The translations under genes and the position numbers were made by a program. A DNA stretch of 64,000 bases from Sphingomonas edaphi (GTDB lineage Bacteria; Pseudomonadota; Alphaproteobacteria; Sphingomonadales; Sphingomonadaceae): contig NZ_QXTF01000001.1 of NCBI RefSeq assembly GCF_003583725.1, forward strand, positions 434,001-498,000, in the 5' to 3' direction. The notes under the pieces were generated by a model. The model saw only the letters and a program-made list of their open reading frames with translations. It did no database searches and was not told the origin of the DNA. Positions 1 to 64,000 of this stretch are shown here, one piece after another; positions within the stretch are counted from its first letter, which is position 1; each line of letters opens with the position of its first letter.

Positions 1-1
1 G

Positions 2-1471
<1,470 letters not shown>

Positions 1472-1477
1472 GAAGTC

Positions 1478-1663
1478 ATGGCGGGCTCTCTCCGCCTCGA
1501 CGACTGCATCAACCGGGTCTGCCCTTGGTCGGGCGACCCGGTGCAGGCCGACAGCCTGACGCTCTATCAAGGTCAGGTCGTCGGCTTCTGCAACCCGGGT
1601 TGCCGGGACAAGTTCGAAAAGGCGACCGCGGCATTCGACGCCGCCGCCCAGGGAAAGAAGTAA
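1478..1663 (+). CDS. Small cysteine-rich YHS/TRASH-like protein inside the atp operon
   Basis: A 61-residue cytosolic protein lies between atpD (6-nt gap) and atpC (4-nt gap). It has no signal peptide or membrane segment. Its core has the spacing CPWSGDPV, then a short hairpin-like stretch, then [15 protein letters not shown]. This resembles the small treble-clef metal-site domains called YHS or TRASH, in which one Cys and a later CxxxC bind a metal. Five of its 61 residues are charged Lys/Arg in the last helix. The tight spacing on both sides shows translation with the ATP synthase subunits. Whether it assembles with F1, senses metal or only shares the promoter cannot be told from sequence. 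It is not part of the textbook atp operon. Confidence 0.8.
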
Positions 1664-1667
1664 GACG

Positions 1668-1928
1668 ATGGCCGACCTTCATTTCGAGCTGGTGACTCCG
1701 GAAAAGCTCGTCCGTTCGGACGAAGTGCACATGGTCGTCGTGCCGGGCGTCGAGGGCGATTTCGGCGTGATGGCGGGCCACGCGCCGTTCATGACGACGC
1801 TGAAGGACGGGAGCCTGCAGGTGTTCAAGACCGCGGGCGGCCAGCCGGAAACCATCAAGGTCTCGGGCGGCTTCGCTGAAGTCGGCGACAAGGGCCTGAC
1901 CGTTCTAGCGGAAAGCGCCGAAGCCTAG
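1668..1928 (+). CDS. atpC: ATP synthase F1 subunit epsilon, short form
   Basis: Epsilon subunit of the F1 central stalk. The N-terminal beta-sandwich is clear: [15 protein letters not shown] at residues 5-19 and [19 protein letters not shown] at 25-43, followed by VSGGFAEV. The protein stops at 86 residues, where the family is usually about 130-140. The C-terminal helical hairpin that acts as the inhibitory arm in enterobacteria is therefore missing. The stop is clean and the next gene starts 62 bases on, so this looks like a natural short form and not a frameshift. In alphaproteobacteria a separate zeta subunit is known to inhibit F1, which may explain the loss. Confidence 0.93.
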
Positions 1929-1990
1929 ACAAGGCTCCCCCATTAAGGAATGCATGACCGTCGGCCGTGACGCCGGGGGTTCGGGGGAAT

Positions 1991-3499
1991 ATGCAGACCG
2001 TGCAGCCAGTTTCGAAGGGCGGCGAACGCCTCGCCGCCGCCGCGCCTGCTTTCGCAATCATCATTGCAGTAGCGATCGCCACGCGGATCGTTAGCTGGTG
2101 GAACCCAGTCGCGCACGTCGACGACCAATTCTATCTGCTCGCCGGGCAGGAATTGCTGCGCGGCCATTGGCCCTATCTCGATGTGTGGGACCGCAAGCCA
2201 CTCGGCCTGTTTGTAGTCTATGCCCTAGTCGCAGCGATCGGCGGGGGCTCGATCATCGCGTTGAACCTGGTTGCGACCGCCTTTGCAGCAGCAACCGCGA
2301 TGACCATCCGGCAGATCGCGCTACGGTTCACCAGTCCGATTGCGGCGCTGATGGCGGCCGTCACCTACTTGGTCGTACTGCCGCTCTACGGCGGGCAAAA
2401 TGGCCAAAGCCCCGTTTTCTACAACCTGCTGATCGCAGGCGCAGTCCTGCTCCTTTTCCGTTCGATTGAGCGGAAGGCAGCGATCGTTCCGAATGCGCTC
2501 GTCGCGATGCTCCTGTGCGGTCTAGCGATGACAATAAAACAGACGACCTTCGTCGAGGGCGCGTTTGTCGGTTTAGGCTTCCTTTGGCTGCTTCACCACT
2601 CCGGCAGGAGCCTAGCGTTTATTGTCGGGGCGGCCATTGCCATGGTTGGCGTAGCACTCTCGCCGACGCTGGCCTGTTTCGTCACGTATTGGCTCCAAGG
2701 ACCGGCGTCGGCCGATGCTTACGTCTACGCCAACTTCGTTTCAATCTTCGAGAGGCAGAGCTGGTCGCCTCTGGCTCGCGTTGCCGGCGTCGGCCTGCTG
2801 TTCCTTTATCTCTTCCCGCTTTTCATCATGAGCGGCATCGGGATGGTGAGTCTGGCGCGGGTATCGCGGTGGACTACGGCAACGGCTTTGCTGGCCGGCT
2901 GGCTGGGGGCGGCGCTGCTCGGTTACCTGTCCGTCCCCGCATTCTTCGATCACTACGCGCTGCCTCTGATCTCGCCCTTGTGCGTAGCCGCGGCAATCTT
3001 CTACGACCTGCGGCCGGGCCGTTTGTTCTTCGCCGGCTACATGGCTTTCTGCCTGATCCAGGGGTCTATCCTCGACTGGCCCGACAACCGGCGCGAAGCT
3101 GCGCTCTATCGGGACATTCGGGAGACGGTACGGCAAGCTAAAGGTGATGGTTGTGTCTATGTCGCGGACGGGCCGAGTAGGCTGTACATGGACTTCCCCG
3201 ACTGCCGCCCCACCCGATACCTGTTCCCCGACCACCTCGTCCTTATCACCGAGCGCGATGCCGTTGGCGTGGACACGGCGGATGAGCTATCGCTCATCCT
3301 GGCTGCGCGGCCGGCGGTTGTCGTGACGCGGAAGGCTCGCAAGGGTCGCCATCCGCGCGAGATTATCGCCATCCTCCGCCAGGCGCTGGGAAGAGATTAT
3401 CGGCCCGTGCTTCGGACAGCGGACGGAGAATCGAAAAGCGTCGACGGCGTGACCGTGTGGCAGCTGAAGGTCGGACCAAGGGCAGGCAACGTTAACTAG
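1991..3499 (+). CDS. GT-C type membrane glycosyltransferase (ArnT/PMT-like)
   Basis: A polytopic inner-membrane protein of about 502 residues. The first transmembrane helix is followed by a periplasmic loop with NPVAHVDDQFYLLAGQELL and the WDRKPLGLF segment. That loop is typical of polyprenyl-phosphate-sugar-dependent GT-C enzymes, where an acidic pair in loop 1 is catalytic. About ten hydrophobic segments follow, then a soluble C-terminal domain of about 130 residues. The ATG at 1991 is preferred over an in-frame GTG at 1967 because a G-rich ribosome-binding stretch lies just upstream. The following gene, a GT2-GtrA enzyme that would make the lipid-linked sugar donor, supports transfer of a sugar onto an envelope acceptor. 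The acceptor is unknown. Confidence 0.8.
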   Translation: MQTVQPVSKGGERLAAAAPAFAIIIAVAIATRIVSWWNPVAHVDDQFYLLAGQELLRGHWPYLDVWDRKPLGLFVVYALVAAIGGGSIIALNLVATAFAAATAMTIRQIALRFTSPIAALMAAVTYLVVLPLYGGQNGQSPVFYNLLIAGAVLLLFRSIERKAAIVPNALVAMLLCGLAMTIKQTTFVEGAFVGLGFLWLLHHSGRSLAFIVGAAIAMVGVALSPTLACFVTYWLQGPASADAYVYANFVSIFERQSWSPLARVAGVGLLFLYLFPLFIMSGIGMVSLARVSRWTTATALLAGWLGAALLGYLSVPAFFDHYALPLISPLCVAAAIFYDLRPGRLFFAGYMAFCLIQGSILDWPDNRREAALYRDIRETVRQAKGDGCVYVADGPSRLYMDFPDCRPTRYLFPDHLVLITERDAVGVDTADELSLILAARPAVVVTRKARKGRHPREIIAILRQALGRDYRPVLRTADGESKSVDGVTVWQLKVGPRAGNVN

Positions 3500-3552
3500 C
3501 CTTTTACCTTAAGCTGCTTGGGTGGCGGCTCCTTCCAGGGGGTCACTCGTCC

Positions 3553-4680
3553 ATGTTTCACCAAGTCGTCGAACGCAGTCTTACGGTCGCCGATGCACCG
3601 CTCGAACTCAGCGTTATCGTCCCGACGCTGAACGAAGTCGGAAATGTCGAGCTGCTCCTTGAAAAGCTGGGCGTCGCGCTTGTTGGTATCGAGTGGGAGG
3701 CGATTTTCGTCGATGACGGGTCGACTGATGGCACGCCTGAACTCCTGACGACCATTGCGCAGGCAGATCGCCGGGTTCGTCTGATCCGTCGGATCGGCCG
3801 ACGCGGCCTGTCTTCCGCAGTAGTCGAAGGCGCCCTTGCATCGACAACCCCCATCGTCGCAGTCATCGACGCTGACCTCCAGCATGACGAGCGAGTGCTG
3901 CCCGACTTGTTCCGCGCCGTTGCGCGCGAGGGACATGAGCTTGCCATCGGCACCCGTTATGCGGGCGCTGGCTCTACCGGTGAATGGGACGACACGCGCC
4001 TGAAAATAAGCCGCTTTGCTACCGCCCTCGCCTCGCCGATCATGAAGACCCGCCTGTCCGATCCCATGAGCGGCTTTTTCGCCGTACGCCGCGACGTGCT
4101 ACTGGAAGCGGCGCCAAGGCTCAGCAATGTCGGGTACAAGATCTTGCTCGACTTAGTGGCGTCATCGCCCCGTCCCTTAAGCGTCGGCGAAGTTCCCTAC
4201 ACATTCGGTACTCGCCAGCATGGCGCCAGCAAGCTCGATGAAATGGTAGCGCTCGAATATCTCGAGTTGTTACTCGACAAGACCGTCGGGCGCTTCGTTC
4301 CGGTCAAGTTGGTCCAGTTCGGAGCAATCGGGACACTCGGCGTCGCCGTCCACCTCGCGCTGCTTTACTTCACCCTCAACATGCTCGGGACCGCGTTCGC
4401 CGTAGCACAGGCTGCTGCCGTGCTTGGCGCAATGACCTTCAACTTCGCGCTGAACAACCGCTTCACCTATCGCGATCGGCAGTTGAAAGGCTTCGCCTGG
4501 GTCGGCGGCCTCCTGTCCTTTTATCTGGTCTGCGCGCTTGGAGCGATCGCCAACGTCGGGATCGGCAGCCTGGTCTACGAACAATATCATGGCTGGTGGC
4601 TGGCCGGCATCGCCGGTGCGATCGTCGGCTCCGTCTGGAATTATGTCGCGAGCGGTTGGCTCACCTGGACCAAGCGCTAA
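3553..4680 (+). CDS. Family 2 glycosyltransferase fused to a GtrA-like membrane domain
   Basis: A 375-residue two-domain protein. The N-terminal half is a GT-A fold of the dolichyl-phosphate mannose synthase type: LSVIVPTLNE, FVDDGSTDGTPE and the DxD-like VIDADLQHDE. The C-terminal part (about residues 245-375) has four hydrophobic helices and the GtrA signature FNFALNNRFTYRDR. Such fusions load a hexose onto undecaprenyl phosphate and help move it across the membrane. The gene starts 53 bases after the GT-C enzyme and is read the same way, so the two probably form a donor-plus-transferase pair for modifying a surface glycan or lipid A. The sugar cannot be predicted. Confidence 0.88.
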   Translation: MFHQVVERSLTVADAPLELSVIVPTLNEVGNVELLLEKLGVALVGIEWEAIFVDDGSTDGTPELLTTIAQADRRVRLIRRIGRRGLSSAVVEGALASTTPIVAVIDADLQHDERVLPDLFRAVAREGHELAIGTRYAGAGSTGEWDDTRLKISRFATALASPIMKTRLSDPMSGFFAVRRDVLLEAAPRLSNVGYKILLDLVASSPRPLSVGEVPYTFGTRQHGASKLDEMVALEYLELLLDKTVGRFVPVKLVQFGAIGTLGVAVHLALLYFTLNMLGTAFAVAQAAAVLGAMTFNFALNNRFTYRDRQLKGFAWVGGLLSFYLVCALGAIANVGIGSLVYEQYHGWWLAGIAGAIVGSVWNYVASGWLTWTKR

Positions 4681-4772
4681 GCCGTGCCTTCTTTGATTGA
4701 AGTTAGTCTTTTCTCAAAGTTTGCCGGCTATTCACCAATTCAATTGATGCAAAACGGGAACGGTTGGCTCTC

Positions 4773-6287
4773 ATGAACGCATTCGGCAAACGCAATGGAC
4801 TGGGTGGCGCAGGTCAGCGTCCTTCCTTCGGCGTGGCGCGTCCCATGAAGGGCGGCGGGGCACCAGTCGGTGGCGATCAGTTTCCGCCAGTCGACGACTT
4901 CCCGGCCGAATCCGAGCCGGAGAGCGATTCCCCCGCTTCTTCCGGGCCGCCAATGGGGGCGATGGACCGGCTTAACAACCGCCAGAACGCCAGTGGCGAC
5001 GCTGCCTCATCGAAGACTGAAGGTTTCGAAGCGGCGGTTCACCGTATCAAGGAGCAAGTGCTTCCCCGCCTGCTGGAGCGTGTCGATCCCGAAGCAGCAG
5101 CCACTTTGGGTAAGGACGAGTTGGCCGAGGAATTCCGGCCGATCATCTCGGAAGTCCTTGCCGAGTTGAAGATTAACCTCAACCGCCGCGAAACCTTTGC
5201 GCTGGAAAAGGTGCTGGTCGATGAATTGCTCGGCCTCGGTCCGCTGGAAGAATTGCTCGCCGACCCGGCCGTTAGCGACATCATGGTCAATGGCCCAGAC
5301 CAGACTTTCATCGAACGCAAGGGCAAGCTTGAACTGGCAAAAATCCAGTTCCGCGACGAGGAACACCTGTTCCAGATCGCCCAGCGTATCGTCAACAAGG
5401 TCGGCCGCCGCGTCGACCAGACCACGCCGCTGGCTGACGCCCGCCTTCAGGACGGCAGCCGCGTCAACGTCATCATCCCGCCCCTGTCGCTGCGTGGCAC
5501 GGCAATTTCCATTCGTAAGTTCTCCGAGAAACCCATCACGCTCGACATGATGCGCGGGTTCGGGTCGATGTCGGAGAAAATGGCGACTTGCCTGAAGATC
5601 GCAGGCGCCAGCCGGATGAACATCGTTATTTCCGGCGGTACGGGTTCCGGTAAGACGACCATGCTTAACGCCCTGTCGAAGATGATTGACCCGGGCGAGC
5701 GCGTGATCACCATCGAAGACGCGGCCGAACTCCGGCTACAACAGCCGCACTGGCTGCCGCTGGAAACCCGTCCGCCTAACCTCGAAGGCCAGGGCGCGAT
5801 CACGATTCGCGATCTAGTCATTAACGCCCTGCGTATGCGTCCCGACCGCATCATCCTCGGCGAAATTCGTGGCCAGGAGTGCTTCGATCTTCTGGCTGCC
5901 ATGAACACGGGTCACGACGGTTCGATGGCTACGCTCCACAGCAATAGCCCGCGCGAATGCCTCGCCCGTATGGAAAACATGGTCATGATGGGCGACATCA
6001 AGATCCCGAAGGATGCGATTTCGCGCCAGATCGCAGACTCGGTCGATCTGATCGTTCAGGTCAAGCGCCTTCGCGACGGCTCGCGCCGCACCACCAACAT
6101 CACCGAGGTTATCGGGATGGAAGGCGAAGTCATCGTCACCCAGGAACTGTTTAAGTTCGAATATCTGGACGAGACCGCGGACGGAAAAATCATCGGCGAA
6201 TATCGCTCGATGGGCCTCCGTCCCTATACGCTCGAAAAGGCCAAGCAGTTCGGCTTCGACCAGCCTTACCTGGAAAGCTGCCTCTAA
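4773..6287 (+). CDS. cpaF: CpaF-type pilus assembly / type II-IV secretion ATPase
   Basis: A hexameric cytoplasmic ATPase of the TadA/CpaF family that powers Flp/Tad pilus assembly. The first 90 or so residues are low-complexity (Gly, Pro, Ser, acidic). Then come the helical N-terminal domain and the ATPase core, with Walker A ISGGTGSGKTT, the acidic segment VITIEDAAEL, Walker B RPDRIILGEIRG and the His box NTGHDGSMATLHSNSPRE. The ATG at 4773 is chosen; an in-frame TTG lies 9 bases upstream. Length (504 aa) is normal. No other cpa/tad gene lies on either side in this window, so this copy sits apart from any pilus cluster visible here. Confidence 0.93.
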   Translation: MNAFGKRNGLGGAGQRPSFGVARPMKGGGAPVGGDQFPPVDDFPAESEPESDSPASSGPPMGAMDRLNNRQNASGDAASSKTEGFEAAVHRIKEQVLPRLLERVDPEAAATLGKDELAEEFRPIISEVLAELKINLNRRETFALEKVLVDELLGLGPLEELLADPAVSDIMVNGPDQTFIERKGKLELAKIQFRDEEHLFQIAQRIVNKVGRRVDQTTPLADARLQDGSRVNVIIPPLSLRGTAISIRKFSEKPITLDMMRGFGSMSEKMATCLKIAGASRMNIVISGGTGSGKTTMLNALSKMIDPGERVITIEDAAELRLQQPHWLPLETRPPNLEGQGAITIRDLVINALRMRPDRIILGEIRGQECFDLLAAMNTGHDGSMATLHSNSPRECLARMENMVMMGDIKIPKDAISRQIADSVDLIVQVKRLRDGSRRTTNITEVIGMEGEVIVTQELFKFEYLDETADGKIIGEYRSMGLRPYTLEKAKQFGFDQPYLESCL

Positions 6288-6297
6288 CTTTGGTTTT

Positions 6298-6326
6298 CGA
6301 CGGGCGGCGGTTGCGTGCCGCCGTCG
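6298..6326 (+). terminator. Possible hairpin terminator after cpaF
   Basis: CGAC plus GGCGGC pair with GCCGCC plus GTCG around an 8-nt loop, with one bulged G. The stem starts about 10 bases after the cpaF stop. Only a weak T-rich tail follows (GTCTT), so it may pause or stabilise rather than terminate. Confidence 0.4.
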
Positions 6327-6370
6327 GTCTTGCCACACATCTTCCCCAGTCCATCTCTAGGGGAAGATCG

Positions 6371-7210
6371 ATGACCGTGAAGCCGTTGTTCGCCGCCATC
6401 CTGCTGGGAGCGGCGCTTCCGATTGCCGCTTGCCAGACCGTCGCTGGAACCCAGTGGGGCGCTGCGCAGGACGCCGCGCTGACCGCCGCCGTCGCGGCCC
6501 CGACCCGCAGTGAAGCCAACCGGCTGCGCGACCCCTATCGCCATCCTGCAGAGACGCTGCGCTTTTTCGGTGTGAAGCCGTCTGACACGGTTGTCGAAAT
6601 CTGGCCCGGCGGCGGATGGTACACGGAAATCCTTGCCCCCTATCTCGCGGCCGGTGGCGGGCGATTGTACGCCGTGGCGCCAGATTGGGGGATGAGCGGA
6701 ATCAAAAAGCTGAAGGATGCTAATGCGCCGCTCTATGGTTCAATCGAGACCGCGGACTTCCCTGCATTCGATGCCAACGCAACGCGCGTTCCGGATGGAA
6801 CCGCCGACGTCGTGCTGACCTTCCGCAACGTGCACAACTGGCGCATGGGGTATCGCCGCGACGACAAGCAGGATTACAGCGCGGAGGCCTTCCGCCAAGC
6901 ATACGCCATGCTGAAGCCAGGCGGAGTTCTGGGAGTAGTCGATCACCGCCTGCCCGAAGACGCCAGCGACGAGCGCGAGCGCAGCAGCGGATACATCAAG
7001 GTTTCTACAGTTCGCCGTCTCGCGGAAGCCGCCGGTTTCAAGCTGGAAGCCGCCTCGGAAATCAATGCCAATCCGAAAGATACGGCGGACTGGCCCAACG
7101 GCGTCTGGACGCTGCCGCCCAGCTACGCATTGAAGGATACGGACCGCGCCAAATATGCCGCCATCGGTGAAAGCGACCGTATGACACTCAAGTTTGTGAA
7201 GCCGCGCTGA
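6371..7210 (+). CDS. Exported lipoprotein with a class I SAM methyltransferase fold
   Basis: A 279-residue protein. It begins with a lipoprotein signal peptide (MTVKPLFAAILLGAALPIAA, then Cys-Gln), so it is predicted to be lipid-anchored outside the cytoplasm. The mature part has RHPAETLRFFGVKPSDTVVE followed by WPGGGWYTEILAP, a glycine-rich motif I of Rossmann methyltransferases. VVLTFRNVHNW fits motif IV and MLKPGGVLGVVDHRLPED the following strands. The ATG at 6371 has a GGGGAAG ribosome site. An exported SAM-type fold is puzzling because SAM is cytosolic; the protein may bind another ligand. The substrate is unknown. This is the last core gene before the island. Confidence 0.75.
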   Translation: MTVKPLFAAILLGAALPIAACQTVAGTQWGAAQDAALTAAVAAPTRSEANRLRDPYRHPAETLRFFGVKPSDTVVEIWPGGGWYTEILAPYLAAGGGRLYAVAPDWGMSGIKKLKDANAPLYGSIETADFPAFDANATRVPDGTADVVLTFRNVHNWRMGYRRDDKQDYSAEAFRQAYAMLKPGGVLGVVDHRLPEDASDERERSSGYIKVSTVRRLAEAAGFKLEAASEINANPKDTADWPNGVWTLPPSYALKDTDRAKYAAIGESDRMTLKFVKPR

Positions 7211-7250
7211 GCTAGGCAATCTCCAGCGATTGAAGGCAAAGTGGGGGTTA

Positions 7251-7284
7251 GCAAGGATTCAACTTGCGACCCCTGCGATGTCAA
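7251..7284. repeat. attL: partial tRNA-Val copy (left boundary of island)
   Basis: These 34 bases match 33690-33723 inside the tRNA-Val gene at 33 of 34 positions (C at 7260, G at 33699). They cover the T arm, variable loop and 3' half of the anticodon arm in reverse orientation. To the left, GTGGGGGTTA is a decayed version of the acceptor sequence GTGGGCGTG. No tRNA can fold from this copy. It marks where the island joins the chromosome. Confidence 0.9.
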
Positions 7285-7453
7285 TGCCGGGACTAGGAAG
7301 GATTTTTGATCGTTTTACCATGCACTTAGCAGTATCAAAACTATTATCTGCCCAACTGACGCCCACAAGCATTCTCAAATCCCTCATCATGGGCTCGCGA
7401 CTGTCCTTCGGGTGGTGAGGTCGAACTCATTGAGAATTCGACCCCCCGAAAGA

Positions 7454-8062
7454 TTAGCGCATAGGCCAAGCTTGCCAGCTCGCCGCCGCGGCCTCAAGCC
7501 CGCTATCTCCTGCCAAGTCGCGACGCGTCGACAACCATCCGAACGCCGTAGCCTTCCGTAGCAAGACTAAGGCGTGCAGATGCACGGGTGAGGCACTCTC
7601 CGCGAGGAACGGTGCGTGGAGGATCGCCACCACGGGCACCCCCAAACGTTCAACGTAATAGTCCCGCAGCCAGGACCGGGCCGCTTCCCATGGGCCGTGC
7701 AGGTTCGTGGCATCCGGAAAACTCATTGTAAGCTGCGCGAAGGCGGATGTTTCTTCAACCGGCAGCCTGGCCATGTAACTCGCGACCAGAAAGTCCGGAT
7801 CCGTATAGTCCTCCGGCACGTCCGCAGGCAGCAGAACCTCAACCTTGGCAGCAGTATCAACCAGGCTGTCTGCTCCTGCGGGCCGACGCTTCGCAAGGAA
7901 GTGCGTGGCGATGCTTTGACGAAGCCCGCTTCCTGCCGGCCAGTAAAAGCGTGCAGAAGTGAACAGATCGCCGGGCCGCCCGTGGTAGAACGTTCTCAAC
8001 GCCCGCAAGAATTCAGGCGCGGCGGCCTCAGCGAGGAGCTTTTTCTTCCTTGCGCGCGACAT
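7454..8062 (-). CDS. Unrecognised protein with a MobA/MobL-like HUH motif
   Basis: A 202-residue protein. Near residues 105-175 the order is AQLTMSFPDATNL, a helix, GVPVVAILHAP, and then SPVHLHALVLL. This strand-helix-strand-HxH order resembles the start of MobA/MobL relaxases, where His residues hold the metal for DNA nicking. The rest of a relaxase is absent, and the catalytic Tyr cannot be placed with confidence. The ATG overlaps the stop of the upstream gene by one base (TGATG), so the two are translated together. It may be a small accessory nuclease or a remnant. The call rests on a short motif only. Confidence 0.6.
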   Translation of the reverse strand: MSRARKKKLLAEAAAPEFLRALRTFYHGRPGDLFTSARFYWPAGSGLRQSIATHFLAKRRPAGADSLVDTAAKVEVLLPADVPEDYTDPDFLVASYMARLPVEETSAFAQLTMSFPDATNLHGPWEAARSWLRDYYVERLGVPVVAILHAPFLAESASPVHLHALVLLRKATAFGWLSTRRDLAGDSGLEAAAASWQAWPMR

Positions 8063-8595
8063 CAGAACCAGCCCTGCATGGCAACGTTGAGAAACTCGCG
8101 GCCGTGGCGCAAGCCGCGTTGCCGCTGCGTTTGGCTGTCATATGGCGGGAGGCAAGTGACCTCGAGGCCGAGTGGATCAAAGCGGATGAATGCCATCTCG
8201 CCAGCGGTAGGCACAAGCCAAGCACAACCCGAGGGTTGAGCAACCCACAGCCGGTAGCCGCAAAACGGTCGCGCAGCCCCGCGAAGGATCACGTCGAAGG
8301 TTGCGAGCGCCTTCTCGTTCGGTCGAATGACGATTGCATCCTGATTGAGGACAGAGGCTACACCCTGCACTTCGCGGGTGCCGAGCGGCCGGTCGCATTT
8401 GGTGGCTGCGATGATCGTGCCGGCGATCGGCATCAAGAACGTGTTCCGAAGTTCGGGGTAACGCTGCTCGGGCGATGTAACGACGTCTCCTTCGTGGATC
8501 GTGGCAGTGGCGAGCATCAGGCGCTGGAGGCGGGCGCAGACGGGCGGGATCGGGTCGATGTGACCGTCGGGTGCGAGGTCGAGCACAGGTAGCAT
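8062..8595 (-). CDS. Hypothetical protein of the mobilisation end
   Basis: A 177-residue protein with no signal peptide or membrane segment, coupled to the next gene through TGATG. It starts LPVLDLAPDGHIDPIPPV, and the centre reads LRNTFLMPIAGTIIAATKCD. It is rich in beta-forming and Pro/Gly residues and has a few dispersed Cys. I do not recognise the family. Its place just downstream of the relaxase gene on the same strand suggests a role linked to the mobile element, but nothing in the sequence defines it. Confidence 0.6.
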   Translation of the reverse strand: MLPVLDLAPDGHIDPIPPVCARLQRLMLATATIHEGDVVTSPEQRYPELRNTFLMPIAGTIIAATKCDRPLGTREVQGVASVLNQDAIVIRPNEKALATFDVILRGAARPFCGYRLWVAQPSGCAWLVPTAGEMAFIRFDPLGLEVTCLPPYDSQTQRQRGLRHGREFLNVAMQGWF

Positions 8596-8850
8596 ATTCT
8601 TGTCTTTCCAGAGGTTGAGGCATCAGCCGAACCGAGCCGCCACGCGGCATTTTCATCTTTCCGGTTCAACCAGCCTTCCCTCTTCCTGATTTCGAGCCGC
8701 GCTTTCGCGGCGATCCTCTCCTTCGCGGGGCGCCGGCCTAAGTCTTTGCGATATCCCACTGGGTAGCGTCGTTCAGACCGCAACACGGCTGACCGGCGAC
8801 GCTTCGGCAAGCTGGCCAGATGGAGACAGAAGGACGATCCTGCCTTAGCC
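8596..8850. other. Gap between relaxase and the two small genes
   Basis: A 255-base space. A strongly basic 97-codon minus-strand frame (8517-8810) runs through it and into the 5' part of the following gene. It might encode a small DNA-binding protein, but it overlaps 8062-8595 in another frame and has no recognisable domain, so I do not call it. No hairpin or repeat stands out. Confidence 0.4.
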
Positions 8851-11067
8851 CTACTCGTGAGACTTTCCGCGAGTCTTGGACCAAACTGCGTCCAGAACGT
8901 CGAACTCAGGCCCTGACGGGACGCTCAAAGTTGCCGCATCCTGTTGCTTCTGAGTGTGTTGCAGCGGCGGCTGTCGTTGCTGCTGCCGGCTGAATGTCTG
9001 CGCCTCGCGCTCAAGGCGTGACCTGATAGTATGCGTCTTTTGAACCATCGCGCCGAAATCCTCATCATCTCGCACAAGGCGAAATGCCCGATGGAGCTTG
9101 AGATCTGTTTTCGGGAGACACTCGCGAAACTCCTCAAATGTTGTCGGAAAAGCGCCAGCAGGGGACGAGAGCAGCCTCGCGCTGAGGTCCATGAAAAGCG
9201 CTTCCCGATGCTCCTCAAACACCTCCTGGATACGCCTATCCGCCGCGAGAGATGGAACGTCCTTCAAATAGTCATCGTAAAAGCCAAAGGGGTCGTCGAG
9301 TACAAGCTCAAGGTCACCAGTCCTCCGCGACTTTCCATCTACTGAAGGCCTCGTTCGCCGCAGGGGCAGGTAAGTCAGCGCCAAAAGCCGCTCGATTGCC
9401 TCTGCCACGCGTTTTTCATGTTCGGGGTCGGGAACCGGGTCGGCTTCACGAGCCGGCTTCGGTTCGGTCTCTTCTGCAGGCGACGGAATGTCGGGCTTCC
9501 GCTCAAGGGCGTGGCCGTCTTCGCCGACAACATTCAAGCCAAGCTCGGCCGATCGCTCTGCGACGAGATGCAGGAATGCTGGAGGGCCTTTTGCTAAAAC
9601 ATCTCGCCACCGCTCCGCGGCGAGAGAAAGAGCATCGTCGATTGCCTGTATGCATTCCGGTTCATCCAGGGTGATCAGATGGCGATGGTCCGTGAACAGG
9701 TGCCGCGCGGCCTCGTCCCGGTATTCGGTCGACCAGTCCAAGGTTTTCGGGAGGGAATCGCGTTTGCCCCGCGTTTCGGCGTCAACCGAGTTATCTCCGG
9801 GCAGAAAGATAGCTGGGATAGAGACGGGCGCGTAGGCCGGCTGGCCTTCCGCCATCCATTTATGTTCGACGCGGCGCTGATCCGTGCAATGCTTGATGGC
9901 CGCCTTGAAAGCATCACCGATTGCGGAACGGGCTGCTTGGGCCTCCGCCTCGATCAATTCCTTGAAAACGGCCTTCTTTCCGGCCGGGAGGCGCGTCAGG
10001 GTCTCCGCCGCTCGCGTCCTGACGCGCTCCTTTTCGCGTTCCCGGCGCGCCCGGAGGTCTGCCCGCTGGGCATCAAGATTGGCTCGAAAGGCCTCGAAGG
10101 CAAGATTCACCTTGGCCGGGTCGGGCTCGAACGCTCCCAGTCGCTCTTCCAACCGCGTGCGCGATAGTCTGGGATCGACCAGTGACGCCTTTACTTCGCT
10201 ACTGCCACGGCGGATGCGGGCACCACTGGGTTTGCGTTCGTACACGGCTTTTGCCTCGGCGAACGCGAGATGAAGTTCGGCCCAAGTGGACGCTTGCTGG
10301 GCAGCCGCAATCAATTCCGCCTTGGCCTCACGGAGAGCGGCCGGAAGGTGGTTTCTCTTCCGGTCGAACGGCTTGTACCACCCGGCCTGGTACTTTCCCT
10401 GCGCGTCGCGAACGAGCGCATTTGTGGCGACGTCATAAACGGCGCCGCCACGCGCAACATAAAGCGCGTCCGGCGTCCTCGCCCGATTTTGACGCTCGTC
10501 GATTAGCGCCACCGCTTGGTGCAGGTCGTCGATCAACCAGTCCGACCCGACTGTGCTGCCAGTTACCGGATCGACTCTGATGACACACAAGTGAAGGTGT
10601 GGGTTCGCTGTGTTCCCGTGCCGTGACCAGACTATCATGCACCGTGCCAGTCCAAGAATCTGGAGAAGGATGTCCATGGCTTCGTCGGCCTGCCCCTCCG
10701 CCCATTCCTCCCCATTCACGAGGCTAAGTATGATGTGGAGCATGGGCTTGGCTGTTGCTGGTGCCATCGTTGCTACCGCAATCATCTGCTGCTGCCAGCT
10801 TTCGAGATCTTGGCCGACCAGATTGCGGCTGCCCCACTCCTCGACCTTTTCGCCCGGTTCAACCCCAAGCATGTCCAGAGCCATGGCGTAGCTGGTCAGC
10901 GAAAGCACCTCGGCCGCGCGCTCAACGACAAGGGCATGTGGGTCGGCATCGACAATGTAGGTGGTGAGCGCAACCACGCTGCTCCGTATACCGCGCACGC
11001 GCTGGGCAGCCCAAGGTACGCCTTTCCATAGGCGAGTCCCTCGCATCGTGATCAGCTTGCCGATCAC
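8851..11067 (-). CDS. Relaxase / mobilisation nuclease (HUH family)
   Basis: A 738-residue relaxase that would nick oriT and pilot the single strand during mobilisation. Residues about 105-165 carry the fold: KPMLHIILSLVNGEEW, a helix, then MIVWSRHGNTANPHLHLCVI. NPHLHL is the HxH metal motif, and the separate His in SRHGN is the third ligand. The nucleophilic Tyr is probably one of those in the N-terminal ALTTYIVDAD or LTSYAMAL segments. The rest is long, charged and helical (many Glu, Arg and Gln), typical of the C-terminal tails of mobilisation proteins. Its start overlaps the stop of the ribbon-helix-helix gene by 4 bases (ATGA). Class MOBP is likely but not proven. Confidence 0.85.
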   Translation of the reverse strand: MIGKLITMRGTRLWKGVPWAAQRVRGIRSSVVALTTYIVDADPHALVVERAAEVLSLTSYAMALDMLGVEPGEKVEEWGSRNLVGQDLESWQQQMIAVATMAPATAKPMLHIILSLVNGEEWAEGQADEAMDILLQILGLARCMIVWSRHGNTANPHLHLCVIRVDPVTGSTVGSDWLIDDLHQAVALIDERQNRARTPDALYVARGGAVYDVATNALVRDAQGKYQAGWYKPFDRKRNHLPAALREAKAELIAAAQQASTWAELHLAFAEAKAVYERKPSGARIRRGSSEVKASLVDPRLSRTRLEERLGAFEPDPAKVNLAFEAFRANLDAQRADLRARREREKERVRTRAAETLTRLPAGKKAVFKELIEAEAQAARSAIGDAFKAAIKHCTDQRRVEHKWMAEGQPAYAPVSIPAIFLPGDNSVDAETRGKRDSLPKTLDWSTEYRDEAARHLFTDHRHLITLDEPECIQAIDDALSLAAERWRDVLAKGPPAFLHLVAERSAELGLNVVGEDGHALERKPDIPSPAEETEPKPAREADPVPDPEHEKRVAEAIERLLALTYLPLRRTRPSVDGKSRRTGDLELVLDDPFGFYDDYLKDVPSLAADRRIQEVFEEHREALFMDLSARLLSSPAGAFPTTFEEFRECLPKTDLKLHRAFRLVRDDEDFGAMVQKTHTIRSRLEREAQTFSRQQQRQPPLQHTQKQQDAATLSVPSGPEFDVLDAVWSKTRGKSHE

Positions 11068-11342
11068 TGTCCGGCCTCACGGGCGGCCGCTCTACAGAGC
11101 TGCAGGACCAGGGATTCCAGGCGCTCCATGTCGACCGATCGCTCCCCGGACAACAGCAGGTACTCCTTGATCGCCATGATCTCCCCGAGGGCAGCCAATG
11201 CCGGGGTCGGCTCCGGGTGTGCGTCGTCGAGAACGGACACGATGTAGGGCGATCGATCCATGCGCGCCCGGTTGGCGCACACGCTTATTCGCTTCTCGAG
11301 CGACTTCGGCATGGACAGCCCAAACTTGATCCTGTCGCTCAC
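11064..11342 (-). CDS. Ribbon-helix-helix mobilisation accessory protein (MobC-like)
   Basis: A 92-residue protein. The first 45 residues fit a ribbon-helix-helix DNA-binding fold: the strand IKFGLSMPKSLEKRI, then helix-turn-helix ANRARMDRSPYIVSVLDDA. The rest is a helix suited to dimerisation. It sits directly upstream of the relaxase with a 4-base overlap, the usual place of the auxiliary protein that binds oriT and recruits the relaxase. Members also often repress their own operon. The oriT-like region lies immediately upstream. Confidence 0.75.
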   Translation of the reverse strand: MSDRIKFGLSMPKSLEKRISVCANRARMDRSPYIVSVLDDAHPEPTPALAALGEIMAIKEYLLLSGERSVDMERLESLVLQLCRAAAREAGQ

Positions 11343-12029
11343 CTACCTGCCTCCCCGCTGCGAGAAGGTTCCCCCCGAGCAGCAAGACGGGTCTGGGGTG
11401 CACCGGGCCCATCCTGCTTCATCATTTCATTTCTCCGGAGCGCAGAGCGGAGCGGAGCGCCCACCACTCTTGTGCCTTTCTCCTGAGCGCCGTTGGTGCC
11501 GCCACGGCGCGGCCTTCCGACATGGGCGGGCCACCAAGGCGCGAATGCTGTGTCACGATCAGCGCAATCGCGGGGCCCTGATGCACACTGCGGAAGCGCA
11601 AGTGGCGGCACTCCATGAGCTGGCATGTCGCAATTCCGCTTTCGTTGATGAGAGCCGGTAAGCGCTAATGCCTCGCGCGTTTCGTGGTGCGGCGTGTGTG
11701 TCGAACCTCGGCGCGGCATCGGCGCAATGACGGCCGCATCGCTCAGCGTGCAGACTGGCGCGCGAGGTGACGCGTCAACAAGCCGCATGTAGAGCAAGTC
11801 CCCGCCAGTGCAGCCAACAATGAAAATAGTTAACTGCCTGTTAGTAATTACTGAATCCTGCTTCGTCATCCCTAAAGGATGCCAGATGATCTGCCATACG
11901 CAAAGGTCGAAGATAGGCCGTTACGCGGATCAAGCCTGATGCCGCGTGTCAATACTTAAATTATATTTTTGATTGGTGTCTTTTCCGTCTTGCTTTTCGC
12001 TTGGTACTTTTGGTGCCAGAAAGGAATTG
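11343..12029. other. Non-coding region, candidate origin of transfer
   Basis: A 687-base divergent gap lies between the mobilisation operon (minus) and the 12030 gene (plus). It contains ATCCTGCTTCATCAT at 11411-11425 and ATCCTGCTTCGTCAT at 11855-11869, the same 15-mer with one change. ATCCTG followed by C is the core of MOBP-type nic sites. Directly before the second copy is the perfect palindrome AGTAATTACT (11843-11852). The stretch from about 11820 to 12000 is unusually AT-rich for this DNA. Open frames through the gap have no recognisable domain. The role as oriT is inferred from position and this motif. Confidence 0.5.
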
Positions 12030-12482
12030 ATGATGGCTAACCCTGGCATTGACGGTCATGAAGGCAAGATAGAAGCGCTGAGGACGCGTTTGAACGGGAG
12101 CGCGCCGCCCCGGAAACAGAAGAAGCAGTCGATCGCCCACGAGGTCCGCGCCCTGCTGCCGGAAATCAGAATGCGGCGAGCAGCGGGCTGGACCTGGGAG
12201 CAGATCGCTGCTGCCATGTACGACGACGAGGCAAAGGCTTCTGCAGTCCGCACGGCGTTCAACCGCTCGGCGCCCAAGCGCGGGAAGAAGCGCGCCGGCG
12301 CAAACCGGGCGTCGAGCGGCGGCAGCCCGTCGAGCAGTAACGGCACGCCGCTGCCGGCAACGCCCCCGTTCGGACAGCCGCTGACCGAGCAGGGATGTGC
12401 CGCACCCCGTGGCTCGCTGCCGAATCTTTTCGGCCAGCGCAACGATCCCGGCTTCCCTTCCAGCTCGCAACCTAACGCTTAG
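12030..12482 (+). CDS. Hypothetical protein with a helix-turn-helix-like segment
   Basis: About 150 residues, starting at the ATGATG at 12030/12033, which has AAGGAA 7 bases upstream. The middle reads IAHEVRALLPEIRMRRAAGWTWEQIAAAMYDD, a basic helix plus a segment like the recognition part of resolvase-type helix-turn-helix domains. The last 60 residues are Ser/Pro/Gly-rich and probably disordered. It lies 11 bases before the ParA-like gene and is probably cotranscribed with it. This pairing is common at the mobilisation end of plasmids and integrative elements. The function is unknown; DNA binding is likely. Confidence 0.65.
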   Translation: MMANPGIDGHEGKIEALRTRLNGSAPPRKQKKQSIAHEVRALLPEIRMRRAAGWTWEQIAAAMYDDEAKASAVRTAFNRSAPKRGKKRAGANRASSGGSPSSSNGTPLPATPPFGQPLTEQGCAAPRGSLPNLFGQRNDPGFPSSSQPNA

Positions 12483-12493
12483 GAGACCAAGCC

Positions 12494-13432
12494 ATGGTTG
12501 AGACAGTGCTATTCACGCTGATCCTGATCATCAACAACGGCGGTGGCGACGGTAAGACCACTTGGAGCGAGATCTTGATGGCTCTCGCCCGTTTTGCCGG
12601 ACGAAGCGTCGCTGTGCTGGACGTCGATCCCGGCCTCAGGGGTTTTTCGACGCGCAATGGCCCCTCCTCGGCGGACCGCTTGGAATGGTCCGGGGAGTTC
12701 GACGACCACCGCGAACTACCGGACTGGTTGAATGAGGTGAAGGCGCAGGACATCGCCGTGGTTGACACTGGCGCCAACCTCCTGAGCGCTGGCCAAGAGG
12801 TTTCCGGCCGACTGCAGGAAATCGCTGCGCACGTGCACGCTCAAGGCGGACGACTGATCATCCAAGCGGTCACCAGCCCCAACAAGGCTGGTTCGGGCGC
12901 CAGCGTGAAGGATCTTTATGAACAGTTTGGTTCGACGATGGAATTTGCGGTGATCAGGAACCAGCGCGATGGATCGGAGCTGTTTGGCAAGGAGATCGAC
13001 CAGCTTCCTGTGCCCAAGGTGACAGTGCCGTATGTTCCGCCGGGCCTTCAGGCCTACCGGCTTCGTCGTGCGCTTCCTCTGGATCAGATTATCCTCAATC
13101 CGGAACCAGGATTCGCGATGGCATCTGCTTTGATGGCGGCACAACTCGGCCAAATTGCCAAGTCGGCGCACGTCAGGTCAATCGTCGGGGACGGCGTTCG
13201 CGAAACGCTGCAGCCCCTGATGAAAGATCTGCAACATTTTGAGGGCACGTCAGCGAAAACGCTCATGGCGATATCGGATACTGGCCTTCTGGCATCTCGC
13301 GGGCTCTGCAGTAACCTTGCGAGCTTCTCCAAGCTAGACCCGGCGCAACTGGAGGTTTTTATTCCGGCCGCCCAAGCCTTGCACGCCGCGCTTAAGAAAA
13401 GCGACCAGCTACGCGATCCGACTTCCAACTAG
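12494..13432 (+). CDS. ParA/TraL-like P-loop ATPase
   Basis: A 312-residue cytosolic protein of the SIMIBI/ParA class. A hydrophobic first strand leads to the deviant Walker A NNGGGDGKTTWSEIL near residue 14. VAVLDVDPGLRGFSTRNG is the A' region with the conserved Asp, and IAVVDTGANLLSAG the Walker B strand. The C-terminal half is helical and not diagnostic. In conjugative and mobilizable elements such ATPases (TraL-like) help mobilisation or element maintenance. The gene is followed by a strong terminator and belongs with the 12030 gene. Confidence 0.75.
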   Translation: MVETVLFTLILIINNGGGDGKTTWSEILMALARFAGRSVAVLDVDPGLRGFSTRNGPSSADRLEWSGEFDDHRELPDWLNEVKAQDIAVVDTGANLLSAGQEVSGRLQEIAAHVHAQGGRLIIQAVTSPNKAGSGASVKDLYEQFGSTMEFAVIRNQRDGSELFGKEIDQLPVPKVTVPYVPPGLQAYRLRRALPLDQIILNPEPGFAMASALMAAQLGQIAKSAHVRSIVGDGVRETLQPLMKDLQHFEGTSAKTLMAISDTGLLASRGLCSNLASFSKLDPAQLEVFIPAAQALHAALKKSDQLRDPTSN

Positions 13433-13460
13433 TGGGGACCGCCCCGTTCGATTCCGCTGG

Positions 13461-13488
13461 CCCCGGAGCAGCAATGCTCCGGGGTTTA
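13461..13488 (+). terminator. Rho-independent terminator after the ParA-like gene
   Basis: A perfect 10-bp stem (CCCCGGAGCA with TGCTCCGGGG) closes a GCAA tetraloop and is followed by TTTAAT. It begins 28 bases after the ParA-like stop and separates the mobilisation module from the dcm gene. Confidence 0.9.
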
Positions 13489-13646
13489 ATAGGTGAGACG
13501 TTGTTGGGGCGACGGCGGGCGCAACGGATTTATGAAGCCCGTAGGACGGTTTTTTATCCACAGATTTTGTTGGAGAGATCCCGTTGCGCAACTGGGAATG
13601 ATCTGGTCAGGATGTCCGAAATCTTCCCAGTACCGGCGGGGTAACA

Positions 13647-14879
13647 ATGCACGATTTGACGAGCGGTTTTGATGCCGAGTTGCGCCGGTCAGGACTTGGC
13701 TTGGACGAAGCCGAAAACGAACTCGGCATCTCCGGACGCCAAATCAGGCGGTACATTTCGGGTGAAAGTGAAGTCCCAAAACTGGTCCGAGATCGACTCC
13801 GCGATTTGGCTGCAAGGCGCAATCGTTCTGCTGCCCAGCCGAAATTTGAATTTATTGACCTGTTCGCCGGCATTGGCGGCCTTCGGCTTGGCTTTGAGGC
13901 GATTGGGGGACGGTGTGTCTTCACCAGCGAATGGGACCGTTGGGCACAGGTTACGTATTCCCGGAACTTTCCCGAGCAGGACGATCACGTGATGGTCGGG
14001 GATATCACTCCGTTTGGGGCCGACCCCGGCCGCATCCCGAGGCATGATGTCCTACTTGCAGGGTTTCCGTGTCAGCCCTTTTCTCTGGCTGGCGTTTCGA
14101 AAAAGAATTCGCTCGGACGGAAGCACGGTTTCGAGGATGCGAAGCAGGGCAACCTGTTCTTCGAAATTGAACGCATTCTCCGACATCACCGGCCGGCAGC
14201 GTTCCTGCTTGAAAACGTCAAGCACCTCCAAAGGCATGACAAGGGACGCACCTTTGAAGTCATCCGGCGAACTCTTGAAGACGATCTCGGCTACAAGATT
14301 AGCCATCGAGTGATCAGTGCGGAGCCGTGGGTTCCGCAGAAGCGCGAACGAATATTCATTGCCGGATTCAGAGAAGATGCCGGCTTCACATTTGACGGTT
14401 TTGACAATGTGATACCTCCGAAGGAGCATTGGCCGAAGATGGGTGCCATCCTCCAGTCCCACAACGAGGTTGATTCCAAATATACGCTAAGCACGAAGCT
14501 CTGGGATTATCTTCAGGCCTATCGCGAGAAACACGAAAAGGCCGGAAACGGCTTCGGATATGGCTTGGTTGGCCCTAAAGACGTCGCGAGGACCCTATCC
14601 GCCCGGTATTTCAAGGACGGATCCGAAATACTGGTCGAGCAGAAGGGGCGTCGGCCGAGAAGGCTGACGCCGAAGGAGTGTGCCCGCCTAATGGGATTCG
14701 AGGGGGGTGACCGCGAATGGCTCATCCCGGTTTCGGACACGCAGGCATATCGCCAGTTTGGGAATGCCGTCGTCGTGCCGGTCGTAGAGACCGTTGCCCG
14801 CTATATGGAACCGGCGCTTCACAGAATTCTTGGCATTTCGGCCCCTAGGCACGGAGAGTCCGTTCAGGCTTTTGGTTGA
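13647..14879 (+). CDS. DNA (cytosine-5) methyltransferase, Dcm-like
   Basis: A 410-residue m5C methyltransferase. Residues 1-55 form a small helix-turn-helix-like N-terminal region ([20 protein letters not shown]), which may bind its own promoter. The catalytic part has [16 protein letters not shown] (motif I, from residue 69), GFPCQPFS with the nucleophilic Cys142 (motif IV), ENV at 189-191 (motif VI), QKRERIFI (motif VIII) and a C-terminal [12 protein letters not shown] (motif X). Vsr follows directly with overlapping ends. Vsr and the nearby EcoRII-N protein both point to a CCWGG-like target, but the specificity is not readable from sequence. It protects self DNA in the block to the right. 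Confidence 0.95.
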
Positions 14880-15324
14880 CGTAGTATCATCAGAAACACG
14901 CAGCCGGATGATGTCCGGCATTCGCGGGCGCAACACCCGGCCGGAACTGGTGGTCAGGCGTATACTGCACGCATCGGGATTTCGTTTTCGGTTGCATGTT
15001 CCAGATCTGCCCGGGAAGCCTGATCTTGTACTCCGGCGCTGGAATGCAATCATCCATATCCATGGCTGCTTTTGGCACGGGCATGACTGTGCGTTGTTCC
15101 GTCTGCCAGCAACCCGGACGGAATTCTGGCGAGAAAAAATCGAGCGCAACAGGAGCCGGGACGCCACGGTAGCGGAGGAGCTAGAGCGTTTGGGATGGCG
15201 CCAACTGCACGTCTGGGAATGTGCACTGAAGGGTCCTGCCCGAGTATCGACAGAGAGACTTTCTGCTCGCCTCGCGTCTTGGCTAACGAGTGATAGCCCG
15301 AAAGGCGAAATCAGAGGCCACTGA
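14872..15324 (+). CDS. vsr: Very short patch repair endonuclease Vsr
   Basis: A strand-specific nuclease that nicks beside T:G mismatches made when 5-methylcytosine deaminates. About 150 residues: [19 protein letters not shown], then [12 protein letters not shown], then [12 protein letters not shown] with the metal/catalytic His and Cys residues, then [14 protein letters not shown] and [12 protein letters not shown]. All of these match the E. coli Vsr layout. I take the TTG at 14872, which overlaps the dcm stop, because homology begins a few residues later. An ATG at 14794 would add 26 residues of dcm overlap. The 3' end overlaps the convergent HNH gene by 14 bases. Confidence 0.93.
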
Positions 15325-16198
15325 TCCGACCCGTCCGCTTCCCGCGAAACCTTATTTCACGTAGCTCATCGACGGTGAAGGGTGGTGTCCTGCGATGAAC
15401 CATCGAATGGCAGTTCGCGCACAGAGGAACGAGGTCTTTCGCGGGATTGATGCGATACCCTTCCCCGATTTCCGACACTGGCGTGACATGATGCACTTGG
15501 ATGAAGCCGCGACCCGTGTCGCCATATGCCTCCTCGAAGTCGAATTTGCAGACCTTGCAAACGGAACCCTGTAACTCGATGCAGGCTGCCCGGTTGATGC
15601 GGCTCCGCTCGTACCGGTTCACTGCAACTCTGATTGCAGCTCCCTCGGGCAGTCCCTCATAGCCGCCGACTTCATCTTCGTCGGAAACATCTTCTTCCAA
15701 TGGCACCAGTGCCAGCACCAATCCCGTGAACCGCCTGGTCCAGCTGAAAACCTCACCATCGTTATCCGCGAAGCTCTCGGTGTTGACGGTTGCAGGTGAT
15801 TTCTCAAGAGCGAGGTCTAGGCGGCGCCACTCCTCCGGCCAAGATTCCGCTGCTTCCACACGCAAAGCAGCACCATTTACGGAGAACGATATGCGCGCCC
15901 GTTCGGCTTCGCACTTGCCTGCCAGCTGAACGAAAAGAGCGCGGCGCTCGGGGCTGGCCCTGCCCATTTGCAGAACCAGTTCGCCTGCATAGGCACCCGG
16001 CTGAAAGGTGAGGTGCAGGCTTCGCCATTGTGTCCGGACCGCGATGCGGAACGCGTCGGCGGGTGGGCAGTTCAGCGGTGACAGTTCGAATGCCGGAAAC
16101 CCGCCCTTGGAAGGCAGTGGCCTGCCTTCCAACGCTATTCCAAAATGATCACCAAGCTGCTGCGCCAGCAGCCCGTGATCAGGCCGCCACATCCTCAA
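15311..16198 (-). CDS. HNH endonuclease
   Basis: A 295-residue protein. About 195 N-terminal residues form an unassigned domain (possibly for target recognition or ATPase docking). The C-terminal HNH nuclease domain has CKVC at 214-217, the catalytic VHHVTP (His236-His237) and CANCH at 260-264, the zinc-bound HNH layout of McrA-like nucleases. It is the last gene of the minus-strand operon and starts inside the end of the GHKL ATPase gene (20-base overlap). It is the likely DNA-cutting component of the block. Confidence 0.9.
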   Translation of the reverse strand: MRMWRPDHGLLAQQLGDHFGIALEGRPLPSKGGFPAFELSPLNCPPADAFRIAVRTQWRSLHLTFQPGAYAGELVLQMGRASPERRALFVQLAGKCEAERARISFSVNGAALRVEAAESWPEEWRRLDLALEKSPATVNTESFADNDGEVFSWTRRFTGLVLALVPLEEDVSDEDEVGGYEGLPEGAAIRVAVNRYERSRINRAACIELQGSVCKVCKFDFEEAYGDTGRGFIQVHHVTPVSEIGEGYRINPAKDLVPLCANCHSMVHRRTPPFTVDELREIRFRGKRTGRISGL

Positions 16199-17780
16199 GA
16201 TCCGGTTCAGGCAGGTCCTCTACCAGCTTGCGAAGAATCCGGGACACTTCGAAGCGCATTTCTTCGAAATGTTGGGCAGTGCTGTCACTGATCGTGCTGA
16301 GCTCGGCGACGCATAGCCCCCAGAGGAGAGAGTCCATGCCTTGAACCGTCACCCCTTGGGCCAAATTCGGCACATAGACCTTGTGGTAATAGGGATGAGA
16401 CGTATTGATGCGGACGGCCTTATGGCCGTCAATGATTGCCGGCTCGAATAAAGCGTTGTCGTCGAGCTGATCGACTGGCTGGACGAAGAGCTCGCCCGGC
16501 TTTTGAGCATGTCCAATCTTAAGCTTGATCCGGAAGGTGCCGTTCCGGTTAGTGAGCTGCGACATCCCCGTGTTGGGATTTTGGACGTCTACGTTTGCCC
16601 CGCCGATCTCACCTTCCTTGGATCCGATGTTACGGTTCGAGGAGTCATGATAGCCGGACGCTTTCTTGCGAGCCTCGCTCCTCTTCCCCTGGCGATAACG
16701 GTTGTTGGCCTCCCGACGGGGCGCGGTGAGGAAACGGTCCCGAATGTATAGCCAAAGATCCTCGTTGAGGCTGATCTGCGATTTCTTGAAATCGATGTCG
16801 AAGACTTCGTCCAGCTCGTGAGTGAAGGAGAATTCGACACGCAGCAGCGAACCATGCGGCTCCTTGGAATACATGCCCAGCCAGGTAGCCTCCTGGATGA
16901 GGCGGTTCTCGCGGTAGATGTAGATACCCTGGGTATCATTGCCGAGCCGCGACTGCTTCAGGGCCGCGTCTGACGGGAACTCCTCTTTCCTTGGGAGGAT
17001 GTAGGCCCGCAACGCGAAATTCGCCTCCTTCCCCTCGCCGATCTCAACCTTCTGCTCGTGGTCACCGACCTTGTCGGACACTTCGGTGCAGAAGGGATCC
17101 CAAGGAAGAACTTTCTCACCGTTGACTCGAATGATGACATCGCGTGCCCGCTTGTCGTTGCTGTCGAGGAAACGCTGAAACACCATGGCGAGATGACTGC
17201 GCAGGCCGCCAATGGCCTTGTTCAGCGCATTCTGAGCCGCGCTGCCGCCGGGCATCCTATAGTCCTTGATCAGGCGGTCGACGTCCGTCCACAGCACAAC
17301 CGTACCCGATTTGTGCGGCGCTACTTCGTTCAGATGCTCAAGCGCCTCGGCGTCCGGCTCGTCGGACAGAAGCAGCTTCCATCCCTGCTCAGCGACATGC
17401 TTCAGATCCCATGTCGCTTCCAGGGCGGGAACGTCGCCAGGCCGCGACACCACACTGAGACGGCGAGAAAATGCGGTGGACGCCGTCTTCAATCCGAGAC
17501 CGAACTTGCCCAGACTCGAGGGATCCGAACGCCGCCGCGACCCGTAGGTCATGGCGTTGATGAGGCCCTCGCGGTCCATGCCCTCGCCATCATCGGCAAT
17601 GGACACACGGATGTTGTTCCTGAGGTCCATCAGGATTTGCAGGTCGACCAGCGTCGCGCGCGCAGCGATTGAATTGTCCACGATATCGGCAACTGCCGTA
17701 TTGAACTTGTAGCCAGTGTCCCGCAGGCCCTCGATCATCCGCTCCGGATCGGGCGGTGTCTCAACCGATTCAACTGCCAT
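16179..17780 (-). CDS. MORC-like GHKL ATPase
   Basis: A 533-residue protein with an HSP90/histidine-kinase-like ATPase domain. The N-box FNTAVADIVDNSIAA is at 26-40, the G1 box IADDGEGM near 61-68 and the G2 box GKFGLGLKTAS at 91-101. No kinase or receiver domain is present. The second half contains a transducer-like region and an acidic helical tail. Prokaryotic relatives of eukaryotic MORC ATPases have been described by comparative genomics in restriction-like operons, where ATP-driven dimer closure is thought to clamp DNA. Its neighbours here (HNH, EcoRII-N protein, SNF2, AIPR) fit that context. Confidence 0.88.
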   Translation of the reverse strand: MAVESVETPPDPERMIEGLRDTGYKFNTAVADIVDNSIAARATLVDLQILMDLRNNIRVSIADDGEGMDREGLINAMTYGSRRRSDPSSLGKFGLGLKTASTAFSRRLSVVSRPGDVPALEATWDLKHVAEQGWKLLLSDEPDAEALEHLNEVAPHKSGTVVLWTDVDRLIKDYRMPGGSAAQNALNKAIGGLRSHLAMVFQRFLDSNDKRARDVIIRVNGEKVLPWDPFCTEVSDKVGDHEQKVEIGEGKEANFALRAYILPRKEEFPSDAALKQSRLGNDTQGIYIYRENRLIQEATWLGMYSKEPHGSLLRVEFSFTHELDEVFDIDFKKSQISLNEDLWLYIRDRFLTAPRREANNRYRQGKRSEARKKASGYHDSSNRNIGSKEGEIGGANVDVQNPNTGMSQLTNRNGTFRIKLKIGHAQKPGELFVQPVDQLDDNALFEPAIIDGHKAVRINTSHPYYHKVYVPNLAQGVTVQGMDSLLWGLCVAELSTISDSTAQHFEEMRFEVSRILRKLVEDLPEPDLEDVAA

Positions 17781-17804
17781 TGCTGCTCCCTTTCAAACTT
17801 ATCG

Positions 17805-18218
17805 CTACGCGGCGACGATCTTCCATCCGGATCCCAGCCGCAGGACGCCCTCCTCCACGACCGGAGCCCGGCTTCGCCGGAATGTAACCGTACGGGCGCC
17901 GCCGGGATGACGTTCCAGGATGAGTTCGTCCCCTGCTTTCAGCCCATTTCCGTTGATGTACGGCGTCATCCTTGTGAGTCTGTACTCGTTGCGTGTCCCG
18001 CCAAAAAACCGGTTGTTGTAGTAAATGAAAGCAAATTCCCACTGCGCCCCTTCGTCATCTCGAAAGTAGAGATGCATGCGAGGGTTTTTTACATCTGCCG
18101 GAAGAGTAGGGAAGAAGCCGAGTATTTCGGAATCTTTAGGAACGAGAATTCCTGCTTGGTGAGCGCCCGTCTCCCCGGTGTCGTTAGGACTGAGGACTTT
18201 CGAAATGGCATGGGTCAT
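17805..18218 (-). CDS. Stand-alone EcoRII-N-type (B3-like) DNA-recognition protein
   Basis: A 137-residue protein that matches only the N-terminal effector domain of EcoRII. NDTGETGAHQAGILVP at residues 12-27 parallels the EcoRII segment NDTGATGGHQ, and IYYNNRFFGGTRNEYRLTR at 65-83 parallels its IYYNSRHFGKTRNEKR. In EcoRII this B3-like pseudobarrel binds CCWGG and restrains the separate catalytic domain. Here the protein ends after the recognition domain and has no nuclease part, so it probably supplies sequence specificity to the ATPase/helicase/nuclease proteins encoded beside it. Its start overlaps the SNF2 gene stop by 4 bases. Confidence 0.82.
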   Translation of the reverse strand: MTHAISKVLSPNDTGETGAHQAGILVPKDSEILGFFPTLPADVKNPRMHLYFRDDEGAQWEFAFIYYNNRFFGGTRNEYRLTRMTPYINGNGLKAGDELILERHPGGARTVTFRRSRAPVVEEGVLRLGSGWKIVAA

Positions 18219-20173
18219 TTTCTTGTCCTTCCTACCGGGCTGAGCTGTAGTGCGCGCTGGATATCCGCGACGGTCTCGGCCTTGCCGTCAACGCCGACAA
18301 CCGCTGTCTCCGAAAGAGTTCGTTTTCGCGCGATCCGGTCGTTCACCACCTCCTCCACACTGTCCGCAAGGAACAGGCGGTGGACGGTCACGGGACGCTG
18401 CTGGCCCCGGCGATGGGAACGTGCCGACGCCTGGTCTTCAACCGCCGGGTTCCATTCGAGATTATAGTGAACGACATGCGTTGCGGCGGTGATATTCAGT
18501 CCCGCCCCTGCAGCCTTTGGATTAAGGGCCAGAATCGCAGGCCCGACTTCCTCGGAGAACCGGTCAACGACACCCTGGCGGTCGCTGATTGGCGTGGCGC
18601 CGTTGATAACATCGGCAAACACGCCGTACCGTTCACGGGCAATTCTTACGATCAGGTCGGCCATCTCGTTGTAAGACGTGAATACGAGCAGCTTTTGTCG
18701 TGAGCTGAACACCTCGTCTACGATCTCGAACAGTCGCTGAGTCTTTGTGAACTGCAAGCCCTCCTCGATGCCGATCGGCGTATCGTCGAGTAAGCCTGGA
18801 TGCGCGCAGAACATCCTCAGCCGGGTAAGAGCAACCAGGGCGCCGGCAGCTGGGAACTCAGCCAGCGTCTCCAGTCTGATCCTCTCATATTCCTCGGCCT
18901 CGCTATCGGACAGCAGCAGGACCTGTGGGATATCAATCCGCTCGGGAAGATCCTTGGCAACCTCCGCCACTCGCCTCCGCAGCATGATGGGTGAAGTCAT
19001 TGGCTCAAGTGCAGCGGCGCCGAGGCGGTCGTTCGGATAGGTAGCTTCAAAAGACTGCTGGTCGCCGAGCAAACCCGGAACAGCGAAATCGCATAATGAC
19101 CAGAGGTCAGTGAGGCTGTTTTCAACCGGCGTGCCAGTTACGGCGATACCGCAACGGCGTCTTAGCGCCTTGACGGCCTGGGCTCGCGCCGTCCCGGCGT
19201 TCTTGATTGCCTGCGCCTCGTCCAGGATGACGGTCCGCCAGTCGATCATCTCGAACATGCTGCTGTCACGGACCACCGTTTCATAGGAGGTGATGGTCAG
19301 GTCGAAGGGAAGCAGTGCGCGATAATCGCCGGTACGCCGGGCGCCTTGATGGATGACTGTCTTCAGGCCGGGCGCAAACCGCTCCACCTCCCGTCGCCAG
19401 TTTTCCATCAACGTTGATGGAGCAACCACCAGTGACGGCGACGCCTCGTCGCGCTCAGGCGCTGCCAGCAGCGCAATTAGCTGTATGGTCTTCCCCAGAC
19501 CCATCTCGTCCGCAAGGATCGCGCCGAGCCGTTCGCTCCAGATGTATGTCAGCCACTGCCAGCCATCATGCTGGTAGGGATAAAGATCACCACGAAAAGA
19601 TATGAGCTGCGATGTCTCTCTCTGCGGCACGAACTCCGGCTTGGAGTCGGCCAGAGGAACGTTGTCGGCGAAGCCGGGCAACTCGGCCGCGTGCTTGCGC
19701 AACTCAAGATATTGTCGAAGGGAAATGGCGCCGGGTTGCGAGATGCCGCACGCGGCCAGACCCCTTGCGGCATCCGCGAGCGCGCCTGACGCCAGCGGAT
19801 ACCATTTTCCTCCCAGCACGACGTGGTCCGGCGCGGATTCTTCGAGGGAAACTTCAGCCTCGTGATCGCCTGCCCTTGCCAGTACCTTGCAGGAAAGCCC
19901 GCCATCCTGCGAGGGATCCGGAAGACATGCCTCGACCGAAAGGCTTGCGGGATAGCGGGAAAATGACAGACCCTCCGGACGCGATCCCAGCCTGAGCTCA
20001 CGCCCTCGGACAGCTGTATTGCCGTCGAACAAGATCGAATAGATTTCGTCCGCGGACACACCGAGCGGATCTTCCCCGACAACCAAGTCGAGCTGGGTTC
20101 CCCTCACCGTCCATGCGGCATCCACCGGCAAGGCGGTCATCGACGTCTCGCAGCCGCATTCGGGCATCCGCAT
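18215..20173 (-). CDS. SNF2-family helicase/translocase
   Basis: A 652-residue superfamily II ATPase. About 195 N-terminal residues are unassigned. Then LYPYQHDGWQWL opens the helicase core, with Walker A DEMGLGKT at 222-229, the DEAQ box at 318-321, the motif III segment VTGTPVENSLTDLW and the motif VI segment SHRRGQQRPVTVHRL near the C-terminus. No nuclease domain is fused. Proteins of this class move along double-stranded DNA. In this operon the likely role is to translocate or remodel target DNA for the HNH nuclease. It is coupled to the EcoRII-N gene by ATGA. Confidence 0.92.
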   Translation of the reverse strand: MRMPECGCETSMTALPVDAAWTVRGTQLDLVVGEDPLGVSADEIYSILFDGNTAVRGRELRLGSRPEGLSFSRYPASLSVEACLPDPSQDGGLSCKVLARAGDHEAEVSLEESAPDHVVLGGKWYPLASGALADAARGLAACGISQPGAISLRQYLELRKHAAELPGFADNVPLADSKPEFVPQRETSQLISFRGDLYPYQHDGWQWLTYIWSERLGAILADEMGLGKTIQLIALLAAPERDEASPSLVVAPSTLMENWRREVERFAPGLKTVIHQGARRTGDYRALLPFDLTITSYETVVRDSSMFEMIDWRTVILDEAQAIKNAGTARAQAVKALRRRCGIAVTGTPVENSLTDLWSLCDFAVPGLLGDQQSFEATYPNDRLGAAALEPMTSPIMLRRRVAEVAKDLPERIDIPQVLLLSDSEAEEYERIRLETLAEFPAAGALVALTRLRMFCAHPGLLDDTPIGIEEGLQFTKTQRLFEIVDEVFSSRQKLLVFTSYNEMADLIVRIARERYGVFADVINGATPISDRQGVVDRFSEEVGPAILALNPKAAGAGLNITAATHVVHYNLEWNPAVEDQASARSHRRGQQRPVTVHRLFLADSVEEVVNDRIARKRTLSETAVVGVDGKAETVADIQRALQLSPVGRTRK

Positions 20174-20180
20174 CCCACGG

Positions 20181-22340
20181 TCAGATCCGGATCACTTTGG
20201 TGGCGGTCGACGTCAGCTTGATCGTGTCGGTTGTCGGGCTGACCGACTTCGCGGACCCGCCGTCTAGTGATGCAGTGTCAAATCCTTCCTCAGCCATCCG
20301 CTTGAGAAGGTCGCCGATTGCCTTGGTGTCGCCGGGAGGCAGAGGAAATTTTCCTGAGCCCAGTTTCGCAAGGGCCGACCTGGATGTCGGCGACAGCAAA
20401 CGCATCCGATCGGCTTGCGTATGCAGCTTCTGCGCATAGGGCATCAAGGCGAGGATGCGCGTTTCGAGCTCAATTCCCCGGTCGATTTGCCGGACTGCCC
20501 TGCCCTCGCGCGCAGCGGTTTTTGATTCCTCCTTGTCCAGTAACAAGGCTTCAGGAAGTTCCGGAACGTTGAAGGTCATCCGGTCGATGAGGTTCCAGCA
20601 AGCCTGCTTCTTGCAATACTCTCCGACGTTCCGGACCGTTTCAGGAGTGTCCTTGATTGCCTTCGAAATCTGGGGCGCGAGCTGGCGGATTGCCTCCGCA
20701 ATCTCTTCGGGAACGTCCTGGCTGTTCCAGATGAGCTGGAGGTTGAGGCCGGCCTTCCCGGATTTTCTCGCCCTACTGGCAAGCCAAGCAATCGTGTAGG
20801 CTACTGTCTGGGACTTGTAGCCTCTATCCTCACGGTACCAATCCGCTTGACCGACCATACGGTCCACCCAGCGGAACAACAGCACCTTGGCGGCAGCCGC
20901 CTTGTACCATTCATCGTTGAAGCTGAGTTCCGACGTAGCCCATTCGCCTTCAACCTTGTCGGCAAAGTGCAGGAAGCATTTCTGGGCTCCTTGGCAAACC
21001 ACATGGGGCAACCCCGCATATGTCAGCTCGGACTTCGCGAGATCTGTTTTGTCGATCAGCTGGGCAGCAGGAAACTCCAGATCGAAGTCGCGCCTCTGCT
21101 TCGGCGTTCCGTAGGCTCTCGCGTCTCGATACTGACCCCGAGCCCGCTCATAGAACCACTTTGAACCTGACGTAGCGCCGGGTCGCGGCGGAGCCGTAAG
21201 ACGCCTCGAAATCTGCTCCATTGTCACGTGGAACTTGTGGCTGGCGAAGAAGTCGGCTTCGTTGACCTTGTTCTGAGTATTAGCGAACCGCGAGATTTGC
21301 GGCACGATCTTCTCGATGAGTTCCGGCTTCACCACCGAAAGCTTCATCTGGACATACACGCCTTCAAGATCTGCCCCTGACCGGTCCCGTGCATATAGAA
21401 TAGACGCCGTGGTCTGACCGCCATTGACGATCTGGAGGTCATCAATCGAGGCAATCGCTATCGAGCCATCTGCAGTTCTGACCGTATCTACGCGCGACGC
21501 AGTAGCCGTAAGACCATTATTGTAGGCCAGAAACATGTGCGGAGCATCCTTGATGGTTGTCAGGATGCCCTTGTTCACTTTTGTCCGAGCTTGGAGATAC
21601 GTGCGGACATTCTGCTCCAGCAGCCTTGCGCCGTAGAGTCCGTAGATATCAGCGAGCAGGGTCCCCGGCAGCGCGATCAAATACGACTGATAATCATCGT
21701 CGGCACCGAATGCCTGCAAACAGGGGATCGGCGCTCCGCTAAGTGACTGCAGATCGACAGTGATCGGCTCAGGGCTGCCCCGCGAGCTTACAATGCTGGC
21801 GTATCGCGCGAAGTCGAGAAAGTTGTAAACTACCGGCAGGCCGGTAATTTCTGGAGCGGGCTCGGGCGGCCTTCGGGTCGACAGGCGCGCGTTGGAAAAT
21901 ACCATAACGCGGATACGGCGAACTGAAGCTGTCTGGAATGCGAGCGCATGGCCAGCTTCGAACTCCGGAGATTGCGCTGGAAAAGCCTCCAGATTACCCG
22001 GAGCTACGGCAAACTCGATAAACCTGCGCACCTTTTGGGTAAGTGCATCGATGTCGGCGCTGTTGATCGTCTCTAGGGTGTCAATTCCACGGAAGTCGCA
22101 AATGGCGAGGTACAAGACCCCTCGTTCGGAATCGAACGCTGCGCCATCTACCTGATAGCCTCCCCGGCCCTCCCTCCGAACCGGCGTATGGATCAGATCA
22201 ATTGTATCGCCGTTCTCGGCGGCCGTTTCCGCGAAAATGCGGAAAAATGCGGCGGCCGGACTTTCACCGGAGGCTTCGACCGTAAAATCCAGTTCCTCAC
22301 GGAATGCCTCGAATGCACTCTCAAGACTGTCAGCAGACAA
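20181..22340 (-). CDS. AIPR-family (abortive infection phage resistance) protein
   Basis: A 719-residue protein and the first gene of the minus-strand defence operon, 7 bases before the SNF2 gene. The AIPR signatures are clear: FLAYNNGLTATAS near 274-282 and IVNGGQTTASIL at 304-315, followed by VQMKLSVV. The N-terminus has YQVDGAAFDSERGVLYLAICDF (residues 62-83 region), which could be a PD-(D/E)xK-like strand pair, although the Lys is not evident. AIPR proteins recur in restriction-like and MORC-associated operons and in phage abortive infection. Their biochemical activity is not settled. Confidence 0.88.
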   Translation of the reverse strand: MSADSLESAFEAFREELDFTVEASGESPAAAFFRIFAETAAENGDTIDLIHTPVRREGRGGYQVDGAAFDSERGVLYLAICDFRGIDTLETINSADIDALTQKVRRFIEFAVAPGNLEAFPAQSPEFEAGHALAFQTASVRRIRVMVFSNARLSTRRPPEPAPEITGLPVVYNFLDFARYASIVSSRGSPEPITVDLQSLSGAPIPCLQAFGADDDYQSYLIALPGTLLADIYGLYGARLLEQNVRTYLQARTKVNKGILTTIKDAPHMFLAYNNGLTATASRVDTVRTADGSIAIASIDDLQIVNGGQTTASILYARDRSGADLEGVYVQMKLSVVKPELIEKIVPQISRFANTQNKVNEADFFASHKFHVTMEQISRRLTAPPRPGATSGSKWFYERARGQYRDARAYGTPKQRRDFDLEFPAAQLIDKTDLAKSELTYAGLPHVVCQGAQKCFLHFADKVEGEWATSELSFNDEWYKAAAAKVLLFRWVDRMVGQADWYREDRGYKSQTVAYTIAWLASRARKSGKAGLNLQLIWNSQDVPEEIAEAIRQLAPQISKAIKDTPETVRNVGEYCKKQACWNLIDRMTFNVPELPEALLLDKEESKTAAREGRAVRQIDRGIELETRILALMPYAQKLHTQADRMRLLSPTSRSALAKLGSGKFPLPPGDTKAIGDLLKRMAEEGFDTASLDGGSAKSVSPTTDTIKLTSTATKVIRI

Positions 22341-22707
22341 AACGCGTCCCCCTCTTCGTCATCCTACTCACGCGGCGACGATTGAAAAGTCGTAAACGGC
22401 TAGCTGCATCCGTATAATGAATCCCGCGAATGGTTCTCGCTTCGCCCTGGTTTCGCGAATGGCCGCCTAACAGATTCAAATTTGGGCTGTTATCTGTTCA
22501 CCGATTGGCGCCCGTGTTTGATGAATCATGTTCGGCAATAATCCGCTTGAGCAAGGCGCCGACTACGCTTTGTAAAAGGCTAGGATCCCAGCACCGTGGT
22601 GTGCTGCGATACCGCTACCTTCGAAATTTTCAGACTTCGCCGCGATATCGCTAACGCTCAGCCCGGCATGGCGATGCAGTCTTTGTCCAAAAAGACTTGC
22701 TTTTACT
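22341..22707. promoter_or_regulatory. Divergent intergenic region upstream of the AIPR operon
   Basis: 367 bases lie between the AIPR start and the first AbiE palindrome. No supported gene occurs here. It must hold the promoter of the five-gene minus-strand operon, but no convincing -35/-10 pair could be chosen by eye. Confidence 0.45.
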
Positions 22708-22750
22708 GCATCACAGGCCCTACGTCCTTAGGACGTAGGGCCTGTGATGC
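22708..22750. promoter_or_regulatory. 43-bp perfect palindrome, operator 1 of the abiE-type operon
   Basis: Two 21-bp arms are exact inverted copies around a single central base. The innermost 17 bases, TACGTCCTTAGGACGTA, recur in the second palindrome 47 bases further on. It begins 119 bases before the antitoxin ATG. AbiEi-type antitoxins are known to repress their operon by binding paired inverted repeats, so this is a likely operator. As RNA it would fold into a very stable hairpin. Confidence 0.85.
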
Positions 22751-22785
22751 TGATTCCATAATGAGTAACCTCTCCAAAGATTGAC

Positions 22786-22814
22786 TTGACAACGCATGCA
22801 TTGAACTCCATACG
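22786..22814 (+). promoter_or_regulatory. Candidate abiE promoter overlapping operator 2
   Basis: TTGACA at 22786-22791 is followed 17 bases later by CATACG at 22809-22814. The -35 box is a perfect sigma70 match and the -10 box is poor. The -10 lies inside the second palindrome, so antitoxin binding there would block polymerase. Confidence 0.5.
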
Positions 22815-22840
22815 TCCTTAGGACGTATGGAGTTCAATGC
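22798..22840. promoter_or_regulatory. 43-bp perfect palindrome, operator 2 of the abiE-type operon
   Basis: This is the same length and the same 17-bp core as operator 1, with different outer arms (GCATTGAACTCC instead of GCATCACAGGCC). The right arm contains the ATG at 22827 and a GGAG that could serve the GTG at 22842, so protein binding or RNA folding here could affect translation as well as transcription. Confidence 0.85.
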
Positions 22841-23732
22841 TGTGTCGCTATATTTTAGTCACGCAATCGCGAAGCTGCTGGAGGAGCAAGGCACGGCCCT
22901 CGTCACAGAATACACTCTCTATCTGAAGGTGCGCCCCTTGCTCGACGAGCCCAGCTTGGGCGGCGAAAAGGTGATTCGTGTACCTTCGATCTGGGCGCGA
23001 TCACACGTTCGAGCCATGATACGCACACTTGAAAAGCGCTTGGTCCTGGCGCCCGACGACGATTTCAATGCCGGCGTCTGGCGTGTGGTGCAAGCGGCCA
23101 CAGCGCCACCGGCGGATGAGGCCATCTGTCTAGTGGACCCCTTCGCGTACGTTTCGCATCTCTCGGCCATGCAGAGATACGGCCTAACGGACCGATCCCC
23201 TGAAGCACTACACATGACCACCCCTGCGCGTGCGCTCTGGACCGCATTGCGTGATGTAAAGATGAGCGAAGACTTCAGCTGCGAGCCGCACCCCTCCACG
23301 CTGCCGCAACTGATGCGTATCGGTTTGAAACCCGAAGTGCGGCGTAGGCAGGTTGTATTGCACGAGACACGCCATCCAGCCAAGCCAGAACCAATCGCTG
23401 GCACCGCTAGCCGCATAGCCCCGCTTGGAAGGGTCTTCGTCGACATGCTCGACCAGGCCGATCTCTGCGGAGGCATCCATCACGTGCTGGATGTCTTTCA
23501 CCGGTATGCGGAAGATAACATGGACGAGATCATCAATGCAGTTGAAGCGTTCGACAGTCCAATTTTGAAGGTTCGCGCGGGCTACATCCTCGATGAATTG
23601 CTCGGCGTCTCAAATCCGGCTGTCGAAAAGTGGATGGCTTGCGCTCAGCGGGGTGGCTCGCGAAAGCTCGACCCCAAGTCGCCGTACGGCAGTAGATTCT
23701 CTGAAAAATGGATGATCGCACTTAATGTCTGA
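22827..23732 (+). CDS. AbiEi-type antitoxin of a type IV toxin-antitoxin pair
   Basis: Up to 301 residues. Residues about 95-135 carry the family pattern CLVDPFAYVSHLSAMQRYGL, then LHMTTPARALW, like the central part of AbiEi/transcriptional-regulator antitoxins. The N-terminus (FSHAIAKLLEEQGTALVTEY) is likely the winged helix that binds the operator. The ATG at 22827 is listed, but it lies in the palindrome. A GTG at 22842 with GGAG 10 bases upstream is a plausible alternative and loses only 5 residues. The 3' end overlaps the toxin gene by 8 bases. It would repress the operon and counter the toxin without stable complex formation, as known for AbiE. Confidence 0.82.
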   Translation: MEFNAVSLYFSHAIAKLLEEQGTALVTEYTLYLKVRPLLDEPSLGGEKVIRVPSIWARSHVRAMIRTLEKRLVLAPDDDFNAGVWRVVQAATAPPADEAICLVDPFAYVSHLSAMQRYGLTDRSPEALHMTTPARALWTALRDVKMSEDFSCEPHPSTLPQLMRIGLKPEVRRRQVVLHETRHPAKPEPIAGTASRIAPLGRVFVDMLDQADLCGGIHHVLDVFHRYAEDNMDEIINAVEAFDSPILKVRAGYILDELLGVSNPAVEKWMACAQRGGSRKLDPKSPYGSRFSEKWMIALNV

Positions 23733-24645
23733 ACCGACTGAGCCTTCCGATACCGTCGATGTTGACATTCGAGCTTGGGTCGACGCTGCACGCCCTGACC
23801 CGCAGTTACATCGCGACCGGCAAGTCACCGAGATCGTGCTTGCCGCCATTGGACTGTCCGAGACCCTGCACCAGAGCCTGGTCCTGAAGGGCGGGACATT
23901 AATGGCGATCGCGTTCGGCTCGAAGCGCGTGACGGGAGATGTCGATTTTTCAGCGACCGTCCCCCCTGATGGCTTCGACGAACTGCTGCGAGAAGAGCTG
24001 GATGCTTCTTTGCCTGCCGCCGCTCGGAAATTGGGATACTTGGACCTGCTTTGCCGCGTGCAGGGAGTCCGTCGACGCCCAAGGCCCGAACTCTTCGAAG
24101 ATGCAGGCTTCCCCGCATTAGAGCTTCGGATAGGGTCAGCAGATCGAGGCTCGAAGCAGGAGGTGGCGCTGGCAGAGGGCCGTGCCGGCCGTATTCTCAT
24201 CATCGAGATCAGTTTCCGCGACCAAGTATATGCGTTTCAGGAACTCAATCTCCTGCGGGCCGCCGTGGCCGTGCAAGCGTTCACCGTCGAAGAGTTGATC
24301 GCCGAGAAATTCCGAGCCCTGCTTCAGCAGCCCATTCGAAAGCGGAACAGGCGACAAGACGTGTATGACATCGCCTTCCTTCTCGAGACAAATCCCGTCG
24401 ACGAGGCCGCCCGGCACCAAATCCTGACCACACTCATCGAAAAATGCCGGACGCGCGACATTGAGCCCACCCAAGAGTCAATTAACGACCCGGAGGTCAA
24501 GACGCGAGCGGCGAGAGAATGGGAAACGCTCAGGTTGGAAATTTCGGACCTGCCGCCTTTCGACGGTCAGTTCGAGAGGGTTCGAGCGCTCTATCAATCC
24601 CTACCTTGGGCGGATCGAGCGCTTAGCACGGACTGCCGCGTTTGA
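23725..24645 (+). CDS. AbiEii/AbiGii-type nucleotidyltransferase toxin
   Basis: A 306-residue protein of the DNA polymerase beta-like nucleotidyltransferase superfamily. LKGGT at 54-58 and TGDVDF at 70-75 form the GG(S/T)...DxD active site. A later segment, VEELIAEKFRALLQQ, followed by RRQDVYDIAFLL, matches the conserved Lys/Arg and Asp of AbiEii motifs III-IV. Known members transfer nucleotides to tRNA or another target and stop growth during phage infection. Translation is coupled to the antitoxin by the 8-base overlap. It converges on the STAND gene with a 244-base space that holds no visible gene. Confidence 0.9.
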   Translation: MSEPTEPSDTVDVDIRAWVDAARPDPQLHRDRQVTEIVLAAIGLSETLHQSLVLKGGTLMAIAFGSKRVTGDVDFSATVPPDGFDELLREELDASLPAAARKLGYLDLLCRVQGVRRRPRPELFEDAGFPALELRIGSADRGSKQEVALAEGRAGRILIIEISFRDQVYAFQELNLLRAAVAVQAFTVEELIAEKFRALLQQPIRKRNRRQDVYDIAFLLETNPVDEAARHQILTTLIEKCRTRDIEPTQESINDPEVKTRAAREWETLRLEISDLPPFDGQFERVRALYQSLPWADRALSTDCRV

Positions 24646-24889
24646 GCGAGACTGCGAGTTGATCGCCGTGGCAAAGCAGCGATCGAAATCTGAATGTTTG
24701 CCTGCTCGCAGGTCTGTCCAAGATCGCTCGGAACGACTGTGATCGGCGCTGAACAGAACCGCTCTCTCAACCAACCGGTGGCCGACATTCAGCTTCCGAG
24801 CAGCGCCCCACTAGTAAGCGGGACCGTGCTGATCTCAACCTTTGTCGCCTTCCCAGAGGGATCGTTAATGCCCCTCGGAGTACAAGCAT

Positions 24890-27607
24890 TCACTTCGAAG
24901 AAATCGCGGCGCGGGCTAGCAAGCGATCTTTAATGGGTCCTAATGGCGCAAGCGCGCCCGCCGTGCGCAAATCGTCCATCGCATCACCCTCTCCAAGCGC
25001 CGCGCGAATCTCGAACCGATGCTCCCAGAACTCATGGAAGCGCGAGCAACAAGCTTGGTTGTCCAAGGCAAGGTCGATCCAATGCAAGGCTTCCACGGGC
25101 CTACCTTGGCGGGCAAGAGCGAGCGCTATTAGGCGCTGAATCCAGCAATTCGTTTCCAAGTCTCCTCGCGCCCTCAAGATTGGTTCGGCTTCGCCAGCAC
25201 GACCCAACTCTATAAGAAGCTCCGCCTTCCGCTGCTCGTGGAACGGCGAAAGGCCTGCCGAGCTTTCGAACAGGTCTAAGGCCACTTGCAACGCAGCCCC
25301 CCCGTCGGAGCCAAGGCTGCGGCCGTACTCGAACATGACGTCGCCAAATTCAGCACGCGCATCATCGCTCTCGAACCGGGCAATGTCCGGCCTCGGTACC
25401 GCCTGCAAAACATCTTCGAGGACTGCAGGAGACTCTTGGGACCAATACCGCGCGACAGCGGCCAAGGTACCGTAGGCCTGCTCGAGGCCCGCCTTGGCAT
25501 TTTCTATGATGGTGCGGACAATGAAATCCTGGCGCGGTCTCAGGATTAGCTCACGCGCAGCTTTTTCCCGCCAAGGGATGGCTTGTAACACGGCAAGAAG
25601 TAGCGAGGGCGATATCTTATTAGGCTGCGCTTCGGCGGCGCTGATGACTTCCTCACCAAGAGCGATCGCCTTCTCATTCTCGCCCTCTCTCTTGTAGCCG
25701 CGCATTAGCTGGAGCCGCGACGCGTCGAGCGGCGCATCGCTGGCGAGTACGGCTTCAAACTCGCGCCAAGCGTCCTCGTGCCGGTCGGCCCAAGCCAGCG
25801 CCTTTCCGAAATGGTGGCGGACCTCCGATCGCTGCCGCGACGTGAGTCCCGGCAGACTGAGCAAGTCTGTGAAAAGCCCCAACCCCTCCTTCACGTAGGC
25901 CGAAGCCTGATCGCTCCCGTCATGCTTGGCGCGCAGATATTGCCATTCAAAGGTCTCGATGATCTCGCGGATCAACAGAGGATGGACGGACCGGCCGGCG
26001 GCCGAGACCACTTTCGCCCGGTTAACCGGGTTTTCGACGGCTATTTCCTCGCTGCTCTCAGGGCTAGTGACTTCGAGCAGTGCGAGCACGTATGCGGGCC
26101 GCCGGTCGCCACTGTTCACGAGAGCAAACAAGCGATCGCGCAAACTAAGTGCTGCGGTCCGGAAGCTGAGGTCATTAAGATCGCACGTCTTAGCTAGATA
26201 GCACTCGAGCATGTTGTTCCAGCGACTATCCTCATCCGCCCTCCACCAATCGAGGCTAGAGAGGCTGGCGAACACGACGTCGTGGAGACGCACGGCCGTC
26301 GGTCGGTCCGACGAGGTAAGGGCACGGTCGTTGAGCTTACGGATTCCAGCGGGCAGTATCGCTTCGCGCGCAAAACGGTAGTCAGACTCCGGCCGTCCTG
26401 CCCAGCGGAAGAACGACAGCTCGTCCCTGAGGACGCTCCGGTAGCGATCAAGCAAGCGGTCAGCGAGCCGCTGCTGCGGATCCGCCAACTGGCCAACCTC
26501 GCGACAATCGAGCGCGAGGTCTTCCCAAGTCGCCCCGTTGCGAATGGCTGCATTCATCAGCGCCAAGCTCAAAGGATGGCCGCCGACGGTGGCCCAGACC
26601 TTGGCAAAGATCTCCGGCGGGCAAGGCTCCTCGAGGTATCCGTTGAGGACTGCCTGACCCTCTTCCGGGGTGAGCTCCGGCATGCGGTACTCTCCAGCAA
26701 GGCTCGCGCGCGCGGTCACCAACACGTGTGATCCCGGACCGCAAAGGGTCGCGAGTTGCGCTTGCTCGATGTCATGTGATGGATCGTCTATAACCAGCAG
26801 GCAGCGCTGGCGCTTCAACAAGTTCGCGATGTTCCTCTTGGCTCCGCCCCGAACGAGCGGCATGCCCTGTAGCGCGGTCGCGCCCCTGTATTCTTCGGGC
26901 TCGAGCCAAATCCTCAGATGATAATTCTGCACGCTTTCGACGCCGAAGGCGGTTGCCGCGGCGGACTTTCCACTGCCACCGATGCCCGTCAGAATGAGGC
27001 ACGGGCTGCTGGCTAGGCGCTGGCTGATCTCGGCGTTGATGAAGGGCCTTGGACTATGCTGCGACTGTAGCGTCGGAAACAGCCGGTCACGCGCAGCTTC
27101 GTCGCGCAGCTCCGCAAGAACCGGGAGATATTGCGATAACTCTTCGATAGCTGCATCGTTGAAAAGGAGCTTGCGCACTATCAGACCCGCGATGGTCTGC
27201 GCCCCCAAAATCCCGATGGAACGGCCATTCATCCGTGGCTCGGCGAGCACCTTTTTCTTGAAATCGTCGGCGGCAATCGGCCGCTTTCTTTCCGCGGCGA
27301 TCAGCAGAATGCGTCTCGCATTTGGTCGTCGACTGAGCGCCTTGTCGATGTCGGTATAGGCCTTGTCCATGCCGGCGGCGAAATAACCCCGTTCGGAGGA
27401 ATATTGTGCGACGACAGCACCATCGTCGCTGGTGCTGTCGAGCACGCTGCTGACCGGCAGTCCCAAGTAGTTCACGCCCGAATGCTCGAGCGGCGTTTGC
27501 AGTAAATGGTCGAGTAACTTGCCGCCGAATTCTTCAAAATCGCTCGCAATCGCCGGAAAGGTCGGAATGAGCCGGTCAATCATCTGCCGCTGCGTCTGAA
27601 TCTTCAT
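24890..27607 (-). CDS. STAND NTPase with unassigned N-terminal effector-like domain and helical repeats
   Basis: A 905-residue protein. Residues 1-150 form a separate domain with VSSVLDSTSDDG, then AQYSSERGYF, then ARRILLIAAE. This looks like an alpha/beta, nuclease-like fold, but a full PD-(D/E)xK set cannot be seen. The NTPase follows: Walker A LTGIGGSGKS at 206-215, Walker B LLVIDD at 270-275, an LVTARA sensor strand and a GxP-like TVGGHPLSLALMNAA. From about residue 440 the chain is all-helical with TPR-like pairs (AYGTLAAVARYWSQ, ALARQGRPVEALHWIDLAL), the typical sensor half. This layout matches antiviral STAND/Avs-like proteins. The start is 164 bases after the methyltransferase stop. 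Confidence 0.82.
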   Translation of the reverse strand: MKIQTQRQMIDRLIPTFPAIASDFEEFGGKLLDHLLQTPLEHSGVNYLGLPVSSVLDSTSDDGAVVAQYSSERGYFAAGMDKAYTDIDKALSRRPNARRILLIAAERKRPIAADDFKKKVLAEPRMNGRSIGILGAQTIAGLIVRKLLFNDAAIEELSQYLPVLAELRDEAARDRLFPTLQSQHSPRPFINAEISQRLASSPCLILTGIGGSGKSAAATAFGVESVQNYHLRIWLEPEEYRGATALQGMPLVRGGAKRNIANLLKRQRCLLVIDDPSHDIEQAQLATLCGPGSHVLVTARASLAGEYRMPELTPEEGQAVLNGYLEEPCPPEIFAKVWATVGGHPLSLALMNAAIRNGATWEDLALDCREVGQLADPQQRLADRLLDRYRSVLRDELSFFRWAGRPESDYRFAREAILPAGIRKLNDRALTSSDRPTAVRLHDVVFASLSSLDWWRADEDSRWNNMLECYLAKTCDLNDLSFRTAALSLRDRLFALVNSGDRRPAYVLALLEVTSPESSEEIAVENPVNRAKVVSAAGRSVHPLLIREIIETFEWQYLRAKHDGSDQASAYVKEGLGLFTDLLSLPGLTSRQRSEVRHHFGKALAWADRHEDAWREFEAVLASDAPLDASRLQLMRGYKREGENEKAIALGEEVISAAEAQPNKISPSLLLAVLQAIPWREKAARELILRPRQDFIVRTIIENAKAGLEQAYGTLAAVARYWSQESPAVLEDVLQAVPRPDIARFESDDARAEFGDVMFEYGRSLGSDGGAALQVALDLFESSAGLSPFHEQRKAELLIELGRAGEAEPILRARGDLETNCWIQRLIALALARQGRPVEALHWIDLALDNQACCSRFHEFWEHRFEIRAALGEGDAMDDLRTAGALAPLGPIKDRLLARAAISSK

Positions 27608-27771
27608 GCCGTCGCAACTCCTAAGTTAATCCAAGCGACCCGAGCCGAACGGTCTCATGGTTTGCCGCTATCGCCATGAATTTGCGTGATCAAGGACGCC
27701 GAAATTCAGCCATTCGTTCAGTCGGCTGCATGCGGCCTCAATGGACCCACTGTTCGCGCGAGCAATGAGCC

Positions 27772-28908
27772 TTACACGTTTGCCGACAAGGTCAGGATCA
27801 GCTCGTCAGCGTCCTGACGTGCCGCTCGGTGCTTTAGATCTCCGCCGAGCGTCGAGAAGCGCGACGAGACCTTCTCTTCCTCGATGCGGAAATGATCGGC
27901 AGCGAGCGCCTTGACGTCTTCGCCGCTGAGGCCATTCGACGCAGAGCCCGCCGGAAACGTAATGATCACTGCCACCTTCCGCCGCGCCAAGACCGCGAGC
28001 AGATCGTCGAAGGCGCGCTTCGACCTGCTGGACATCGAGAAATCCGAGACCGGGCGGTCGCTCCGGTTGGGATAACGCCCCGAACCCGAAACCTCGCCCA
28101 CGTCACCGCGTGCGATGGACTCGAGGACGTGATAGAAACGGCTGTAGTGGACACCTGAATAGGGCGGATCGAGGAAGCAAAGGTCGCCCGGCTTGGCCCG
28201 GTCGGCGAGTTCGATTGCGTCCATACAATGGGCCTTCCCTTCGCGCTTTGCATGGCGCGGCGCGATATCGTCGATCCGACTGCGAACAATGGAAGGCAAG
28301 TCGCGCCGCCAAGCTTCGATCAGGAATTTACCGGCGCTTTCGTTCGGCTTGAAAGGTTGGGCCGTATGGCCAGGCGATGCCGCGCAGCGGCTAGCTGCCT
28401 GGATAATGCTCGCAAGGGCAAGGTCGCGAAGACCCGACTGGCTGGGCAGGGTTGCACGCAAGGCATCCAGCCATGCGACCTGCCACATTGAGAAATAATA
28501 ACCGCCATAAGCCTTGCTCAGCGGAAAACCGTCTCCAAGATATTGGTCGCGCGCGCTCGACGCCGCTTCCGAAGCGCCGATTTTGCCCAGATTTTCTTGG
28601 AGTTTGGCTATCTCGGCCCATTGCGCATGATCAAACAGCCGCTCCGATGCTCGCTCTATCCAACTGTCGACCCAGACCCGATCAGTCACTGCCTCGGTCC
28701 GCTCGATCACCGCCGCGGCCAGAACCCTTGAGTATTCTTGGAGGTCGCTCGCCAGCACTGTCGCGTCGTAGCGTTGGCCGATGTGCCACGCGACGGCGGC
28801 CGAGCCCGTGAACAAATCGAACACGCGATTGACCTCGCCGAGCGAGCGCCCGAGCGCCTCGCCTAGGCCATTGCCCAGCATGGCGCGCTTGGAGCCCATA
28901 TATTTCAC
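27772..28908 (-). CDS. D12-class DNA adenine methyltransferase
   Basis: 378 residues from a GTG start whose bases overlap the TGA of the upstream gene (GTGA), a clear coupling signal. MGSKRAMLGNGLGEAL at the N-terminus is the motif X region, VFDLFTGSAAVAW (about 29-41) the SAM-binding motif I, and LCFLDPPYSGVHYSRF (DPPY at 247-250) the catalytic motif IV for N6-adenine. A long helical insertion separates motifs I and IV and should contain the target-recognition region. No cognate restriction enzyme is adjacent. Its partners are the 421-aa unknown and the DGQHR protein, with the STAND NTPase downstream. It probably marks self DNA for that cassette. Confidence 0.9.
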   Translation of the reverse strand: MKYMGSKRAMLGNGLGEALGRSLGEVNRVFDLFTGSAAVAWHIGQRYDATVLASDLQEYSRVLAAAVIERTEAVTDRVWVDSWIERASERLFDHAQWAEIAKLQENLGKIGASEAASSARDQYLGDGFPLSKAYGGYYFSMWQVAWLDALRATLPSQSGLRDLALASIIQAASRCAASPGHTAQPFKPNESAGKFLIEAWRRDLPSIVRSRIDDIAPRHAKREGKAHCMDAIELADRAKPGDLCFLDPPYSGVHYSRFYHVLESIARGDVGEVSGSGRYPNRSDRPVSDFSMSSRSKRAFDDLLAVLARRKVAVIITFPAGSASNGLSGEDVKALAADHFRIEEEKVSSRFSTLGGDLKHRAARQDADELILTLSANV

Positions 28909-30170
28909 TGAAACAGTCCCCAAAGCGCCGCCCGCTCCGTTTCGCAGACGCGGACTGCATTGCTGGCAAGCGCGGTCACCCACTCGAGCCGATGGCCGGT
29001 CGGCGCCAACGCGCTTTCCTCGAGCGCGAGGTCGATATCCGACCAGAGATCAGCGCTGGCAGCGGGTGGCATGCCCGGCGCCCACAAGCCGTGACTCGCG
29101 CCGAAGTCTTGCCACCACTCCTGGAAATGGTGGCACGGCTGAACGCCGGCGGCACGTAGATTGTCTTCGGCCATGCCCGTCGCCAACCGCAGCAGCAAAG
29201 CGGCGCGGCACATCATCGCATAAGGCGGGGCCGGCAATGTCTTTACCGACATCTGGATCAGGAAGTCATGGTCAATTGGGTCGGTCACGCGCTTTAGAAA
29301 ATCGAACGGAACGACGGCTTTGACGCTTTCGTGCAGCCGATCGTAGCGATGTTCATAATCGGCAACCGTAAGGAAATGTGAGCGGGCCTCAGTTTCGAGC
29401 AGGATGCGCAGGAGGTGGCGCTCAAGTTCGACGCCGTTGGGGCGGCACGCGTGCCAGAACATGGCGAGGAAGGCCGCGTCGTCAGCTGGTGTGGTAGTAA
29501 TAGGGCCGAGCGCCGTCGGCTGGTAGCTCGACCAGTTGCGCTGGTCGCGGTCGGACACGCCTTGCTCAAGGTCGAAGCCCCATTCGGTCATAAGCTGCGC
29601 GAGGGCCGTTGAAACTCCAGCCGGAAAGAACTCGCGAAAAGGATCGAGAAGGGACGCGCCGGCGAAACCGATCGGGCCAATGAGCCGCTTGACGCTCGAT
29701 GGCGCCGTCGACCACTCCGCCAGTGCCAGCCAAGCCATGTCGTGCGTGCCATGCTCGTCGAGCAAGTGCACGGCCCCAGCGCTGTCGATGACGGCATTGC
29801 GGCGATTGAAAACTCCGATTCCGGAGCTTGCCAGGATCGACAAGGCCGCGCGAAGCTCGGCGTAATAGGCGAGATGTCGCGAAGCGTGCGCCTGTCCGGC
29901 AAGAAGCGCCGATAATGCTCGTCCAAGGTACGTCCAGCCGTCGACCGCGTGCAATGGCCCACGGACGGCAATGACCTCAAGCATATCAGCGCCGGAGACG
30001 GCTGCGAACGCGGCCTGCGCCTTGGGCAACGCGCCATCAGAGTAAGGATAGCCCGCCGGCAGCCAAGGAGGACAGGCCTGCGTCCTGAACCGGCCGAGCG
30101 CGTTGATGACAACCGCCGGGTCGGCGAGCGCGAGGCTGGTTCGGTCGGCAACGCTGAGCTGTGCGGTCAT
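28905..30170 (-). CDS. Unrecognised 421-aa protein of the DGQHR/methyltransferase cassette
   Basis: A soluble protein of 421 residues, rich in Ala and Leu and probably mostly helical. No signal peptide, membrane helix, P-loop or nuclease motif is visible. Notable segments are WLPAGYPYSDGALPKAQAAF near residue 36, FNRRNAVIDSAGAVHLLDEH near 120, and a C-terminal HHFQEWWQDFGASHGLWAP. It begins 1 base after the DGQHR gene stop and is coupled to the methyltransferase by overlapping stop and start codons. The three proteins should therefore be made in fixed ratio and may form a complex. I do not recognise the family. Confidence 0.75.
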   Translation of the reverse strand: MTAQLSVADRTSLALADPAVVINALGRFRTQACPPWLPAGYPYSDGALPKAQAAFAAVSGADMLEVIAVRGPLHAVDGWTYLGRALSALLAGQAHASRHLAYYAELRAALSILASSGIGVFNRRNAVIDSAGAVHLLDEHGTHDMAWLALAEWSTAPSSVKRLIGPIGFAGASLLDPFREFFPAGVSTALAQLMTEWGFDLEQGVSDRDQRNWSSYQPTALGPITTTPADDAAFLAMFWHACRPNGVELERHLLRILLETEARSHFLTVADYEHRYDRLHESVKAVVPFDFLKRVTDPIDHDFLIQMSVKTLPAPPYAMMCRAALLLRLATGMAEDNLRAAGVQPCHHFQEWWQDFGASHGLWAPGMPPAASADLWSDIDLALEESALAPTGHRLEWVTALASNAVRVCETERAALWGLFQ

Positions 30171-30171
30171 C

Positions 30172-31695
30172 TCAGGCTAGGCGCTTCAGCGCTTCGTCGG
30201 CAATGTCGCCGATGGGCTTAGGGCCGCTCGAAAGATGGCGAAACAATTGCTCGCGAAGAGCGACATATCCGCTGCTGCCCCGGAACGCGCGCTTCAGCAG
30301 CCTTTGCTCGTCCGACAGGCCCGGGGCGTCTGCGGAGCGCCAATCGAAGCCGGCGATCGCAGCCCCGAACGCGCGGACCTGGTCGAAAAGCTCGGATTGC
30401 TCGAGCTCAGTGAGTGCTAGGGTTACATCTTCCGGCGTCGTAGCCGCGCCCGCGACGATCCGAGTATCGAGGTCGAACAACTTGGGCCGGAGCTTCGCAA
30501 GCGCGAAGAAGATTTCGTTCGCAACGGCAAGGACGCCCCGAACGCCTTGCTCTTGGTTCAGCATGGTGCGGTTGCCGGTGAAGGCGTCAGCCGAGTCGTG
30601 CGCGAGGCTCTCCTGTCCGCCGGCATGGACTAGCTGGTCGACCCAGCCATACTTGCCGTCGAGGATCGCGCGGCGCACCATTTCCCACAAAGCGATGAGG
30701 AAGGCAGCTTGCTGGGGGCGCGACCAAGGCAACGGCCCCGTGGCCGGGGTAACGTCGGCAGCGAACAGACCGGAAGCGGAACGCCCGCTGCCGGTCGAGA
30801 GGAAGCTGGTGGTGATCGCCTGTACCCAGCCCGCCTGCGTAACGCCCGCGCCACGGGGCGCCGTCCGCGAGGATTCGCCGAGCATGTTGATGCGATTGTG
30901 AAAGGGGCTTTCTGGCTGTGCGTAGAGGATTTCTGTCAGTTCCTGCGCGCGCGCCTGACGATAGATGCGTAAATCTGACAAGGTTTCCAGCCATTCGGCC
31001 GATCTCAGCAGCGGAAACAGGTCGAAAGCATGGCTGGGATTGATGCGCTTGGGCGACACATTGATCGACCAGAATAGATATGCCTGCCACCCAACGTCGA
31101 GGCCGGTGAATGCCACCACCGGGAGCTCGAAGTCGCCGGGAAGGCTGCCGTCTTTCAACGCCTCATCAAAAGCCCAAAGCCGGTGCTGACCATCGATCAC
31201 TTCGAAGGGCTCGAGAGCCGACGGAGTCCATTGTTCCAGCCGGTCTGCGTACGGCAGCGTTAACTCGCCCCGGCTGTTTCCATCGTCGCTGATCGATACG
31301 AGATCGCTGGGGTCGACTTTCCGGCCCCGTCGCTCGTCGTCCTTGGTTAAGATGTTGACCACAATTGCGGTCGGCAACCAGCCGGGCTTGCGCATGGCGG
31401 CCGAGGAGTCGTCACGTGCGGCGATCGGCAGGCCGCTGTAGGGATGACCGTAGCGCACGAAATCGCGAATCGCCGCCGATCTCTTGGGATCGTGAAGCCG
31501 CTGCAGGCCTTCACCGCCGTCATTGTCGCGCGTTCGGCGATAGACGCCGCTGAGCGCGCGCAATTGGACTGCCGGCATGGAAAACAAGAGGATGTGCGCG
31601 TCGGGCTTACGACGGTGCTGGCTGGGATCGAAATCGAATTCGTCCCATTCGGGAAGCCATTGCTTGAAGCGTATCGCCTGAATTTTGCCTGCCAT
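30172..31695 (-). CDS. DGQHR-domain (DndB-like) protein
   Basis: 507 residues from the ATG at 31695, which has a GGAG/AGGA ribosome site; an in-frame ATG at 31767 is possible. The hallmark FEVIDGQHRLWAF is at about residues 164-176, followed by ELPVVAFTGLDVG and FWSINVSPKRINPSHAF, the conserved ParB-like strands of the DGQHR family. The second half is helical. Family members include DndB, the regulator of DNA phosphorothioation, but no dndCDE genes are in the window. Here it is the first gene of a cassette with an unknown protein and an adenine methyltransferase, so it may sense or guard DNA marking by methylation instead. Confidence 0.88.
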   Translation of the reverse strand: MAGKIQAIRFKQWLPEWDEFDFDPSQHRRKPDAHILLFSMPAVQLRALSGVYRRTRDNDGGEGLQRLHDPKRSAAIRDFVRYGHPYSGLPIAARDDSSAAMRKPGWLPTAIVVNILTKDDERRGRKVDPSDLVSISDDGNSRGELTLPYADRLEQWTPSALEPFEVIDGQHRLWAFDEALKDGSLPGDFELPVVAFTGLDVGWQAYLFWSINVSPKRINPSHAFDLFPLLRSAEWLETLSDLRIYRQARAQELTEILYAQPESPFHNRINMLGESSRTAPRGAGVTQAGWVQAITTSFLSTGSGRSASGLFAADVTPATGPLPWSRPQQAAFLIALWEMVRRAILDGKYGWVDQLVHAGGQESLAHDSADAFTGNRTMLNQEQGVRGVLAVANEIFFALAKLRPKLFDLDTRIVAGAATTPEDVTLALTELEQSELFDQVRAFGAAIAGFDWRSADAPGLSDEQRLLKRAFRGSSGYVALREQLFRHLSSGPKPIGDIADEALKRLA

Positions 31696-31889
31696 TCGTC
31701 CTGCTCCCCCGACATCGATGGCATAACCATTGATTTCGCTATCATCGGAATAACGACCTGGATCCATGTTGGGAATCCCGTCTTGGCCATCACGTCCTAC
31801 AATCCTACCGACGCTGACTAAGTCTGCTTACGGGCGGTTGGCGAGCAGCACTCAGCGACTGAGAAGGGCGCTTAAAAGCGCTTCACCAG

Positions 31890-32927
31890 CTACGTAATTT
31901 TGAGGACGGCGTCGTGCTGATGCGGCGTATCGACCGCGGCATACCTTTCCACCATTCGAAGGGACTTCCAGCCACCCATGATCTGGATGGTCAGGAGAAC
32001 GATGCCGGCCATCACGCAATGGCTGGCCCAATGGTGTCGCCAGTCATGCGGTGTGAAGTCGAGAATTTTGGCACGTTTGCATGCCGTCTTGTGGGCACTC
32101 TTCAACGGATTCCCCCCCTGGATCTTGGCGTCCCGGGTGTCTTGGTAAGGTTTGCCGTCAATGTTGAGGAAGACATGGCCATCAGACGGCCGTCCCCTGC
32201 TCTCCCATAATGGCTCGAGCACAGCGCGAACGCGAGGATGCATCGCGACCGTCCGGGGCTCCCCAGATTTGGTTCGCGCGAAGAAAATCGTGCCGCGCTC
32301 CATGTCGACGCCGCCGATGCCCCACTGAAGCTGCAAGCCCTCTTGGGTACGGCAGCCTTGAAAGCAGAGCACTGTCGCGATCGGCTGCACATGCGGCGCG
32401 TACGATGCTATGAGGAGATCACGTTGCTCGCGACTGAGGAATCGCACCCTTTTGTTCTTGAACGAAATTGTCGCAATCCGGATGGGCTCCAGATTGCGGT
32501 TTTTCCGGTAAACGTTGATCGCGGCCTGTAGGACTGATCGATAACGATCCTGTCCAGCCGGGGCGTGCTCGACCAGATGCGCCTCTCGAAACTTCTGCCA
32601 AACGGAATGAGGATTTTCCATGCTCATTTCGCCAACGAAGTCATTCATCTTGCCGACACGGATCACATCCGACGAATTCGGCCTTTCCGGCTTCGTCAGA
32701 TATTCGTGGAACGCGTCGGCGATGGTAGCTCTCGCTACTTGCGCCCTGGGTCCGAACATTAGCTCTCGCGTAAGTTCGGTTTCCCGTTCGTTCTTCAAGT
32801 ACGTCGCAGCATCTCGGTCACTCGTGCCTGAACTGAACTCTGGGACGTCGATGCGTTTCGACCCGAGCGAGACCGAACCACGGATGTAGTAGATTTGCGC
32901 TTTCCCGCGCTGGCGCATGCTGAGCAT
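31890..32927 (-). CDS. int: Tyrosine recombinase (island integrase)
   Basis: A 345-residue site-specific recombinase. After an N-terminal arm-binding part and a SAM-like core-binding domain (about 60-150), the catalytic domain shows Arg193 in GCRTQEGL, Lys220 in RTKSGEPR, His294 and Arg297 in PHDWRHHW, Trp320 in GGWKS and the nucleophile Tyr329 in ERYAAVD. All six positions are intact, so it should be active. It lies at the tRNA end of the island and would catalyse integration into, and excision from, the tRNA-Val site. The 5' end overlaps the excisionase-like gene by 133 bases. Confidence 0.95.
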   Translation of the reverse strand: MLSMRQRGKAQIYYIRGSVSLGSKRIDVPEFSSGTSDRDAATYLKNERETELTRELMFGPRAQVARATIADAFHEYLTKPERPNSSDVIRVGKMNDFVGEMSMENPHSVWQKFREAHLVEHAPAGQDRYRSVLQAAINVYRKNRNLEPIRIATISFKNKRVRFLSREQRDLLIASYAPHVQPIATVLCFQGCRTQEGLQLQWGIGGVDMERGTIFFARTKSGEPRTVAMHPRVRAVLEPLWESRGRPSDGHVFLNIDGKPYQDTRDAKIQGGNPLKSAHKTACKRAKILDFTPHDWRHHWASHCVMAGIVLLTIQIMGGWKSLRMVERYAAVDTPHQHDAVLKIT

Positions 32928-33298
32928 GATAGTCGTTCCACAAGCTGTCGGTATTGCTCTTCGGTGGCGCGGAAGCGACCGCGCACACGAATGAAGGGCA
33001 CTCCGTGCTGATTAAAGAGCCTCAAGACCCACCGCCGGGCATCGATCGTCTCGACCTGCAGCCGCGCTGCGATGTCTTGGGGCGTGAGAAGATGGGGCGC
33101 TGCCAATGGCGTCGCCCCAGGACGCTCGACCGGCGGAGGGCGAGCGAATTGGCTTGCGGCCGCGCCCTCTTGGACTTGACCGATCGCGCCCGCCGACATT
33201 CCCTCGCCGCCAGTTTCGATCCTGGCGGCGAGCTCAGCGAACGCAGTCCTCACCGGATTTTGCGGCTGGATAGATTGCTCCACCGCCGCCTGTCCCAT
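32795..33298 (-). CDS. Excisionase-like helix-turn-helix protein
   Basis: About 167 residues from the ATG at 33298 (a shorter form could start at 33199). The first 65 residues are low-complexity. Then PHLLTPQDIAARLQVETIDARRWVLRLF forms a winged-helix/MerR-like reading head, and FIRVRGRFRATEEQYRQLVERL completes an AlpA/excisionase-type domain. The basic tail runs into the integrase gene in a different frame. Its place directly upstream of int fits a recombination directionality factor. The frame stays open further upstream through the tRNA gene, but that extension is not coding. Confidence 0.6.
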   Translation of the reverse strand: MGQAAVEQSIQPQNPVRTAFAELAARIETGGEGMSAGAIGQVQEGAAASQFARPPPVERPGATPLAAPHLLTPQDIAARLQVETIDARRWVLRLFNQHGVPFIRVRGRFRATEEQYRQLVERLSCSACASAGKRKSTTSVVRSRSGRNASTSQSSVQARVTEMLRRT

Positions 33299-33678
33299 GC
33301 GCCGGCTTGGTCGCGCATGGGCAGAAATTTTTCGAGCCAAGGGATGCTCCCATTGCCCGACGCCCGCGGATCCCTGGCCAAAGCACTTCACACCATGGCC
33401 AGAGATCCACGAGCGTCTAGCTTGTGCAATGGCGTGAAGCCGGCCACCGATCGTCCCAAGGGAGCCGGCGCCATCATTAGTATCGGTGGAGCCGATTTTG
33501 CCGTCAATCGGGCCAAACGAAATAATCGTGGCTAACGAAAACCTAACGCCCTCGGGCCGGCCAATCCGTGCCCAGCACGTGCCCAAAAAAGTGGCACGCC
33601 GATGCGCGAATCGGGCCGAAACTGGCGCGAACGTGCCTCGGCCAGCACCATCTAAACGGCTGTTTTCTGCGGAAAAAA
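33299..33678. other. Non-coding end of the island next to the tRNA
   Basis: 380 bases without a supported gene. GTGCCCA occurs twice within about 20 bases near 33570-33585, followed by GTGGCAC. Short repeats in this position are typical of arm-type integrase or excisionase binding sites. The promoter of the xis-int pair should also lie here. Confidence 0.4.
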
Positions 33679-33753
33679 TGGTGGGCGTGGCAAGGATTGA
33701 ACTTGCGACCCCTGCGATGTCAACACAGTGCTCTACCACTGAGCTACACGCCC
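33679..33753 (-). tRNA. tRNA-Val (anticodon GAC)
   Basis: 75 nt with encoded CCA. The acceptor stem GGGCGTG/CACGCCC is perfect. The D arm is GCTC-AGTGGTA-GAGC, the anticodon arm CTGTG-TTGACAT-CGCAG gives GAC (Val), and the T arm is GCAAG-TTCAATC-CTTGC. The 3' end faces the island, which uses the gene as its attachment site. Confidence 0.97.
33690..33723. repeat. attR: core attachment sequence inside tRNA-Val
   Basis: This is the partner of 7251-7284 (33 of 34 identical). The crossover lies somewhere in these bases, so the acceptor 3' strand and CCA of the present tRNA gene (33679-33689) come from the element, while the 5' part is chromosomal. Confidence 0.9.
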
Positions 33754-33881
33754 ACCCGGGGTAACCGCCGGCGGGCCGGCGGGAACATCTGGAGGGGGCC
33801 TTTAAGGGGCGAACGCCGGTCCCGCAAGGGGATTTAGCGCGGCAGGTGCTGCAATCGTTAAAGGACCGCCGAGCACAACAG

Positions 33882-34259
33882 TTATAGGCGGCCGTGCTGG
33901 TCCTCGGTCTGGAACAGGCGATCAACCTCGGCGACGAGATCCTTCAGGTGGAACGGCTTGCTGAGCAGCTTGGCTTCGGGCGCCGTACGGCCTCCCTGAA
34001 GAGCCACTGCGGCAAATCCCGTGATGAACATGACGCGGATCGCTGGGTCGATTGCGCTGGCCTTTTGCGCCAGCTCGATGCCGTCCATTTCCGGCATCAC
34101 GATATCGGTCAGTAGCAGATCATATTTGCCAGCTTCGAGGAGCGGCATGGCTTCGGTTCCGCAACCGACCGCCTCGACATCATAGCCGACACGTTGCAGC
34201 GCGCGCTGCAGATATTCGCGCATCGACGTATCGTCTTCGGCCAGCAGGATCCTGATCAT
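33882..34259 (-). CDS. cpdR: Single-domain response regulator, CpdR-like
   Basis: A 125-residue receiver domain only: acidic pocket LLAEDDTSMREYL, phospho-acceptor Asp in LLLTDIVMPEMDG (about residue 52), and Lys in LLSKPFHLKDLV. No output domain is present. In Caulobacter the same small protein, CpdR, when unphosphorylated, brings substrates to ClpXP during the cell cycle. The sequence MRVMFITGFAAVAL fits that family. It is divergent from the N-formylglutamate amidohydrolase gene with a space of about 100 bases. Confidence 0.85.
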   Translation of the reverse strand: MIRILLAEDDTSMREYLQRALQRVGYDVEAVGCGTEAMPLLEAGKYDLLLTDIVMPEMDGIELAQKASAIDPAIRVMFITGFAAVALQGGRTAPEAKLLSKPFHLKDLVAEVDRLFQTEDQHGRL

Positions 34260-34362
34260 CGCATTCTCTCTATGCGCCTAACCTTAAATATTTTCCAGCA
34301 CGCGCAATGCATGGAAGCGATTGCTGTCCGCATTTGGCACGGTTAGGCTCAACCTGTTGCCG

Positions 34363-35202
34363 ATGAACCCCTATCCTCCCGCAATTGTTCACCCGCCCCG
34401 CGCGAGCCTGCCCGTCCTTCTGTCGGTGCCGCATTCGGGCCGCGACTATGATGCCGGTATCCTGGCCAATGCGTCGCAGGGGCGGCTGGCGCTCGAAGCT
34501 CTTGAAGATCCACTCGTTGACCGGCTCGCGTGGCGAGCCATTTCAGCCGGCATCGGGGCGGTCGTGCAGCCGGTTCCCCGGGCGGTCATTGATTGCAACC
34601 GGGACGAAGAAGAGGTCGACCCCGCAGCGATCCGGAACATATCACCCGCTCCGGTCGGGCCTCGCGCGCGCCACGGTCTCGGTCTGATCCCGTCTCGGAC
34701 GCATCGCCACGGTGCGCTGTGGCGACAGCCGATTGATCGCGCCGAGCTCGCTAGGCGCGTGGACCAGGTGCACCGGCCCTATCACGCACTGATTGCGGCG
34801 GGATTAGCCGACATGGCGGCGAGGTTTGGCGAGGTGGTGCTTGTCGATTGCCATTCGATGCCGACGAGGGCCGCCCCAAATGCGGATGTCGTGATCGGGG
34901 ACCGGAATGGAAGCAGCGCATCCGGATGGCTTACTGCGGAGGTTGCACGGATTGTGCGTTCGGAAGGTTTCCGCACGGCGTTGAATGACCCGTACGCGGG
35001 CGGAGCGATTGTCGCGCGGCATGGCCGCCCAGAGCTGGGCGTTCACGCAATCCAGCTGGAGATCGATCGCGGCTGCTATCTTGACCGCGATGGACGCACC
35101 GCCGGCGCGGAATTCGACCGGATTGCACGCATGCTGGAACAAGTGGCGCTCCAACTCGGCGACATGCTTTCCGACCGCGCGTTTCCTATCGCCGCCGAAT
35201 AA
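34363..35202 (+). CDS. N-formylglutamate amidohydrolase family protein
   Basis: 279 residues. LLSVPHSGRDYD at the N-terminus, AVIDCNRDEEEVD, LIPSRTHRHGALWRQP and VLVDCHSMP match the HutG-type metal hydrolase family, which cleaves N-formyl-L-glutamate at the end of histidine breakdown. The His and Asp/Glu residues in these segments are the expected zinc ligands. The ATG at 34363 is preferred to an upstream TTG. No other hut gene is nearby, so the physiological substrate could be different. Confidence 0.85.
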   Translation: MNPYPPAIVHPPRASLPVLLSVPHSGRDYDAGILANASQGRLALEALEDPLVDRLAWRAISAGIGAVVQPVPRAVIDCNRDEEEVDPAAIRNISPAPVGPRARHGLGLIPSRTHRHGALWRQPIDRAELARRVDQVHRPYHALIAAGLADMAARFGEVVLVDCHSMPTRAAPNADVVIGDRNGSSASGWLTAEVARIVRSEGFRTALNDPYAGGAIVARHGRPELGVHAIQLEIDRGCYLDRDGRTAGAEFDRIARMLEQVALQLGDMLSDRAFPIAAE

Positions 35203-35234
35203 AAAGCGGCCACCCCGGCGTGGCCGGGATGGCC
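35196..35234 (-). terminator. Rho-independent terminator of the sapC transcript
   Basis: Read on the minus strand, GGCCA-T-CCCGGC pairs with GCCGGG-G-TGGCC around a CAC loop and is followed by GCTTTTTATT. It lies about 175 bases after the sapC stop and just beyond the hutG-like stop, separating the two convergent genes. Confidence 0.8.
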
Positions 35235-35410
35235 GGAAGTTCAGGGAGGAACGCACCCTCGACGAGGATGCGAGCCGGGCCAACGCCCAAGGGGATCAGA
35301 CGAAAGCGGCCCGGCGTATCCCCGATGTGGGATGGCGCCGCGCCATTTCAATGCTGCGTCATCATCCGGCCTAGCGGCCGAACGGAACCGCCCTCCGAAA
35401 TGTCAGTCGG

Positions 35411-36202
35411 TCAAGCTTCCGCCGTTGCTGGCTGGGCGGGCGGCATTGCCGGACCGGAGCCTTGCATCACCTGTCGGGCGAAAACGTCGCGGATGACCGA
35501 CAGTGAGAACATGTGCGCCATGATCAGCGGCAGCATGCCGCTCTGGTTCATCTTGCGAAGCTCGTCACCGCGAAGGTTCCGGAACTTCTCCTCGTCGATC
35601 ATGCGAAAGCCGCGATAGATAAACGGCTGCTGGGCGCCTTCCGGCTGAATGGCGACTTCGCCGTCCATCAGCAGGTCCATGTCCTTCAGCTCGCTCATGA
35701 AGGCCTGCGTGCGCTGGCCAGCCTGTTCGAACTGTTCGCAAAACTCCAAGACTGCCTTGGTCGCTTCCGATGGCTGATCACCATCGAACAACGGCTCCCC
35801 TTCGCCATCTTCGGTGATCGCGTCGGCCGTCGGATCGAAGCAAAGCGACAGTTCGTCGCTGTCGTCTCGAAGTCGCGCCAGCATGAACGGGAAACGGCGC
35901 AGATAGGCCGGAACATAGATGCTGGGGTCGAGGAGAGCCCCTTCCTTGCTGAAGAAAGTGTTCGTTCCTTCGTGCAAGCCCATCAGCGCGATCGGAATCG
36001 AGTTCTCGCCGACGGAAAACACAATCGGAAAATGGCGCTGGGCCATCGTGAACTCATCGACTGTGACAGGAATTGCATGGGTGTTCGCCATACGGTCGAG
36101 ACCGGCCGAGCGCCGCACCTTGAAATTGGCATGCCGATTGCGGTTCAACGGTTCAAGATTGTTATACAAGAGCGGCAGGCTGTTCGGCGCTTGGCTCGCC
36201 AT
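35411..36202 (-). CDS. SapC family protein
   Basis: 263 residues from the ATG at 36202 (ribosome site GGAG 9 bases upstream). The segments LPLLYNNLEPLNRNRHANFK, HAIPVTVDEFTMAQRHFPIVF and YIYRGFRMIDEEKFRNLRGDEL-type motifs match the SapC family. Members are found in many alphaproteobacteria, often beside TonB receptors or tryptophan halogenases; those neighbours are absent here. There is no signal peptide. The biochemical role is not established. An acidic stretch (DAITEDGEGEPLFDGD) lies in the middle. Confidence 0.85.
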   Translation of the reverse strand: MASQAPNSLPLLYNNLEPLNRNRHANFKVRRSAGLDRMANTHAIPVTVDEFTMAQRHFPIVFSVGENSIPIALMGLHEGTNTFFSKEGALLDPSIYVPAYLRRFPFMLARLRDDSDELSLCFDPTADAITEDGEGEPLFDGDQPSEATKAVLEFCEQFEQAGQRTQAFMSELKDMDLLMDGEVAIQPEGAQQPFIYRGFRMIDEEKFRNLRGDELRKMNQSGMLPLIMAHMFSLSVIRDVFARQVMQGSGPAMPPAQPATAEA

Positions 36203-36403
36203 ATTGTGAGTCTCCGAAAAAGGGCGAACCCCCTCGGACAACATGATCCGGCCGGGTCCGCGAAAGAATCCGCCCGGCTCTAGTAGCAGGCCCTATCAAG
36301 TGCAAGGCATTTGGAACCGGCTGGGCGGCGCCGAATTCGCAGAAAATTCATCCGATATTCAAGGCTTGCCGGTCATGCCGCTTCCCGCAATGGTTGCCGC
36401 CGC

Positions 36404-36832
36404 ATGACCCTTTTTACCCTAATCAGCTTTCTTCCGGCCTTGCTGGGCATTTCCGCTGATCCGTCCGTCGAGCAGCGGGTGGTGCGGCGCATGGTCGTGC
36501 GCGACGAGATCATTCTTCGTATTCCCGTGCGCCGACGCATGTCCCAGGCGATTGAATGGGCAGAGAAAAAAGGGCCCAAATGCCTGGACGCGGACCGGAT
36601 CAGGGGAGCGGCCCTGTCCGGCCCCTCGTCAATCGATTTCATGCTGAACAACCGGCAGTTGATGCGAGCTGAACTCGACAGCGCCTGCCCGGCGCTCGAC
36701 TTTTACAGGGGTTTTTATCTGCAGCCCGATGACGACCGCATCTGCGCCAAGCGCGAAACGGTCCGGTCGCGAGTAGGCGGCAGTTGCCGCATCGAGCGGT
36801 TCAGGACGCTGGTGCCACGGCCGAAACGCTAG
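36404..36832 (+). CDS. Small secreted hypothetical protein
   Basis: 142 residues from the ATG at 36404. MTLFTLISFLPALLGISA is a short signal peptide, so the product is probably periplasmic. The mature part is basic (RRMVVRDEIILRIPVRRR) and has three Cys (KCLDADR, SACPALDFYRGFYL, RICAKRE) plus a fourth near the end, which could form disulfides. No family is recognised. It is a single gene between sapC and the helicase. Confidence 0.7.
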   Translation: MTLFTLISFLPALLGISADPSVEQRVVRRMVVRDEIILRIPVRRRMSQAIEWAEKKGPKCLDADRIRGAALSGPSSIDFMLNNRQLMRAELDSACPALDFYRGFYLQPDDDRICAKRETVRSRVGGSCRIERFRTLVPRPKR

Positions 36833-36926
36833 CGATTCCTTGACAATTTACCCTTGTGGCCTGTAGCGCGCCTCGCGGCGCGGTGCCGACTGGCCGCAAT
36901 TTCATTCTTTCTTTCCGGATTATTTG

Positions 36927-39418
<2,492 letters not shown>

Positions 39419-39455
39419 CTAGCGGCTCCAACGCCGGCCCGCTACAGGCGGGGGC

Positions 39456-40211
39456 ATGATCGAGACCTGGGTATATCCGGCGCTGACAGCAGTCGCCGTG
39501 CTGACCGGCTTCGTTGACGCCATCGCCGGTGGCGGCGGGCTTATCATGATGCCCGCGCTTCTGTTCGCGGGTGTGCCGCCGATCAATGCGCTCGCGACCA
39601 ACAAACTGCAGTCGATGTTCGGCACATCGGTCGCCTGCTTCAACTATGCCCGCAAAGGCTTGGTCGACTGGCGAGCCAATATGCTGACCATAATCCTGGT
39701 CTTCGCCGGGGCGAGCGCTGGCGTTATTGCCGTGCAGGCCATCAACACGAAGGCTCTGGCGCTCGTCATCCCGTTACTTTTGATGGCGGTCGCGTTGTAC
39801 GTGCTGGTGAGTCCGCGCATGAGCGACGAGGATGCGCACCAGCGCATTTCGGCGCGAGGCTATTCGCCCGTTGGCGCCGCGATTGGCGCTTATGACGGCT
39901 TTTTCGGCCCCGGCACGGGCAGCTTCTTTACGGCCACGCTCGTCGGCCTTCGCGGCTTCGGGCTGACCCGGGCCACCGCGTTGACCAAGCTGTTCAACCT
40001 CACCAGCAACATCGCCTCCGTCCTGTTTTTCGCGGTCGGAGGCAAGATGTTCTGGCTGCTCGGCTTGTGCATGGCGGCGGGAGCGATGGCCGGCGGGTGG
40101 ATCGGCAGCCATAGCGCAATGAAATTCGGCGCCAGGCTGATCCGGCCGCTGCTAGTAGCTCTGTCGCTGGGCCTGACGGCGCGTCTGCTTTGGGGCTATT
40201 TCGCGGCCTGA
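39456..40211 (+). CDS. TSUP/TauE-SafE family membrane permease
   Basis: A 251-residue inner-membrane protein with 7-8 hydrophobic helices. The repeated family motifs are GFVDAIAGGGGLIMMPALL at the N-terminus and GAYDGFFGPGTGSFFTATL at the start of the second half. This family moves sulfite, sulfoacetate or other small organosulfur anions. The substrate is not predictable. It is divergent from tgt, with about 50 bases holding both promoters. The downstream gene is a sulfotransferase-fold protein, which may hint at sulfur chemistry, but the link is weak. Confidence 0.88.
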   Translation: MIETWVYPALTAVAVLTGFVDAIAGGGGLIMMPALLFAGVPPINALATNKLQSMFGTSVACFNYARKGLVDWRANMLTIILVFAGASAGVIAVQAINTKALALVIPLLLMAVALYVLVSPRMSDEDAHQRISARGYSPVGAAIGAYDGFFGPGTGSFFTATLVGLRGFGLTRATALTKLFNLTSNIASVLFFAVGGKMFWLLGLCMAAGAMAGGWIGSHSAMKFGARLIRPLLVALSLGLTARLLWGYFAA

Positions 40212-40272
40212 CTCCCGCCGCATTTACTCTCCATAGACGCGGCCATTCCAAGCAACCGGCAAGGTAAGTTTT

Positions 40273-41280
40273 GTGTCAGTAACGCCCCGTTTCGCGTTTA
40301 TCGTCGGTGCCCCGCGCTGCGGAACCACTACGCTTGCAGATTGGCTTCAACAGCACCCGGACGTTTGCTTCTCGGCGGTCAAGGAGCCCCATTTCTTCAC
40401 CCAGTATGACCTTGGGGATATCGATCCGTCCAAGCGGCAGCGCTTTGTCGATGAGGAATATCTGCGGCGTTTTTTCGGTAGCTGCACAGACAATCGACAG
40501 ATGCGCGCCGAGGGCTCGGTGACTTATCTTTACCTGCCAGAGCGGATGGAAGCGGTTCTACGCCTTTGGCCGGAGGCGCGTTTCGTAATTGCGCTTCGCG
40601 ATCCCCTTCAAATGTTGCCTTCGCTGCACCAGCGCCTGCTCATCACAGGTGACGAGAATATCGAAGATTTCGCCGAAGCGTGGTCGAAGATCGAGGACCG
40701 ACGGCGTGGGCGTTCAATTCCTCGTTCCGCAGTCGATCCCCGCTTCCTTCGTTACGACGAGGCAGGCGCGCTTGGGTCGGCGGTCGAACGGTTCATCGAC
40801 GCAGTTGGCCGGGAGCGCTGCCACTTTGTGCTGTTTGATGACCTCGTCGGCGATCCACAAGGTACGTATCAGTCAATGTGCAATTTCCTTGGGTTGGAGC
40901 CTTGGGAAGAAACAAAATGGCGGCAGCGGCGAGAAAACAAGACATTCCGCATCGGATGGCTGCAAAGGCTGCTTAAGCGCCCGCCGAAGATGGTTCGGAC
41001 CGTCATGGCGGGCGAAAAATTCCGTCAGCGAGAGAAGGCTTTGGACGCTGGCCAAGGCGCTCTGGTTTCCGGCATTTTTCGCGTCCGCAAGGCAGTGCTT
41101 GAATGGAACAAGGTTCCAGCCAAGCGAACCCCGCTTGACCCCGTCATGCGAGAGCAAATTACCAACACCCTGCGCGATGAGGTAATCCTGTTGTCGCGCG
41201 TCATCGACCGAGATCTCAGCCACTGGCTTGGGGGCATACCCGGTGCCAACCCTCATTTGCGCCAGGCGAAGCGCGCCTAG
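40273..41280 (+). CDS. Sulfotransferase-domain protein
   Basis: 335 residues from a GTG start. The N-terminal [20 protein letters not shown] is the 5'-PSB loop for PAPS, KEPHFF follows, and [19 protein letters not shown] is the 3'-PB strand with the conserved Arg and Ser. This is the layout of heparan-sulfate/lipid-type sulfotransferases, which transfer sulfate from PAPS to a sugar or lipid hydroxyl. There is no signal peptide. The acceptor is unknown. The 3' end overlaps the convergent queA by 4 bases. Confidence 0.85.
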
Positions 41281-42305
41281 GCAGGCAACAATAGCGAGGA
41301 GTCGCCGTAGCTATAGAAGCGGTAATCGTGCTCGATCGCGTGCGCATAGGCGCGCTTCATCACATCGAGGCCCATCAGCGCCGAGACCAGCATGAACAGC
41401 GTCGACTTAGGCAAGTGGAAATTGGTCATCAGCCCATCAACCGCACGGAACTTGTAGCCAGGCGTTATAAAGATGGCGGTGTCGCCTTCGAAGGCGTTGA
41501 TGATGCCGTCCTCGCCCGCGGCACTTTCGAGGAGCCGCAGGGACGTGGTTCCGACCGCAACCAAGCGCCCCCCGGCCGAGCGGGCGGCATTTAGCCGGTC
41601 CGCCGTAGCCCGGTCGATCTGGCCCCATTCCGAATGCATCCGGTGCGCGGTCGTGTCATCCGCCTTGACGGGTAGAAAAGTGCCAGCCCCGACATGGAGC
41701 GTCAGCGTTTCGCACTTGATCCCGCGCTCCTCGATTGCGGCGAGCAACCGTTCGGTGAAATGAAGCGCGGCCGTCGGGGCGGCAACTGCTCCCTCCTTGC
41801 GCGCGAACATGGTCTGATAATCAGCGCGATCGGAATCATCGATGCCGCGCTTGCTGGCGATATACGGCGGCAAAGGCATCTCACCGGCCCGCTCAAGCAA
41901 TAGCTCGACAGGTTCGTCGCCATGGAAATGCAGCAGGATCGCGCCCTGTTCGTCGCGACACACTGCGCTTGCGCGCACGTCGTTGCCGAAATCGATCAGG
42001 TCGCCGTCGCGCACACGCCTGGCGTTCCGAACGAACGCCCACCAGCTCCGCAAATCTTCGCGCTTGTGCAGCGTTGCGCCGACCGTCGCATCGCCCCGCT
42101 TTCCTTCAAGCTGCGCCGGTATGACCCGAGTGTCATTGAATACCAGCACGTCGCCGGGTTGCAGCAGGCCGGGAAGATCGAGCACGGTTCGATCCGACAT
42201 CACCTCGCCAGTGACGAGCAACAGCCGCGCCGCGTCCCGCGGACGGGCGGGCCTTAGGGCAATGCGGTCTGGCGGGAGGTCGAAGTCGAAAAGATCGACG
42301 CGCAT
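41277..42305 (-). CDS. queA: tRNA preQ1(34) S-adenosylmethionine ribosyltransferase-isomerase
   Basis: A 342-residue enzyme that adds the epoxycyclopentanediol ring to preQ1 in tRNA, using the ribosyl part of SAM. It starts [20 protein letters not shown] and contains [33 protein letters not shown] and [17 protein letters not shown], all family signatures. It is translationally coupled to the upstream cyclophilin gene (TGATG, 1-base overlap), so it belongs to a minus-strand run with the peptidyl-prolyl isomerase. Confidence 0.97.
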
Positions 42306-42982
42306 CAGTTACTTGCTGGCGTCTCTTGCGCAGCGGGCTGGGCAGGCGTCTCGGCGGGCGCAACCGGCTCGGCAGACGGAACTGCCGCAATCGTCGGCGC
42401 CGCCGGCAGCGGGCCTCCGAGGCTTGCGCGGACGATCGTCGTCGGCTCCGCAGGCGGCTCGCCCACCGCGATCGAGTCGACCGAGGCCATGCCTTCGACG
42501 ACGCGGCCGAATGCGCTATATTTATGATCGAGGCTGAAGCGCGGAGCGGTCATGATGAAGAACTGGCTGTTGGCGCTATTCGGTTCTTCCGCCCGGGCCA
42601 TCGAGGCAACGCCGCGAACGTGCGGCAGGTCGTTGAACTCGGCCTGGAGGTCAGGCAGCGGCGAACCGCCCTCGCCCGTTCCCTTGGGATCGCCGCCCTG
42701 TGCCATGAAGCCTGGGATAACGCGATGGAACTTCAGGCCGTTGTAGAAGCCCTGCGCGGTCAGCTGCTGGATTCGGTAAACCGTCTGCGGCGCAACGTCG
42801 GGGCGCAGCAGAATGACTACCTTCCCGCCGTTGGAAAGCTCGAGCGTCCAGCGATTGGCGGGATCAGCCGCAATTTCGGCCGGCGCGACGAGCGAGACGA
42901 CAGGCTTGACAGGCGGAGGCGCGGGCTTGGCGGCAATCAGTGCGAACGCCAGAAAAGGCAAGGCAATCAGGCTCTTGTTCAT
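42305..42982 (-). CDS. Exported cyclophilin-type peptidyl-prolyl isomerase
   Basis: 225 residues. [20 protein letters not shown] is a signal peptide, so the enzyme folds proteins in the periplasm. The cyclophilin core has [20 protein letters not shown] (with the catalytic Arg in FHRV), [14 protein letters not shown] and [13 protein letters not shown] Pro/Ala-rich tail of about 40 residues follows the catalytic domain. It is coupled to queA by a one-base stop-start overlap. Confidence 0.92.
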
Positions 42983-43039
42983 TTTACACTCCCACCCCCG
43001 TGGTCGTCCGACTATCGCAGGCCGACGAAGCGCGCCAGC

Positions 43040-43531
43040 CTATTTTGCTAGCTTTGCGGCGACGTCCGCGGCGACCGCCGGGGTCACGAATTTGTTAATT
43101 GCCCCGCCATAGATGGCAATTTCTTTCACCAGCCTTGACGCAATCGGCTGCAGCGAAACGTCGGCCATGAGGAAAACAGTCTCGATATCGTCGTTCAGCT
43201 GCTGGTTCATCCCCGCCATCTGATACTCATATTCAAAATCGGCGACGGCCCGAAGACCTCGGAGGATGAGGCTGGCCCCTTCACGCTCTGCAAAGTCCAT
43301 CAGGAGGGAATCGAATTCGACGACGGTCACGCCGGGCAAATCGGCGACCTCGCGCCGGACCATCGCCAGCCGCTCTTCCACCGTGAACATCGGCGACTTG
43401 GACGGATTTGTCGTGATGCCGATGACCAGCCGATCAACAAGGTGGGCACCCCGCCGGATGATGTCGAGATGGCCCAGCGTGATCGGATCGAAGGTTCCAG
43501 GATAGACCCCGACGCGTTCATGTGCCGGCAT
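43040..43531 (-). CDS. coaD: Phosphopantetheine adenylyltransferase
   Basis: 163 residues. This enzyme makes dephospho-CoA from 4'-phosphopantetheine and ATP. The nucleotidyltransferase motif VYPGTFDPITLGHLDIIRR includes the T/HxGH-type GHLD site, and ISSRLVKEIA-type sequence appears as IASRLVKEIAIYGG near the end. RGLRAVADFEYEYQMAGMNQ is the conserved Arg/Tyr segment. It is coupled to the polyprenyl synthase by TGATG, a frequent pairing in sphingomonads. Confidence 0.97.
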   Translation of the reverse strand: MPAHERVGVYPGTFDPITLGHLDIIRRGAHLVDRLVIGITTNPSKSPMFTVEERLAMVRREVADLPGVTVVEFDSLLMDFAEREGASLILRGLRAVADFEYEYQMAGMNQQLNDDIETVFLMADVSLQPIASRLVKEIAIYGGAINKFVTPAVAADVAAKLAK

Positions 43532-44436
43532 CAGCGATCCCTTTCCTCGACGTAGCGGGCGATAGCGCGCAATAGGTCGGCCTCATGGCCATGCTGAGCT
43601 AGATGCTCGATGGCCTGGGTAACCAGCAGCGTGCATTGCTGCCGCGCCCGCTCCTCCCCCATCAACGAAACGAAGGTCGCCTTGCCTGCGTCCGCATCCT
43701 TGTGCAGCCGCTTCCCGGCGGCGGCTTCGTCCCCGCTATGGTCAAGCAGGTCGTCCGCGATTTGGAATGCGAGACCGATATTACGCGCATAACCGCGATA
43801 GGGTGTGCGCCCTTCCGGCGGAAGGCGACCCATGATGCAGGCGGCCTCGACCGAGAATTCGATCAGTGCTCCAGTCTTGAGTTGCTGCAAGCGGGTAACG
43901 GCACCGATGTCCAGCGCCTGCCCCTCGGCTACGAGGTCCAGCATCTGGCCGCCCGCCATGCCGTTCGGGCCGGACGCGCGCGCGAGTTCCAGTACCAAAT
44001 CCGACCGGATGAACGGATCCTCGTGCGTGGCGGGATCGGCGATCAGTTCAAACGCCAGGTCGTGGTAACAGTCGCCAGCCAAGACCGCGGTTGCCTCATC
44101 GAACTGCTTGTGAACCGTCGGCTTGCCCCGCCGCATGTCGTCGTCATCCATGCAGGGCAGATCGTCATGGATCAGCGAGTAGACGTGGATCGCCTCGATC
44201 GCCGCGCCCGCGCGAACCGCCCGGTCCTCGTCAATCGCGAACAGGCGGCCGGCGGCAACCGTCAGCAACGGCCGTAGATGCTTCCCGCCGCCAATGCCCG
44301 CGTGGCGCATGGCCTGGAACAGGCGGTCACGACCATCGCCGGTGTCAGTCAAATAATGGGCGAAGATGGCGTCGACCTTCGCGGCGATTCGAGACGCCTC
44401 CAGTCTCAGGTCGGACTCGGCTGCTTCAACCAGCAT
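43531..44436 (-). CDS. Polyprenyl synthetase (farnesyl diphosphate synthase type)
   Basis: A 301-residue trans-prenyltransferase of isoprenoid synthesis. The first aspartate-rich motif is HDDLPCMDDDDMRRGKPT and the second is FQIADDLLDHSGDE. GGGKHLRPLL carries the Lys/Arg pyrophosphate-binding residues. Two residues between the Asp pairs of the first motif and the aromatic upstream fit an FPP (C15) synthase. The 5' end overlaps xseB by 11 bases. The xseB-ispA order is a classic arrangement, which supports the ispA-like role. Confidence 0.92.
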   Translation of the reverse strand: MLVEAAESDLRLEASRIAAKVDAIFAHYLTDTGDGRDRLFQAMRHAGIGGGKHLRPLLTVAAGRLFAIDEDRAVRAGAAIEAIHVYSLIHDDLPCMDDDDMRRGKPTVHKQFDEATAVLAGDCYHDLAFELIADPATHEDPFIRSDLVLELARASGPNGMAGGQMLDLVAEGQALDIGAVTRLQQLKTGALIEFSVEAACIMGRLPPEGRTPYRGYARNIGLAFQIADDLLDHSGDEAAAGKRLHKDADAGKATFVSLMGEERARQQCTLLVTQAIEHLAQHGHEADLLRAIARYVEERDR

Positions 44437-44668
44437 CGAACGGGCTCGTCCCTGCCGGCTGTCCGTCCGGTCCGAGCGCGATCTTTTCGATCTTCGCCTG
44501 CGCTGCCTTCAGGCGGGCCTCGCAGTGTCGCTTAAGCCGGTCACCGCGCTGGTAAAGATCGATGGACTCGTCAAGCGGCGCCTGCCCCTGTTCGAGGCTG
44601 CGCACGATCTGCTCCAGCTCGGCCAATGCCGCTTCGAAGCTCAGGCTTTCGATATCACCCTGTTCCAT
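44426..44668 (-). CDS. xseB: Exodeoxyribonuclease VII small subunit
   Basis: An 80-residue helical-hairpin protein. LSFEAALAELEQIVRSLEQG followed by LDESIDLYQRGDRLKRHCE is the family signature. Several copies bind the large subunit XseA to form the single-strand nuclease; xseA is not in the window. The gene overlaps the polyprenyl synthase by 11 bases. Confidence 0.95.
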   Translation of the reverse strand: MEQGDIESLSFEAALAELEQIVRSLEQGQAPLDESIDLYQRGDRLKRHCEARLKAAQAKIEKIALGPDGQPAGTSPFDAG

Positions 44669-44700
44669 CGGTCAACTCTTGGCCGTTGGCGTGGCTGGAA

Positions 44701-45393
44701 TCAACGCTTGAACGGGTCCTTGATGCCCGGAACGATCTCGTCCGACGTATCGATGCCCGCTTCGGCCGCAAGCGCGGCTTCCGCGTCCCGATGATGCTGC
44801 TCACGCTCGGCGCGAAGCTGCTCGATCAGTGCGTCGCGGTCGCTGTCCAGGCGGGTATCGGGCGCCGCTTCGGTGCCGGCGGCTTTCTGTGCCTTGGCAA
44901 CGGCTGCGTCGAGCTCGCGCTGCGAGGTGAGGCCGAGTGTCACCGGATCCTTCGGCTGGATGTTGGCCATGTTCCAGTGTGTCCGCTCACGGATCGCGGC
45001 AATCGTGGTACGGGTGGTACCGATAAGCTTTGAAATCTGGCCGTCCGAAACTTCAGGATGGTTGCGGATGATCCAGGCGATACCGTCCGGCTTGTCCTGG
45101 CGCTTCGACACCGGCGTGTAACGCGGGCCCTTTGTGCGGGTGACCGGATCCGGAGCCTTGTGCATCTGGAGGATGTAATCGGCGTCCTTCTGGCCTTTTT
45201 CGATTTCTTCGTGCGTCAACTCGCCTGAGCGGATCGGGTCTCGCCCGGTCAGCTTCGTCGCCGCGGTGTCATCGGCGATCGCCTGCACTTCGAGTACGTG
45301 AAGCCCGCAGAAGTCGGCGATCTGGGGGAAGCTCAGCGACGTGTTGTCGACCAGCCAAGCGGCGGTCGCATGGGGCATGAGCGGCTGGGCCAT
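44701..45393 (-). CDS. trcR: Cell cycle transcriptional regulator TrcR (DUF1013)
   Basis: 230 residues from the ATG at 45393. MAQPLMPHATAAWLVDNTSL begins the family, followed by FPQIADFCGLHVLEVQAIAD and DGQISKLIGTTRTTIAAIRE, the latter a helix-turn-helix segment. The C-terminus is coiled, charged and Ala-rich. The family is restricted to alphaproteobacteria and is almost always conserved in Caulobacter and sphingomonads, where it is linked to cell-cycle gene control. It supports the taxonomic call. Confidence 0.9.
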   Translation of the reverse strand: MAQPLMPHATAAWLVDNTSLSFPQIADFCGLHVLEVQAIADDTAATKLTGRDPIRSGELTHEEIEKGQKDADYILQMHKAPDPVTRTKGPRYTPVSKRQDKPDGIAWIIRNHPEVSDGQISKLIGTTRTTIAAIRERTHWNMANIQPKDPVTLGLTSQRELDAAVAKAQKAAGTEAAPDTRLDSDRDALIEQLRAEREQHHRDAEAALAAEAGIDTSDEIVPGIKDPFKR

Positions 45394-45415
45394 CTTCGTC
45401 TCCACAAACAATTAG

Positions 45416-45438
45416 GGCCGCCCCTTCCCGGAGCGGCC
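45416..45438 (-). terminator. Possible terminator after the GST gene
   Basis: GGCCGC pairs with GCGGCC around an 11-nt loop. On the minus strand the stem is followed by CTAATTGTTTG. It lies between the stop of the GST gene and the start of trcR. Confidence 0.45.
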
Positions 45439-45460
45439 AGCGTTGCGAGGCGATTTAGTC

Positions 45461-46105
45461 CTAGCTGGCGTTCAGGGCAAGCGGAGTCTGGCCACCCATT
45501 TCGACATGGCCGGGAAGCAGCATGACGCGTTCAAGCCAGCGGATGAGCTCGGGGTATGCCTCAAGGTCGAAATTCGCCTCGTCGGCTACGTGGGTATAGG
45601 CGAACAGGCAGATGTCGGCGAGGCTGAACTGGTCGCCCGCGAACCATCGACGATCCGCAAGATGCCGATCCATCAGGTCGAGTGCGGCGAGACCACTTTC
45701 GCGCTTCCCGCCGATCTGCATCCGCTGCACCTCGGTAAGTGCGTCGAGCCCGACAAACCGCATCCAGAACCGCAAGGTCGCGATGTTGGGTTCGTGACTA
45801 TACTGTTCCCAGAACATCCAACGGAGCATGTCAGCCTGGTCGAAATGTCCGTCCGGGATCAGGCTGGTCCCGTTCGCGAGGTAAAAGCAGATCGCATTGC
45901 TTTCGGTCAGGAAGCGGTCTCCGTCCTGCAGGACGGGAATGCGACCATTGGCGTTGATGTCGCGAAGAAATTCGGGCGTGCGGGTTTCGCCCTTCATGAT
46001 GTTATACTCGCGGCGCTCCAGGTCGATACCGACGTGGGCCGCGGTCAACTGGATCTTGTAACAATTTCCGGACCGGGAATCTTCGTGCAGGATCAGCCCG
46101 CTCAT
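45461..46105 (-). CDS. Glutathione S-transferase family protein
   Basis: 214 residues. The thioredoxin-like half has the active-site region HEDSRSGNCYKIQL, IMKGETRTPEFLRDINANGRIPVL (cis-Pro) and LTESNAICFYLA, the Glu-Ser pair that binds the gamma-glutamyl group. The helical half has FAGDQFSLADICLFAYTHVA with the N-capping Asp. It is read just after the quinone oxidoreductase with a 4-base overlap (ATGA), suggesting a joint role in detoxifying electrophiles. The substrate is unknown. Confidence 0.92.
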   Translation of the reverse strand: MSGLILHEDSRSGNCYKIQLTAAHVGIDLERREYNIMKGETRTPEFLRDINANGRIPVLQDGDRFLTESNAICFYLANGTSLIPDGHFDQADMLRWMFWEQYSHEPNIATLRFWMRFVGLDALTEVQRMQIGGKRESGLAALDLMDRHLADRRWFAGDQFSLADICLFAYTHVADEANFDLEAYPELIRWLERVMLLPGHVEMGGQTPLALNAS

Positions 46106-47106
46106 AAGCCGGTAGATAGCACGATCTTGCCGATGTGGTCACCCGCCTCCATCCGCTCGTGAGCGGCAGCGGCCTGCTCAAGGGGGAACTGCTGGTCCAT
46201 CACCGGCTTCAGCCGATTACCCTCGACATAGGGCCAGACGGTCTGGGCGATCTCGTCACGGACCATCGCCTTGAAATCAAGATTTCGGCTGCGGAGCGTC
46301 GATCCGGTCAGCGTCAGTCGGCGGCGCATCAATTCGACGATCTGCACCTCTGCTATGGGGCCGCGCTGGAAAGCGATCGAGACGTGGCGCCCATCGTCGG
46401 AAAGGCATTGAAGGTTGCGCGCGACATAGTCCCCCCCGACCATGTCCAGTACTACGGCGACGCCGCGATCATCTGTCCACCGCTTCACAGCGTCGACGAA
46501 ATCCGCAGTACGATAATTGATGGCGTAGGATGCGCCGAGGGCGATCGCGGCCGCGCACTTCTCGTCGCTGCCGCAGGTCACGATCACGTCAAGGCCGAAT
46601 AGCATACCCAACTTGATCGCCATCGTGCCGATACCGCTAGTTCCGCCATGAACCAGCACCGTATCGCCATCCGATGCGAAACCGCGTTCGAAAAGGTTGA
46701 TCCAGACGGTGAACAGGGTTTCGGGCATTGCGGCCGCCTCGGTCAGGCGCAGCACTTCCGGAACCGGAAGGCAGGTTCCTGTCGGCGCGACGCAATAGTC
46801 GGCATAACCTCCGCCCGCGACCAGCGCGCACACCCGTTGGCCGATCATGTGAGTGGAGCCCTGTCCGGTCGAAACCACAGTGCCGGCGATTTCCAGGCCG
46901 GGAATGTCGCTGGCGCCGGGCGGCGGCGGATAAAAACCTTTTCGCTGCAGGACGTCCGGGCGATTCACGCCGGCCGCGGCAACCTTGACGAGTACTTCGC
47001 CCTTGCCCGGCCGGGGGGTAGGCCGCTGGACGAGGCGGAGCGATTCCGGCCCGCCGGGAGAAGCAATCTCGATCGCCCGCATCACATCCGGGATGATTTC
47101 GCTCAT
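46102..47106 (-). CDS. NAD(P)H-quinone oxidoreductase (zeta-crystallin/PIG3-like)
   Basis: 334 residues from the ATG at 47106 (a second ATG 8 codons later is also possible). It belongs to the zinc-free medium-chain reductase family. VLVKVAAAGVNRPDVLQRKG and GLEIAGTVVSTGQG form the substrate half, VLVHGGTSGIGTMAIKLG is the NADP-binding loop, and YAINYRTADFVDAV follows. No zinc-ligand Cys cluster is present. It is likely to reduce quinones or enals with NADPH. It is paired with the downstream GST. Confidence 0.9.
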   Translation of the reverse strand: MSEIIPDVMRAIEIASPGGPESLRLVQRPTPRPGKGEVLVKVAAAGVNRPDVLQRKGFYPPPPGASDIPGLEIAGTVVSTGQGSTHMIGQRVCALVAGGGYADYCVAPTGTCLPVPEVLRLTEAAAMPETLFTVWINLFERGFASDGDTVLVHGGTSGIGTMAIKLGMLFGLDVIVTCGSDEKCAAAIALGASYAINYRTADFVDAVKRWTDDRGVAVVLDMVGGDYVARNLQCLSDDGRHVSIAFQRGPIAEVQIVELMRRRLTLTGSTLRSRNLDFKAMVRDEIAQTVWPYVEGNRLKPVMDQQFPLEQAAAAHERMEAGDHIGKIVLSTGL

Positions 47107-47178
47107 TACCGCCCCCACGCCCACTACCGGAGCGGCAAGCTTATTGACTTGGGGCCGGTCCGGGTCAACGCTGGGGCC

Positions 47179-47376
47179 ATGGACGAGGACGACTTCTTCT
47201 CCAGCCGCCCGCAGGATCCGCTGAGCCTGCTCGTGAAACAGGATTTGGGGCCCCTGTCGGTGGACGAGCTTCATGCCCGAATTTCGGCGCTGCGCGGCGA
47301 AATGGAGCGGGTCGAACGGCACATTGCCAATGTCACCGCGCACCGAAGCGCCGCCGATGCGCTGTTCAAGAAATAG
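47179..47376 (+). CDS. DUF1192 family small protein
   Basis: 65 residues: DPLSLLVKQDLGPLSVDELHARISALRGEMERVERHI, ending in SAADALFKK. The pattern PLSxxELxxRIxxLxxEIxR and the SAADALF tail define the DUF1192 family, common in alphaproteobacteria. The protein is a single coiled-coil helix with an acidic N-terminus. The function is unknown. It is divergent from the quinone reductase gene and 81 bases before clpA. Confidence 0.88.
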   Translation: MDEDDFFSSRPQDPLSLLVKQDLGPLSVDELHARISALRGEMERVERHIANVTAHRSAADALFKK

Positions 47377-47457
47377 GCCGAGCGGTCGTTACGCCTCCGC
47401 GCCCTTGATCGGGGCGCCCCATATGACGACATTGAGCGGGTAAGGAGATTCCCCCAC

Positions 47458-49785
47458 ATGCCCAGTTTCGCGCGTGAACTCGAGACCACCCTGCACAATG
47501 CGCTCGGCGAGGCGTCGAAGCGCCGCCATGAATATGCGACGCTGGAGCATTTGCTGATTGCGCTGGTCGACGACACCCATGCCAGCCAAGTGATGACCGC
47601 TTGCGGCGTCAACCGGGACGAGCTTAAGGCTACGGTTAAGCATTATCTCGACAGCGAGCTTGGGGCGCTCGTCGCGGACAGCGCGACCGATCCCACTCCA
47701 ACGAGCGGTTTCCAGCGCGTGGTCCAACGGGCAATCCTTCACGTCCAGTCTTCCGGGCGGGACGAAGTGACCGGCGCGAACGTGCTCGTGGCTCTGTTTT
47801 CGGAGCGTGAGAGCTATGCGGTCTACTTCCTGCAACAGCAGGACATGAGTCGCCTGGATGCCGTTACTTACATTAGCCACGGCGTTGGCAAGGGCGAGGG
47901 ATCGGCCGAGGTGCAACCGCCTCAAGGCGCCGAGGAAAAGACTGAGACGAAGAGTGGCGACAAGAAGGAGAGCGCGCTCCAACAGTTCACCGTCAACCTC
48001 AATGACAAGGCGAAACAGGGCAAGGTTGATCCGTTAATCGGCCGCATGCCGGAGGTCGACCGCACGGTACAGATCCTGTGCCGCCGGTCGAAGAACAACC
48101 CGCTCTACGTCGGCGATCCCGGCGTAGGCAAAACAGCGATCGCGGAAGGCCTTGCGCGCAAGATCGTCGAAGGTGACGTGCCCGACGTATTGAAGGAAGC
48201 GGTCATTTATGCGCTCGACATGGGCGCGCTGCTGGCCGGTACCCGCTATCGCGGCGACTTCGAGGAACGGTTGAAATCGGTGGTGACCGAACTCGAAAAG
48301 ATGCCGCACGCCATCCTGTTCATCGACGAAATCCATACGGTGATCGGCGCCGGCGCGACGTCCGGCGGAGCGATGGATGCGTCGAACCTGCTGAAGCCCG
48401 CCCTGTCGTCGGGCGCAATCCGCTGCATCGGGTCGACTACGTACAAGGAATTCCGCAACCATTTCGAAAAGGACCGCGCCCTACTGCGCCGGTTCCAGAA
48501 GATCGACGTTAACGAGCCGACGGTCGAGGACACAATCAAGATCATCAGCGGCCTGCGCTCGTCATTCGAGAGCCACCATGGCGTGCGCTACACGCCGGAC
48601 GCGATCAAGTCGGCAGTCGAACTTAGTGCTCGCTACATCCACGACCGCAAGCTGCCGGACAAGGCAATCGACGTCATCGATGAAGTCGGCGCGATGCAAA
48701 TGCTGGTGCCGCCCAGCCGCCGCAAGAAAACGATCACCACCAAGGAGATCGAATCCGTCGTCGCGACCATGGCCCGCATCCCGCCGAAGTCGGTATCGTC
48801 CGACGACAAGCGCGTCCTCGAAACGCTCGAGTCCGACCTGAAGCGCGTCGTGTTCGGGCAGGACTTGGCGATCGAAAAGCTTTCGTCGGCGATCAAGCTC
48901 AGCCGGGCAGGTCTCCGCGATCCAGACAAGCCGATCGGCAATTACCTGTTCAGCGGTCCCACCGGCGTCGGCAAGACGGAAGTTGCGCGCCAGCTGGCGT
49001 CGATCCTCGGCATCCCGCTGCAGCGATTCGATATGTCCGAATATATGGAGCGCCACTCGGTCAGTCGGCTGATCGGTGCCCCTCCGGGTTATGTCGGTTA
49101 TGATCAGGGCGGTCTCCTGACCGACGCGGTTGACCAGCACCCGCATTCCGTCCTGCTGCTCGACGAGATCGAAAAAGCGCACCCGGACCTGTTCAACATC
49201 CTGCTCCAGGTAATGGACAACGGGAAGCTGACCGACCACCACGGCAAGACCGTCGATTTCCGCAACACCATCCTGATCATGACAACCAACGCCGGCGCCG
49301 CCGACATGGCACGCGAGAGCATCGGCTTCGGCGCGATGAGCCGCGAAGATGCGCAGGAGGATGCGGTCAAGAAAATGTTCACGCCCGAGTTCCGCAACCG
49401 CCTAGATGCGGTGGTGCCGTTCGCCTACCTGCCGCCGGCCGTCGTGGCGCGAGTGGTCGACAAGTTCATCCTGCAGCTTGAGCTGCAGCTTGCCGACCGC
49501 AACGTTCATATCGAACTGGACGACGAAGCGCGTGAATGGCTGACAACCCGCGGCTACGACAAGCTGTACGGCGCACGGCCGATGGCTCGCCTGGTGCAGG
49601 AGAAGATCAAGCAGCCGCTGGCCGAGGAATTGCTGTTCGGCAAGCTGGTGGATGGCGGAGAGGTCAAGGTTCGGATCAAGGACAATCAGCCGGTGTTCGA
49701 AATCTCACCCGCTCCACCCAAGGCACCCAAACCAAAGGCGGCCAAGGCCAAGCGCGCGAAGAAGAGCGAGAAGCCGGAGGCCTGA
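47458..49785 (+). CDS. clpA: ATP-dependent Clp protease ATP-binding subunit ClpA
   Basis: A 775-residue AAA+ unfoldase. The N-terminal Clp-N repeats ([20 protein letters not shown]...[14 protein letters not shown]) bind adaptors. The first ATPase has [13 protein letters not shown] and [16 protein letters not shown]; the second has [13 protein letters not shown] and [17 protein letters not shown]. There is no long middle coiled coil, which rules out ClpB/ClpC. The C-terminal tail is Lys/Ala/Pro-rich (about 25 residues). The ribosome site AAGGAG is strong. clpS, usually directly upstream, is absent here. Confidence 0.96.
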
Positions 49786-49862
49786 CGCTACGGCTTTCTT
49801 GACGGGAGGGGATGCGGGTTCCAAACCCCCGCATCTACCCTTTCCTTCAGGAGTCTACCCCC

Positions 49863-51554
49863 TTGCGTAACCCTGCCCTGCTCTTCGCCACCGCCATCGC
49901 TCTGGTTTCGGCTCCGCTCGCCGCCCAGTCGCCCACATTCGACACGGCTCGCATCTCGCAACACATCCAAACGCTGGGATCCGATGCGTACGAAGGACGC
50001 GCACCCAACACCGCGGGTGAAACCAAAACGGTCGCCTATCTGATCGACCAATTTCAGAAAGCCGGGCTGCAGCCGGGCGGCACCATCGTCAACGGCAAGC
50101 GCGGCTGGACGCAGCCGGTTCCGCTTTTGCAGTCCGAATGGGCGGCCGCACCGCATCTGGAAATGACCATTAATGGCCAGCGCACGCCGCTGACTCAGGG
50201 CAATGAAATTGCCGCCCGATCACCCGTCAACGGCGACAAGTCGGTCGCGCTCAACAACCTGCCAATGGTGTTCGTCGGCTATGGCGTGAAGGCGCCGGAG
50301 CGCGGCTGGGACGACTACAAGGGCCAAGACCTGCGCGGAAAAGTGCTGGTCATGCTGGTCAACGACCCCGACTTCGAGGGCGGTGAAGGCGACTTCGGCG
50401 GCAAGGCAATGACCTATTACGGCCGCTGGACCTACAAATATGAAGAGGGCGCGCGGCAGGGCGCGGCCGGCGTTCTGGTCATCCACGAAACGGAGCCGGC
50501 CAGCTACGGCTGGGCCACGGTCAAGAATTCGAACACCAACACCATGTTCGACATCGTCCGCGCCAATCCTGGCGCCGAGCATCCGGCGCTCGAAGGATGG
50601 ATTCAGCGTGACCTGGCGCAGAAAATCTTCGCGGCATCCGGCCTCGATTTCGAAGCGATGAAGGCGGCTGCACGAAAGAAGGATTTCCAGCCCGTTGCGC
50701 TCAAAGCCGGACTGACCGCACATGGCAATGCCAGGACCGAGGTCATCACGTCGCAGAACGTGGTCGGCATCCTCCCTGGCACGACCCGTCCGGACGAGAC
50801 CGTCATCTACACCGGCCACTGGGATCACCTTGGCGTCGGGCAGCCGGACGCGAATGGTGACCGGATTTACAACGGTGCGCTCGATAATGCCTCGGGTATC
50901 TCGCATATCATCGAGCAGGCCCGCGCTTTCGCCCGCGAACCGCGCACCCAGCGCTCGATCGTCTTCCTCGCTGTCACGGCCGAGGAAAAGGGCCTGCTTG
51001 GCTCGGAATATTATGCGGCCAACCCGCTCTATCCCCTAGGCAAGACAGTCGCCGTCCTGAACACGGACTCGATGGGTGTATTCGGGAGGGCGAAGGACTT
51101 CTCCATCTCCGGCACCGCCAAGCTGGAGCTCCTCGACATGCTTGTTGCCGAAGGACAGAAGCTGGGCCGGACCTTCACGCCTGATCGTCACCCGGAGACC
51201 GGCGGTTTTTACCGTTCGGACCACTTCACCATGGCGAAGGTCGGCGTTCCGGCCATCTCGTTCAAATCCGGTCAGGACCTGGTCAATGGTGGCATCGCGC
51301 GCGGCGAAGCGATCAGCAAGGAATACACGGCCAAGCGCTATCATCAGCCGGACGACGAATTCTCGCCCGAGTGGCGCTTCGACGGCATCGCCGCCGACGC
51401 GACGCTGCTCCACGCCTTGGGCCGCAACTTGGCCAACAGCAACGTTTGGCCGAACTGGAGCCAGGACAGCGAGTTCCGCGCCACCCGCGATCAGACGGCG
51501 GGCGAGCGAGGCGGCGCTCAGCCGGCAGCGACCGCACCGGGAGAACGCGGCTGA
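49863..51554 (+). CDS. Secreted M28-family zinc aminopeptidase
   Basis: 563 residues from a TTG start with GGAG 9 bases upstream. It opens with the signal peptide LRNPALLFATAIALVSAPLA(AQ); an ATG at 49812 would add 17 residues before the signal. A PA (protease-associated) insert lies in the middle (about residues 120-240). The zinc ligands of the dinuclear site are visible in YTGHWDHLGVG, GALDNASGI, VTAEEKGLLGSEYY, LNTDSMG and RSDHFTMAKVGVPA. It would trim peptides in the periplasm or outside the cell. The tail is Ala/Gly/Pro-rich. Confidence 0.92.
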   Translation: MRNPALLFATAIALVSAPLAAQSPTFDTARISQHIQTLGSDAYEGRAPNTAGETKTVAYLIDQFQKAGLQPGGTIVNGKRGWTQPVPLLQSEWAAAPHLEMTINGQRTPLTQGNEIAARSPVNGDKSVALNNLPMVFVGYGVKAPERGWDDYKGQDLRGKVLVMLVNDPDFEGGEGDFGGKAMTYYGRWTYKYEEGARQGAAGVLVIHETEPASYGWATVKNSNTNTMFDIVRANPGAEHPALEGWIQRDLAQKIFAASGLDFEAMKAAARKKDFQPVALKAGLTAHGNARTEVITSQNVVGILPGTTRPDETVIYTGHWDHLGVGQPDANGDRIYNGALDNASGISHIIEQARAFAREPRTQRSIVFLAVTAEEKGLLGSEYYAANPLYPLGKTVAVLNTDSMGVFGRAKDFSISGTAKLELLDMLVAEGQKLGRTFTPDRHPETGGFYRSDHFTMAKVGVPAISFKSGQDLVNGGIARGEAISKEYTAKRYHQPDDEFSPEWRFDGIAADATLLHALGRNLANSNVWPNWSQDSEFRATRDQTAGERGGAQPAATAPGERG

Positions 51555-51605
51555 CACATACAAACGTTCCTGTTATGTTCTAATAGTTCAACAGGGAGAA
51601 GCGTG

Positions 51606-52232
51606 ATGAGCGAGCTGACTTTCTACACTAATCCGATGAGCCGCGGGCAGATCGTCCGCTGGATGCTGGAGGAAGTCGGCGCGCCGTACGACACCGAAGT
51701 GCTCGACTACGCCTCGTCCATGAAGGGCGAGGCGTACCGGGCAATCAACCCGATGATGAAGGTGCCGACGATCGTTCATCACGGAAGTGTCGTCACCGAA
51801 TGCGCCGCGATCTGTACCTATCTCGCGGACGTCTTTCCCGAGGCTGGGCTTGGACCGCGTGAAGAGGAAAAGGCCGACTACTACCGCTGGCTGTTCTTCG
51901 CCGCCGGGCCGCTCGAGCAGGCGGTAACCAACAAGGCAGCTGGCTTCGAACCCAGCGAAGAGCGCAGCCGGATGTTCGGCTACGGCAATTACGATCTGGC
52001 GGTGAATACGCTTGCCGAACACGTCGCAGGGCGCGACTTCATCTGCGGGCCTCGGTTCACTGCTGCGGACGTGTATGTTGGCAGTGCAGTTCTGTGGGGC
52101 GTCCAGTTCGGCACGTTGCCGAAACTGAACAGCTTCGTCGCCTATGCCGATCGGCTGTCCGAGCGCGATGCCTACAAGCGAGCCAAGGACATCGACAACA
52201 AGCTGATCGCGGAAATGCAGCCGGTGGGTTGA
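51606..52232 (+). CDS. Glutathione S-transferase family protein
   Basis: 208 residues from the ATG at 51606 (GGGAGAAG upstream; an overlapping GTG lies 3 bases earlier). ELTFYTNPMSRGQIVRWMLEE and INPMMKVPTIVHHGSVVTECAAICTYLAD show the thioredoxin-like domain with the active-site Ser and the Glu-Cys glutathione contact. The helical domain ends with FTAADVYVGSAVLWG. It is closest to bacterial beta/theta-like GSTs. It is unrelated in detail to the GST at 45461 and stands alone between a peptidase and a hydrolase. Confidence 0.9.
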   Translation: MSELTFYTNPMSRGQIVRWMLEEVGAPYDTEVLDYASSMKGEAYRAINPMMKVPTIVHHGSVVTECAAICTYLADVFPEAGLGPREEEKADYYRWLFFAAGPLEQAVTNKAAGFEPSEERSRMFGYGNYDLAVNTLAEHVAGRDFICGPRFTAADVYVGSAVLWGVQFGTLPKLNSFVAYADRLSERDAYKRAKDIDNKLIAEMQPVG

Positions 52233-52297
52233 CGGGAACCGGATGAAGTGCCGGAATGTTGCTGACCGTAAGCGCAGCAACGAGGGGGCGTTCCACT

Positions 52298-53167
52298 ATG
52301 AATCCCGACCGGCTTCAGCAGGCCATCGAGCTTTACGACCGCTTCACCCATGAGGGCATGGATCGCCGCGATTTTTTTGCGCGAATGACGCTGATTGCGG
52401 GGAGCGCCGCTGCCGCGAGCAGCCTGATCGCGACCATTGCCGCCAGCCCGGCTGCGGCCGCTATCGTCCCCGCCGGCGACAAGCGGCTGGTGACGCGAGA
52501 AGGCGAGCTGATAGCTGGCAATCCATTGAAGGGCTATGTCGCGCTCAGGAAAGGCGCGGTTCGCCCACCGGTGGTAGTCGTGGTCCACGAAAATCGCGGC
52601 CTCAACGATCATATTCGCGATGTTGCCCGCCGCTTGGCGCTGGACGGCTTTATGGCCGTCGCGCCCGACATGCTGACACCGTCTGGGGGTACGCCCGCCA
52701 ACGAGGATGCGGCGCGCGATGCGATTGGCAAACTCGACCTTGGCCAGTCAGTCGCATTAGCGACCGACTTGGTCGAGCGCTTGAAGAAGGACAAGAAGAC
52801 TAACGGCAAGGCTGGCATCGTCGGCTTCTGCTGGGGCGGCGCATTCGTCAACCGCGTCGCGGTCGCGGCGGGGTCAGGGCTGGACGCGGGCGTGAGCTAC
52901 TACGGCCCCGCTCCCGACCCTTCGGAAGCATCGAAGGTGCAGGCGCCGTTGCTAATCCATCACGCAGGCCTCGACCAGCGCGTGGCGCAAACGCTGTTCC
53001 CATGGGTCGCGGCGCTGCGTGCAGCGGGAAAGGCGGTTACTTACCAAGCCTATGACGGCGCCAACCACGCCTTCAACAACGATACGTCGGCCGAGCGCTA
53101 CAACAAGGAAGCCGCAGACCTCGCCTGGGGCCGCACGATCCGCTTTTTCAACCGCCATTTGCGGTAA
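52298..53167 (+). CDS. Dienelactone hydrolase family protein, Tat-exported
   Basis: 289 residues from the ATG at 52298 (GAGGGGG upstream). Near residue 24, MDRRDFFARMTLIAGSAAAA looks like a twin-arginine signal, so the folded enzyme is probably exported. The alpha/beta-hydrolase has VVVVHENRGLNDHIRDVARR, the nucleophile elbow GFCWGGAF (Cys, typical of dienelactone hydrolases), Asp in HHAGLDQRV and His in YDGANHAFNN, a complete triad. The natural substrate is probably a lactone or ester but is not determinable. A bidirectional terminator follows. Confidence 0.9.
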   Translation: MNPDRLQQAIELYDRFTHEGMDRRDFFARMTLIAGSAAAASSLIATIAASPAAAAIVPAGDKRLVTREGELIAGNPLKGYVALRKGAVRPPVVVVVHENRGLNDHIRDVARRLALDGFMAVAPDMLTPSGGTPANEDAARDAIGKLDLGQSVALATDLVERLKKDKKTNGKAGIVGFCWGGAFVNRVAVAAGSGLDAGVSYYGPAPDPSEASKVQAPLLIHHAGLDQRVAQTLFPWVAALRAAGKAVTYQAYDGANHAFNNDTSAERYNKEAADLAWGRTIRFFNRHLR

Positions 53168-53219
53168 GGTCCGGCGTCCACGCTCGACCTTTCTCGGACA
53201 TCCCAATTTCATAAATAGA

Positions 53220-53249
53220 AAGGCCCGGCGGATCGCTCCGCCGGGCCTT
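53220..53249. terminator. Bidirectional rho-independent terminator
   Basis: A perfect 13-bp stem (AAGGCCCGGCGGA with its complement) closes a TCGC tetraloop. It sits between the convergent dienelactone hydrolase and YccA genes and can serve both. Confidence 0.9.
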
Positions 53250-53272
53250 CGTCATTTCGCGTTCCGGTGAGA

Positions 53273-54025
53273 CTATTCCCGGTTGCCCATGAAGCTGAGC
53301 AGGAACTGGAACATGTTGATGAAGTCGAGGTAGAGCGTCAGTGCGCCCATGATGATCGACTTACCCATCATGTCCGTGCCCGCGACATAGGCGTACATCG
53401 ACTTAATCTTCTGCGTGTCATAGGCGGTCAGGCCGGCGAACAGCAGGACGCCAATCGCACTGATCGCCAGCGCCATGGCGCTCGACTGCAGGAAGATGTT
53501 GATGACCATCGCGACGAGCAGGCCAACCACACCCATGATCAGGAAGGTGCCGAAACCCGACAAGTCCTTCTTGGTCGTATAACCCCACAAGCTAAGGCCC
53601 AAGAACGCCGCAGTGACCGCGAAGAAGGTCTGGGCGATCGACACGCCGGTGTAGACGATGAAGATCGTCGACATGCTGAGGCCCATGACCGTCGCAAAGG
53701 CCCAGAACATCAACTGCAGCGTCGCAGTGGACATGCGATTGATGCCAAAGCTCATCGCGAGGACGAAGCCGAGCGGGGCGAAGGTGATCAGCCAGCCGAG
53801 GCCGGAAAGCCCGGTTCCGCTGGCGTTGATCAGGACATCGCGCGCATAAGGCGCGAACAACAGCGCGACGATGCCGGTCAGAAGCACGCCCGACGCCATG
53901 TAGTTGTAAACCTTGAGCATGTAGGACCGCAGGCCCGCATCACGTGCGGCCCGGGGCACACCGACCGAAACGGCCGGGCCGAAGCCTGACGCGTTCGTCG
54001 TGCGCGGGTCATACTGGTTCTGCAT
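53273..54025 (-). CDS. Bax inhibitor-1 / YccA family membrane protein
   Basis: 250 residues with seven hydrophobic helices, from LKVYNYMASGVLLTGIVALL to LTLYLDFINMFQFLLSFMG. The family signatures are TAYDTQKIK, in the last third, and LYLDFINMF at the end. In bacteria these proteins are linked to FtsH modulation or calcium leak. The ATG at 54025 is chosen because the N-terminal part before it is not typical. It is divergent from thpR. Confidence 0.92.
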   Translation of the reverse strand: MQNQYDPRTTNASGFGPAVSVGVPRAARDAGLRSYMLKVYNYMASGVLLTGIVALLFAPYARDVLINASGTGLSGLGWLITFAPLGFVLAMSFGINRMSTATLQLMFWAFATVMGLSMSTIFIVYTGVSIAQTFFAVTAAFLGLSLWGYTTKKDLSGFGTFLIMGVVGLLVAMVINIFLQSSAMALAISAIGVLLFAGLTAYDTQKIKSMYAYVAGTDMMGKSIIMGALTLYLDFINMFQFLLSFMGNRE

Positions 54026-54151
54026 TCTCTCTCCTCTTCTGGGGGGCCTCACCGACACATCCCCGAATGGGCATAATATCGGAAATGTTCGCCCCATGTT
54101 CAAGCGAAACCGGACATGGCTCGGCTCGTTCATTTGCGGGAAAGGAAACGC

Positions 54152-54685
54152 ATGCACCGCCTGTTCGTCGCCATTCGTCCGCCGCCCCTCATCAGGGACC
54201 TGTTGCTGGACGCAATGGACGGGGTTCCAGACATCAGCTGGCAGGACGACGAGCAGCTTCACCTGACGCTGCGTTTCATCGGCGAGGTGGAGCGGCCCTT
54301 GGCTGAGGACATTGCTTTCGCGCTCGACAGGATCCGTTTCGAAAAATTCGATCTCGCGCTGGCCGGCGTCGGGCAGTTCGAGCAACATCGTCGCGGAACG
54401 CTATGGGCAGACGTCACGCCGAAGGAGCAGCTGAGGGCGCTTGCAGCAAAGGTCGAACGCGCCTGCCAATCGGCCGGCGTTACCGCCGAACGCCGAGCCT
54501 TTCATCCCCATATCACGCTGGCACGTTGGAAGGGGCCAAAGCCTCGGCTTGACGAATTTCTCCAGCTCAATGTGAGCCTTTGTTCCAATTCATGGGAGGT
54601 CGATCAATTCGTTCTCTATGAAAGTCGTCTTGGCCACGAGGGTGCTCACTATGAAGCGGTCACGACCTATCCGCTGACCGGTTGA
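54152..54685 (+). CDS. thpR: RNA 2',3'-cyclic phosphodiesterase
   Basis: A 177-residue 2H phosphodiesterase. The two catalytic HxT motifs are HLTLRF near residue 38 and HPHITLARW near residue 124. It starts [11 protein letters not shown] with the ribosome site AAAGGAAA. It opens 2',3'-cyclic phosphates on RNA ends and can ligate tRNA halves in vitro. It is a single gene between yccA and uvrA. Confidence 0.93.
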
Positions 54686-54774
54686 AGGCGGGCGGAGAAT
54701 CACCATCTTGGATGCGCGTTGACCCTTCGCGTCGCTCGCGGTAATCAAGAACAAAGCTGGAACGAATTGGCCTT

Positions 54775-57780
<3,006 letters not shown>

Positions 57781-57796
57781 GCTGGCGAAATTTGCG

Positions 57797-58378
57797 TTAG
57801 CCGCCCTGCGCGGGCGCAAGCACCGCGCACGCGATACGGTCGCCGCTATCGCCGCTCGGGTCGGTTTTGTAATCGTCGGCCTTGGCATGGATCACGAGGC
57901 TGGTGCCATCCGCATCGGCCAACGCGTTTTCGGCTCCACTCATTTTGACGGCACCCACAAGATAGCTCGTCGATGCCGGCCCGCTGCCAATGTCGAAATT
58001 GGCGAGATCGCCGAGATGCGCCCCCATTGGGTTATCGCGCCCATGCTGCTTGCTCGCCGGGTTCCAGTGTGCGCCGGCGCTCTTGAAATCGGGCGTATCA
58101 CATTTGCCAATCTCGTGCAGGTGCACCCCATGTGCTCCTTGCGGCAATCCGGCCGCCGATACGCGCAACGTGACCCCGTTCGCATCCTCACTCACCTGAA
58201 TGTCGCCAATCGCCTTGCCAGCGCCGTCGAGCAGTTGTGCCGTCATCGGCTGGATCGCCGGCTCGGTCATCGTCGCATTGGCGCTGTCGTTGACGTTGGA
58301 ATCGTTGGCTGCCTGCTGCTGGCAAGCCGCTAGCCCGATGGCGGCAGCAAGACTGAATGCTATTTGACGATTGGACAC
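57797..58378 (-). CDS. Cu/Zn superoxide dismutase-like lipoprotein
   Basis: 193 residues from a GTG with GGAGGAA 6 bases upstream; a longer ATG start at 58393 is possible. The signal peptide ends in a lipobox (GLAACQQ). The SOD fold shows HGVHLHEIGKC with the copper His, DFKSAGAHWNP and PMGAHLGDLANF with the bridging and zinc ligands, and GDSGDRIACAV with the active-site Arg. It would scavenge periplasmic superoxide, anchored to a membrane. Ligand count appears complete by eye. Confidence 0.88.
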   Translation of the reverse strand: MSNRQIAFSLAAAIGLAACQQQAANDSNVNDSANATMTEPAIQPMTAQLLDGAGKAIGDIQVSEDANGVTLRVSAAGLPQGAHGVHLHEIGKCDTPDFKSAGAHWNPASKQHGRDNPMGAHLGDLANFDIGSGPASTSYLVGAVKMSGAENALADADGTSLVIHAKADDYKTDPSGDSGDRIACAVLAPAQGG

Positions 58379-58445
58379 GGGCCGTTCCTCCATGGATGTC
58401 GGGATGTTGAACGCGGGTTGGCCGAACTGGTTCAACGGCGCACGA

Positions 58446-58868
58446 TCAGTTCCTGAACTGGATTTCCACACGACGATTTTGAACCTCGCGCACTCCATCT
58501 TCGGTCGGGACAAGCGGGCGCTCCTCCCCGGCCGAGGCGACAGTCATCGAATGAACTGGGATTCCCTTACCGGCAAGATAGTCGAGAACATGCTTCGCGC
58601 GGTTCAGCGCCGATTGCCGGTTTACGGCCGCCTCTCCAGACCGGTCACTGTGCCCGGTCAGTTGGAGGCGGCTCGAGGGATTAGCTCGATACGTTGCCAC
58701 AACTTGATTCAGGATCGTTTCCGCATCCCGATTGAGGTCCGGCTTTCCCCAATCGAAGAACACCATGAACGGGCCATCGGCGCGCGCCGCTTCCTGCGCG
58801 AAAGTAGTTCCGCTGCACACCATCAGGACTGCAGCCAGTCCGAACATCCAACGCGACTGTTTCGTCAT
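58446..58868 (-). CDS. OmpA-like peptidoglycan-binding protein
   Basis: 140 residues. The signal peptide MTKQSRWMFGLAAVLMVCSG ends near residue 24 (TFAQ). The rest is one OmpA C-terminal domain: FMVFFDWGKPDLNRDAETIL, LQLTGHSDRSG, NRQSALNRAKHV and QNRRVEIQF, with the Asp and Arg that bind diaminopimelate. It lacks a beta-barrel. The upstream gene on the same strand encodes a beta-barrel protein without this domain. A terminator lies between them. Confidence 0.9.
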   Translation of the reverse strand: MTKQSRWMFGLAAVLMVCSGTTFAQEAARADGPFMVFFDWGKPDLNRDAETILNQVVATYRANPSSRLQLTGHSDRSGEAAVNRQSALNRAKHVLDYLAGKGIPVHSMTVASAGEERPLVPTEDGVREVQNRRVEIQFRN

Positions 58869-58910
58869 ATGCGCATGCCTAGGTCATGCCCCGCGCGCTG
58901 ACAACGGCGC

Positions 58911-58947
58911 AAAAAGAAACCCCGGGAAAGCCTGAGCTCTCCCGGGG
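58911..58947 (-). terminator. Terminator of the beta-barrel protein gene
   Basis: Minus strand: CCCCGGGA pairs with TCCCGGGG around a 12-nt loop and is followed by TTTCTTTTTG. It starts about 27 bases after the stop at 58974. Confidence 0.9.
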
Positions 58948-58973
58948 TAACTTTGTGGCCTAAGCCAACCGGC

Positions 58974-59816
<843 letters not shown>

Positions 59817-60128
59817 AGATATCCCCTTTCAAATGCATTCTAGGACAGAACTGCCCGAACACATTATGAGAGGGTCGGTTGCGGCGCAACTCTTCAATTC
59901 CAAGTGCTGTTGCCCAAATGTCGCACTCTAACTGAGCGCAGCACGCAACGGTCGGAAAAAACTGACGAATCTCGGCCTCTGCGAGGCCGTGCTAGATCAG
60001 CGCAGAGATTGCGAGAGCAGGAAGTTAAGTGACGCGGCGGCGACCAGCTTCGTCCAACGCCCCTGCTCGGCATCTTAATGGGCCTATCGTAACCCGACGT
60101 AACAACTGGGACGGGTCAATTTCGAATG

Positions 60129-60530
60129 TTATCGGGATTCCGAATTCGTCAACGTTCGTGGCCGCACCACCAACTCCACGTCGAACAGCAGCTTGTCGAA
60201 ATCAACTAGGCCGCCGTCCTTAAGAAACTGGAATCCGCCTTTGGCGATGTGGGCCTGGAATAAGGGCTTGATCCGTCCCTCCCCCTTCGCCGCCGCTTCG
60301 TCAATCGTCGACTGCCGGATGTAATCCTGCAGGCTTGATTTTGTCTGGTGAAGAAGCGTCTGTAGCATCTGGTGGGCGTTCAGCATCTGGTCTTTGGCTG
60401 CAAAGCGGAACAGCGGCTCGCCCAGCCGGTCTTTCTCGATCCGCTCGACCGTTCCGTCCGGTAGGTGCACGTCCGCTCCTTTGAAATCGGACGATCCCTG
60501 GAAATCTTCCCAAGCAACCTGTTCAGCCAT
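60129..60530 (-). CDS. Hypothetical cytosolic protein
   Basis: 133 residues from the ATG at 60530 (GGGA upstream). It starts MAEQVAWEDFQGSSDFKGAD and continues with VHLPDGTVERIEKDRLGEPL and helical segments (LNAHQMLQTLLHQTKSSLQD). There is no signal or membrane segment. I do not recognise the family. The gene is isolated. 312 bases between it and the beta-barrel gene (59817-60128) show no gene. Confidence 0.65.
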   Translation of the reverse strand: MAEQVAWEDFQGSSDFKGADVHLPDGTVERIEKDRLGEPLFRFAAKDQMLNAHQMLQTLLHQTKSSLQDYIRQSTIDEAAAKGEGRIKPLFQAHIAKGGFQFLKDGGLVDFDKLLFDVELVVRPRTLTNSESR

Positions 60531-60641
60531 GTTCCCTCTGCACCTTCTCGTTGCGGCGTTAGGTCTGCCCACCGACGGAGTCCAGTCACTTGCGCGGGGA
60601 TTGCCCTTGGGTTGCGGCGGGTCGGACCCTATATCGCGCGT

Positions 60642-60914
60642 ATGGAAAGTTCCCGGGACAAGGCCATGGCGGAGTTTATCCGCATGGTCCGTTGGATCGT
60701 CGCCATCGGTGTCGTCGTGTCAGCCGGCGCAATCGCTTACCTGGCGTTCACTGGGGAGCTATACTTGCATCTCGTAGTCGCGACGCTCGGTGGCGTTTTC
60801 TTCTCGATCCTGCTGGGCTGCGGCCTGTTTGCCCTGTCCTTCTTCAGCGACAAGAGCGGTCATGACCAGTCGGTCACCGATTCTACCAGATCATCGAGGG
60901 ACAATCGTCCCTAG
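60642..60914 (+). CDS. Small membrane protein, two helices
   Basis: 90 residues from the ATG at 60642. Two transmembrane segments, WIVAIGVVVSAGAIAYLAF and HLVVATLGGVFFSILLGCGL, are joined by a short loop; the ends are charged and hydrophilic. The family is not recognised with certainty, but the pattern is common among small inner-membrane proteins of sphingomonads. The role is unknown. Confidence 0.65.
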   Translation: MESSRDKAMAEFIRMVRWIVAIGVVVSAGAIAYLAFTGELYLHLVVATLGGVFFSILLGCGLFALSFFSDKSGHDQSVTDSTRSSRDNRP

Positions 60915-61679
60915 CTGGTTCGCCCGCGGCGGGAAAAAGCGAAAGCTTCTAACTTTCGTTCATTGCCAGTTTCAGTGGCGAATCGATACGCACAGCTGGT
61001 CCGCTACCCTTAAGGATCCGCTGGCTCTGGGGGCTAGCGCCCCCATCCTCATGGGGAAGTGACAGGAAAGCTCTCCGGCGGCCCCCGACGCCGGAGGGCT
61101 TTCTTTCATGGCCATCCGTCATCCGTTCGCAACTTGCTTCTGCCACCCAAGTGTGCCGGCACCGACCTCTCACTCGACATACTAGTCAGGCGTCTGCCGC
61201 GGTTGCGAATTCGGCGGACTCTCGGGCTGCATTCGCGATGAGTTGGTGTCGAACAACCTTCGAGCAGGCCTCAACGGTTCGTCGCGAATTGCCTATCGGT
61301 TAACCGTTAACGCGCAACTTCCCGCGGTTATCTGCCGTTTTCAAGGACGCGAGACCTTGTACTGCGTTGCTCGCCTGTTCGGGCTGAGCGTGCGTAGCGT
61401 CTGCGCTCCCCAATTGCGTGCCGGGCGGACAAGGCCACCCTCCCCCTGTCCGTCCGGCTTGCACAACCGCGGCGCCCCACATTCCAGCGTCGCAAATACC
61501 GGGCGGGCAGCCGGGGGCCCGCCCCAAATCTCTCTTGCGACGACCCGTGCGAAATCCAGACTCACCTGTTAACGGCATGGTGGCCGCACCGGCGGCGTTG
61601 CGTTAAGCCTCGTTAACCATTCGGTCACTTTTGACGGGGCAAAATGGCAGTTTGGTACAGCGATAGAGGCGGGAGAGGC
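60915..61679. other. Long intergenic region with a terminator-like hairpin
   Basis: 765 bases without a supported gene. At 61066-61103, GAAAGC and CCGGCG pair with CGCCGG and GCTTTC (two mismatched positions between), followed by TTTC, like a rho-independent terminator. GGGGGC/GCCCCC at about 61029-61044 forms another small hairpin just before it. The pair lies too far from 60914 to be an ordinary terminator, so a small RNA ending near 61105 is possible. TTAA-N6-TTAAC near 61603-61617 resembles a CtrA box but is one base short of the usual N7 spacing. Confidence 0.45.
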
Positions 61680-62540
61680 ATGCGGGTCATTGCGTTTTTC
61701 ATCTGTTGGCTGACGCTTTTGGCTCAGCCGGCGCTTGCCGAAGCCCCTGCGCGCTACCAACCGCTGCAACAGCAGCTAGCCTCGCTCATCCGCAACAATC
61801 CCGGTAACGTCGGCATCGCGGCGCTCGACCTTAAGACCGGCGAACTGGTCGGGGTCGATCCTGATACCCCCTTTCCTATGGCCAGCACGGTCAAGATCGC
61901 CGTCGCTGCCAATTATTTGGCTCAGGTCGAGCATGGCCGCCGCTCGCTCGACGACACTATTGGTGGCCGCTCCGCCCGCAGCCTGATGGAAGCGATGATG
62001 ATCCATTCGAGCAATCAGGCGACCGACATGTTGCTGCGCAATCTCGGCGGCCCGTCGATGGTCCAGGCTTGGCTGACGCAACAAGGCGTGACTGGCCTGC
62101 GCATTGATCGCAACATCGCACAGCTTCTCGCTGCCCGCCGCGACCTGTGGGACATCCGGGACAGCTCGACGCCCCGCGCGATGGTCCAGCTTCTCCGCCG
62201 CCTCGACAGCGGCGAAATGCTTCGGCCGCAGAGCAAGGCCTACCTGCTAGACCTGATGGCCCGCTGCGCGACCGGTAAGAACCGGATACGCGGCCTGCTC
62301 CCCTCTAACGTCAGGGTTCAGCACAAAACTGGCACGCTCAACAACTACACCAGTGACGTCGGCTTCCTGACCCTGCCTGACGGTCGCCGGCTAGCCGTCG
62401 CGATGTTCGCCCGCCAAGGCGTCGACCGGCCGGGCACCATCGCCCGCGCGGCCCGCGCCATCGTCGACGGATTCAGCGCGATTGTCCGTTACCCGTTCGA
62501 CGCCGCGCGCGCCGGCGCCGCGCTGGGCACTGCCAACTAG
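61680..62540 (+). CDS. Beta-lactamase-like serine hydrolase lacking Glu166
   Basis: 286 residues from the ATG at 61680 with a clear signal peptide (MRVIAFFICWLTLLAQPALA). The class A beta-lactamase/PBP fold is complete: STVK at 69-72, SSN at 110-112 in place of SDN, and KTG at 216-218. In the omega loop the segment RIDRNIAQLL (141-150) aligns with TEM-type RLDRWEPELN, so the deacylating Glu166 is Ile and Asn170 is Leu. Without Glu it may acylate but not turn over penicillins, and it could be a PBP-like hydrolase or antibiotic trap. No regulator (ampR-type) is adjacent. Confidence 0.82.
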   Translation: MRVIAFFICWLTLLAQPALAEAPARYQPLQQQLASLIRNNPGNVGIAALDLKTGELVGVDPDTPFPMASTVKIAVAANYLAQVEHGRRSLDDTIGGRSARSLMEAMMIHSSNQATDMLLRNLGGPSMVQAWLTQQGVTGLRIDRNIAQLLAARRDLWDIRDSSTPRAMVQLLRRLDSGEMLRPQSKAYLLDLMARCATGKNRIRGLLPSNVRVQHKTGTLNNYTSDVGFLTLPDGRRLAVAMFARQGVDRPGTIARAARAIVDGFSAIVRYPFDAARAGAALGTAN

Positions 62541-62559
62541 CTTTCCTTGTTACGAAGTT

Positions 62560-62587
62560 GGGCAGCGCCGCCCCCGCGGCGCTGCCC
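62560..62587. terminator. Hairpin between convergent genes
   Basis: A perfect 12-bp stem (GGGCAGCGCCGC with its complement) closes a CCCC loop. It sits between the convergent beta-lactamase-like and lipoprotein genes. No T-run follows on either side, so it may act by stability alone. Confidence 0.6.
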
Positions 62588-62615
62588 AGGTTGCACCCCG
62601 TTGCGGCGGGGATGC

Positions 62616-63461
62616 CTAAGCTGTCTTGTTGCCGGTCCAGCTCGTCTTGGTGCTATCGCGATTGTCAGTATAGACATAACTGACCGTCTTGCCGTCGGCG
62701 CTCGGCGTGATGATCGAGTAACCGATTTCCTTCCCGTCGCGAATTTGCGTTTCGCGCAGCGCGCTGGCGCCTTCCCGGGCGACCTTGATCATCGTCCCGC
62801 CTGTATCGCCTTCAAGCGGTACCGCCGGCCCGCCCAGTTCGGCCTTGTAGCTCTGCCCTTGCCCGCTAGACGTCACCGTATCGCCGGCGACGTTGAAGGT
62901 CAGGCTCTGCGCTTCCTCGGTGTAGTCGGAAATCTTATCGGGCTTCCACTGGCCCGAAATCGCGTGCGCACCCGCCGCGGCCGGGCCCGCACGCCGCGCG
63001 GTGCTGGTGCCCTCGATGGTCTGGCCCGGCGTGGTCATGTCCTTGAACTTGGTGGTCAGCACATTCCCGTCGGCCGACACGCTTTGCGTCACGACGGAGA
63101 CGTCTTTGCCACCCTTCTGGCGCCGGAACTCGACCGTCCTGTCATCGACCACCTTGACCGACATGGCGTCGTAATAGGGTCGGTCAGCAACCGCGTGCAT
63201 CGCCCCGTCAGCCGCAACAGTGAGAGGCGGCGTACAGGTTACGCAGCCATAGCTTCCGTCCTTCAGCGAATATTCGTCGGGCCGGCCTTCGAACTTCAGG
63301 CTCGCCAGGTCGACTTTCCAGGTACCGTTGATTGCCTCCAGCGAAGCCGCGGCGGCAGCCTCGGCCCCTGCGGGCATATTGGTCTCGGCCGGCTGCTGCT
63401 TGCACGCGGCGGCGCTCAGCACCAGCGCTACGGCCAGGGCTGTCGAAACATATGCTTTCAT
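62616..63461 (-). CDS. Hypothetical lipoprotein
   Basis: 281 residues from the ATG at 63461. It opens with a lipoprotein signal, MKAYVSTALAVALVLSAAAC, followed by KQQPAE, so the Cys is lipidated. The mature part has an Ala-rich linker and then beta-rich repeats (GTWKVDLASLKFEGRPDEYSL, SGQWKPDKISDYTEEAQSLTF). A CVTC pair lies in the first repeat. The two halves look alike and may be an internal duplication. The family is not recognised; it probably resides on the periplasmic side of a membrane. Confidence 0.7.
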   Translation of the reverse strand: MKAYVSTALAVALVLSAAACKQQPAETNMPAGAEAAAAASLEAINGTWKVDLASLKFEGRPDEYSLKDGSYGCVTCTPPLTVAADGAMHAVADRPYYDAMSVKVVDDRTVEFRRQKGGKDVSVVTQSVSADGNVLTTKFKDMTTPGQTIEGTSTARRAGPAAAGAHAISGQWKPDKISDYTEEAQSLTFNVAGDTVTSSGQGQSYKAELGGPAVPLEGDTGGTMIKVAREGASALRETQIRDGKEIGYSIITPSADGKTVSYVYTDNRDSTKTSWTGNKTA

Positions 63462-63616
63462 CAATGGTCCCCCTCGTTCTGCGTCACGGGGCGACAGTTC
63501 GACCACCCCTGCTCTGGGCGGCCCCGTCACGGTTAGACGTTCGACGGGCGAGGTCGTCCGGCGGCGTGCGTAACCCGGTTAATTAATCAATGCAACAAAT
63601 TTGATTAAACGAAAAG

Positions 63617-64000
63617 TTAATAACCCATCAGGGCTAACACTTCTTTCCGACTCCGCTCGTCGTCGCGGAAACACCCCATCATCCGGCTGGTCGTCATCAT
63701 CACGCCAGGTGTCCCCACGCCCCGCGCCGTCATGCAGGCATGGCTCGCCTCGATAACCACCGCGACGCCCTTAGGTTCGAGATTTTCCCAAATGCAGTCG
63801 GCAACCTCCGCAGTCAGTCGCTCTTGCACTTGTAGCCGACGGGCAAATCCGTGGAGGACCCGCGCCAGCTTGCTGATGCCGACGACCTTGTCGCCGGGTA
63901 GGTAGGCGATAGCCGCCCTGCCGATGATCGGGGCAAGGTGGTGCTCACAATGGCTCTGAAAGGGAATGTCCTTAAGCAACACGATTTCGTCGTAACCGCC
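63617..64000 (-). CDS. folE: GTP cyclohydrolase I (5' end outside window)
   Basis: The C-terminal 127 residues are visible; the frame is open through base 64000. The zinc site is present: the Cys and His of SHCEHHLAPI and the second Cys in EASHACMTARGV. VVGISKLARVLHGFARRLQVQERLT and MMTTSRMMGCF follow. It makes dihydroneopterin triphosphate, the first intermediate of folate (and of queuosine via QueD). tgt and queA are in the same window. Confidence 0.97.
   Translation of the reverse strand, partial: GGYDEIVLLKDIPFQSHCEHHLAPIIGRAAIAYLPGDKVVGISKLARVLHGFARRLQVQERLTAEVADCIWENLEPKGVAVVIEASHACMTARGVGTPGVMMTTSRMMGCFRDDERSRKEVLALMGY

Follow-up and report, generated by a model that had tools for sequence, protein, structure and literature searches.

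The window analyzed in this work, a stretch of 64,000 nt in its whole length, carries an AbiE gene pair inside a defence island (15311-32927) whose other members are an MzaB-like protein (16179-17780), an EcoRII-N protein, a SNF2 helicase, an AIPR/MzaE-like protein (20181-22340), a D12 methyltransferase, a protein with a DndB match below the Pfam cut-off, and a tyrosine integrase. The initial annotation had described two perfect 43-bp palindromes with an AbiE pair downstream, and both parts of this description hold: the palindromes lie at 22708-22750 and 22798-22840, each is built as 21+1+21 bp with arms that are 100% complementary, and the AbiEi and AbiEii ORFs follow directly after them. On the forward strand, the AbiEi antitoxin/repressor gene is placed at 22842-23732 (PADLOC AbiEi PDLC02237, E 4.5e-99; GTG start proposed) and the AbiEii nucleotidyltransferase toxin gene at 23725-24645 (Pfam PF08843, 107.5 bits against a cut-off of 22.5; PADLOC AbiEii, E 6.5e-108), the two ORFs overlapping at 23725-23732. 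The mechanical ORF call had AbiEi begin at 22827, inside palindrome 2, which is probably wrong: in the alignment, homologues begin at the residue that corresponds to 22848, and going back from there the first in-frame start codon is the GTG at 22842, one base past palindrome 2. With the start moved to this GTG, palindrome 2 is wholly noncoding, and it is likewise noncoding in 17 annotated relatives that were checked.

The window AbiEi was without match in a Pfam search, and a sequence-profile search of solved structures gave no AbiEi match; its AbiEi relatives among the structures were found by fold only. The AbiEi model (pLDDT 94.9) has as its top solved folds Rv2827c (1zel; Z 12.4, rmsd 5.4 over 240 residues), followed by AbiEi of S. 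agalactiae (6y8q; Z 11.4, rmsd 4.4 over 187 residues). As modelled, the protein has the N-terminal winged helix and the C-terminal antitoxin domain of an AbiE type IV toxin-antitoxin system, and the gene order places the PF08843 toxin AbiEii downstream in what is predicted to be the same operon.

Palindrome 1 (center 22729) is the upstream operator-like element and palindrome 2 (center 22819), ∼90 bp further on, is the one that overlaps the predicted promoter; neither has an assigned strand. The core said to be shared by the two is indeed present in both as the 17-mer TACGTCCTTAGGACGTA, at 22721-22737 in palindrome 1 and at 22811-22827 in palindrome 2, and the 46-bp stretches that contain the palindromes are 74% identical. 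The next longest perfect palindrome of the window (loop ≤4) has 13-bp arms. In the whole 64,000-nt window TACGTCCTTAGGACGTA with up to 3 mismatches matched both palindromes only, at an expectation of 0.04 matches, and the search for the core elsewhere in the genome that the initial annotation had proposed found it (≤2 mismatches) at these two palindromes only in 2.37 Mb. Chance origin was rejected on these grounds, a 21-bp arm being expected arithmetically ∼64000 x 4^-21 times in the window and the core match 0.04 times. A dispersed (REP-like) repeat was also rejected, as both of the core sites in the whole genome lie before the AbiE pair.

Next, we examined the DNA upstream of AbiEi homologues, as had also been proposed. 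Two palindromes were found in 71/98 AbiEi loci and one in 23/98, a palindrome being counted when the core TCCTNAGGA stood in a perfect run of at least 15. The 98 loci were drawn from plasmids (14 loci taken among the matches listed, 40 of 154 records), genome contigs (the best 80 of 116 relatives) and whole genomes (AbiEi relatives in 4/398 genomes, the window's own included). Among the 4/98 loci scored without a palindrome, L037 and L091 have 1 and 68 bases available upstream, L004 is the same DNA as L101, which has two palindromes, and L086 has a palindrome with 27-bp arms and an altered center. The second palindrome of L028, one of the 23 one-palindrome loci, is interrupted by an N alone, and L045 and L078 have merely 287 and 157 upstream bases. 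Some loci are redundant (L004/L101, L028/L047, L031/L032, L034/L035/L036 and L059/L162 are identical across the first 400 bases compared, and others are near-identical); these are included in the 71/98 count and in the 191-site counts below, and were thinned out for the statistics on 97 arms and on arm length. Ten extra plasmid loci (Escherichia, Klebsiella, Citrobacter, Rahnella, Acinetobacter, three Xanthomonas, Acidovorax, Thiothrix) gave two palindromes in nine and one in Thiothrix; two of the Xanthomonas copies are imperfect within an arm, L105 through an indel and L103 through an outer mismatch. Palindromes before AbiEi occur across several phyla, and the contig titles name Acidobacteria, Nitrospinae, Rhodothermales, Bacteroidetes and others, with the proviso that many contig relatives are metagenome bins whose taxon labels may be wrong. 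Coraliomargarita, Opitutales and Haloferula, also among the contigs with AbiEi relatives, belong to the Verrucomicrobia. The center-to-center distance of paired palindromes is almost continuous from 87 to 128, plus 152 and 198; helical phasing of the two palindromes is not seen in these near-continuous distances. One palindrome is gone from some plasmid relatives: in L010 the upstream DNA has been replaced, and deletions have removed palindrome 1 in L012 and palindrome 2 in L013. At L080, a 25-bp-arm palindrome with the same core (3849-3899) lies past the AbiEi and AbiEii-like genes and another lies before the genes. The Gilvimarinus contig L101 also carries, at 751-785, a perfect 17+1+17 palindrome that is unrelated to these, its center being a different one.

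In the window, a -35 box TTGACA is predicted on the forward strand at 22786-22791, 33 bp before the center of palindrome 2. A weak -10-like element (CATACG/TACGTC, 22809-22816, forward strand), placed by its spacing from the -35 box, falls in the left half of palindrome 2, and the transcription start is predicted in its right half. TTGACA with 0-1 mismatches was found between the palindromes at 82/83 loci, 44 of them exact, as compared to 36/83 and 2 exact in one shuffle of each. The -35 candidate stood 31-35 bp ahead of the center of palindrome 2 at 58/82 loci, a distance from which the -10 element and the start point are predicted to lie inside palindrome 2. Inverted repeats overlapping the operon promoter, as expected of an AbiEi autoregulatory operator, are therefore present at the window locus as far as the promoter prediction goes.

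The core TCCTNAGGA is common to the palindromes upstream of AbiEi. Measured on 97 non-redundant arms, information content falls from 1.6 bits at position 5 to 1.0 at position 6 and 0.8-0.3 at positions 7-10, and from position 11 to 24 it does not exceed 0.21 bits; positions 1-4 could not vary, since the sites had been located via TCCTNAGGA. The arms pair where their sequence is nearly free. In 191 TCCTNAGGA sites of 111 loci, not chosen for symmetry, mismatched pairs at positions 11-16 number 2/1146, one being the N in L028 and the other the indel of L105, and mismatched pairs at positions 11-20 number 21/1910, spread over 12 of the 191 sites, with about ten sites mismatched at positions 17-20. 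Among 165 palindromes, preselected for a perfect run of at least 15, position 20 is paired in 163, position 22 in 132, position 23 in 86 and position 24 in 36, and the symmetry ends at about 20-24 bp from the center. The two palindromes of a locus, which differ in sequence, have similar arm lengths (Spearman 0.81 for 55 non-redundant of 84 loci; mean within-locus difference of 0.75 vs. 1.90 when shuffled), and one locus has short arms in both (16 and 16). Common ancestry may contribute to this correlation.

To estimate how specific the palindromes are, the class, a second AbiEi family and viral contigs were searched. Among 385 genomes of the class, the TAYGTCCTNAGGACRTA pattern was found in the window's own and in 4/384 others, all four of which have a pair of long palindromes around the core. 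In 3/4 of them, among which L162 is a duplicate of L059, the palindromes precede AbiEi; in the fourth, L160, they stand where the contig ends and no AbiEi is in view. In 110 homologue loci amounting to 489,680 bases, some of them redundant, 188 core-bearing perfect palindromes (arm ≥15, loop ≤4) lie upstream of AbiEi. Nine perfect palindromes by the same limits lie elsewhere in these loci, and 5/9 are of the same type: two of L004, a locus scored on the wrong strand, those with altered centers in L072 and L086, and one past the AbiE genes of L080. None of 11 loci of the other AbiEi family, PF09407, has TCCTNAGGA or a perfect arm longer than 13 (loop ≤4); the longest, of 13 in L173, belongs to an imperfect palindrome that extends further and has 3 mismatches. 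The tie to the AbiE operon claimed for the palindromes is borne out by the company of AbiEi in many lineages, by the overlap with the predicted promoter and by their not being dispersed.

One PF09407 locus, L171, has 15-bp arms with an 11-bp loop and the words TATGTCCT/AGGACATA at the outer ends; TATGTCCT is also the word at the center of the AbiEi palindromes studied here. L171 perhaps has the same half-site in the opposite arrangement, as may be compared with the S. agalactiae operator described below, where the perfect part is on the outside. Searches for AbiEi homologues in phage records found none, and 14 pattern matches to AbiEi in viral contigs included none confirmed by alignment search. 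There are 43 viral contigs with a 15-bp core, with arms of 18-19 in two and of 13-14 in two, and no AbiEi was found within the stretches of them examined. The palindrome of L122 (5471-5509), a lone core palindrome with arms of 19, runs as far as the start codon of an ORF of 151 aa (no PHROG) that adjoins a major head protein gene. The other lone one, in AT-rich L129 (213-249; arms of 18), is ∼65 bp ahead of a 171-aa ORF. The two are possible phage-borne AbiEi sites or decoys.

Two AbiEi operators that have been studied resemble the window palindromes in place and differ in layout. In S. agalactiae, AbiEi is reported to be a monomer (Dy et al., 2014, PMC3985639) and to bind two repeats of 23 bp with 3 bp between them, which cover -35, -10 and +1 and have 4 mismatches and a perfect 11 bp at their outer ends. 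The window shares with that system the AbiEi fold and inverted repeats on the promoter region of the AbiEi-AbiEii operon; however, S. agalactiae has one imperfect 23-3-23 pair, whereas the window has two perfect palindromes with a 1-bp center, a conserved middle and nearly free arms (PMC3985639, as far as the available text describes the repeats). The 23-3-23 layout with outer perfect sequence is thus not the layout of the window; the role may still match. For M. tuberculosis Rv2827c, the accessible text (Beck et al., 2020, PMC7319586) gives two successive pairs of 23-bp inverted repeats, the second on the promoter. This is like the two successive elements before the window operon, of which the second is on the predicted promoter, and 1zel is the top fold by Z; the repeats of a Rv2827c pair are 13 bp apart and have a sequence consensus, while the arms in the window are 1 bp apart and their distal parts differ between the two palindromes. 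S. suis AbiEi is stated, in the available part of its report, to bind its promoter repeats and also oriT (PMC11062541). By analogy, the window palindromes likely fit the role of AbiEi operators with a different layout of two tight perfect palindromes conserved at the center. No earlier description of such palindromes before AbiE was found among the open-licence PMC papers listed in the searches. Comparable repeats ahead of further abiE loci are noted in PMC3985639, and a partial earlier notice is therefore possible.

Next, we examined how the symmetry is kept. The self-complementary arms that diverge between the palindromes had been taken in the initial annotation as showing selection for symmetry. 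This argument was not supported in that form, as mirrored substitutions, spacer-like divergence of the distal palindrome 1 arms and center flips would also come from one-step copying without selection on symmetry; selection for symmetry is neither the sole nor the best account of them. In 19 comparisons of related loci, which share loci and are not independent and in which indels were left out, every arm substitution within 20 bp of the center was mirrored; one-sided substitutions were found at arm ends only (L015-L038 and L033-L043). Palindrome 1 of L105 has a one-sided indel of one base. Between L040 and L041, 233/3983 other positions and 2/44 arm pairs differ, so that in this comparison arm pairs change roughly as often as the background. 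Across 91 pairs drawn from 14 Roseobacter-group loci, divergence per site was 0.324 in the distal arm of palindrome 1 vs. 0.362 in the spacer; in the same set, the values were 0.072 for the first 300 CDS bases and 0.066 for the distal arm of palindrome 2. The arms of the enteric plasmids are conserved while the flanks diverge (L117 vs. L112). Given this conservation and the slow palindrome 2 arms of the Roseobacter group, some of the distal arm sequence is constrained, perhaps by the promoter and the ribosome site.

The central base inverts on near-identical backgrounds. Between L009 and L010 the center is flipped T/A and 2/2872 other positions differ; both centers are flipped between L041 and L042 (68/3157 others differ) and between L104 and L105 (93/1920); and L102 and L112, compared across 201 bp of plasmid, have only 2/201 bases different, which are the two centers, both A/T. 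Center changes other than A/T flips are also present among related loci. Among more distant loci (a forest of sites) A/T accounts for 37/66 center changes, as the base-composition estimate of ∼54% would have it, and the flip argument therefore rests on the near-identical pairs alone. In the available text of two reports, template switching homogenizes arms and inverts spacers (PMC8604942), and in quasipalindrome correction one arm templates the other (PMC7202029). As described in those parts (PMC7202029, PMC8604942), the likeness is that arm templates arm and that the spacer can invert; the difference is that quasipalindrome correction is known from reporter and gene sequences, whereas here it would act on a conserved operator family. 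Mirrored changes with no one-sided substitution within 20 bp of the center, indels uncounted, are found here as template switching would leave them, and the A/T center flips have the appearance of its spacer inversion. One-step copying between arms is, on the sequence comparisons, well supported. Template switching alone is insufficient for the narrow arm length matched within a locus, and selection is better shown by the conserved core plus the locus-specific arm length than by mirrored arms.

The explanation that we consider probable is that the palindromes are AbiEi autoregulatory operators in which the center is read through the core and the distal arms are kept mirrored by hairpin- or cruciform-templated copying. 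AbiEi would repress its own AbiEi-AbiEii operon through both palindromes, palindrome 2 sitting on the -10/+1 region and palindrome 1 ∼90 bp upstream. Base-specific recognition would go via the core, which extends about 10 bp to either side of the dyad, and the distal half of the arm would mostly not be read as sequence. The 21-24 bp arm is about as long as one AbiEi half-site of S. agalactiae and M. tuberculosis, and one AbiEi is therefore probably seated on each arm. During replication the palindrome would fold into a hairpin or cruciform in which one arm templates the other, homogenizing the arms and inverting the central base. What we infer from these patterns is that the window AbiEi binds and represses, that each arm seats one protein, and that arms are copied in this way. 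Counting against the explanation are the one-sided changes (the indel of L105, the mismatches at positions 17-20 and the arm-end substitutions), the constraint on some distal arm sequence, the center changes other than A/T, and the 23/98 loci with a single palindrome.

Direct reading of a hairpin or cruciform by AbiEi is possible, and an operator read as structure, in which AbiEi or a partner recognizes the extruded form so that self-complementarity of 20-24 bp is selected and distal sequence is left free, is unlikely though a serious contender. The sharp end of the symmetry (163/165 paired at position 20, 36/165 at position 24), the similar arm lengths within a locus, including the one of 16 and 16, a distal consensus that is nearly absent, and the presence of the palindromes in many lineages all speak for it. 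Compensation under strong selection, however, would be expected to be slow or to pass through one-sided intermediates, but the 19 comparisons have no one-sided substitution within 20 bp of the center, and the distal arms of palindrome 1 change at roughly the spacer rate. A more specific version is unlikely: the distal operator would be defined by mirror symmetry rather than by its letters, AbiEi would gauge an extruded hairpin or cruciform whose length is fixed and whose tip is conserved, and hairpin-templated copying would keep the operators paired while the letters drift. If this were true, it would tie the toxin-antitoxin promoter to the extrusion of DNA, as under supercoiling, replication stress or single-stranded entry by phage or plasmid. 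We also think it rather unlikely that the palindromes are purely mutational, with template switching keeping them perfect, the core alone functional and arm length an inherited accident. Mirrored changes and center flips would follow directly, and they agree with the behavior reported for template switches in the available parts of PMC7202029 and PMC8604942. There is also a precedent in the perfect, possibly parasitic palindromes of nematomorph mitochondria, which, as far as the accessible text goes (PMC6649704), are like those here in having perfect arms without an excess of imperfect ones and a suspected conversion; they differ in lying in coding sequence, in being gained and lost between species, and in having no regulatory partner proposed in that text (PMC6649704). 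Against a purely mutational origin are the narrow, locus-specific arm length across distant lineages and the small number of comparable palindromes elsewhere in the same loci.

Two other roles are far less probable than the operator reading we favor. A role in RNA, as hairpins of the AbiE 5' leader (an attenuator or an RNA antitoxin), would accord with L016, L017 and L019, where promoter-like boxes seen by eye just before palindrome 2 would place it at the 5' end of the transcript. Wobble pairs are usually tolerated in RNA stems, but mismatches of the G.T/A.C type make up just 10/1910 pairs at positions 11-20, all of them at 17-20, and at the 58/82 loci with the -35 candidate at the right distance the predicted start is inside palindrome 2, so that one arm would be transcribed. 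With the start predicted there, an RNA hairpin is disfavored as the main role and very improbable altogether. The least probable reading of all is that of recombination or replication sites of AbiE-carrying mobile elements (telomere-resolvase-, attC- or REP-like), which draws on the long palindromes with a fixed center and on several AbiE loci that are on plasmids near recombinase genes. The palindromes, however, track the AbiEi gene and its promoter, and the core is unique to the AbiE locus in the genome and seldom found without AbiEi.

If the favored reading of core-read, copy-maintained operators is right, the palindromes would form a natural family of regulatory sites, in several phyla, with constant form and mostly free sequence, and would document how template switching acts between the arms of palindromes in nature. 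TCCTNAGGA within a perfect palindrome of >40 bp, usually paired, could serve as an AbiE-operon signature for an AbiEi subfamily that in the window has no Pfam match. For AbiE itself, the question is raised of an antitoxin reading DNA structure, which might link expression to extrusion or replication stress in phage attack.

Natural center-flip variants are found in the 4.7-kb enteric plasmid family of L102, which was represented by 52 plasmid records and found in 20/5426 E. coli genomes, two record collections that overlap. These plasmids carry AbiEi, an AbiEii-like frame reaching the record end, and paired palindromes. From identity values, the A form is implied for palindrome 1 in at least 8/52 plasmid records (a ninth at ≥99% is a partial match) and 6/20 E. 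coli records, and for palindrome 2 in at least 2/52 and 2/20, respectively; base-by-base reading covered L102 and L112-L117 only. The 4.7-kb plasmids would be a handy laboratory model.
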